Positions 1 to 33,972 of a stretch of DNA of 33,972 nt are shown here, in pieces. The position numbers and the translations under genes are program-made. Location: contig JAJDAH010000396.1 in the NCBI GenBank assembly GCA_029261965.1, positions 1 through 33,972 on the forward strand, written 5' to 3'. This DNA comes from Polyangiaceae bacterium. GTDB taxonomy: Bacteria; Myxococcota_A; Polyangia; Polyangiales; Polyangiaceae. How positions within the stretch are numbered: position 1 is the first letter of the stretch; every line of letters begins with the position of its first letter. The notes below the pieces were generated by a model. That model was not told the origin of the DNA. It searched no databases and saw only the letters and a program-made list of their open reading frames with translations.

Positions 1-1154
1 CGGAGAGTTCGGGCAATGGTCAGTCGGAAAACATCGTTCCGATCGAGGTCTTTCAGCAACTGCCGAAGGCGGACCTGCATGTGCATCTGGACGGGTCGCT
101 TCGTCCGGAAACCATCCTGGATCTCGCGAGCCAGGACGGCATCGATCTCGGCTTGAAGACCATCGCCGAGGTGAACCAGGCGGTGGGTGCGGGCCGTAAC
201 TTCGGCTCGCTCACGGAGTATCTGCGCGGGTTCGCCATCACGCTCGAGGTGATGCAGACGGAGCAGTCGCTCGAACGAACGGCGTTCGAGCTCGCCGAGG
301 ACGCAGTTCGAGAGAACGTGCGCTACATGGAAGTGCGCTATTCGCCCATGCTGCACACGCAGCGCGGGCTGAAGCTGACCCAGGTGGTGGAAGCGGTGCT
401 CGATGGGCTCCGTCGCGCGCGGGAGGCTTTTGGCATCAAGTGCAGTGTCATCCTCTGCGGCATTCGGAACATTTCGACCGAATCCTCTTACGAGATGGCC
501 GAGCTCGCGGTGGCCTACAAGGGCCGGGGCGTCGTCGGTTTCGATTTGGCCGGCGCGGAGTACGGGTTCCCGGCGGAGAAGCACAAAGACGCGTTCCAGC
601 TGGTGCGCGACAACAACATCAACTGTACGATTCACGCGGGCGAAGCCTATGGCCCGGACTCGATCGCGCAGGCGCTGCACGTTTGCGGGGCGCACCGAAT
701 CGGCCATGGCTGCCGTCTGCGGGAAAACGGCGATCTTTTGCACTACATCAACGATCACCGAATTCCGCTCGAGTGTTGCCCGTCGAGCAACGTGCAAACC
801 GGTGCCGTCAAGGATCTGCGCACGCATCCGCTCAAGTTCTATTTCGACCTCGGCCTGCGCATCACGATCAACACGGACAATCGGCTCATCACCGATACGA
901 GCGTCTCGAAGGAGCTATTCCTGGTTCACTCGCGCATGGGGGTGCCGTTCGCGGAGATCAAGAGCATGATCGTGTCGGGGTTCAAGTCGAGCTTCCAGCC
1001 GTTCCACGAGAAGCAAGCGGCGCTTCGTCAGGCGACTCGCGAGCTCGAAGCGTTCGACGACGAAGGCAGGCCGCGCCCCGAGAGCGACCGACCGGTGAGC
1101 TCCCGGCGAGTACGCGCGAGCAAGCCGGTCACGAAACCGCGCAACGAGAACTAG
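1..1154 (+). CDS. add: Adenosine deaminase, 5' end outside window
   Basis: Zinc-dependent hydrolase that converts adenosine (or deoxyadenosine) to inosine in cytoplasmic purine salvage. The frame is open from the first bases (first full codon at base 3), so the start lies upstream; 383 residues are visible. Seen: the N-terminal metal-binding HVH inside LPKADLHVHLDGS (His codons at 78-80 and 84-86), the catalytic HAGE near bases 632-643, the HRIGHG segment, the PSSN substrate loop and the NTDNR segment carrying the metal-binding Asp. These are the standard landmarks of the adenosine/AMP deaminase family, and the length fits. The NTDN form instead of NTDD also occurs in bacterial adenosine deaminases of this type. 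A GTG at 81 lies inside the HVH motif and cannot be the true start. The last about 35 residues are a polar Arg/Pro-rich tail outside the core. The family is certain; adenosine as the substrate is inferred. Confidence 0.93.
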   Translation, partial: ESSGNGQSENIVPIEVFQQLPKADLHVHLDGSLRPETILDLASQDGIDLGLKTIAEVNQAVGAGRNFGSLTEYLRGFAITLEVMQTEQSLERTAFELAEDAVRENVRYMEVRYSPMLHTQRGLKLTQVVEAVLDGLRRAREAFGIKCSVILCGIRNISTESSYEMAELAVAYKGRGVVGFDLAGAEYGFPAEKHKDAFQLVRDNNINCTIHAGEAYGPDSIAQALHVCGAHRIGHGCRLRENGDLLHYINDHRIPLECCPSSNVQTGAVKDLRTHPLKFYFDLGLRITINTDNRLITDTSVSKELFLVHSRMGVPFAEIKSMIVSGFKSSFQPFHEKQAALRQATRELEAFDDEGRPRPESDRPVSSRRVRASKPVTKPRNEN

Positions 1155-1170
1155 TCCGGCGAACGCGCCG

Positions 1171-1238
1171 GGGGAGACCTGCCGGGGAGACCTGCCGGGG
1201 GAGACCTGCCAGGGGAGACCTGCCGGGGGAGACCTGCC
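1171..1238. repeat. Tandem repeat, 5 copies of a 13-14 bp unit
   Basis: Five consecutive copies of GGGGAGACCTGCC, with units of 13, 13, 14, 14 and 14 bp starting at 1171, 1184, 1197, 1211 and 1225; the longer units gain one G or A at the junction. A degraded sixth copy (GGGGGGACT) follows. The array lies in the short gap between two convergent genes, adenosine deaminase and the CBS protein. There is no dyad symmetry, so it does not look like a classical hairpin terminator. Confidence 0.9.
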
Positions 1239-1262
1239 GGGGGGACTACGGAGACACGGCGG

Positions 1263-1730
1263 TCAGTGGGGGATGCTGCTCGGGGCGGGGGGCGGACCGG
1301 TGTCTTTGCCGAACATGCGGACGGCCAGTTTGACGAAGTCGCCTTCGGTCAGGATGCCGAGCAAGACGCCGTCGTCGTCGCACACGGGAAGACAGCCGAG
1401 CTTGGCCTCCCACATGAGGTGCGCCGCGTCGTAGATCGAATCGTCGGGCAGCACCGTCAGCACTTCGCGCTGCATGATCTTGCTCACGGGCAGCTTGAAG
1501 ATGATCTTGTCGCGTTCGTCCGCCGCTTCGCTCAGCCAGCTCGACGACGCGTGGAGCAGGTCGCTGTGGGTCACGAGCCCGGCGAGCTTGCCGTCTTTGA
1601 CGACCGGCAGATGACGAAAGTGAAAGAGCTTCATGCCTTTCTCGGCGAGCTCGAGTGATTCGTCTTCGGTGATGGTGACCACTTTCGCGGTCATCAAATC
1701 GGAAACGGTCTCCGGGTTCTTTTTGAGCAC
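1263..1730 (-). CDS. CBS-domain pair protein
   Basis: A 155-residue cytoplasmic protein made almost entirely of two CBS motifs. The first runs from SDLMTAKVVTITED to VVKDGKLAGLVTHSDLL, the second from KIMQREVLTVLPDDS to VLLGILTEGDFV. Stand-alone CBS pairs bind adenosyl ligands (AMP, ATP, SAM) and act as energy or ligand sensors; the ligand here is unknown. I chose the GTG at 1730-1728 because an AGAAAGGGGGGATGC ribosome site lies just upstream. The frame stays open much further upstream, but that part is antisense to the Gly-rich region of the next gene and reads as poly-Pro, so it is not used. The C-terminus after the second CBS is a short Pro/Ser tail. It ends tail to tail with adenosine deaminase across a tandem repeat. 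Confidence 0.9.
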   Translation of the reverse strand: MLKKNPETVSDLMTAKVVTITEDESLELAEKGMKLFHFRHLPVVKDGKLAGLVTHSDLLHASSSWLSEAADERDKIIFKLPVSKIMQREVLTVLPDDSIYDAAHLMWEAKLGCLPVCDDDGVLLGILTEGDFVKLAVRMFGKDTGPPPAPSSIPH

Positions 1731-1860
1731 GCATCCCCCCTTTCTCGGGTGCTGAACGAGAAAGGCATTGTCCGCCCGGGGGGACGGCGGCGCAACCGAG
1801 AGCGCGGATCTCGTGGAGAAAGCACGACCGCCTGGCGGTGCGCGCTGTATGATTCCGTCC

Positions 1861-3237
1861 ATGGATCGCCAGGATGAATTCCGGCGCCGACTCGTGGCCC
1901 GGCTTTTAGCGGCGGCGAACGCGACGTCGGTGGGGGTTGCGGTCGCGGCTACCAGCGCGGCCGCGGCCACGAGCACGGCTTGCGGCACGGCGATTGGCGG
2001 CGACCCAGACCAAAGCACCACGAATGGCGACTCGGGGAGCACGGGCGGCACGGGCGGAGTTGGGGGAGCTCTTGGTACGGGCGGCGCTGGTACGGGCGGT
2101 ACCGGCGGTGGTGGACTCGGTACTGGTGGACTCGGTACTGGTGGACTCGGGACCGGCGGACTTGGCACTGGCGGGGGCGGCGGCAGCGGGGGCGACATCA
2201 TCATTCCGCAAGACGCGGCGTTGCCGGACGCGAACATGAAAACTCGGCGGTGTGTTCAGCCGAACGGCGGCATGCCGTGCGCGACCGGCGCCGAGGTCGA
2301 AGTGGGGGCGTACTTCGACGAGATCTGTCAGCAGTTTCAGGAGATCGTCGTCAGCGTCTCTTCAGGACCCGAGGTCGAAGGCGCGTCGTGCTGCTACGAG
2401 CTCACGGTGCGGCCCGGAGATTTTTTCGAGTGCGGCGGGTACGTCGGACGTGCGTTCTTGGTCGAAGGGGACTTCGTGAAAGCCGTGGCTCGAAAGGGTG
2501 GCGGCTGGACGACCGGGCCTTCCCCCAGTGCGAAGGATCTCGACGACAGGACACGACGGGCTTTGGCGGACGCTTGGGCGATCGACGGGCTTTTCGAGCA
2601 CGCGTCCGTCGCGACCTTCGCTCGATTTGCGATCCAGTTGCTCGCGCTCGGGGCGCCGTCGCGGCTGCTGCACGAGACGCTCTCCGCTGGGCGCGACGAG
2701 ATCCGGCACGCCGAGCTTTGTTTTGCGCTCGCGTCGGCCTACGCCGGCGAGCCGCTCGAGCCGGACGAATTTCCCATCGGCGATCAGATCCCGCTCCAGC
2801 GGTCGCTCGAAGACATGGTCACCGAGACGGTCATCGAGGGCTGCATCGGAGAAACCCTCGCCGCGATGCAGGCGGCGGAGCAACTCGCGCTCGCGACCGA
2901 TCCCGCGGTCGTCGAATCGCTCGAGTCCACGGTCGAGGACGAAACCCGGCACGCCGAGCTCGCGTGGCGGGTGACCGCCTGGGCGATCGAAACCGGCGGT
3001 GAAAAAACCTGGGCGGCCGTGGCGAGGGTGTTCGATGGGTTTCGCCCGCCGCCGACGCCAAAGGAGGACCTCGAGGGCGTGGATCTCGAAGCGTTCGCTG
3101 CGCATGGGCGCTTGACGGCGGACCAGGCTCGCCGCGCGGCCCTCGATGCGCTGGACAACGTGGTCCGCCCCTGCGCCCGCGCGCTGCTTCGAGCCTCGGC
3201 GCCGGCGTCGCGGCGGTTCGACGCCGCGCAGCTCTAG
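1861..3237 (+). CDS. Ferritin-like di-iron protein with Gly/Thr-rich linker
   Basis: A 458-residue protein in three parts. The N-terminus (1-45) is basic then Ala/Val-rich and may be an export signal, with a possible but weak lipobox near TSTACG. Residues 60-115 are a low-complexity GTGGLGTGG-type linker. The C-terminal domain is a four-helix ferritin-like fold with two half-sites: Glu246 with E280xxH283, and Glu326 with E361xxH364. The Glu-to-ExxH spacing is almost the same in both halves (34 and 35 residues), as expected for a carboxylate-bridged di-iron centre. A Cys-containing segment (CVQPNGGMPC, CCYEL, FFECGGY) lies between linker and domain. An in-frame ATG at 1849 is an alternative start; neither has a clear ribosome site. 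Di-iron binding is inferred from the motif; the reaction (oxidase, peroxidase or iron storage) is not known. Confidence 0.82.
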   Translation: MDRQDEFRRRLVARLLAAANATSVGVAVAATSAAAATSTACGTAIGGDPDQSTTNGDSGSTGGTGGVGGALGTGGAGTGGTGGGGLGTGGLGTGGLGTGGLGTGGGGGSGGDIIIPQDAALPDANMKTRRCVQPNGGMPCATGAEVEVGAYFDEICQQFQEIVVSVSSGPEVEGASCCYELTVRPGDFFECGGYVGRAFLVEGDFVKAVARKGGGWTTGPSPSAKDLDDRTRRALADAWAIDGLFEHASVATFARFAIQLLALGAPSRLLHETLSAGRDEIRHAELCFALASAYAGEPLEPDEFPIGDQIPLQRSLEDMVTETVIEGCIGETLAAMQAAEQLALATDPAVVESLESTVEDETRHAELAWRVTAWAIETGGEKTWAAVARVFDGFRPPPTPKEDLEGVDLEAFAAHGRLTADQARRAALDALDNVVRPCARALLRASAPASRRFDAAQL

Positions 3238-3267
3238 CCGCGAGATTTGTAGTACATGTAGGCGACC

Positions 3268-4065
3268 ATGAACAAACGCGTGCGGGCGATTGCCACGGTG
3301 GGGGCGACGGCGGTGATGACAGGCGCGCTGACGGTGGGGAGCGGCGCGTGCGGGGGTAGCGAGCCGCCGCCGAAGGCTCCCACCAAAGAAGCCGCCGAGC
3401 CGGAAACCGAATCCGGGCGCGACGACGATGGCTTGCCGCCGGGCGCGAGCGTGATGGCGGAAATCGGCGGGCTACCTCCGGAGGGCGTTCAGAACACGTT
3501 CATGCAGGCCGAGAAGAAGCTGTCGAAGTGTTTTTTCACTGGCGTCAAGCGCGTCGCGTTCATGGGCGGCTCGGTGAAGTTTTTCGTGAAGGTGGACGGC
3601 GGCGGCAAGTTCATGCACGCGCACCTCGAGCAGTCGGACCTCGGTGATCGCAAGACCGAGCAGTGCTTACTCGACGTGTTGATTGCTTATACGTGGCCTA
3701 CGCCGGTTGGCGGGAAGGTGGGCGTCGCGACGTTTTCGATGTCGTTCGAGCACGCCGAGGACATCACGCCGCCGGTGAACTGGCCCGAAAGCCGCGTCAC
3801 CGAAGCGCTGGCGGATGTTCGTGAGCCGCTCGAAGAGTGCAAAATGGGCCTGCCCGGCAAGTTCACGGCGACGGTTTACATTCGCAAGGGCGAAAGGGTC
3901 TTGAAGGACAAGGACCCGCAGGAAGTCGGCGTCGCGCTGACCGCCAGCGCCACTCCGCCGGATGAAGCCAGCGAGATGGCGGTGGATTGCATCGTCAAGG
4001 TGCTGACCGAAGCGACCTATCCGTCGCCCGGCAGCAGCAACGCCAAAGTGATTTTCAAGCTCTAG
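3268..4065 (+). CDS. Lipoprotein with two AgmX/PglI-like modules
   Basis: A 265-residue predicted lipoprotein: Lys/Arg N-terminus, hydrophobic stretch and a lipobox ending GSGAC at about residue 28, then an acidic, Pro-rich spacer. The mature part holds two related modules. The first (about 78-165) runs from KCFFTG through a strand-rich FFVKVDGGGKF and a conserved Cys to WPTPVGG and a final strand. The second (about 178-265) runs from LEECKMG to CIVKVLTEATYPSPG. This pattern of early Cys, sense-strand pair, second Cys and a W/Y-P-x-P turn resembles the AgmX/PglI C-terminal and TonB-like modules common in myxobacterial envelope proteins. The start ATG lies 30 bases after the previous stop, so co-transcription is likely. 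Its TAG stop overlaps the stop of the convergent gene within one CTAG palindrome. The exact role is unknown. Confidence 0.8.
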   Translation: MNKRVRAIATVGATAVMTGALTVGSGACGGSEPPPKAPTKEAAEPETESGRDDDGLPPGASVMAEIGGLPPEGVQNTFMQAEKKLSKCFFTGVKRVAFMGGSVKFFVKVDGGGKFMHAHLEQSDLGDRKTEQCLLDVLIAYTWPTPVGGKVGVATFSMSFEHAEDITPPVNWPESRVTEALADVREPLEECKMGLPGKFTATVYIRKGERVLKDKDPQEVGVALTASATPPDEASEMAVDCIVKVLTEATYPSPGSSNAKVIFKL

Positions 4066-5432
4066 CGAGCAGCTTCGGTCAGAAGGAGCGCGGGCTCCTC
4101 CACTCGCTCTGCGCGGTACCAACCCCAACCTTCGGGGGTCGCGAGCTGCCAGACTGTCTCGCGGTCCGCCGTCACTTCGATGAGGTGCGAGTCTTCGTCT
4201 CGTTCGCGCCGGCCGAACGTGACCAGGGTGTTGCCGTTCGGCAGTCGGTCCGCGTCGCCCCAGAACTCGGTGAAGATGTCCGGCGTCGGGCGATACTCCC
4301 AGACCACGCTCGCGGTCATGCGGCCGAGGTCGAGTGCGTACTCGACGACGCGACTCCACGGTCGCGTCGATGAGCCATTGTCGTAGACGAGCACGTTGCC
4401 GTTCGGCTGGACCTCCGGCGAGTGTTGCTCGAGGAACACGGCGTCGGGATCGATGGCAAAGTCTCCGTTGGTGCCGAGGGTCCAGACGATGTCGCCGGTG
4501 TCGAAATCCACCTTGTAAATCCGGTGTTGATTGCGCGCCGACAAGAGCACCGCGTTCTGGTCGCCGAAGGGTTCGATCGCGTTGGTGTGGGACCAATCGA
4601 AGATCGCGAACGCCGGCTCGAAGTGCTCGCAAAGCCGCCATTGGGAGAGCTCGGTGTCGGTCGCGCGGTCGTAGTGGTGCATCACCCCCGACGTCCACCC
4701 GCTCGTGCAGCCCTCGGAGGACTCGGAAAGGTAGAGCACTTTTTCGCCGCCACCGAAGGGGACGATCTCGTGGTGCATGTCGAAGTCGCCCTCCCAAAGC
4801 ACGTCGCCAGACCAGGAAATGAGCCCCGGGCGAACGAATCCGCTTCCGCCGACGAGCACGCCTTCCGGCATCAGCCGGGTGTCGTTGTCGGCGCCAGTCT
4901 CGGTCGTCGCTCGCTGGTGGTACCAGCGGTATCGACCGAGCTCGTCGACCATCGCGATGGCAAGCGGCGGGCCACCAGTAAATGGCATGTTCAAGTTGAA
5001 GAGGGTCCAGCCCGGGTGGCTTCGGTCCGCGTCGCGCTCGAGCAGACGGAGCTCGGGGAGGAAAGCCGGGAGGGGGCCGACGTCGAGCGCTCTGGTCATC
5101 GTGGCTTTTTGCCCTTTGGCGCCGCCGGCGGTGACCGTGCACGACGCGCCGGGGTAGAGGCCCATCACGAACACGGAGTGCTCTTTGGTGAGAGGCTCCG
5201 GTGACCGGAGCTCGCGGCGAAGATCCGGACCGCAGTCGAGGGTGAGCGCGGTTTCGGCGAGCTCGTCGGTTTTCCAATCGACGAAGTAGCTCAGCACGTT
5301 CGCGGGGTTCTCGACGAGCTCGAGCTCGGTCACCCGGATGATCGGGGGGTCGCCCGTTTCCCGCGCGGGGTTCGCGCTCGATGAGGAGCACGCTCCCAAG
5401 ACGAGAGCACCGAGCGCGAGTGACGTTCTCAT
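4062..5432 (-). CDS. Arylsulfotransferase-like (ASST) lipoprotein
   Basis: A 456-residue lipoprotein. The signal MRTSLALGALVLGAC has a clear lipobox (LGAC, Cys15). The mature part starts with an Ig-like strand domain (about 30-120), followed by a beta-propeller of repeated blades: LPEGVLVGGSG, HHEIVPFGGGEKVLYL, DWSHTNAIEPFGDQNAVL, HSPEVQPNGNVLVYDNG and ADRLPNGNTLVTFG. The recurring H...P.GN.L pattern and His residues in the blades match the arylsulfotransferase (ASST) superfamily, which in bacteria transfers sulfate between phenols in the periplasm. Many family members have no proven sulfotransferase activity, so the reaction is uncertain. The long upstream open frame reads as basic shadow sequence of the next gene, so the ATG at 5432-5430 is the start. 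It lies 50 bases after the FG-GAP gene on the same strand and probably shares its transcript. Confidence 0.85.
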   Translation of the reverse strand: MRTSLALGALVLGACSSSSANPARETGDPPIIRVTELELVENPANVLSYFVDWKTDELAETALTLDCGPDLRRELRSPEPLTKEHSVFVMGLYPGASCTVTAGGAKGQKATMTRALDVGPLPAFLPELRLLERDADRSHPGWTLFNLNMPFTGGPPLAIAMVDELGRYRWYHQRATTETGADNDTRLMPEGVLVGGSGFVRPGLISWSGDVLWEGDFDMHHEIVPFGGGEKVLYLSESSEGCTSGWTSGVMHHYDRATDTELSQWRLCEHFEPAFAIFDWSHTNAIEPFGDQNAVLLSARNQHRIYKVDFDTGDIVWTLGTNGDFAIDPDAVFLEQHSPEVQPNGNVLVYDNGSSTRPWSRVVEYALDLGRMTASVVWEYRPTPDIFTEFWGDADRLPNGNTLVTFGRRERDEDSHLIEVTADRETVWQLATPEGWGWYRAERVEEPALLLTEAAR

Positions 5433-5482
5433 CGAAGGGGGGCAAGGGGCCGGCGGGCCAGAGCGAAGCAGCGGGGGCGGGT

Positions 5483-7210
5483 CTAGGGAACTACGAGCTG
5501 TTGGTTGCCGACGACGCCGGTCATCACGACCTGCCGTCCGTCGGCCCATTGTACCGCAACCCATTCGGCCCCGGTCCACTGCCCGATTCCGAAACGCGCG
5601 GTGTGATCGTTCTGCGACGCGCGGCTCGATCCGCCGTGGATCTCCTCGAACTGGACGAGCGCGCCGGTTTTTACGATCACTCGCGCGCCGACGCCGCCGC
5701 GGGCCCCGGTGCCGGGCGCGGAGGGCACGACCACTTCGAGCCAGCGGTTCGTGCCGAGGTCGGTCTGATTCGAGAACAGGTTGATCCTCGAGCCGTCGGT
5801 GGTGGCGGTCACGACGTCGGTGCGGCCGTCGCGATTGTAGTCGGCGAACGCGACGGCCACGTTGTGAGCGGCGCCACTGCTGACGATGGGCCCGTGACCG
5901 AAGTCGAGCCGTTCGAACCGGCTCGGGCTTTCCGCCAGGTTGTGGAAGACGAGGTAGGTGCGGTCGTCTTCTTGGGCCACGAAGATGTCTTGCCAGCCGT
6001 CGGCATCGAAGTCCTCGAACCCGAGCCCCCAACCGAAGTCGCCCATGGTGTTGGCTTGGCTGGTGATGTTCGTGAGCGTGCCATCGCCGTTGTTTCGAAG
6101 GAGCGGATTGTTGCCGATAGCGGAGATGTAATAGTCGAGGTCGCCGTCGTGATCGATGTCGGCGCCGTCGATCCCCATGGGGTTGCCGATCTGAAAATCG
6201 TCGATCGTCGAGCTCGTGTTGATGTTCGTGAACGCGGTCAGCGCGTCGTTGCGGAGGAGGACCTTGCCGCCGCGGTCGTTCCAAATCCACAGATCGAAGT
6301 CCCGATCGTTGTCGAAGTCGCTGAACAAGACAGCGCACGGGTGGCCGCGGCCGTCGATCTCGACGCCGCTTTGCGCCGAGACGTCGCGGAAGGTCGCGTC
6401 GCCGTTGTTTTTCAATAGGTACACACCCGGAGCCGGCAGGGTGCTCGACGCGGTGACGACGTCGAGGAAACCGTCGTTGTCGAAGTCGCCGAAGACGCCG
6501 ATCTTGCTCCGGCCGTCGGCGGTCTCCGCCGGGTTGGACGCCGGCCCGCCCGCACCGGCCTGTAGCGTCAAGTCTCGGAACGTCAGGCTGCCTTCGTTCG
6601 CGAGCAGGATGTCGGTCGGTTGCGCACCGAAGTAGAGATCGACGTCGCCGTCGTTGTCGTAGTCGCCGCTCGCGACCGAGTACACGTCGCGATCGCCGAT
6701 GAGCGCGCCGATCCCCGATGACGCTGTGGCGTCCGAGAAGGTACCGTCGCCGTTGTTCTTGTAGAGGAGCGAGCTGAACTGGCGGCCGCCGCGGTTCTGC
6801 TGACCATTGGCGACGAGAATGTCCGGCAGCAGGTCCTGGTCGAGATCGACGAAGGCGATCCCCACGCCGTGCGAATTTCCTCCGCCTACGGCAGAGCCGA
6901 GGCCGGCGGCCTCCGTCGCGTCCACGAGCTGAATAGCCGACGCTTGTCGAGCTTCGGCGATTGGCGCGGCTTGGTGTCCGAAGTCGGTCGCGCCCTCGAA
7001 GACGACGGGTTGCCAAAGAAACGGCGCGTCGAAGCTCGGGCCGGTCGCGCCTCCAGCGCCTCCACCGGCTCGACCGCCAGCGCCGACGCCCCCGGTGCCG
7101 GGTTGGCCCGCGCTTCCGTCAGCCGCGTCTCCGCCGGAGTCCGAGCAGGCAGCCAGGGCCATCGCCGCCGCTAATACCGCCGCGGTTTTTCCAAACACGT
7201 TTCCAAGCAT
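5483..7210 (-). CDS. FG-GAP/VCBS repeat lipoprotein with ASPIC/UnbV domain
   Basis: A 575-residue predicted surface lipoprotein of the CRTAC1 type. The signal peptide ends at LAAC (Cys22) and is followed by a Gly/Ala-rich linker to about residue 58. The body is a seven-blade-like propeller with repeated calcium-binding loops, for example DLDQDLLPD, DYDNDGDVDLY, DFDNDGFLD, DFDNDRDFD, DIDHDGDLDYY, DFDADGWQD and DYNRDGRTD, each followed by a Y/L-NNGDGTF-like strand. The last about 75 residues (NRWLEVVV to VQWADGRQ) form the ASPIC/UnbV domain. Such proteins are extracellular calcium-binding scaffolds or adhesins; the ligand is unknown. It is followed closely by the arylsulfotransferase-like gene and preceded, 67 bases upstream, by the DnaJ-like gene on the same strand. 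Confidence 0.92.
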   Translation of the reverse strand: MLGNVFGKTAAVLAAAMALAACSDSGGDAADGSAGQPGTGGVGAGGRAGGGAGGATGPSFDAPFLWQPVVFEGATDFGHQAAPIAEARQASAIQLVDATEAAGLGSAVGGGNSHGVGIAFVDLDQDLLPDILVANGQQNRGGRQFSSLLYKNNGDGTFSDATASSGIGALIGDRDVYSVASGDYDNDGDVDLYFGAQPTDILLANEGSLTFRDLTLQAGAGGPASNPAETADGRSKIGVFGDFDNDGFLDVVTASSTLPAPGVYLLKNNGDATFRDVSAQSGVEIDGRGHPCAVLFSDFDNDRDFDLWIWNDRGGKVLLRNDALTAFTNINTSSTIDDFQIGNPMGIDGADIDHDGDLDYYISAIGNNPLLRNNGDGTLTNITSQANTMGDFGWGLGFEDFDADGWQDIFVAQEDDRTYLVFHNLAESPSRFERLDFGHGPIVSSGAAHNVAVAFADYNRDGRTDVVTATTDGSRINLFSNQTDLGTNRWLEVVVPSAPGTGARGGVGARVIVKTGALVQFEEIHGGSSRASQNDHTARFGIGQWTGAEWVAVQWADGRQVVMTGVVGNQQLVVP

Positions 7211-7277
7211 GAGTCCGAGCCTCCGGTGCCCGGGTACGTCCCATGCTGTAGCGCAGTTTCAGAGCGTGGCTAGGTGC

Positions 7278-8219
7278 TCAAAATTTCACGCCGGCGCGTA
7301 CGTCGGCGTCTTTCATCGAGCCCTCCAGCGCGTCGATCGCCAGCTGCACTTGTTTCGACTGGCTGTCGGGGATCTGAATCAAGAAGCGAACGAACAAGTC
7401 GCCGGCTTTGCCCTTGCGTTTGACGCCTTTGCCCTTGAGCCGCATGACCTTGCCGCTTTGTGCCCCGGTGGGCACCGTGAGAGTCACGTCCCCCGAGGGC
7501 GTGGGCACCGGAACTTTCGCGCCTTTGTACGCCTCGCCAACGGTGATGGGCAGGTCGAGGTAGAGGTCGAGACCGTCCCGCTCGAACAGCGGATGCGGTC
7601 GCACGGTCACTCGAATGACGAGGTCGCCCGCCGGTCCGTCGTTCCGCCCCGGCGCGCCTTGTCCGCGAACCCGCACCTTGTCGCCGTCGGCGGCGCCGGC
7701 AGGCACACGGACTTTGACGACGTCGCCTCCGTCGTGAAACTTGAGCTCGAGAGTGGCCCCGCGGACGGCGTCGACGAAATCCACGGTGACTTCGCTCGCG
7801 ACGTCTGCGCCTTTGCGAGGTGAGCGGGCTCGGCGGCTGCCTCCGAACAAGTCGCCAAACAAGTCGCCGACTCCGCCGCCTTCGCGCAGAATGTCCTCGA
7901 AGTTGATCGAGCCGCCTCCGCCGCTGGGCGGCCACCGCCCGCGATTGCCGTTGGCCCCGACGCCCCAGGCCCGCGCTGCTTTCTCGTCGAATCCCTCGCG
8001 GAGGCCTTCTTCTCCGAACTCGTCGTAGAGCTTCCGTTTCTTCTGGTCGCTCAGCACCTGGTTGGCGCGGTTGATGCGCTTGAACTTCGCCTCGGACCGC
8101 TTGTCGTCCTTGTTGCGATCGGGATGGTGCTTGGCCGCGAGCTTGCGATACGCGCTCTTGATCTCCTCGGGTTTCGCGTCGCGCGAGACACCGAGGTCCT
8201 TGTAGAAGTCCGTCGCCAC
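7278..8219 (-). CDS. DnaJ/CbpA-type co-chaperone (Hsp40)
   Basis: A 313-residue cytoplasmic Hsp40. The J domain (about 3-70) has the HPD tripeptide in KLAAKHHPDRNKDD, which stimulates DnaK ATPase. A Gly/Arg-rich and Phe-containing linker (GSINFEDILREGGG, GDLFGDLFGG) follows. There is no CxxCxGxG zinc-finger region, so it is a class B/CbpA-like protein rather than canonical DnaJ. The C-terminal peptide-binding domains are seen as VTVDFVDAVRGATLEL, GKGAPGR-like loops and LDLYLDLPITVGEAYKG, ending at about residue 290. The start is the GTG at 8219-8217, just before the conserved DFYKDLGV. The gene lies 46 bases downstream of the methyltransferase and could be co-transcribed. It is not next to dnaK or grpE, so it is probably an accessory family member. 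Confidence 0.93.
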   Translation of the reverse strand: MATDFYKDLGVSRDAKPEEIKSAYRKLAAKHHPDRNKDDKRSEAKFKRINRANQVLSDQKKRKLYDEFGEEGLREGFDEKAARAWGVGANGNRGRWPPSGGGGSINFEDILREGGGVGDLFGDLFGGSRRARSPRKGADVASEVTVDFVDAVRGATLELKFHDGGDVVKVRVPAGAADGDKVRVRGQGAPGRNDGPAGDLVIRVTVRPHPLFERDGLDLYLDLPITVGEAYKGAKVPVPTPSGDVTLTVPTGAQSGKVMRLKGKGVKRKGKAGDLFVRFLIQIPDSQSKQVQLAIDALEGSMKDADVRAGVKF

Positions 8220-8244
8220 AGCCTCGGCAAGGTAAGCATGGGCC

Positions 8245-8269
8245 GTAGCCCCGGCAAGTCGCCGGCTAC
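8245..8269 (-). other. Inverted repeat between methyltransferase and dnaJ-like gene
   Basis: A 25-base imperfect palindrome with outer arms GTAGCC and GGCTAC and an inner GGC/GCC pair around a five-base loop. It includes the stop codon of the methyltransferase gene and lies 26 bases upstream of the DnaJ start. There is no T-run on either strand, so it is a possible attenuating or transcript-stabilising hairpin rather than a clear terminator. Confidence 0.4.
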
Positions 8270-9234
8270 GTTGAGTTTTTTGGGCTTCTCCGGGGCTTCT
8301 TCCGAGCGGGCTTCTTCCGAGCGGGCTTCTTCGCGGCAGGCTTGCTCGCAGGAGGTTTCGTGCGGCGGGACCGGCAGGTCACCACCAAGGTGTCCGAGGT
8401 GTTGCTCGGTGGCCTGTCGGTGAAGTCGGCGGTGAAACGGATGTCGGTGAAGCCGTTGTAGTGGAGCAACGCCTCCATCTCCGCGGGGAAGAACTGCCGA
8501 TGGGTGAGCGGCACGCTCCACGCGTCGCCGCGGCCGGGCCGGAACTCCATTTGGATGAGCATGATCTGGCGCATCAAGTCGTACTCGAAGCGCTCGGCGT
8601 AGCGGGTGATCTGGCCTGTGGTGGGGTGGCGTATCGGCGGCGCGCCGTAGCTGCGGTCCGGGTCGAACACCAAGTCCTCGCCGTGCGGCACCGAAAAATC
8701 GAACACGAAGCGGCCCCGCGGGCTCAAGTGCTCGTGCACGCGTGCGAAGAACCTCTCGATGTCGCGGCGTTCGTAGAGGTGCAGGACCGTGTTGAACGTC
8801 GCGAGCACGAGGGGGAACTTTCGTCTCAGCCGGAGTGTGCGCATGTCGCCGCGCTTCCAAGAGATGCGGCGACGCACGGAGTCGGGAAGCGATTTTGCGC
8901 GTTTGGCGAGCGCGCCGAGCATTTCGGCGGAGAGATCGACGCCGACGACCTCGACGCCGGTTTCCGCCATGGGGACGAGAATGCGTCCGTTGCCAGCGCC
9001 GTACTCCAGGATCGGCCCGCGGGTTCGTTCAGCCAAGCGAGCGTAGTAGCCGACGTCGAGCTTTCTGCTCGCGTAGGTCTTCGTGTAGTAGGCCGCGTCC
9101 GCGTAGTGGGCTCGGGTCGCGACGTCTCCTGCGGCGCCGAGCTCGCCGAGCACGAGCGGTTCACCGAGCTGAGCTCGCCCGCCTTTGACGTTGGTCACTC
9201 CGTAGACGGGCCCTTCGCGCTTGCGTTTCGCCAC
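8266..9234 (-). CDS. Class I SAM-dependent methyltransferase with basic tail
   Basis: A protein of about 322 residues with a Rossmann-type methyltransferase domain: motif I ILEYGAGNGRIL, then VVGVDLS with the acidic ribose-binding residue, a WKRGDMRTL motif, and VLATFNTVLHLYE as motif IV. A strand-rich insertion (RYAERFEYDL, MEFRPG, LTHRQFFPAEMEALL) follows, as in the methyltransferase_25 type. The substrate is not known. The last about 30 residues are a Lys/Arg/Pro/Ala tail with repeated KKPAR units, coded by 15-bp repeats, resembling histone H1-like tails. The start is uncertain. I use the GTG at 9234, before a basic KRKREG segment. The frame is open to about 9378, but that extension would translate a 9-bp tandem repeat and overlap the divergent doxX-like gene. 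Confidence 0.85.
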   Translation of the reverse strand: MAKRKREGPVYGVTNVKGGRAQLGEPLVLGELGAAGDVATRAHYADAAYYTKTYASRKLDVGYYARLAERTRGPILEYGAGNGRILVPMAETGVEVVGVDLSAEMLGALAKRAKSLPDSVRRRISWKRGDMRTLRLRRKFPLVLATFNTVLHLYERRDIERFFARVHEHLSPRGRFVFDFSVPHGEDLVFDPDRSYGAPPIRHPTTGQITRYAERFEYDLMRQIMLIQMEFRPGRGDAWSVPLTHRQFFPAEMEALLHYNGFTDIRFTADFTDRPPSNTSDTLVVTCRSRRTKPPASKPAAKKPARKKPARKKPRRSPKNST

Positions 9235-9262
9235 GGCGAGACGAGATTGGCACGAGATCTGC

Positions 9263-9298
9263 GCCTGAATCGCCCGAATCGCCTGAATCGCCTGAATC
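9263..9298. repeat. Tandem repeat, 4 copies of 9 bp
   Basis: Four head-to-tail copies of GCCTGAATC at 9263, 9272, 9281 and 9290; the second copy has C for T at its fourth base. The array lies in the 112-bp gap between the divergent methyltransferase and DoxX genes, where promoters for both are expected. Because the period is nine, it keeps the reading frame and could also lie within an extended methyltransferase N-terminus (IQA/IRA repeats). Confidence 0.85.
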
Positions 9299-9346
9299 TT
9301 GGCTCCAACGCGAGGGAGCGAGAACAATGCGGGCGGAGGCTCCTCG

Positions 9347-9766
9347 ATGACCAGCTTACTCAAGAAGCTCAACGCCACTTCTCCCCTGAGCGCCGATCTC
9401 GGCTTGTTGATCGTGCGGCTGTGGTTCGGCGCCGTGCTCGCCGCATCCCATGGCTACGGCAAGGTCATGAACATCTCGGGCTTCAGCGAAAACGTCGCGA
9501 AGTTGGGCTTCCCTGTGCCCATTTTTTTCGGCTCCGCCGCCGCTCTGAGTGAGTTCTTGGGGGGAATTCTCGTCGCGGTCGGGTTCATGGCGCGACCCGC
9601 TGCCGGCGCAGTGCTGGGCACCATGTTCGTCGCCGCTTTTATCGTGCATGCCGACGATCCTTTCGGGAAGAAGGAGTTCGCGCTGTCCTACGCCGCGGCC
9701 GCGTTGGCCATCCTCGTCGCGGGCCCCGGCCGCTTCAGCATCGACGCACGAATGGGAAGGCGCTAA
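9347..9766 (+). CDS. DoxX family membrane protein
   Basis: A 139-residue inner-membrane protein with four predicted helices: LGLLIVRLWFGAVLAASHGYGK, IFFGSAAALSEFLGGILVAVGFM, AAGAVLGTMFVAAFIVHADD and ALSYAAAALAILVAGPGRFSID. The R-x-x-x-G-x(6)-HGxGK motif in helix 1 and the E-F-x-G-G motif in helix 2 are typical of the DoxX/DoxD family. That family includes quinone-linked and redox-stress membrane proteins; the function here is not established. The start is the ATG at 9347, preceded by GGAGG at 9335-9339 with a good seven-base gap. The next gene starts 20 bases downstream, so this is probably the first gene of a three-gene rightward operon with two radical SAM enzymes. Confidence 0.9.
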   Translation: MTSLLKKLNATSPLSADLGLLIVRLWFGAVLAASHGYGKVMNISGFSENVAKLGFPVPIFFGSAAALSEFLGGILVAVGFMARPAAGAVLGTMFVAAFIVHADDPFGKKEFALSYAAAALAILVAGPGRFSIDARMGRR

Positions 9767-9785
9767 CCCTCACTACCGAGAGCGC

Positions 9786-11159
9786 ATGGATTCGGCTTCC
9801 CACATCGGCGATCGCGGGCCGTTCAAGAAGACGAACCGGTCGGCATTCGAGAACTTTCTGCGCGCCAAGTACGAGATGTACACCGGCGCGGTTCGCGTCG
9901 CCTCCTATCCGTACTTCTTGACGCTCGAGGCGAGCGACGTCTGTCAGTTGCGTTGCCCGACCTGCGTCACCGGCATCGAAAACGAGGTCCGCCGAAAGAA
10001 GAGCGGGGCGCTGTTCGTTCTGCGCAGCAATCGAACGAAGCTCTCGACCGACCTCTACGACCGCCTGCTGAGCGAGATGGGGGACTATCTCTTCCTGTTG
10101 CTGTTCTACAACTTCGGCGAGCCGCTTCTGAACTCGCAGCTGCCGCGACTGGTCGCGCGGGCCCACGCCCTCGGCATCGAAACCGACATCAACACCAACC
10201 TCTCGCTGCGATTGAGCGACCAGTACATCGAGGACTTGCTCGCCTCCGGGGTCGACTACATCCAGGCGTCGATCGACGGGTTCACCCAAGGGAGCTACGA
10301 GACGCACCGGGTCGGTGGAAACATCGAGCTGGTGAAGGAGAACCTGGGCCGCCTCGTGGAGGCCCGCGACCGCATGGGGCTCGACACGAGCATTGGCTAC
10401 AACATGCTCGTGTTCAGCTTCAACGAGCACGAGGTCGACGACGCGCGTGTCTTCGCCGAAGAGCTCGGCATCAAGTTCAACACTCGCGACGCCTTCACCC
10501 ACAACCCGGACTGGCTGCCGAGCTACCGAAAAAACGAGCCCTCGAAGCCCGCGCCGGATCTCATCACCATGCCGCCAGAAATGAACGGCGTGCTCGTGAC
10601 GGGGGAAACGACGTATCGAGAGGGGGAGACGAACCAACAGTGGTCCCCGCTTCCGCCGGCCGATCCCGCTCAGCCGCCCCGCTGCTCGTGGCACTACGGC
10701 TACTCGGCGATATCCGCCGGCGGATCGGTCGCGCCGTGCTGCGGGCTGCCCACGGAGCAGCACGACTTCGGGAAGGTCGATTCGCGCGCGACCTTTGCCG
10801 ACGTCTGGAACAACGAGCTCTACCAAAAGTCGCGCGCCGACTTTGCCGGGCGACAGGCCGAAGTACCCGACCGCTCGCCCACGGTCTGCGGCAAATGCCC
10901 GCTGTCGCCGTTCATGTATCACCTGTACTCGCTGCATGACTTCAAGGTCATCGCGCAGTTCGACCGCGCCATCGGCGAAGCCGCGCCAGAGCTCGATCAC
11001 GCTTTCGATCTGCTCTGTCAGGCGCGCTACGGCATCCCGAAGAGCAACATCGTTCCGGAAGGCACCCGGTGGGCGCCAACGCAAATGCTCGAGCACCAAG
11101 ACGCCGAGCGAACTCGAGCCTTCGTCGACTTCTACGAGAAGAGCGTCCTGCCGGCGTAG
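9786..11159 (+). CDS. Radical SAM enzyme with SPASM-like C-terminus, copy 1
   Basis: A 457-residue radical SAM protein. The CxxxCxxC cluster motif is Cys53-Cys57-Cys60 (CQLRCPTC) and binds the 4Fe-4S cluster that cleaves SAM. FYNFGEPLLN takes the place of the usual GGEP motif. The C-terminal part has further Cys residues (CSWHYGYS, VAPCCG, VCGKC), consistent with one auxiliary Fe-S cluster of the SPASM/twitch kind. Before the cluster is a segment, AFENFLRAKYEMYTGA, that is almost identical in the next gene. No precursor peptide gene is visible nearby, so there is no evidence for a RiPP role; other uses of the family (cofactor, sugar or protein modification) are equally possible. The ATG at 9786 follows a CCGAGAG site. 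The stop is 12 bases before the next start. Confidence 0.9.
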   Translation: MDSASHIGDRGPFKKTNRSAFENFLRAKYEMYTGAVRVASYPYFLTLEASDVCQLRCPTCVTGIENEVRRKKSGALFVLRSNRTKLSTDLYDRLLSEMGDYLFLLLFYNFGEPLLNSQLPRLVARAHALGIETDINTNLSLRLSDQYIEDLLASGVDYIQASIDGFTQGSYETHRVGGNIELVKENLGRLVEARDRMGLDTSIGYNMLVFSFNEHEVDDARVFAEELGIKFNTRDAFTHNPDWLPSYRKNEPSKPAPDLITMPPEMNGVLVTGETTYREGETNQQWSPLPPADPAQPPRCSWHYGYSAISAGGSVAPCCGLPTEQHDFGKVDSRATFADVWNNELYQKSRADFAGRQAEVPDRSPTVCGKCPLSPFMYHLYSLHDFKVIAQFDRAIGEAAPELDHAFDLLCQARYGIPKSNIVPEGTRWAPTQMLEHQDAERTRAFVDFYEKSVLPA

Positions 11160-11171
11160 GTGAGCCCCCGC

Positions 11172-12482
11172 ATGTCGACTTCACCGTTCCGGAAACGCAA
11201 CCCCTCGGCCTTCTCGAATTTTTTGCGCGCCAAATACAACATGTACACCGGCGCCGCCCGCGTCGATTCGTATCCCTACTACCTGTGCGTGGACCCGTCG
11301 GACATCTGCCAGCTCCGTTGCCCGACCTGCCCCACCGGCGTCGAAAACGAGAGCCGACGCCAAAAGGAATCGCCGCTACAGGTCTACCGTGACGACCGAC
11401 AGAAAATGTCGCCCGCGCTCTTCGACGCGTTGCTCGACGAAGTCGGCGAGTACGTCTTCTTGATGATGCTCTACAACTTCGGCGAGCCGTTGTTGAACGC
11501 GCACCTGCCCAGCTTCATCCGAAAAGCATCCGATCTCGACATCGAAACCGAGGTTCACACCAACCTCTCGCTCAAAGTCTCCGACGAGCGCGTCGACCAA
11601 CTGCTCGACTCGGGGCTCGACCGACTCGAGGTGTCCGCCGACGGCTTCAGCCAAGGGGCCTACGAAGTCCACCGCGTTGGCGGCAACGTCGCGCTGGTGA
11701 AACAAAACCTCGAGCGGCTCGCCGCGGCCAAAGAGCGCCTCGGATCCGCGACGCGCATCACCTACAAGCTGCTCGTCTTTTCCCACAACGAGCACGAGGT
11801 CGACGCCGCAAGGGCGTATTGCGAACGCATCGGCATCGAGTTTTCGTCGCCCGACGGCATCGCCCGCGACGAAAGCTGGGTCCCCGCTCGCCGCCGCGGC
11901 GAGAAACCCGTCGATCCCAGGGCCGACCCCGAAGAGCTCGAACGAACGCTCGCCACGTGGGACCAGGCAGGCCGCAAGGACTACTTCCTCGAAGCCGATC
12001 TTCGACCGACGTGGGGTCTGCCGCCCCTCGGCTCGCCCTTCCCCGCGGCCTGCGGGTGGCACTACGGCTATTCCGTCATCACCGCGGGCGGATGCGTGAC
12101 GCCCTGCTGCGGCACGGCCAAGCAAGTCGACGACTTCGGCACCGTCAGCCCAGGCACCACCTCCTTCGCCGACGTCTGGAACGGCCCCTACTACCAAAAA
12201 GCCCGGGCCACCTTCGGTGGCCGGGCCCCAGCCGAGCTCCAAGGCGTCGATACTGTTTGCGAGCGCTGCTACTTCCCGAAGTTCTTGCAACACCTCTACT
12301 CGAGCCACGACCAACGCGTCGCGGATGCTTTCCGCCTCGCCCTCACCCAGCCCGGCTTCGCCGAGTCCGCCCCCGCTCTGGAGAATGCGTTCGCTCTTCT
12401 GCCCGCCAACTCACCCGAGGCCGACGTCGAGCCCTTCGTCGAGATCGTCCGCGCAAGCCTGAACCCCGCGGAAAAAGGCTGA
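11172..12482 (+). CDS. Radical SAM enzyme with SPASM-like C-terminus, copy 2
   Basis: A 436-residue paralogue of the preceding gene, collinear over the whole length. The cluster motif is Cys46-Cys50-Cys53 (CQLRCPTC), preceded by AFSNFLRAKYNMYTGA. It shares LYNFGEPLLN, the DGFSQGAYEVHRVGGN region and the C-terminal CGWHYGYS, VTPCCG and VCERC Cys groups. There is an extra Cys just upstream (YYLCVD) and in GGCVTPCC. The pair clearly arose by tandem duplication, but the two have diverged, which suggests different substrates or a heteromeric pair. The ATG at 11172 has a GGTGA site about eight bases upstream; a GTG at 11160, immediately after the previous stop, is the alternative start. The close spacing implies translational coupling. 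The substrate is not known. Confidence 0.9.
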   Translation: MSTSPFRKRNPSAFSNFLRAKYNMYTGAARVDSYPYYLCVDPSDICQLRCPTCPTGVENESRRQKESPLQVYRDDRQKMSPALFDALLDEVGEYVFLMMLYNFGEPLLNAHLPSFIRKASDLDIETEVHTNLSLKVSDERVDQLLDSGLDRLEVSADGFSQGAYEVHRVGGNVALVKQNLERLAAAKERLGSATRITYKLLVFSHNEHEVDAARAYCERIGIEFSSPDGIARDESWVPARRRGEKPVDPRADPEELERTLATWDQAGRKDYFLEADLRPTWGLPPLGSPFPAACGWHYGYSVITAGGCVTPCCGTAKQVDDFGTVSPGTTSFADVWNGPYYQKARATFGGRAPAELQGVDTVCERCYFPKFLQHLYSSHDQRVADAFRLALTQPGFAESAPALENAFALLPANSPEADVEPFVEIVRASLNPAEKG

Positions 12483-12486
12483 GCGA

Positions 12487-13806
12487 CTAGCCGCGCACCG
12501 TCGGATCGCGCACGCCGCTCAGTTTCCCCCGCACGTCGACCTGCCAACACCGGAGCGTTCCGTCATCCAAAACGGCGCAACCGCCATCCGTCTCGACGTC
12601 GAAATCCACCACGGTACCCAGGCCCGGCACGGGCTCGAGCTTCGCTCCCTCGTCGGTCGACCGACACCGAAAAACGCCGTGCTCGAACAGTGCGCACGCG
12701 ACGTGGATCGTCGCCTCGATCCGCCGAGCCCCGCGCCACTGTTCCGCCGGCTCGCTGGTCGGCGCCCGAACTTTGCTCACCGGCGGCATGCTCGCATCCG
12801 GACGAAACGATCGCCCCGTGACCTCGACCGTCGACCCGTCGGCGAGCCGCACCACACAAATCGAGCTCCCACTTTCGACCACCGACACCACATCTCGAAG
12901 CTTGGGCACTGCCCGTGCGATGGACCCGCACTGACTGTTGCGGCAAAGCTCCTCGATGACCACGACGCCGCCGCGTTTCGTCCGGCCGCAACGCATGTGG
13001 GCCAGCGCGGCAAGCCCGCGCGCTCCCCGAAGCGCGCTGGGTTTTTCACGAATCACCTCGTGACTGCGCCAGCCGGGCATCCAAAGACTCGGGTGGTGAC
13101 CCGGCGGCGTGTTGTCGTAAAAAATCTTCCGCCCGACCTGTCCCCAGCAAAGCACCCGCCCGTCTTCGAGCAACGCGCACACTTGGCTCTCGCGACCCAC
13201 CACGTCCCGTATGCCGCTCAGCCCCGCAATCTTCCGGTACGTCCGCCCCTCTGCCGTGGACTTCTCGCACCACACCTCGTCCGCGGCCCTCACACAATCC
13301 GTGTCCGACACCAGCGCCGTCGCAGGGGGAATGCCCTCGACCACCTCCGCCACGAACCCGCGTCGCTCCGCCCAACACCAAACCGCACCGCCGTCGCCAA
13401 GCGCACACCAAGCAATCTCGGATCGTCGAACGCTCGTGACGCCCGCCGGCCCATCCACCCGAAAGGCCCCAGGACGGCGTCCGTTCCAGCACCAAACCTG
13501 TCCACCACGGGTACGCGCGCAGCCCTGCGACTTCGACTTCACCGTCACACCCACCACGTCCCGAACGCCGGTCGACACGCGCGCCGCCCGCGAGTCCGCG
13601 CCCGCGTCATCATCCGCGCCCGCCCCCCCATCCGCTCCCCCGTCATGCCGATGGACCGGCGCAGCAGTCTCCACGGCCGGCAGCCGCGAGGATGAAGCAG
13701 GTGCCACCGCCACTGGCCCACCACCACACGCCGCCAAGACCCCCGTCGCCCCAACGGCCGCGCCGATCATCAACCCAACCGCGTCTCTACCCTTCACGCG
13801 GCTCAC
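12487..13806 (-). CDS. RCC1-like repeat lipoprotein
   Basis: A 439-residue predicted lipoprotein. The signal VGLMIGAAVGATGVLAAC ends with a good lipobox (LAAC, about Cys27), followed by a Pro/Ala/Asp-rich linker to about residue 85. The body holds degenerate RCC1-type blades, each with the pattern V..S..GCAR...GQVWCWN, AWCALGDGGAVWCWA, VCALLEDGRVLCWG, ICVVRLADGSTVEV, ACALFEHGVFRC and GCAVLDDGTLRCW. Paired Cys residues in each blade are typical of the secreted myxobacterial version. The fold is a beta-propeller; its partner is unknown. The start is the GTG at 13806, or the in-frame GTG at 13797. It is convergent with the radical SAM pair, with only four bases between the stop codons. A second protein of the type is at 22725-24038. 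Confidence 0.85.
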   Translation of the reverse strand: MSRVKGRDAVGLMIGAAVGATGVLAACGGGPVAVAPASSSRLPAVETAAPVHRHDGGADGGAGADDDAGADSRAARVSTGVRDVVGVTVKSKSQGCARTRGGQVWCWNGRRPGAFRVDGPAGVTSVRRSEIAWCALGDGGAVWCWAERRGFVAEVVEGIPPATALVSDTDCVRAADEVWCEKSTAEGRTYRKIAGLSGIRDVVGRESQVCALLEDGRVLCWGQVGRKIFYDNTPPGHHPSLWMPGWRSHEVIREKPSALRGARGLAALAHMRCGRTKRGGVVVIEELCRNSQCGSIARAVPKLRDVVSVVESGSSICVVRLADGSTVEVTGRSFRPDASMPPVSKVRAPTSEPAEQWRGARRIEATIHVACALFEHGVFRCRSTDEGAKLEPVPGLGTVVDFDVETDGGCAVLDDGTLRCWQVDVRGKLSGVRDPTVRG

Positions 13807-13919
13807 TCATGCGGCTTGCTCACGCGCCCTGCTCACTACGTCAAGCTACGCGCCCGAACCTCAGACAACCACCAAGAAATTCGTAGGACCCACCCCCAAC
13901 CGTCGCCTACGGTTGCCGC

Positions 13920-14558
13920 ATGCGCCGCCCGTTCGTGCTCCTTCTCTTCGCGCTCCCGCTCGCGCCCTTCACCACGGCATGCACCTCTCCGCCGCCGCTC
14001 CAACCCGAAACCCCACCGCCGCCGGCCCCGGCGACCACCGCCGCGCCGGTGACACACGAAGTCTCACCGCCCCCCGCGGAATCCACGCCGGCGCCACCGC
14101 CCCCCGAAACCGCGACCCCACCAAAACCTGCCGGCCTGCCCGCGAACATGCCTGCGTGGTGCAAAGCTCAATGCGAGCGCAACGGCAAGGTCTGCGCTGA
14201 AATCGACGTCGCGGGTTGCACCACCAACTGCACGACCGCCTTCGGCGGCGTCGCTGACTTCTGTCCCGGCCGGGTCGCCACGTTCGCCCAGTGCGTCGAA
14301 AAAAATGAAATGCGCTGCAAAGCCGGCGCGAAGCTTCGCCCAGAAGGTTGCAAAGAAGAATCCTTTCAGGTCGCCGGCTGCATCATGCTCGCCGCCATGA
14401 AACCCGAGGAGCGTTGCAAGTCCCGCTGCGACGAGTACGGCCAGTGCGACATCATCGACGGCGCCTGCACCGCCACGCCCGCGGGCTGCGAAAAAGTCGC
14501 GCGGTGCCAAGGCGGAAAATGCACCATCGCCGACAACATGTGCCAGCCCAAGAAGTGA
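13920..14558 (+). CDS. Pro-rich, Cys-rich lipoprotein of unknown function
   Basis: A 212-residue predicted lipoprotein not assigned to a known family. The signal is MRRPFVLLLFALPLAPFTTAC, with Cys21 as the lipidation site. Residues 22-78 are a Pro/Ala/Thr linker rich in PPP. The C-terminal 130 residues contain about 17 Cys in spaced pairs (WCKAQCERNGKVC, GCTTNCTTAFGG, RCKSRCDEYGQC, CIADN-like ends), suggesting a small disulfide-rich domain with an internal repeat: the CKAQCERNGKVC and CKSRCDEYGQC segments align. The likely location is the outer-membrane surface or periplasm. The start ATG is the first codon with a positively charged N-terminus. It is divergent from the RCC1-like gene and convergent with the kinase gene. 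No function can be given. Confidence 0.75.
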   Translation: MRRPFVLLLFALPLAPFTTACTSPPPLQPETPPPPAPATTAAPVTHEVSPPPAESTPAPPPPETATPPKPAGLPANMPAWCKAQCERNGKVCAEIDVAGCTTNCTTAFGGVADFCPGRVATFAQCVEKNEMRCKAGAKLRPEGCKEESFQVAGCIMLAAMKPEERCKSRCDEYGQCDIIDGACTATPAGCEKVARCQGGKCTIADNMCQPKK

Positions 14559-14645
14559 CTCGCTCGCACGCGACATCGTCCCAAGCCCCGTGCCACTCGT
14601 TCGAGGGACAACCGCAGAAGAAACGCGCACGCCTACGACGGCATC

Positions 14646-16217
14646 TCAGAACGGCGGATTGACGACGAGGCCGCCCTTTTTGGGTGCGGGTGCGGGCGGC
14701 GGCTCTTTTTCTGGCGCTGTGACGGCCGGCGGTGCCTTCGGATCGGGCTTCTTTTCCGGGGGTTTGGCTACGGGGCGCGCAGCGGGGCGCGGCGGCTTTT
14801 TTGCGACGGCGGCGGGCGCCTTCGCGGGTGGCGACTTTTGTGGCGCTCCGGCGTCCGGTGTTTGCTCCGCCGCCGGTGCCGCCGCTGGCGCCGCTGCTGG
14901 TGAGGGAGCAGCTGGTTTCGGCTCCGACTTGGTGTCGACTTCCGGCGGGGGCTCGACCGCCGCGGCCGGCGCCGAAGACTTTTCGGCTTCCGCGCTTGCC
15001 GTCGTCGCGTCGTTGAACCAAGTCCGCCAACCGATCGCCGCGAAGATGACGACGGCGATCGCCCCGACGGTGAGGTACGTGCGCCGGCGCCCCCCGCTGG
15101 TGTCGATGGTGACCGAGTGGGGGCCCGCGGTGTCGGGAGCACGCCTGGCACTCGGCGTCACCTGTCGCTCAGTTTCGTCGTGCGGACCGGCGTCATGGGG
15201 GCCGGCGTCGTGGCGGCCAGCGTCATTCGATGAAATGACGACTCGCTCGCCGTCCTCGGAACTGAACGACGCGGCTTTGGGCGCATCGAAATCCGGCGCC
15301 TCCACCTCGGTGAACGCTTGGAGCGCCGTCTTCACCTCCCGAAGGTCCGTCGGCCGGTCCTCGCGCTCGCGTTCGAGCATGCTCTTGGTGAGCGCCGCCA
15401 TGGCCTCCGGAATGCCGGGATCGAGCGCCTCGAGCGGCGTGATCGCGTCGTTCATCAATCGCTTCAGCACTTGGCCGAGCGAGTCACCCTCCACCGGGCG
15501 GCGACCGCTGAGCGCCTCGTACAGCATGACTCCGATCGCCCAGACGTCGGCGCGGTGGTCGATGTCTTTCTCGCCGAAACCCTGTTCTGGCGACATGTAA
15601 CAAGGCGTGCCGATGGTCGCCCCCGTCCCGGTGAGCGTGCCTTGGTCGTCCTCGCTCGCGAGCTTCGCGATGCCGAAGTCCAGCACCTTGACGAGCCGGT
15701 TGCCGTGCTTGTCCTTGGCGAGGAAAACGTTGTCCGGTTTGAGATCCCGGTGAACGACACCATGCGCATGCGCCGTGCCGACGGCGGAGACTACCGGAAG
15801 CATGAGTGCCGCCGTCTCTTCGACGGAGAGCGGACCCTCTCGCGCCAAAAACTGGCCCATGGTTTCCCCCTCCAGCAAGTCCATCACCATGACCGGCACG
15901 CCTTCTTCGGCGTCGAAGACATCGTGAACCCCGACCACGTTGGGGTGCTCCACAGCGGCGGCCGCGCGGGCCTCGCGCATGAATCGGCGGTGCGCGTCCG
16001 GGCGGATCTGCAGGTGCGCGCCCAGGAACTTCAGCGCGACCGAGCGACGGGTGACCGAGTGCGTCGCCGACCAGACGCTCCCCATTCCGCCCTCACCCAG
16101 GTGGCGATCCAACCGGTACCGCCCCGCGATGAGCGCTCCGGTTTCGAGTTGGAGACCCACTTCAGCGCGAACGATCGCACTCTTTCTACCGGTCACCAAG
16201 GAGACGGCGTCGACCAC
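14646..16217 (-). CDS. Hanks-type Ser/Thr protein kinase, membrane anchored
   Basis: A 523-residue transmembrane kinase. The kinase domain covers about 34-290 and looks active: Gly loop GEGGMGSVW (41-49), Lys63 in VALKFL, Glu82 of helix C, catalytic HRDLKPDN (156-163), DFG at 180-182 and an APE-equivalent SPEQ. A linker with repeated DAGPHDAG follows. One transmembrane helix (about 383-399, TVGAIAVVIFAAIGW) comes next, then a Pro/Ala/Lys-rich outside segment with no recognisable sensor domain. This architecture is common in myxobacteria. The GTG at 16217 is taken as start. It is only two bases beyond where the upstream AAA+ gene would end if its frameshift were repaired, so coupled expression is likely. 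An internal GTG near 16160 (AEVGLQLETG) is a possible alternative. Confidence 0.93.
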   Translation of the reverse strand: MVDAVSLVTGRKSAIVRAEVGLQLETGALIAGRYRLDRHLGEGGMGSVWSATHSVTRRSVALKFLGAHLQIRPDAHRRFMREARAAAAVEHPNVVGVHDVFDAEEGVPVMVMDLLEGETMGQFLAREGPLSVEETAALMLPVVSAVGTAHAHGVVHRDLKPDNVFLAKDKHGNRLVKVLDFGIAKLASEDDQGTLTGTGATIGTPCYMSPEQGFGEKDIDHRADVWAIGVMLYEALSGRRPVEGDSLGQVLKRLMNDAITPLEALDPGIPEAMAALTKSMLEREREDRPTDLREVKTALQAFTEVEAPDFDAPKAASFSSEDGERVVISSNDAGRHDAGPHDAGPHDETERQVTPSARRAPDTAGPHSVTIDTSGGRRRTYLTVGAIAVVIFAAIGWRTWFNDATTASAEAEKSSAPAAAVEPPPEVDTKSEPKPAAPSPAAAPAAAPAAEQTPDAGAPQKSPPAKAPAAVAKKPPRPAARPVAKPPEKKPDPKAPPAVTAPEKEPPPAPAPKKGGLVVNPPF

Positions 16218-17131
16218 GTCATTGCAACCCGTGCTCGCTGAGCTTTCCCGCCGAGAAATGCAGAAGAAATTCGAAGCAACCGCACCGCCCGACCTTCGTT
16301 GCCGCGCGCGTGCTCGAGCGTACGGACGAGGCCGCGCCTCTCGGCTGCCGCCAGCTCCGCGGAATCGGGCGCCCGCCGGTTGGCGAGCAGCCCCATCGCG
16401 TGCTCCGTCCGCGCCGTGATGTCTCGCCGAAACCGCGCCGCGCTCCGTAGCTCCCGCCGAACCACATCCACGTGCGACGGGACCTCTCGGTCCAGCAGCT
16501 CCTCTCCATCCAGCACCGCCGTTCTATCCAGCAGCGCCACGCGAGTCACGAAGTCACGAAGCTGCCGCACGTTGCCCGGCCAGGATTGTGCCTTCAGCTC
16601 CTCCATCGAGTCCTCGTCGAACTCGAACGGAGCAATGTCGTGCTCCGCGCAGATCTCCCGGGCAAACTGCCGAGCGAGCAGCGCCACGTCATCGCGACGC
16701 GTCCTCAGCGGCGGAAGCCAAATGACCGGCGACAGCGCCGCGAGAAGCGCCGCGAGGAACGCATCCCGTCGCACCGACTGCTCGATGTTCCGGTGACTCG
16801 TCGCGATCAACCGAAACGTCTGGCTCGACTTCGCCCGCTCGACCAGCCCGAGCACCTCCCGCTGCAGCCCCACCGTCGCCGCTCCGATCTCCTCGAGTAG
16901 CAGCGTGCTCCCCCACAACACACGAGCCGAAAGCGGCCCACTCGTCTCCCAAGAGCTCGCACAACACACCCGAACGAGCGGCCCCCCACCCCCGAGCTCG
17001 TGCACCAACCGCGCCGTCGTCGTCTTTCCCGCCCCATGCGGCTCCGTCACAACACACGGCCAGACCCCCGGACATGCGGCTCGCGTGCCGCCCGGCGTCT
17101 GGTGCCATCGTCGTTTCGCGTGCATGCGCAT
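16193..17131 (-). pseudogene. Degenerate, frameshifted sigma-54-activator-like AAA+ gene
   Basis: The 312-residue frame is clearly related to the AAA+ domain of NtrC-type enhancer-binding proteins. It has a P-loop region (EPHGAGKT, 30-37), a Walker-B-like LLLEE (77-81), an IATSHR sensor segment, LPPLRTRRDDV and WPGNVRQLRD. Key features are lost: the first P-loop Gly is Glu, the Walker B Asp is Glu, the GAFTGA loop that contacts sigma-54 is absent, and the usual Arg-finger stretch is replaced by LAALLAAL. The C-terminal Fis-type helix-turn-helix runs RISSAFLGGK and then leaves frame. Dropping one A from the AAA codon at that Lys gives GGKLSEHGLQ and a stop at 16219-16221, a normal family ending. 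There is no N-terminal FHA or sensor domain, although the frame stays open back to about 17252 without a normal start codon. It may be non-functional, or a DNA-binding protein that no longer activates transcription. Confidence 0.75.
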
Positions 17132-17254
17132 GAACGCCGTATCGCGCGCAAGTTCCCCATGGGCTCTGCGCCGCGCATACCCAAAACCAAAAGCCGTCCG
17201 TGAATTCAGGCTGGGTGGGCGCAGGGCCAGGCAGCCGTGAGGAAACTTCGTCGT

Positions 17255-18217
17255 CTACCTAGGGCACCGCGTCGAGGGATCTCTCTCCGCGCAGACGAGG
17301 TGCATGTTGCAGTTGTTCGCCAGATCGCAGCTCGCGCCTGGTCGGCTGCAGGGATCGCCCTCTCTTTCGTGACCACACGGGGGAACACCCGGCACGGGGC
17401 CGCGATAGCTCTGGCAGACGGCGTCGCCACAGGTCTTGAAGAATTTGAAGCGAGAGGACACGCGCGGTTTCGGGGGCGGCGGCGGCTTGTTGCGCAGCTT
17501 GATGCGGGAGCGCGGTGGACCTGTGAGCCCGAAGCACTCGAGCGCTTGGACCACGCGCTGGTTGATGGTGCTCGCCCCCAGGCTCGATGGGTTCATGACG
17601 CCGTGTCCGCTTTTCGAGAGCACGAACTTCAGGTCCTGCGCCTGCGCCGCGGTGATGGCGCGGTCGACGACTTTGGCCGCGATGTAGGCGTCGACGTGAC
17701 GGAAGTCCACGCGGAATCGGTCGACGCGTATCCGCCGCTGCTCGAGCTCCTTCCGGGGGTTTCGCACGGGTCGGTCGCGGCAGGTGAGCCGGTCGAGGTG
17801 GCGACGGGCTTGCTGGAGGCGGTTGCGAACGGGGGTCATCACTCGCAGCGCCTCGGGGGTGTCGTTTCGGCCGTAGCGTGCGACGACTTGTCGATTTTTT
17901 TCGTTGAGGAGCTTCGACAAGGTTCCGATCTCGGCTTCGGTCTGCGCGTAGGCTTGCCGCAAGCTCACGCCGCCTCCGGGCTCGGGAAACGGAGTCTCGG
18001 ACACGGGCGCTTCGGCAACGGGTGGCTCGGCGGGGGCAGGCGCGGCGGGCGGCGGGGGTGCAAAGCGCGATTGTGGGGGCGCTTGCGGTGACGGGGGCGC
18101 TTGCGGTGACGGGGGCGGCGGCGCTTCGGGGGGTGGCGTGGCGTTGTCGCCACAAGAGGCGAGCACCGAGCTCAGCGAGAGCACGAGCACCAGCCGCGCG
18201 CCAAAACGTCCCTCCAT
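17255..18217 (-). CDS. Pro-rich lipoprotein with Cys-rich C-terminus, unknown function
   Basis: A 320-residue predicted lipoprotein not assigned to a known family. The signal MEGRFGARLVLVLSLSSVLASC has a clear lipobox (LASC, Cys22). Residues 25-80 are a Pro/Ala linker with tandem SPQAPP units coded by an 18-bp repeat near 18075-18117. The middle (about 85-210) is basic and helical and contains two positions rich in Arg. The C-terminal 55 residues hold eight or more Cys (TCGDAVCQSY, PCGHEREGDPC, SCDLANNCNMHLVC), similar in style to EGF-like or Dickkopf-type disulfide knots found in secreted myxobacterial proteins. The end of the gene lies just upstream of the AAA+ remnant on the same strand. 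No function can be assigned. Confidence 0.78.
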   Translation of the reverse strand: MEGRFGARLVLVLSLSSVLASCGDNATPPPEAPPPPSPQAPPSPQAPPQSRFAPPPPAAPAPAEPPVAEAPVSETPFPEPGGGVSLRQAYAQTEAEIGTLSKLLNEKNRQVVARYGRNDTPEALRVMTPVRNRLQQARRHLDRLTCRDRPVRNPRKELEQRRIRVDRFRVDFRHVDAYIAAKVVDRAITAAQAQDLKFVLSKSGHGVMNPSSLGASTINQRVVQALECFGLTGPPRSRIKLRNKPPPPPKPRVSSRFKFFKTCGDAVCQSYRGPVPGVPPCGHEREGDPCSRPGASCDLANNCNMHLVCAERDPSTRCPR

Positions 18218-18389
18218 CCGCGAATCTTACCGGATTCGGTCACCGTGCCGGGCAGCTTCGTACTGGCCGTGGCGGTGCGCACCTCGGACTCGACAGGTCA
18301 CCTCTTAGTCCGCGACCCCTGCCTCAGTCCACTGTCCACCGTCCACCGTGCTGCGCGAATCGTCGAGGGCGCGAGTCCGAGCGGGTGGC
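18218..18389. other. Intergenic gap between CHAT gene and downstream lipoprotein
   Basis: This gap of 172 bases has no supported gene. It contains a short direct repeat (CACCGTCCACC-like, near 18330-18349) and a GC-rich stretch. It probably holds the promoter of the leftward lipoprotein gene and the end of the CHAT transcript. No convincing terminator hairpin with a T-run was seen. Confidence 0.4.
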
Positions 18390-21300
18390 TTAGCTGTTGT
18401 CCACTCGGCGCAATCCAAACACGAAAAGGACGAACGCGGCCCCGGCCAACCCTGGCCAACTCCACTGTCCCCGCCCTGCGGCTCGGCACGCGCAACCGCG
18501 CGCTCCCGGCTCCACCGGGGCAGGGGCACCAGCCGGCGTCGCGCGCGGCGCTGGGCTCACGTACTTTCCGTCGAGAGTCGTCGCGTTGCCGGACACGATG
18601 AAGCTCGCCCAGTAGTAGGGGTGCTTCGTTTTCGCCTCGGCGCGAAGCTCACGGCGGACTTCGCGCATGGCGTTGCTGCGTCCACCGCCTTTGGCGAGTC
18701 GTTGGTAGTAGCGCGTCATGAGCTCGGTGGTGGCGGCGTCATCGACTTTCCAGAGACTCAGCACTTGGGTCTCTGCGCCGGCAACCGCGAAGGCGCGGCG
18801 GAGTCCGTGTACGCCGTCCCCGTTCTTGACTTCACCAACTCCCGTCTCGCACGCGGAGAGCACGACCAGCCGAGTGCCACTCAAGTCGAGCGCCGCCGCT
18901 TCGAGCGCCGTCAGGACGCCGGCGGCGTCACCGGTGCGGATCTTGTTGGCGCCCGCGAACGCCAGACCCGACCGAAGGAGCGGGTTTTCTATTTTTGGGG
19001 CGTCTTCGAGAGCGAGTCCGCGACTCCCGCTGACCGCCGCGTTCTGATCTTCGAGAAAGAACCCGTGAGTGGCGATGTGAAGCACGCTCGGTGACGCCGC
19101 AGCTTGCAGCGCGGCTTTGCTTGCACCGTCTCCCGATAGCAGCACGGCGTCCGGGTAGATGGCTTTGAGTGCCTTTGCTTCGGAGTCGGTTCCAGGCAGT
19201 GGAGAAAAGTTGATGTTCGCGAACTTTCCTCCGCCGGCGCTCTCGAGGGCGGGCCCGAAGCTCGGATTGGCGACGAACAGGGGTGGCGTTGGTGACGAGC
19301 CTCCGGCCTTGCGCAAGAGCTCGCGGCCACTGCCGAGGTAGGTGAAAAGAAAGCTCTCGACGAGCGGGGTCGACTTCTCGTCGAGCAGCGCATCGAGCGG
19401 TACGAGGTTCAGCAGTCCGTCGGGCGAAACGTAAACGTCGACCGCGCCGCGGGCCCCTGGAGAAGCTCCGAGCTTGTCGCGGATCGGGCGCATGACCATC
19501 TGGTCGAGCTCTCGAGCGGGTGCTTCGTACTTGCCGCCTGGAGACGCGAGCGCGGCGCGGAGGCGAGGCACGACCGCGTCGATGGCCGCGGCTTGGCCGA
19601 GAGCAACCACGGCGGTGGGGGCGTCTTTCTGGATCACGAAAGCGGCGTAGTGGGGCGCGCCCCAGCGCTGCTTTTCCGTCTTCGCGGCGGGGGCGAGTGG
19701 TCGGTACACGACGAGCTCGAGCAATGCGCTCCCCGCGGGCAACGCCTCTCGAACGGCATCGAGGTTGAACGCGGCTGCGCCGACCGACGCGGTGCTCGTG
19801 CGACCGAGCTCGGCTTCGATGTCGGCCACCTGTTTCTCGAGCTTCTGAACGCGCTCTTGGCGCGCCGCGTACGCTTCGTCGGTCGAGCTCTGGAACACCG
19901 CCCGGGCGAGCTTGGTTCGTGCACGAACCAGCGTGTCCCAACTCTTCTGAGAGCTTCCCCGGTTCTTTCGTGCGGCTAGAGATTGTGCGGCCACGGCGTC
20001 GAGCACTCGGCCCTTGCGTCGGAGCACGGCGGTGGCTCCGAGATCGGCGGCCGCAGCGTTGCCCGGATTTGCGACCGAATACGAAATCGCCGCGGCGCTG
20101 CCTCGCCAGAGGGAGCTCAAGTAGCGCAGCTTCTGCTCGTCGCTGCCGAGGCCGAGGCTCGACGTGACGACTCGTTCGTACACCGCGTCCGCTTTCTTCA
20201 GATACTCGAGCGCGAGGGCGTCATCGCCTTTGCTCATCGCGATGTCGGCGCCGAGGTTGATGGCGCGGGAATAGTCGATGTGATTCGGGCCGAGGGCTCG
20301 CTTTCTCGTTTCGGCGGCCTGCTTGGCGAAGTCGAGCGCCTTTTCGTAGTCGCCCTTGCCACGAAAAGATGCGGCCATGTTGAAGAGCAGAGTGGCGACT
20401 CGCGGGTGGTCTTTGCCATAGACGCGCTCGAGCACTGCGCGGGCGGCTTGCTGCTCCGCTATCGCTTCGCGCCAACGGCCTGTCGCGGTGTAAGCGACCG
20501 CGAGATTCTGTCGAGCCGTCGCCAGCTCTGGATGATTTTTTCCTCGGTTCTTGCGGGTGATCAGGTTCGCGGCGTAGTAGGCGCGCAGGGCGAACGCGTA
20601 GTCCTCTTTTTTGTAAGCAACCTGCCCTAGACGAGTCACATCGTGTGCGATCGTCGGGTGCGTGCGCCCCAAGTTCTCGACGTCGACTTCGAGCGCGCGG
20701 GTCGCGTAGCTCTCGGCTCGGTCGTAGTCGCCCCGCTCGCGAAAGTAGTCGCTCATCTCCGTCAAGCTGCCGGCCAGGTCCATCAGCTCGGTCGAGTTGA
20801 CCGGAGGGCCCGTCGGCTTCGGAATCAGGGGCTTCGGCTTCGGTTGCTGTTTCGAGCGCGACTTCTTTCCGTCCCCGGGGACGGCGCCCGCACCGCTATC
20901 TCCGCCGAGAGCTTTCAACAGCTCGCGATCGAGACGCGCTAGCTCCTGAGTCAGCATCGAGCGACCAGCCGATGGCATTCCGATTACGGATCGAGGCCCG
21001 CGGAGGCGCGTCTCGGCGAGACGTGCTTGCGCTTCGCGCCGCCGAAGCCGCTTTTCCTCGGCCTCCTTCGCCTCGCGAGCCTTGATTCGGATCTGCTGCA
21101 TGCGCTGCTTCGCGCTGGTCAGCGCCGCGTCGAGATCGCCAGCCACCTTGGCTATCTCGGCGTCCGCCGAGCGTTGTCTACCGCTGTCGGCTTGCACGAG
21201 CGCGAGCCCCGTTCGGATCCGAAGCTCGGTGCCTTTGTCCCGATCGGGGAGACGCGCGTTCAACTCGAGGGCGCGACGCAGATCCGCCTCTCCTTTACGA

Positions 21301-21836
21301 ACGAAGCCCGCCCGCGCGCGTGTCGTACCGAGTCGAACGAGCGCGTCGACCAGCTCGTCTTTCGGCGCACCCCGTTCGAGCAACTCGACGAGCTGCGCGA
21401 AGTAGCCCATAGCCACGTGAAGATCGCCTCGCTCGAACGCCACCGCACCCACGCCCTCGAGCGCACGCGCTTTCATGGCGGCGGTGCTACCCGGCATGTG
21501 GGCAAGCACGAGGGCTCGTCTGTAGTGCTTCTGCGCCGCGTCCAGCCTGCCTGACAACATGTTCGCCCAGGCCAGCAGGATTACGCTGCTGGCGAGACGA
21601 GCATCACGCTTGCCGAGCTGTTCCTCCGCGAAGCGAACCAGCGACGCCGACGCACGGATCGCCGAGTCCTTGTCGCCCCTCTCGAGGAGCATCCGCGCGG
21701 CCTTGCTCCGCTTGCGAACGAGCTCGTGACGCTGCGCCGCTTCCGGTTTCGCGTCGGCTTCTGGTTTTGCGCCGGTTGGCGTTGCCAGAACCATGAACGC
21801 AACGGTCCAGATTGTTGCTCGACGACGAAGGTTCAC
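18390..21836 (-). CDS. Secreted TPR-CHAT (caspase-like) protein with MYXO-CTERM-type tail
   Basis: A 1148-residue protein. The GTG at 21836 starts a classical signal peptide (NLRRRATIWTVAFMVLATPTGA, split here by position: residues 2-23). Residues about 30-240 and 350-580 are TPR-like helical repeats (for example YDRAESYATRALEV, ALRAYYAANL, YEKALDFAKQAAE); between them is a charged coiled region and a Lys/Pro linker. A second coiled segment covers about 650-700. The CHAT domain covers about 800-1085, with the catalytic dyad His924 in HIATHGFF and Cys996 in LSACETGVG, followed by RAFAVAGA and LWKVDDAAT. CHAT proteins are caspase-clan cysteine proteases. The last about 35 residues have GCACRAAG, then a hydrophobic helix and RR, matching the MYXO-CTERM surface-sorting pattern. 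So it is probably exported and displayed on the cell surface, with proteolysis predicted from the intact dyad. The frame extends to 21998 but that part is not convincing. Confidence 0.9.
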   Translation of the reverse strand: MNLRRRATIWTVAFMVLATPTGAKPEADAKPEAAQRHELVRKRSKAARMLLERGDKDSAIRASASLVRFAEEQLGKRDARLASSVILLAWANMLSGRLDAAQKHYRRALVLAHMPGSTAAMKARALEGVGAVAFERGDLHVAMGYFAQLVELLERGAPKDELVDALVRLGTTRARAGFVRKGEADLRRALELNARLPDRDKGTELRIRTGLALVQADSGRQRSADAEIAKVAGDLDAALTSAKQRMQQIRIKAREAKEAEEKRLRRREAQARLAETRLRGPRSVIGMPSAGRSMLTQELARLDRELLKALGGDSGAGAVPGDGKKSRSKQQPKPKPLIPKPTGPPVNSTELMDLAGSLTEMSDYFRERGDYDRAESYATRALEVDVENLGRTHPTIAHDVTRLGQVAYKKEDYAFALRAYYAANLITRKNRGKNHPELATARQNLAVAYTATGRWREAIAEQQAARAVLERVYGKDHPRVATLLFNMAASFRGKGDYEKALDFAKQAAETRKRALGPNHIDYSRAINLGADIAMSKGDDALALEYLKKADAVYERVVTSSLGLGSDEQKLRYLSSLWRGSAAAISYSVANPGNAAAADLGATAVLRRKGRVLDAVAAQSLAARKNRGSSQKSWDTLVRARTKLARAVFQSSTDEAYAARQERVQKLEKQVADIEAELGRTSTASVGAAAFNLDAVREALPAGSALLELVVYRPLAPAAKTEKQRWGAPHYAAFVIQKDAPTAVVALGQAAAIDAVVPRLRAALASPGGKYEAPARELDQMVMRPIRDKLGASPGARGAVDVYVSPDGLLNLVPLDALLDEKSTPLVESFLFTYLGSGRELLRKAGGSSPTPPLFVANPSFGPALESAGGGKFANINFSPLPGTDSEAKALKAIYPDAVLLSGDGASKAALQAAASPSVLHIATHGFFLEDQNAAVSGSRGLALEDAPKIENPLLRSGLAFAGANKIRTGDAAGVLTALEAAALDLSGTRLVVLSACETGVGEVKNGDGVHGLRRAFAVAGAETQVLSLWKVDDAATTELMTRYYQRLAKGGGRSNAMREVRRELRAEAKTKHPYYWASFIVSGNATTLDGKYVSPAPRATPAGAPAPVEPGARGCACRAAGRGQWSWPGLAGAAFVLFVFGLRRVDNS

Positions 21837-21990
21837 AATCTGGCTCGGTGGAGGCAGAGAAGACCAAGGTGGGCGGGCGAAGTCAAAGCGCCCAACCGGT
21901 GTGCTGCGCCACCTGCTCCTCCTCGGCCGTAGCAATGCGCCGGAGCCAACGACGGCGAGCACATCTTGCCGTGCTAAGATCGATCCAGAC

Positions 21991-22564
21991 GTGCCCACCC
22001 CAGCTCACAAGATCAACTACACCTTCGCGGACTACCTCGCGCTCGAGGGGTCCAGCAACGTCAAGCACGAGTACCTGGACGGGCAAATACGGGATGGCGG
22101 GCGGCACACCCGAGCACACCGCACTTGCGGCCGCGGTGGTGGGCATCCTGTTCGGGCAGCTGCGTGGCGGACGCTGTCGGGCACACGATGCGGACCTCCG
22201 GGTGCGCGTGCTCGCTACCGGCTTGGCGACATACCCCGACGTGACGGTGGTGTGCGGGCCGCGCGAGCGTGATCCCCACGACGAGAACGCCGTGACCAAC
22301 CCCATGGTGATCGTCGAGGTACTGAGTCGGAGCACCGAAGAGTACGATCGGGGCGACAAGTTCGAGCACTACAAGCAGGTGCCCTCGCTCCGACAGTACG
22401 TTCTGGTGGCACAAAGCGAGCGGGCGATCGAGGTCTGGACACGCGATGGGAGCGAATGGACGCGGGCCGTCTGTCGCGAAGGCGATGCGGCCAACCTCGA
22501 ATCGATCGAGGCGCGAATCGACGGGCGCGAGCTCTACGAAGCGGCAGACGAACCGCGAGCCTGA
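21991..22564 (+). pseudogene. Uma2 family nuclease-like gene with a frameshift
   Basis: The gene encodes a Uma2/DUF820-type protein of the PD-(D/E)xK nuclease superfamily, but in two frames. From the GTG at 21991 the first frame reads PTPAHKINYTFADYLALEG to KHEYLDGQI. At about 22084-22090 the reading must move by +1 to continue with YGMAGGTPEHTALAAAVV, YPDVTVVCG, VIVEVLSRSTEEYDRGDKF and LRQYVLVAQS, ending at 22564. In intact family members DGxIY(A/G)MAGG is continuous, so two bases are missing or one is extra here. The nuclease residues (PD of YPDVTVV and the Glu of VEVL) are kept. It is divergent from the CHAT gene with 154 bases between the starts. It may be a real pseudogene or an assembly error. 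Confidence 0.8.
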
Positions 22565-22701
22565 AGCGCCTCGAGTCGGACAACTGGCTCATGCTCGGCG
22601 TTCATCGCGACGACGCGAAGGTTCGCGCCGAACCTTTCGACGCGTTCGAGCTCGACCTGGCGATCTTGTGGGCGGATACCTCGCCGCTGGACGAGCCGTA
22701 G
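22565..22701 (+). pseudogene. Possible C-terminal remnant of a second Uma2-like protein
   Basis: Directly after the Uma2 stop, another frame reads LKRLESDNWLMLGVHRDD and then AKVRAEPFDAFELDLAILW, ending at 22701 (TAG at 22699-22701). The segment RAEPFDAFELDLAILW resembles the last strands of many Uma2 proteins (x-x-PFDAVELDLxxLW). It has no start codon of its own in a good context. It is either a leftover of an adjacent duplicated gene or an alternative end of the same gene after a second frameshift. Assignment is by resemblance only. Confidence 0.4.
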
Positions 22702-22724
22702 CCTTAGGGGATCTTGGAGGCTCA

Positions 22725-24038
22725 CTAACCCGGTGGGTCCTCGGTGAGCTCCACCCGGGTCGGCGGCTCCTGCAGGCTCGCGAACCCCAGACCTAGCTCC
22801 CCGAACCGGTTCGAGCCCCAGCAATAGAGCGCACCGTCCCGGTCGACGGCACACGCATGCCCTAGGCCCATCGAGAACGAGGCGATGTTCTTCAGTCCCG
22901 CGATCTTCTTGGGGCGCGGTGTGGGCTCGGTCCCGAGTCCGACCTGCCCCCAGCAGTGGATGTGTCCGGTCTTCGAGAGGGCGCAGCTCTCGGAGTGCCC
23001 GGCGCCGACCTGGATGGCGTCGTCGATGCCGTGGACGCGTACCGGGCCGCCCTTGTCGACGGCCTTGCCGTTGCCGAGCTGCATGCGCTTGCCTTCGCCC
23101 CAACAGTAGACGCTGCCACCCGGAACCAGCGCGCAGCCGTGGTTGCTGCCGACGTCGATCTGCGTGGCATTGGCGATGCCGCGCACGGGCGTGAGGCCGT
23201 ACTTCGAGAAGCCTTCCCACATCTTGCGGGCGCCGTCGTCGCTGAGCTCGAGCTTGGCGCCGACGCTCTTTGCGTCACCCGGGCCGAGCTCGATGGTCGG
23301 CAAGTCACCAATGACGCTGTTGCCGACGATCCCCCAGCACGCAATGACGCCGGGTCCGTCGAGCGCGCACGTGTAGAGCGTCGCGCTCGCCACCTGCCTG
23401 ACCGACGTGAGGCCGTCGATCGCCGCGGGCTCCTTCTGCACGAGGTTCCGCAGACCACCGAGCACGTAGTTGCTGCCGTTGCCCCAGCCGAGCACCTTTC
23501 CTTCTTTGGTGACCGCGAAGAACGTCGCCGCGCCGCCCTCAATCTGCAGAGCTCCGGGAACGGACGGGCCCTCTTGCGGCTCCCAGAAGGTCGCCGACTT
23601 GTGGTTACCCGTCATGCCCTCGCGCCGGGCGACGACGAGGGTGCCCCAGGTGAAGAGCTTGCCGTCGGTGGTGAGCGCAACACTCGTCGCTCCGCCCACC
23701 GCTACCTGCTCGACCGAACGAAGCTTCTCGACCCACACGGGCGCGGGCTCGATTCCGAGGTGGGCGTACGGCACACCGTTACCGATTTGCCCGTCGCCTG
23801 CGGCGCCCCAACACGCCAGGCGCTTCTTGCTCGTGATCGCGCAAGTCCCACCCCCGCCGGCCGCTACCTTTTCGATTCGGACGGTGCTCTTCGCCGCGGC
23901 TGGTCCCTCCGGCGCGGCGTCGTCTGCCCGCGCGGCGTGCTCCGGTGGCGCGCTCGGTGCGCAGGACATCACCGCGACCGCAGGTATCACCGCAACCGCA
24001 CGCATCACCGCAACCGCAGGGAGGGGCAGCCGGCTCAT
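22725..24038 (-). CDS. RCC1-like repeat lipoprotein
   Basis: A 437-residue predicted lipoprotein with a beta-propeller of RCC1/alpha-tubulin-suppressor repeats: GGGGTCAITSKKRLACWGAA, GGATSVALTTDGKLFTWG, AATFFAVTKEGKVLGWG, ATLYTCALDGPGVIACWG, SNHGCALVPGGSVYCWGEG, HSESCALSKTGHIHCWG and GHACAVDRDGALYCWGSN. Each ends with W-G and a GQIGNG or GELGLG-type turn. The signal peptide is unusual: its core AVAVMRAVAVIPAVAVMSC comes from an 18-bp triplication. Cys26 is the likely lipid site. The ATG at 24038 overlaps the TGA of the upstream gene (ATGA), so the two are translationally coupled. The ligand is unknown. Compare with the similar but more diverged protein at 12487-13806. Confidence 0.88.
   Translation of the reverse strand: MSRLPLPAVAVMRAVAVIPAVAVMSCAPSAPPEHAARADDAAPEGPAAAKSTVRIEKVAAGGGGTCAITSKKRLACWGAAGDGQIGNGVPYAHLGIEPAPVWVEKLRSVEQVAVGGATSVALTTDGKLFTWGTLVVARREGMTGNHKSATFWEPQEGPSVPGALQIEGGAATFFAVTKEGKVLGWGNGSNYVLGGLRNLVQKEPAAIDGLTSVRQVASATLYTCALDGPGVIACWGIVGNSVIGDLPTIELGPGDAKSVGAKLELSDDGARKMWEGFSKYGLTPVRGIANATQIDVGSNHGCALVPGGSVYCWGEGKRMQLGNGKAVDKGGPVRVHGIDDAIQVGAGHSESCALSKTGHIHCWGQVGLGTEPTPRPKKIAGLKNIASFSMGLGHACAVDRDGALYCWGSNRFGELGLGFASLQEPPTRVELTEDPPG
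23968..24021. repeat. 18-bp triplication inside a signal-peptide coding region
   Basis: Three tandem 18-bp copies beginning with ATCACCGC at 23968, 23986 and 24004. On the minus strand they code for PAVAVM, RAVAVI and PAVAVM, which together form the hydrophobic core of the signal peptide of the RCC1-like lipoprotein. The copies differ at only a few positions, so the expansion is relatively recent. Confidence 0.85.
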
Positions 24039-25915
24039 CTTTTCGCGAGCCCCTTCAGTCGTTCGACCGTCTTGTTGCCCAGCAGCGTCACCAGATCCGC
24101 CGTCGTGCCGGACCACGTATCGTCCAGAATCAGACACGTGGCGTTGTTGTGGTCGCAGGCCTTCCGGAGCTCTTCGAGGTTCTGCTTTCGAGCCTGGACG
24201 AGCGTTGGCTCGAAGAGCGTCGAGGTCGTCGGCTTTGGTCGATAGGCGGCGCAAAAACGGGCGGACTCGATGTAGACCGCCACGCGAGGTCCGACCTTGC
24301 GTTGATCGTACGGGGCCATCTCGGGATAGAACACCTCCTCGTCGTCCAACTGGATGTACGCCTTGGGGAACAACTCGCGGGTGGCTTTCAGGGTGCGAGC
24401 CAGCCCGAGGGTTTCGTCCATGAGCTCTCGCAGCACCGCGTTCTCTTCGGGCGTCGCCTGGTGTCCGTGGCTTCCAGCAGCGAGCGCAATGGTCGCGAGC
24501 GCGTGCGCGAAGTCCTCGCGCCCTTCGAGCTTGGCGCTCACCCGCAGAGCGTCGAGATACCGGCGGCCGACGAGCAACGGATCGATCACCGCCTCTTTCA
24601 ACCACCGGAGATCGGGCTCGCGCATGCGGTGGAGCGCGACGGCTCGGTCCGCTTCTCCGAGCAGTGCCCACAATCCAGGCGCGTCCCTCGTCGCGGAATC
24701 TCGCCGCGGGCGCTCCTTCAGCGCCACGTCGAGTCGTTCCAAGTAGCTTCGCGCGTGAGCGGCGCATCCCGAAAAGAAAGCTTCGCTCGCCATCTCGCGA
24801 AGACCCCGGACGCGGTCGAAAGATCCGCCCGAGGCCTCCATCCGGTCGAGCGCCACGTCGCCGACCGCGCTCGAGCCCGTCTTGCACGCAATCAGCGCGG
24901 CCGGTCCCAGTCGGTCGTCGCCTTGAATGGTGCCGACGTACGCTCGTGCCGCGTCCTTTCCATTGACCGCGAGCAGCGCCGTCGTGAGCGAGCTTCTGAG
25001 CCGGCTGGTCTGAAACCGCCCTTTGGCTTTCTCTTCCGCGAGCGCGAGCACGCGTTGGGCCAGCTTTGCTTTCTTCTCGGTGGCGGCGGCTTCGGCGATC
25101 TGTGCCAAGTCGGTCGCGTCCGTACCCAGACCCGGAACGACGACCTGGCCCCCGTCGTCCTGCCCTGCGTCACCGAGCCCTGTGTTCCCGAACACCGCGT
25201 CACCCAACACCGCCGCCGCCACCAATTCTCGCCCGATGACCAGGCGGCTTCTCCCCGTGTGACCGCTCAGCCCGTTGACCGCCTCGAGCAGATCGATGGC
25301 CTGCTGGCGCTTGCCCTCTTGGAACAGCTGTCGCGCTTGTCGGACGGCCTCTCGCGCTCGTTCGTCCAACGGCTGCCCGTTGGGCGGCACGTGGCGATTC
25401 AAGACGCTCGAGTGGTCGGCCATGCCCTCGGTGCGTACGAGCTCCGATTCGAGCAGTCTTCGCCTCGCGTCGACCATGTCCTTTTCCGCTCGAAGGACCT
25501 CGTGTGCGCGCAACACCATTTTCCTGATGGCGTCGGCGTCGCCGCGGTCGACGAATCCCGTGGCAGCCGCGATGAGATCCATGACGTCCGTCTCTCCCTC
25601 CGGAGACAGTTCGATTTCTTCGAGTCGACCGGCAGCGGCGTACGCGCGAACGAGCTGAAGATGGGGCTTGCCTCCGAACCTGTCGCCCACGGCGACTGCG
25701 GCGCGGGCGCAGTCCAAAAAGTCGCCCTTTTCGCAGGGGGATAGGGGGCGCGTCGACGTCGCGACGGGTGCCGCGGTCGCGTTCGAGGTTGTGCCCGGTC
25801 CGCCCGCCTGCTCGGGAGCCGCAGCTGCCGGTGGTCGCGCGCAGCCCAGTGCCAAAGCGAGCAAGCTCGTGGTCGACAGCAGCCAGCCGACGGACGTGCG
25901 CTGCGGTTTCGTCAC
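24035..25915 (-). CDS. Large helical lipoprotein of unknown function
   Basis: A 626-residue predicted lipoprotein. The signal WLLSTTSLLALALGC ends with lipobox LALGC (about Cys25), followed by an Ala/Thr/Pro linker to about residue 58. The rest is mostly alpha-helical with many Ala, Leu, Arg and Glu residues, and resembles degenerate TPR/Sel1-like helical repeats (for example AREAVRQARQLFQEGKRQQAIDLLE; ARSYLERLDVALKE), but no standard domain is recognised. A Gly/Asp-rich insertion (about 240-260) interrupts it. The C-terminus has Cys residues near RFCAAYRP, RKACDHNNATCLIL. The start is the GTG at 25915. It is the first gene of a two-gene operon with the RCC1-like lipoprotein, coupled by the ATGA overlap at 24035-24038. 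A scaffold role in the periplasm is a guess. Confidence 0.78.
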   Translation of the reverse strand: MTKPQRTSVGWLLSTTSLLALALGCARPPAAAAPEQAGGPGTTSNATAAPVATSTRPLSPCEKGDFLDCARAAVAVGDRFGGKPHLQLVRAYAAAGRLEEIELSPEGETDVMDLIAAATGFVDRGDADAIRKMVLRAHEVLRAEKDMVDARRRLLESELVRTEGMADHSSVLNRHVPPNGQPLDERAREAVRQARQLFQEGKRQQAIDLLEAVNGLSGHTGRSRLVIGRELVAAAVLGDAVFGNTGLGDAGQDDGGQVVVPGLGTDATDLAQIAEAAATEKKAKLAQRVLALAEEKAKGRFQTSRLRSSLTTALLAVNGKDAARAYVGTIQGDDRLGPAALIACKTGSSAVGDVALDRMEASGGSFDRVRGLREMASEAFFSGCAAHARSYLERLDVALKERPRRDSATRDAPGLWALLGEADRAVALHRMREPDLRWLKEAVIDPLLVGRRYLDALRVSAKLEGREDFAHALATIALAAGSHGHQATPEENAVLRELMDETLGLARTLKATRELFPKAYIQLDDEEVFYPEMAPYDQRKVGPRVAVYIESARFCAAYRPKPTTSTLFEPTLVQARKQNLEELRKACDHNNATCLILDDTWSGTTADLVTLLGNKTVERLKGLAKR

Positions 25916-25947
25916 TTCGTCGACACCATGCCCGCTACCTCACGCAG

Positions 25948-26061
25948 ACTCAATCCTCCGAGCCGCACTCAGTCCTCCGAGCCGCACTCAATCCTCGGAG
26001 CCGCACTCAATCCTCGGAGCCGCACTCAATCCTCCGAGCCGCACTCAATCCTCCGAGCGCC
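25948..26061. repeat. Tandem repeat, 6 copies of 19 bp
   Basis: Six contiguous 19-bp copies of ACTCAATCCTCCGAGCCGC starting at 25948, 25967, 25986, 26005, 26024 and 26043. Variation is limited: copy 2 has AGTCC, copies 3 and 4 have CCTCGGAG instead of CCTCCGAG (making a short palindrome), and copy 6 ends GCGCC. The array fills most of the 226-bp gap between two divergent lipoprotein genes, beginning 33 bp upstream of one start and ending 80 bp upstream of the other. It could hold regulatory sites or be a variable-number tandem repeat. There are no spacers, so it is not CRISPR. Confidence 0.93.
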
Positions 26062-26141
26062 ACAAGGGCGGCGCTGGCAGACGCAGTGGCTTTCGCCCGC
26101 CGAGCATTGCGACCTCGGAGCCCGAGTCGTAAACAGGCGTC

Positions 26142-27302
26142 GTGCGCCGATACTCCGTAGTTCCCCTCCTCTTCGTGCTCGCGTGCGCGGCAACTCCCAC
26201 CGCGCCGGAAGTGCCCGCCGAACCGCTACCCCCCAACGCGTCACCCGCCGCGACCGACTCGACCCCTCCGGCGGCGCCCGCCGGCAGCACGGCGCCGCCG
26301 GCCACGGCGCCCGTTCCGTCGGCCGAGAAAGAACCCGAGTCGAGGGCGTGCCTAACTGGAATGAAGCTCGTCGACGGCGACTACTGCACCGAGGTCGAGC
26401 AGACCTGCACCAAGAGCTGGTTCGACAAGTCGAACAAGAAGAAAGTGTGCGAGGTCTTCGAGCCTCCCAGCCAGTGCGTCGGCAAGCGCGTCAAGAAACG
26501 CTTCTGCATCGACACTTACTCGTGGCCGAACGTCAAGGGTCATCGGCCCGAGATCATGAACAACTTCTACCAAGCGCAGGTCAAGTGCGCCTCCATCGGC
26601 AAGCGCATGTGCACCGAGACCGAATGGACGTTCGCGTGCGAAGGCCCCGAGATGAAACCCTTCCCCCACGGCTACGTCCGCGACGCGCGAAAGTGTAACG
26701 GCGACCACAAGTGGGACTCCCCCAAGATGAGGCTCGTCGGCTACCGCAACGCTCGCGAGCTCGGTCGCCTTTGGCATGGCGTGCCGAGCGGTAGCCAGCC
26801 CGATTGCATCAGCGACTTCGGCGTCGCCGATCTGCCCGGCAACAACGACGAGGTCGTGTCGAGCGAGACGTTCGAGAAGAGCTGGCGCGGCGAGTTCGAC
26901 AGCGTGCACACCGGCGGCCCCTGGTACAAAGGCGTGCGCAATCAATGCCGCCCGAAGATCTACAGCCACAACGAGGGGTTCACCTACTACTTCCTGGGTT
27001 TCCGCTGTTGCGCCGAGGCCGACGGCAAGAAAACCGATCCCCGCACGCCGAAGCAGCGCAAGAAAAACTGGAAGTTCGAACGGGTCGAGCGCCTCGCCAC
27101 GTGGACCCGTGACGATGTGACGAGCCTACTCGCCCTCAAGAAGAAGAACGGCGGCCACTGCGACTGCGCCCCGTGCCCCGGCGACCGGCGCTGCCCCCGC
27201 AAAGCTCTGAAGTGCAACACCATCTGCGGCACCACCCTCGGCGACAACGCCAAAGACGCGGACGGCTCGCACCTCGCACCCAAAGACGACGGCAAGGAGT
27301 AG
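26142..27302 (+). CDS. Formylglycine-generating-enzyme-like (SUMF1) lipoprotein
   Basis: A 386-residue predicted lipoprotein. The signal RRYSVVPLLFVLAC has a lipobox at FVLAC (Cys15); a Pro/Ala/Thr linker runs to about residue 66. The FGE-sulfatase (SUMF1) fold follows: FCIDTYSWPN, the helix MNNFYQAQVKCASIGKRMCTETEW, ACEGPEMKPFPHGY, FGVADLPGNNDEVV and the closing YFLGFRCC. In place of the enzyme's Cys pair region it has VRNQCRPKIYSHNE, as in many secreted myxobacterial relatives. Whether it makes formylglycine is doubtful; many such proteins only bind ligands or receive other modifications. A Lys-rich then Cys-rich tail (HCDCAPCPGDRRC, CNTICG) ends the protein. The GTG at 26142 is the start. 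It is divergent from the helical lipoprotein, with the 19-bp repeats between them. Confidence 0.88.
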   Translation: MRRYSVVPLLFVLACAATPTAPEVPAEPLPPNASPAATDSTPPAAPAGSTAPPATAPVPSAEKEPESRACLTGMKLVDGDYCTEVEQTCTKSWFDKSNKKKVCEVFEPPSQCVGKRVKKRFCIDTYSWPNVKGHRPEIMNNFYQAQVKCASIGKRMCTETEWTFACEGPEMKPFPHGYVRDARKCNGDHKWDSPKMRLVGYRNARELGRLWHGVPSGSQPDCISDFGVADLPGNNDEVVSSETFEKSWRGEFDSVHTGGPWYKGVRNQCRPKIYSHNEGFTYYFLGFRCCAEADGKKTDPRTPKQRKKNWKFERVERLATWTRDDVTSLLALKKKNGGHCDCAPCPGDRRCPRKALKCNTICGTTLGDNAKDADGSHLAPKDDGKE

Positions 27303-27337
27303 TCCTGTCGGCTAGTCGGCAGGGCAACGCATCGGAA

Positions 27338-29233
27338 TCAAGCCGCCCGCTCCACTCTCTTCCACCCCCCTTTCACTCTGTCTCTACCCCGCACCACCAC
27401 GACCGCCCGCTTCCCAATCTCCCATTCGAGCGCAGGCACGGCCCCTCGAATCGCGATCTTCCCCCCATGCACCCCCTCGAGGTGACACCACACACAAAGC
27501 GCCGCCAAGTTCTCTTCCTCATTGCCGCCCCCCTTCGACCGAAACACCACGTGATGCGGCGTCAAGTCCGTCCGCGTGCACGTCGGATTCGCACACACAA
27601 ACCGCTCCCGCTCATAGATCGCCGCGTACGCCACATCGCTCTCGAGCGTCGGCCCCCAAGTCGCCCACATCGTCTCGCACAGAAACACCAAGAAGCTCTC
27701 GCTCCCCTCGCGCCACCGCGAATACGCCGTCTCGAGCCGCCGATAAAACTCGAACGTCTCCCGCGACACCCGCAACCGAACCGACACCCGCCCGATCCCA
27801 CGCTCTGCCGCCGCCAACGGCACCCGCCCCACGAACCGAGTCTCCTCCGTCGACGCGGACGTTTGGCCCGCACCCAGCACGGACCCTTCCCCCTTCGCCG
27901 CCTCCCAAAAATCCAACCCCCCACGCCCCAGGGCGTCGCCCGCCCGCCAAGCCGCGCCGCTCTTCACGCGCGACTCCCACGCGTGCGCCGCGCGCACCGC
28001 GTCTTCACTCGGCGGATGCACGTACCTCATCCCCGTGTTGCGAATGATCATCTCCGCAATCTCCACCTCTTCTCTCAGGTGCTTCACCGTCCGCCGCTCC
28101 GCCCGCTCGATCCACGAACTCACCGTCCCCGGCGAAGCCACCCTCGAGACCAGACTCGCCGAAGCTTGCCCAATCCGCCTCGTCACCAGCGCATCGCGCA
28201 GCTCGGGCAACTTCGTCGCCCGCACGGCGAGCGCCCGCTTCGCTTTGAGCCCGGAGAGACTGACTCCAAACCGCTCCCGCACGTAGTGCGCCTGACTCGC
28301 GTACGAGAGCCGCCGCCACGCCTGCGCCTGACGAAGCATCTCGAACAGCATCCCTTCGGCAACATCTCTCTCAGACAGCTCGCGCGCCAATTCACAGATC
28401 CGAGCGTCCAATTCCTGCGCGCTCGCCGCGCGCCGAATCGGAACGACGTTGTCGACCGGAGCCTCCGACCTCTCCACGTCCGCTCCCATCTGCCCTTCGC
28501 ACTTCGCTTCAGCTTCCGCCCGCCACGCCTCGAGCTGCGCTCGCCACGACGCCAGCGCCTCCGCGTCGTCGTCCTCCGGCAAGTGGGCCTCGTGCCCACT
28601 GTCCGTCATCGCCGTCCACCCCTCCGCCAGCAGATTGCTCAGCATCTCGTCCTGCGTCGACTTCCCCGACACCCGCTCCATCACCTTGCGCGTCGCTTCG
28701 AAGAACCACGCTTCCTCCGGACTCAGCGTCAGCGTCAGCGTCCGCATCTCGGTCTTCAGCTCGTCATCACTGGCACCGCTCGCGTCCGCCCCATCGCCGG
28801 TCGCGTCGCCCCCATCGCCAGTCGCGTCGCCCCCAACGCCGCTCGCAGCCCGAACCCGCTCGCGCATCTTTCGCACCGTGCTGCGCCGCGCCTCTGCCAA
28901 CCACGTCGCCTCGTCCTCCCGAGTTGCCCGACGCGCCAACAGCTCCGCCATGCTCCAGCTGATTTCCCCAGCCACGAGCGCCCCCCGGATCCGCGGCAAC
29001 TCCGCGAGCCGTCGCGCCACCGTCCGAAGCCCCGCCGCCCATCGCCCCGACCGATCACACCGCTCCCGCGCATAGGCCTCCACCGAAGCAAACCCCAGCT
29101 CCAGATGCCCCCCGCTCTCGTTCAGCGCCTCGAGCGCCTCGCCAACCTCCAGCCGCACCCGCGCGCCGCTCCGCACCAACCGGTACAGCTCCCCGTCGAC
29201 ACGCAACACCTCCTCGTACGGAACCAGCTTCAT
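27338..29233 (-). CDS. HNH endonuclease with duplicated helical domain
   Basis: A 631-residue nuclease of a type common in Polyangia. Two homologous helical modules are visible. Module 1 (about 20-135) contains SVEAYARERCDRSG, LPRIRGALVAGEISWSMAELL and RRSTVRKMRERV. Module 2 (about 265-385) contains SQAHYVRERFGVSLSG, LPELRDALVTRRIGQASASLV and RRTVKHLREEV. They are separated by an acidic linker with GDATGDG repeats. The C-terminal HNH domain (about 530-600) has Cys pairs (CANPTC, CVWC), the HH of LTPHHVVFRSKGG, the Asn in GGNEEENLAALC and the last His in CHLEGVHGG, so it is probably catalytic and zinc-bound. The ATG at 29233 is preceded by GAAGGTG, a good ribosome site; further upstream the frame is not convincing. 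It could be a mobile nuclease or a DNA-damage or defence nuclease. Confidence 0.9.
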   Translation of the reverse strand: MKLVPYEEVLRVDGELYRLVRSGARVRLEVGEALEALNESGGHLELGFASVEAYARERCDRSGRWAAGLRTVARRLAELPRIRGALVAGEISWSMAELLARRATREDEATWLAEARRSTVRKMRERVRAASGVGGDATGDGGDATGDGADASGASDDELKTEMRTLTLTLSPEEAWFFEATRKVMERVSGKSTQDEMLSNLLAEGWTAMTDSGHEAHLPEDDDAEALASWRAQLEAWRAEAEAKCEGQMGADVERSEAPVDNVVPIRRAASAQELDARICELARELSERDVAEGMLFEMLRQAQAWRRLSYASQAHYVRERFGVSLSGLKAKRALAVRATKLPELRDALVTRRIGQASASLVSRVASPGTVSSWIERAERRTVKHLREEVEIAEMIIRNTGMRYVHPPSEDAVRAAHAWESRVKSGAAWRAGDALGRGGLDFWEAAKGEGSVLGAGQTSASTEETRFVGRVPLAAAERGIGRVSVRLRVSRETFEFYRRLETAYSRWREGSESFLVFLCETMWATWGPTLESDVAYAAIYERERFVCANPTCTRTDLTPHHVVFRSKGGGNEEENLAALCVWCHLEGVHGGKIAIRGAVPALEWEIGKRAVVVVRGRDRVKGGWKRVERAA

Positions 29234-29456
29234 CGCACCTTCGCCTTGGCCACCGGACGCACTCGTCCGAACAACTCCGAGCCAAAAACCAAGGCGCGCC
29301 CGCTGCGCGTAACGACGAAGGCTCAACCCAAGCGCGCCGGGGCGCGCACGACAGGCTCTACTACTAATGCCTCCTGACGAACGCGCAACCCCAGGTCGGA
29401 CAAACAATGTCACCCGCGCCGCAACGCGCCCCTCACGTCGCGCCAGCTGAGTCGTT
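29234..29456. other. Region upstream of the HNH gene
   Basis: No supported gene lies in these 223 bases. It should hold the promoter for the leftward HNH gene. It is less coding-like than its surroundings, with a CTACTAATG-type AT-richer patch near 29357-29370. No clear promoter box can be named. Confidence 0.35.
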
Positions 29457-29513
29457 TTAGACGCCGCGGGCGCGGGCGAAGTCGGCTTTGGTGAGCTCGG
29501 CAATGTCGGTCAT
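29457..29513 (-). pseudogene. 18-codon stub resembling an antitoxin N-terminus
   Basis: A short frame from the ATG at 29513-29511 reads MTDIAELTKADFARARGV and stops at TAA (29459-29457). The pattern T-K-A-D-F-A-R-A-R is the typical first segment of BrnA-like or CopG-like antitoxins, in which it is followed by about 50-80 further residues. No continuation is found in any frame downstream, so this looks like the broken 5' end of an antitoxin gene. The assignment is by resemblance. Confidence 0.4.
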
Positions 29514-29589
29514 GGTCGGATGTGCTCCCAGTAGACGCATGCTGGAACAAGAGGCGCATGCTGGAGAGTGAGCCGATGGGAAGAGAAGG

Positions 29590-30021
29590 TTGGCATGGTG
29601 GCCAAACGTCTGCGTGTCGGGTGAGCCTACGGGGGGGGCCAAACGTCTGCGTGTCATCGAAGATCCCGGGGTAGCGGTTCGTCGATTGGGCAGCGGCGTC
29701 GCGGTCGTGAAGTACGATTGCGATGGGCTGACGCTCCTTCGGGATTGCCAAGTCCCGGGCTCCTACGGGTTTCTCGCCATGGGCCGGAAGAAAGAAGCGG
29801 TGAAGCTCAACGACGCCGACGAAACTCGCACGACCCTTCCGCTTGGGGGGCTGAAGATGATCGCGAGCTTCAAAGCCGAGATCGAGACCGGGCTCGCCGT
29901 CGGCATTGTCCACGCTCTTGGCACTCGAGGATTGGCCTCCGACAGTCGAACCGAACAGCTGCACAGGGCGGGGGACTGGGTTGGCGTCGTGGCCAGATGT
30001 CCGCGCGTTGGGGTGAACTGA
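29590..30021 (+). pseudogene. Remnant of a conserved myxobacterial domain protein
   Basis: The frame reads VAVRRLGSGVAVVKYDCDG, LTLLRDCQVPGSYGFLAM, KEAVKLNDADETRTTLPLGG and LKMIASFKAEIETG. This matches, by pattern, a domain frequent in myxobacterial secreted proteins: a strand ending VVxYxGC, then LLxxCxxPGxYxF, a DxDELxxxLPLG helix and a GELxxG turn. The N-terminus is missing: the frame starts with a TTG at 29590 inside a direct repeat. After the ETG turn the sequence no longer fits the family (Cys and Gly/Arg-rich, ending at 30021). I read it as a truncated, decaying gene; translation of a short product cannot be ruled out. Confidence 0.45.
29600..29655. repeat. 19-bp direct repeat pair
   Basis: GGCCAAACGTCTGCGTGTC occurs exactly at 29600-29618 and again at 29637-29655, 37 bases apart. 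The first copy is followed by GGGTGAGCCTACGG, the second directly enters the domain remnant. A shorter pair (GCGCATGCTGGA-like) lies just upstream near 29535-29565. Such direct repeats could mark a past insertion or deletion junction. Confidence 0.8.
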
Positions 30022-30337
30022 CAAGCTGCACGCGACTCGTCGGGGTCGTTCTGCCGAAGCGGAGCACCGGGAGCCACTGCGCGACGCGCTGCTCCGTCGA
30101 CCGAAGACGAGTCTGAAGTCCCACTTGCTGGCGATGCCCGACGGGGGCAACGACGCGGACTTCGAAGCACGCTCTGGGACCTGAACCAAGCGGGTGGCGG
30201 CCGCCGGCGATGACAGAGAACAGTCAACTATTATTACTGTACTACATTCTGTTTCTAGGTTATGTCCGGCACGGGGAGTGGGGCAGAGTGGGGCTTGCGG
30301 ATGCTTTTCGGAGTGTCCCCATTGCACCTACGAGGAC
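30022..30337. other. Gene-poor stretch with an AT-rich patch and a C-terminal antitoxin-like stub
   Basis: No complete gene is supported in these 316 bases. One forward frame ends at 30184 with LKSHLLAMPDGGNDADFEA, which is similar in pattern to the C-terminus of small antitoxins (LLAMPDVGxDxDFxRxR); it has no start codon. From about 30221 to 30265 the base composition drops sharply to AT-rich, unlike the rest of the window. The patch includes an inverted repeat (listed separately) and could contain the promoter of the next gene. Confidence 0.4.
30220..30240. promoter_or_regulatory. Inverted repeat ACAGT-N11-ACTGT in AT-rich patch
   Basis: Arms ACAGT (30220-30224) and ACTGT (30236-30240) are perfect inverted copies, with an AT-rich 11-base spacer. 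The site lies about 100 bases upstream of the next gene and is the only clearly AT-rich segment in the window. It could be an operator for a dimeric regulator. No known consensus is claimed. Confidence 0.3.
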
Positions 30338-31792
30338 ATGAGATGTCGAAATACAGAGCGACCAAGAATCGACAACTACCCCGTGGCTTCGCAGATCATC
30401 GGTGGAGCCACCTCCATCATCGACGAGCTGACGCCGCCCGAAGAGCGACAGAAGAACTCCTTCACGACCACAATCGCTGCGGAAGACATCGTCGGCACCG
30501 ACGCGCTCACGAAGGTGTTTCTGCTGGTGCCGTTGGCCGAGGCGAAGCGCAAGCAGGGCAGTTCCAAAGGATACTCGTACGAGCGTGACTTCGTGCGGTG
30601 CTGCGACAAACCCGAAGCGATTTGTTCGCTCCCCGAGAGCGAGAAAGCTTCGATCAAAACCAGGCGAAAGAACGCCGCGGCGCTCGAGGCCGCCGTCGAA
30701 GCTGAAAACACGGCTCGCATCGAACAGGAGAAAGCCGACGAGGAGCTGCGGCGTGCCGAGTTCGATGCGTCCGGAAGAGTCGAAAAATCGGCGACCGTCG
30801 AAGCGGAGAAGAATCGCTTGCTGACCGCGGCGAAAGCCACGAAAACTCGCGCAGACGCCGCACTCGCGAAGGCCGTCGAGAAACTCGCGAAACTGCGCGC
30901 CGCAACACCGCCAGCGGCAGGTTCGTCACGCCATTGCGCCGGCGATGCCCCGATAACGTATCGCAAGAATCGCGTCGACGACGTCGTCTACGTCGCGATG
31001 CACTTCCTGCCTACGACTCATGTCTACGATCAAATGGCGCTCTTCCGGGCGGATGCGTGCGCGGTGTCGGACACGGAGGTCCAGCGCGCCCGAGACTACG
31101 TCACGTCGAACGATTTTCTTTTCTATCCGCAAGACATAGCGATGGCGTACTCGGCGTACAGCGGAGCGGACACGCTGCTTCGGGCGCGACAACTCAACCT
31201 CAAGCGCGCGGCCGGCGGAATTCTGCAGTTGCTGGCGGAAAACGGCACTCAGACCGATGGGTACTACGACGCGGCGCCCTCGCCTTTGAAAAGCCAGATC
31301 GCGAGCGTCAACCGCTGCTTGTCCAAAGAACTGCTTGGGTCCAGCCCCAGCCGGGAGGCTTGGGACGTGATCAAGGTCTACCGCAACCCGAAGCTTTCCT
31401 GTCTGGACAAGAAGATCAGCACCGAGGCCTGTCGCCTGGATCTCTTGGGTCATGTGCTGACGCGACTCGCGGACACCACCGGGCGGGAGTACAGCGTCAC
31501 CGACGAGAAGGCATGGAAGGGGGAAGCCAGCGTGATTCTGGACGCGCTCCACGCCGAAGCGAGACGGGTCGCAGGCACGCAAAAAGCAACGGTGGATGGC
31601 CTGCTAGCGGCGGGCTGCAACGACGAAGAGAAGGCCAAGAAGGCGCTCGCCTCAGCGAGTGTGTTCTGCGTCGACTGTCTCGAGAAGATCAAGACTTCGT
31701 GTAAGTCGGTGAGCTCGGTCGCAGAATTGATCGCGACCGCCAAGACGGCGCGGGTCAAGGACGTCGGAACGACGATCAGTGACGCCTACTGA
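30338..31792 (+). CDS. Coiled-coil protein of unknown function, start uncertain
   Basis: A protein of about 484 residues with no recognised family. An N-terminal globular part (about 15-105) is followed by a long coiled coil rich in Ala, Glu and Lys (about 115-195: AAALEAAVEAENTARIEQEK and so on to AVEKLAKLRAA). The C-terminal half (about 200-484) is alpha-helical with scattered Cys (RCCDKP, RHCAGD, NRCLSKE, CLDKK, CVDCLEKIKTSCK), which suggests an exported, disulfide-bonded protein although no signal peptide is seen from this start. The ATG at 30338 is in frame but its GAGGA is only one to two bases away. The ATG at 30343 has better spacing but lies in another frame. The frame is also open back to a GTG at 30194. 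The true N-terminus may therefore be missing or frameshifted. It overlaps the end of the convergent lipoprotein gene by 17 bases. Confidence 0.7.
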   Translation: MRCRNTERPRIDNYPVASQIIGGATSIIDELTPPEERQKNSFTTTIAAEDIVGTDALTKVFLLVPLAEAKRKQGSSKGYSYERDFVRCCDKPEAICSLPESEKASIKTRRKNAAALEAAVEAENTARIEQEKADEELRRAEFDASGRVEKSATVEAEKNRLLTAAKATKTRADAALAKAVEKLAKLRAATPPAAGSSRHCAGDAPITYRKNRVDDVVYVAMHFLPTTHVYDQMALFRADACAVSDTEVQRARDYVTSNDFLFYPQDIAMAYSAYSGADTLLRARQLNLKRAAGGILQLLAENGTQTDGYYDAAPSPLKSQIASVNRCLSKELLGSSPSREAWDVIKVYRNPKLSCLDKKISTEACRLDLLGHVLTRLADTTGREYSVTDEKAWKGEASVILDALHAEARRVAGTQKATVDGLLAAGCNDEEKAKKALASASVFCVDCLEKIKTSCKSVSSVAELIATAKTARVKDVGTTISDAY

Positions 31793-32249
31793 TGCTGGCG
31801 CCGGCCGCGGTGAGCAGTAGAAAAACCGTGCCGAAGCGTGAGGCGCCCGGCGTGTACTCCGTGTTTTTCGTGCGGTACACGGTGGGCTCGGGCCCGACTT
31901 TCAGAACGCCGGCCGTCGTCTCGTATTCGCCGTAGGGGAGATTCACCACGCACGGGGTTTCGCAGAGATACCTCTTCCGTTCCGAGGTCCCCGACCCGTA
32001 CCCAAACGTCGATCCGGCGCTAGCGGTCACGCTCGATTGTTCGGTCGCCTCGATGAGGTAGACCTTCTCCGGACCGTCGACGACGTCGATCGTGACCCTT
32101 CCCAGCCCCGGCTCGGGAGGCGGCGGCGCGAGCTCGAGCGTGGGGATCTCGCGAGCGGGCTCGGGGAACTGAGCGAGCTCGACGGCGTCTCTGAGACAAC
32201 CCGGCATCGTCGTGAGAGCAACCAGCAGACCCGCGATTCGAAGCTTCAT
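31776..32249 (-). CDS. PEGA-like lipoprotein
   Basis: A 157-residue predicted lipoprotein. The signal MKLRIAGLLVALTTMPGC has a Cys at 18 as the lipid site. A Pro-rich spacer (about 35-50) precedes a small strand-rich domain in which LCETPCVVNLPYGEYE matches the core of PEGA-type domains (TPxxVxLPxGxY), found in surface-associated bacterial proteins. The C-terminus is a short hydrophobic stretch (FGTVFLLLTAAGASI) and RRH. The cell-surface role is inferred; the ligand is unknown. The ATG at 32249-32247 is the start. The final codons overlap the 3' end of the convergent coiled-coil gene. Confidence 0.72.
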   Translation of the reverse strand: MKLRIAGLLVALTTMPGCLRDAVELAQFPEPAREIPTLELAPPPPEPGLGRVTIDVVDGPEKVYLIEATEQSSVTASAGSTFGYGSGTSERKRYLCETPCVVNLPYGEYETTAGVLKVGPEPTVYRTKNTEYTPGASRFGTVFLLLTAAGASISRRH

Positions 32250-32539
32250 GGGCGCCTAATCGGCCACGGGCTCAGCCGGTTGCGTGATTTCTCACGCAAC
32301 CGCGCCGATGGGGCTGGGTTGGCATGAGGGGCGCCTATCCGGGGGTCGCGGTCACGTGGCTCGGGGGGCGCATGTCCGGGGGTCCGGGGTGGCGGCCGCC
32401 GGCGATGCCAGCGCCGCCAGGCGCCGACGGGGTGGATTTTCGCGACACGCGAGCGGAACGCGAGTCGGCACGCGGAGTGCAATGCACGCGGGGAGCGTGC
32501 GTCGGCATTGGCGCGCACTAGCGTCCCGAGGAGCAGGCG
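32250..32539. other. Intergenic region upstream of the PEGA-like gene
   Basis: No gene is supported in these 290 bases. A small dyad (TTGCGTGATTTCTCACGCAA, arms TTGCGTGA and TCACGCAA around TTTC) lies at 32279-32298, about 30 bases upstream of the leftward lipoprotein start. It could be an operator for that gene or a hairpin in its leader. The rest is GC-rich and has short forward frames with no ribosome site that look non-coding. Confidence 0.4.
32279..32298. promoter_or_regulatory. Perfect 8-bp inverted repeat near PEGA-like gene start
   Basis: TTGCGTGA and TCACGCAA are perfect inverted arms around a four-base TTTC centre. The symmetric 20-bp site lies 29 bases upstream of the ATG at 32249, a typical operator position. 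On the leftward transcript it would also form a stable hairpin. The binding protein is unknown. Confidence 0.5.
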
Positions 32540-32680
32540 ATGACGGAAGATGAGAAGAGACAGGTGCACCAGGGGGTTTGCCTACGTGAACGGGCGAATG
32601 GACCGACTGTCGACGGAGAGGCGTCACGGCTGCAGCGGTGGAGGAACGGCTGGGGGATCCAGCGGAGCGACTCTAACTGA
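32540..32680 (+). CDS. Possible 46-residue small protein
   Basis: A short frame, MTEDEKRQVHQGVCLRERA to WGIQRSDSN. The ATG at 32540 has an almost perfect ribosome site, GAGGAG at 32528-32533, with a six-base gap, which is the main support. The product is hydrophilic, without signal peptide or membrane segment, and has no recognised family. Its codon use is less G/C-biased in third positions than that of neighbours, so it may be non-coding or a recent arrival. It lies just upstream of the last gene on the same strand, with 47 bases between. Confidence 0.35.
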   Translation: MTEDEKRQVHQGVCLRERANGPTVDGEASRLQRWRNGWGIQRSDSN

Positions 32681-32727
32681 GGGATGGAGGGGGCGTGGCA
32701 GGACGGATTTGTGGTAGGTCGGCGCGC

Positions 32728-33972
32728 GTGGCGGACCTGAGTGACGTCTACCGTTCGCTTCCCGATCACGAGCGGGCGGCGTATCGGGTGCTGGCGCTGG
32801 TGGAGCCGGTGATGAACCGGACGCAGCTTCAAGGGGTCTTGACGCAGGCGGGCGTTCGGAATGGGCGGGGCAGGCAACTGTCGCCCGGGGAGATCCGCGA
32901 GTACCTCGATCGGTGGCGGCCGCTCGGGCTGGTGGAGTTCGAGGAGGAGTGGCAATACGTGCGTTGTCCGAGCGCCGGTGGGCACTTGGCGATGCTCGAC
33001 GACTCTGGGACGCCCATGGCGGATCTCGAACGCTTGGTCGGCGAGAGACGGGATCGGTACTCGTTCGGCCGCATGTCCGACGGGCAGCTGATGGCGCGGT
33101 TGCGCTTGGCCTTGTACCGCGGCGACGAGCCGATGCTGCGCGAGACGATCACCCGATACGAGTACAACAGAGAATTTTTCGACGACTCGGGGGCCGTCTG
33201 GGAGCTCGCGCTCGGCCCGGCGCCGTGCGCTGAACGGATCGCGCTCGTTCCTTCCGGTTTTCTGGTGGAGGCGATCTCCCAATGCGTTTGGTCGGCGGTG
33301 ATGGATCTTCTGCCGTGCAACGCGGCCTGGGGCGGTCGCCTCGACGAGCTTGCCGCGGCGCGAGCTCCGGAGATGGCGGCATGGATGGCGATGAGCCACT
33401 TGCTGGGCGGTCGCTTGGACGAGGCGCGCGCATTGGTGGCGCGGTACGGCGGGTCGGATTCTTTGGCCGTTGGCGCTGCGGTGGATTTGTTCGACGGCAA
33501 GCTGGCCGAGGCTCACCGACTCGCGCTCCAGGCGGCCGAGCAGTCGCGCGGGCCGAAAGGGAGGCGTCAACCGCTGCTGCGTGGACCGGGCGCTCCGTGG
33601 GCGACGCTGACCCTGTTGTTCGGCGAGACGGGCGGAGTGTCCACCGGCATGGCCCTCGCCCGCCGCGGGTTGAAGCAGAAGCGCGGAAGCGGATTCCCCC
33701 TCTGCTACGAGCTGCTCGACGACTTGGCCAACCAGCTGGCGAGCTCCTCCGCCGCGGCGCCGATGACCCAACAGACGACCAACCTCGATCTGGCTTGGAG
33801 CCTGCTGCTCTCGAGCTACGTCGGCGCTTGGGGGCTGAAGGGCTACGGGCTTTCCGCGGCGGGTAGACGTGTGCTCACGAACATGGCCGGCACCTGCCGC
33901 GCGTCCGACTACGGACTCTTGGCCGACGAGCTCGAGCGTGCGGCGACGCAGGGCACGTCGAGCTCGTCGTCG
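32728..33972 (+). CDS. 5' part of a large protein with N-terminal winged-helix-like region
   Basis: The frame is open from the GTG at 32728 to the end of the window (415 codons without a stop), so the 3' end lies outside. The first about 90 residues look like a winged-helix domain: LPDHERAAYRVLALVEP, RTQLQGVLTQAGV, SPGEIREYLDRWRPLGLVEF and WQYVRC. After that comes a mostly helical region with repeat-like pairs (LAALYRGDEPMLRETI-like; LLGGRLDEARALVARYGG; FDGKLAEAHRLALQAAEQ) reminiscent of TPR solenoids. The end, QGTSSSSS, is a linker. Large myxobacterial ATPases, for example SNF2-type helicases, can have such N-terminal extensions, but nothing in the visible part shows an enzymatic domain. No ribosome site is clear; start choice is by the extent of coding-like sequence. 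Confidence 0.7.
   Translation, partial: MADLSDVYRSLPDHERAAYRVLALVEPVMNRTQLQGVLTQAGVRNGRGRQLSPGEIREYLDRWRPLGLVEFEEEWQYVRCPSAGGHLAMLDDSGTPMADLERLVGERRDRYSFGRMSDGQLMARLRLALYRGDEPMLRETITRYEYNREFFDDSGAVWELALGPAPCAERIALVPSGFLVEAISQCVWSAVMDLLPCNAAWGGRLDELAAARAPEMAAWMAMSHLLGGRLDEARALVARYGGSDSLAVGAAVDLFDGKLAEAHRLALQAAEQSRGPKGRRQPLLRGPGAPWATLTLLFGETGGVSTGMALARRGLKQKRGSGFPLCYELLDDLANQLASSSAAAPMTQQTTNLDLAWSLLLSSYVGAWGLKGYGLSAAGRRVLTNMAGTCRASDYGLLADELERAATQGTSSSSS

Follow-up and report, generated by a model that had tools for sequence, protein, structure and literature searches.

Known CHAT proteases

Most known CHAT proteases belong to CRISPR or to other systems that work inside the cell. Csx29, the TPR-CHAT protein of type III-E CRISPR (Craspase), acts with Cas7-11 inside the cell, and separase is a eukaryotic and likewise intracellular protease. 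Outside the cell, clan CD cysteine proteases of the caspase fold are represented by the secreted gingipains and clostripain. Anti-sigma factors of the DdvA type consist of an N-terminal cytoplasmic anti-sigma domain followed by a membrane helix. CHAT proteins of Bacteroides fragilis appear in a secretome study, with one predicted to be transmembrane; the authors propose a role in type VI immunity (PMC11854122). The literature searched, in which subscription journals are mostly missing, gave among the matches listed no description of a CHAT protease that is exported or carries a MYXO-CTERM.

The gene described here lies in a window (the whole stretch of DNA analysed) of 33,972 nucleotides from a Polyangiaceae bacterium. 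It is considered probable, though by no means assured, that its product is a site-specific cysteine endopeptidase of the CHAT/separase type that is gated by its TPRs, anchored in the envelope and working outside the cytoplasm.

Architecture of the gene product

The original prediction gave the coordinates of the gene correctly and no strand; the gene is on the minus strand, and the plus strand of 18390-21836 is interrupted by stops. A ribosome-binding site is not obvious upstream of the GTG at 21836, which counts against the reading as an exported protein. The features are as follows.

18390..21836, minus strand: TPR-CHAT protein, 1148 aa, translated from the GTG at 21836 to the stop at 18390
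21768..21836, minus strand: predicted signal peptide, residues 1-23 (VNLRRRATIWTVAFMVLATPTGA), from the sequence and a home-made rule with a control
21021..21743, minus strand: first helical/TPR block, residues 32-272, from the AlphaFold2 model and TPR matches
20154..20792, minus strand: second TPR block, residues 349-561, kinesin-light-chain-like TPR, from TPR matches and the AlphaFold2 model
18585..19523, minus strand: CHAT protease domain, residues 772-1084 (PF12770; identical coordinates in a second search)
19065..19067, minus strand: catalytic His924, from its sequence position, conserved in 130 of 131 aligned CHAT domains
18849..18851, minus strand: catalytic Cys996, the sole cysteine ahead of the tail, conserved in 130 of 131 aligned CHAT domains
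18738..18740, minus strand: Asp1033, putative S1-pocket acid at a separase-like position, Asp in 125 of 131 aligned domains
18393..18497, minus strand: MYXO-CTERM-like tail, residues 1114-1148 (GCAC, hydrophobic helix, RR), from the sequence, the TIGR03901 score and chance tests

Profile searches with Pfam, as had been proposed, bore out both the TPR arrays (TPR_12, 118.5 bits in seven stretches) and the CHAT domain, which scored 251.8 bits against a gathering cut-off of 24, and the two residues of the predicted dyad are intact and exactly where they had been placed. Separase has an Asp at the position equivalent to Asp1033, and this residue is why the CHAT protein, as a cysteine endopeptidase, is predicted to prefer Arg or Lys ahead of the cut.

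The AlphaFold2 model (pLDDT 80.8) matches Csx29 (8eey chain B) with a Z of 24.7 over 605 residues at 12% identity, from the TPRs through the CHAT domain, and separase (9hn4) with a Z of 19.5 over 768 residues at an rmsd of 15.1, again including the CHAT domain. Plain TPR proteins tie with Csx29 in Z, a point against the comparison, but cover only the repeats; as modelled, it is the whole-length fold that matches Csx29 and separase.

Export and cysteine content

An N-terminal signal peptide had been predicted, and the segments NLRRRA-TIWTVAFMVLA-TPTGA satisfy a signal-peptide rule that is home-made and not SignalP, and that was satisfied by 30 of 4504 internal start codons in a control. Residues 1-1112 contain a single cysteine, the catalytic Cys996, as expected for a protein outside the cytoplasm. 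Among the myxococcal rows the median cysteine count was one in the 11 with a tail, one in the 29 with a signal and no tail, and four in the 15 with neither (Mann-Whitney p=0.0002); the median is one again, however, in the 12 rows from outside Myxococcota in which no signal was detected, which counts against the cysteine argument.

A signal-like start was found in 89 of the 117 relatives examined (Cyanobacteria, Acidobacteriota, Myxococcota and a few others), six of the 89 being without a cut site, whilst 28 failed the rule. Export therefore looks, from these N-termini, to be widespread among the relatives and not peculiar to the window gene, and the action of such proteases may not be confined to the cell interior. 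The contrast originally drawn with CHAT proteases that act inside the cell is accordingly too sharp, as most of the cyanobacterial and acidobacterial relatives examined look exported and the Myxococcus xanthus protein DdvA has been deposited as a 'CHAT domain-containing protein', so that there is already a precedent in Myxococcota for a CHAT domain in a membrane protein.

The C-terminal tail and the sorting machinery

The original prediction assigned the C-terminus to the MYXO-CTERM pattern. The tail reads GARGCACRAAG, followed by a helix and RR, so that the Cys motif, helix and arginines are all present, but on its own it scored only 15.3 bits (E=0.02) against TIGR03901 (NCBI), below the curated cut-off of 20, and the same model gave no match listed up to E=10 with the whole 1148-aa protein. 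Also counting against a MYXO-CTERM assignment, the tail ends with two arginines only and then VDNS. The helix (residues 1132-1146) falls within a low-confidence part of the AlphaFold2 model. Resemblance to the genome's own sorting tails is nevertheless above chance. A tail rule was passed by 16 of 100,000 shuffled versions of the C-terminal 58 residues and by 18 of 3326 stop-ended frames, a set in which overlapping loci are counted repeatedly; eight CHAT genes, in multiple copies, account for 17 of the 18. Against a profile built on 24 of the genome's tails the window tail scored 12.7 bits, and two of 1457 non-CHAT frames scored higher.

The matching sorting enzyme that was to be sought elsewhere in the genome is present, in the form of the myxosortase MrtC (281 bits, cut-off 195), and a type II secretion system is indicated by a match to its secretin GspD (469.6 bits, cut-off 351.35). 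At least 65 MYXO-CTERM frames lie above the TIGR03901 cut-off, three only together with in-frame neighbours, from 150 scored of 231 candidates; the window gene is absent among the matches listed. What stands of the predicted surface-displayed protease is an apparently exported, tailed CHAT protein with an intact dyad in a genome with MrtC and GspD, though not a tail above the curated cut-off; this miss weakens the prediction, which had itself named a MYXO-CTERM match as a test. The protein looks suited to retention in the envelope, probably at the outer surface.

A less likely arrangement, though one to be taken seriously, is that the active, exported protein keeps its C-terminal helix uncleaved, stays by means of it in the inner membrane or periplasm, and guards envelope proteins without facing other cells. 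This would be in keeping with the weak MYXO-CTERM score and with four myxococcal CHAT rows that end in a plain helix and arginines with no cysteine motif; a plain anchor needs no such motif, however, and here both GCAC and MrtC are present.

Tails and anchors of the relatives

When the tails of six near relatives were compared with TIGR03901, five matched (16.1-28.4 bits), three of them above the cut-off, and one did not. Of the 55 myxococcal rows, counting that of the window gene, 13 have a GCxC tail, as against 0 of 71 other rows. Other myxococcal members carry lipoboxes, plain helices or a beta-rich extension, and look from their sequences to be anchored by different means. The extension (of the L110/L120 type) was considered as an outer-membrane barrel and this was rejected, having no Pfam match; its model is all-beta at a pLDDT of 43, so that 'beta-rich' is a description only. 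On a quick tree the history of the tail needs seven changes, of which the starred branches force only one, so that a single origin or several would fit.

As a test of the original prediction the homologues give a divided answer: by a home-made rule 31 of the 55 myxococcal rows have no C-terminal anchor and 16 of 54 (window gene excluded) have no signal peptide, whereas other relatives have the same ends as the window protein. That the protein is an ordinary cytoplasmic CHAT protease, its signal peptide and tail being chance readings, would suit the missed TIGR03901 cut-off and the homologues with neither signal nor tail, but is very improbable given that both ends agree with each other, with the cysteine count and with the ends of relatives.

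Gene neighbourhood and a possible signalling role

It had been noted that no defence partner adjoins the gene. Among the 19 window proteins scanned with Pfam there was no Cas family or other recognised CHAT partner, nor the cas7-11 and csx30 that would mark a type III-E Craspase locus. One reservation is a kinase three genes downstream (14646-16217, minus strand), to which PADLOC models of the kinase defence gene PD-T4-6 align along its length at 301.7 bits. With at least 150 kinase-domain matches in the genome (150 scored of 211 candidates) this match is provisionally taken as generic. Nine window proteins were run through PADLOC, giving a weak TPR match for the CHAT protein and matches for the sigma-54 activator, Uma2 and mad2-like proteins; these too are taken as generic and a defence role was not adopted.

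The neighbours of homologues, whose comparison had been proposed, were compared all-against-all in 16 loci (mainly myxococcal) and in 96, and no partner clearly recurs in Myxococcota, which counts against the main reading. The matches that do recur among the 16 loci are Ser/Thr kinases, taken as background on the same kinase count. Pairwise matches, none of them reaching more than a few loci, linked the window with L050 (a sigma-54 activator) and with L046 (a sulfatase-modifying-factor domain), and also joined two proteins from a single genome (L044, L055). Matches to the downstream lipoprotein (17255-18217) are weak, short and partial; they occur in 11 of 38 other genomes, and no listed match is on a contig with a recovered CHAT gene.

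It is also conceivable, if doubtful, that the exported TPR-CHAT protein detects stress in the envelope and signals into a pathway of ECF sigma or sigma-54, in the manner of DdvA or of Csx29-Csx30-CASP-sigma, with an anti-sigma-like partner as the substrate of the protease. The M. xanthus transmembrane anti-sigma factor DdvA (8rot, 8rw5) is a Foldseek match of the model (E 1.2e-11), CHAT proteins are reported in the gene context of ECF54 sigma factors (PMC8999054), and Csx29 is reported to relieve inhibition of an ECF-like sigma (PMC10028731). In eight loci, seven of them acidobacterial and one from a Chthoniobacterales MAG, the same two genes directly precede the CHAT gene, and one of the two has a zf-HC2 match below its cut-off. 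The second gene downstream of the window CHAT gene encodes a sigma-54 activator domain, and a related activator (30% identity, 222 residues) lies downstream of the L050 CHAT gene on the same strand. Such activators may, however, simply be common in the genome; the shared pair, which by eye suggested sigma and anti-sigma, is not shown as either by Pfam, stays a lead only, and is absent beside the window gene; and a tail for surface display is a poor fit to a signalling partner in the inner membrane. By sequence DdvA matches the CHAT profile at E=0.17 in its last part only, giving no evidence of an active dyad in this anti-sigma factor, and the window protein, with no anti-sigma domain by Pfam and a signal peptide at its N-terminus, departs from the DdvA type.

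Proposed mechanism and comparison with known systems

For an envelope-anchored endopeptidase the following course may be proposed. The N-terminal signal peptide, for which there is sequence evidence, would direct Sec export. The C-terminal helix would then retain the protein in the inner membrane, a lipid would be added to the GCAC cysteine and MrtC would cut off the helix, following the myxosortase model (PMC11980579), and the type II secretion system would deliver the protein to the outer surface with the lipid as anchor. There the TPR solenoid may bind a partner or peptide and gate the CHAT domain, as the fold shared with Csx29 suggests, and the protease would cut a single protein or a small number of them, with Asp1033 making Arg or Lys the likeliest residue before the cut. 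Its task would more probably be the regulatory cleavage of a protein of the envelope or of a neighbouring cell than the digestion of prey in bulk. If an exported CHAT branch, mostly without non-catalytic cysteines and with varied anchors, is real, then bacterial cutting of the caspase/separase kind also takes place at the cell surface, and the window gene is a concrete case with a predicted cleavage preference and a predicted sorting route. A far bolder proposal, and an improbable one, is that in Myxococcota, Cyanobacteria and Acidobacteriota the separase/caspase-like machinery has an extracellular arm so far overlooked. It would consist of surface TPR-CHAT proteases that carry lineage-specific anchors (MYXO-CTERM, lipobox, beta-rich domain) and whose regulated cuts on the surface proteins of their own cell or of neighbours serve as a proteolytic cell-to-cell signal.

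Csx29 likewise has a TPR solenoid followed by CHAT, but no cas gene is seen among the window proteins scanned, and the CRISPR TPR-CHAT sequences listed have Ser where the window protein has Asp1033. Separase too places a clan CD protease behind a solenoid of helical repeats, albeit at that large rmsd. Gingipains and clostripain differ in not being CHAT proteases, lacking TPRs and using other export routes, and the B. fragilis CHAT proteins are not reported to carry a MYXO-CTERM (PMC11854122). With TraA of M. xanthus and other MYXO-CTERM surface proteins the window protein shares a signal peptide, Cys motif, helix and arginines, in a genome with a myxosortase and type II secretion, but its tail scores lower than the curated cut-off, and TraA functions as a receptor and has no CHAT protease.

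Catalytic domain and probable export

The domains of the proposed exported, probably surface-anchored TPR-CHAT protease are on solid ground. Translation of the reading frame gives the following gene, at the coordinates of the original prediction and on the minus strand:

18390-21836, minus strand: TPR-CHAT protein of 1148 residues, from a GTG start codon (21836) to the stop (18390)

Pfam profiles matched both CHAT (residues 772-1084, 251.8 bits) and TPR (TPR_12, 118.5 bits, seven stretches), and the predicted dyad is in place, His924 and Cys996 both being conserved in 130 of the 131 CHAT domains aligned, and Asp1033 in 125 of 131. By presumed analogy with separase, Asp1033 would argue for a basic P1 residue; the CRISPR TPR-CHAT protein has Ser at this position.

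The case for export is good. The N-terminus (NLRRRA-TIWTVAFMVLA-TPTGA) resembles a Sec signal peptide, as had been claimed, and passes a simple rule that asks for a basic start, a hydrophobic core of ten residues and either a lipobox or small residues at the cut. As a control, the same rule was applied to internal start codons, of which 30/4504 pass; 17/388 internal 200-residue blocks contain a passing codon. No obvious ribosome-binding site was seen before the GTG at 21836. The protein has only three cysteines, Cys996 and two in the tail, and the loss of every cysteine except the catalytic one fits an oxidising compartment. When counted over the CHAT domain and the preceding 300 residues, the median was one cysteine both in myxococcal proteins with a GCxC tail (n=11, including this one) and in those with a signal and no tail (n=29), compared to four in those with neither (n=15). 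The difference between exported and non-exported myxococcal proteins gave p=0.0002, a guide only because the proteins are related, and outside the Myxococcota proteins with no detected signal also had a median of one (n=12).

C-terminal tail and sorting machinery

The claim of a MYXO-CTERM tail stands as to pattern, GARGCACRAAG being followed by a hydrophobic helix and RR, but not as to score. The curated model (TIGR03901) scores the tail alone at 15.3 bits, short of its cut-off of 20, and finds no match in the whole protein up to E=10; by this measure the protein falls outside formal membership. Three lines of evidence nevertheless speak for a MYXO-CTERM-like tail. Among six relatives from this family, the tails scored 23.2, 18.3, 16.1, none, 28.4 and 22.6 bits, three exceeding the cut-off. 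Against a profile built from 24 tails of its own genome the tail scored 12.7 bits; of 1457 other frames just two did better, one of them probably a GCGC...RRRRR frame beside another CHAT gene (locus L055). Finally, a GCxC tail was present in 13/55 myxococcal CHAT proteins, this one counted, and in 0/71 from other phyla; the 13 include two groups of close orthologues with three members each. Anchoring, probably at the surface, is likely.

The genome contains 65 frames above the MYXO-CTERM cut-off (a hand count of marked rows), the type II secretin GspD (469.6 bits) and, as a candidate sorting protease, an MrtC-type myxosortase (281 bits against a cut-off of 195). Across the class, myxosortase matches at E<=1e-15 occur in 137/142 genomes and CHAT matches at E<=1e-20 in 56/142. 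The available part of PMC11980579 sets out a model in which Sec-exported proteins are lipidated on the invariant cysteine, cleaved by MrtX and passed through the type II secretion system.

Apparent export and anchoring among relatives

The family sample comprised the best 80 of 572 confirmed related stretches, 15 regions drawn from close relatives and this genome itself, and 40 of 124 CHAT matches from the class search, the best-scoring among those that were new (two yielded no aligned protein); it thus represents nearer kin and not CHAT proteins at large. A signal-like start was found in 89/117 full-length proteins, 6 of the 89 lacking a cut site by rule: 31/37 cyanobacterial, 17/20 acidobacterial, 2/5 others, 11/13 and 27/41 in two myxococcal subsets, and the protein under study, with phyla assigned by ourselves from record annotation and the tree. 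The contrast originally drawn with CHAT proteases acting inside the cell is real, but since so many relatives look exported it is not unique to this gene.

Anchors vary. Besides the GCxC tail, a plain C-terminal helix occurs in four of the 55 myxococcal proteins, a single-cysteine tail in one by rule and further ones by eye in one relative's genome (G083), and N-terminal lipoboxes in some. Six (L110, L120, L143, L144, L045, L046) carry C-terminal extensions of 209-230 residues that are apparently beta-rich, judging by one model with a pLDDT of only 43, and four of these six proteins, when scanned, matched no Pfam family in the extension; 31/55 have no C-terminal anchor by rule. That one protease bears several anchor types suggests that retention in the envelope matters. 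In G083, three CHAT genes (L157, L158, L166) have single-cysteine MYXO-CTERM-like tails. A second CHAT gene of the genome under study (L056, contig C271) has lost its N-terminus at the contig end and has no tail.

Genomic neighbourhood

The surroundings of the gene include:

14646-18217, minus strand: downstream proline-rich lipoprotein, sigma-54 activator AAA domain and Ser/Thr kinase
21812-25915: upstream, a Uma2 family gene in divergent orientation, followed by an RCC1-repeat protein and a predicted lipoprotein with no Pfam family
8461-9552, plus strand: ORF with no Pfam match
9549-11159 and 11160-12482, plus strand: adjacent radical SAM/SPASM proteins

The plus-strand genes at 8461-12482 might form a peptide-maturation cassette. 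The downstream kinase matches PADLOC models for the defence gene PD-T4-6 (301.7 bits). Another CHAT gene (L050) also has a sigma-54 activator downstream, related to the one here. In eight loci, seven acidobacterial and one from a Chthoniobacterales MAG (L062, L080, L081, L082, L085, L101, L103, L124), an exported-looking TPR-CHAT gene is directly preceded by a two-gene array, a gene of about 210 aa and one with a zf-HC2 match under the cut-off; no Pfam identity was obtained for either.

Comparison with known systems

CHAT or caspase-like proteins are described in conflict or type VI settings in the available parts of PMC10907252, PMC7159879 and PMC11854122, which mention no MYXO-CTERM on them. 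The structure model of our protein (pLDDT 80.8, pTM 0.79) falls under pLDDT 50 at residues 1-28 and 1113-1148 and, near the active site, at 932-945 and 998-1007. It aligned by VIA-align with 8eey chain B, which we take to be Csx29 (Z 24.7, 605 residues, 8.1 A), and with separase (9hn4; Z 19.5, 768 residues, 15.1 A). Z alone proves little because plain TPR proteins reach equal values (up to 24.9), but unlike these, Csx29 and separase continue to align through the CHAT domain. The CHAT profile matches the CRISPR TPR-CHAT sequence at E 0.04 only. Foldseek also matched the model to the anti-sigma factor DdvA (E 1.2e-11), labelled CHAT domain-containing by its depositors, of which the CHAT profile matches the last part alone (E=0.17); according to the accessible portion of PMC4374960, DdvA acts as the cognate anti-sigma factor for DdvS, with a signal that is unknown. 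Csx29 cleaves Csx30, relieving an ECF-like sigma factor (excerpt of PMC10028731), and CHAT proteins occur in the gene context of ECF54 sigma factors (excerpt of PMC8999054). CHAT cleavage has thus already been linked to gene control, and such a link is possible for the present gene.
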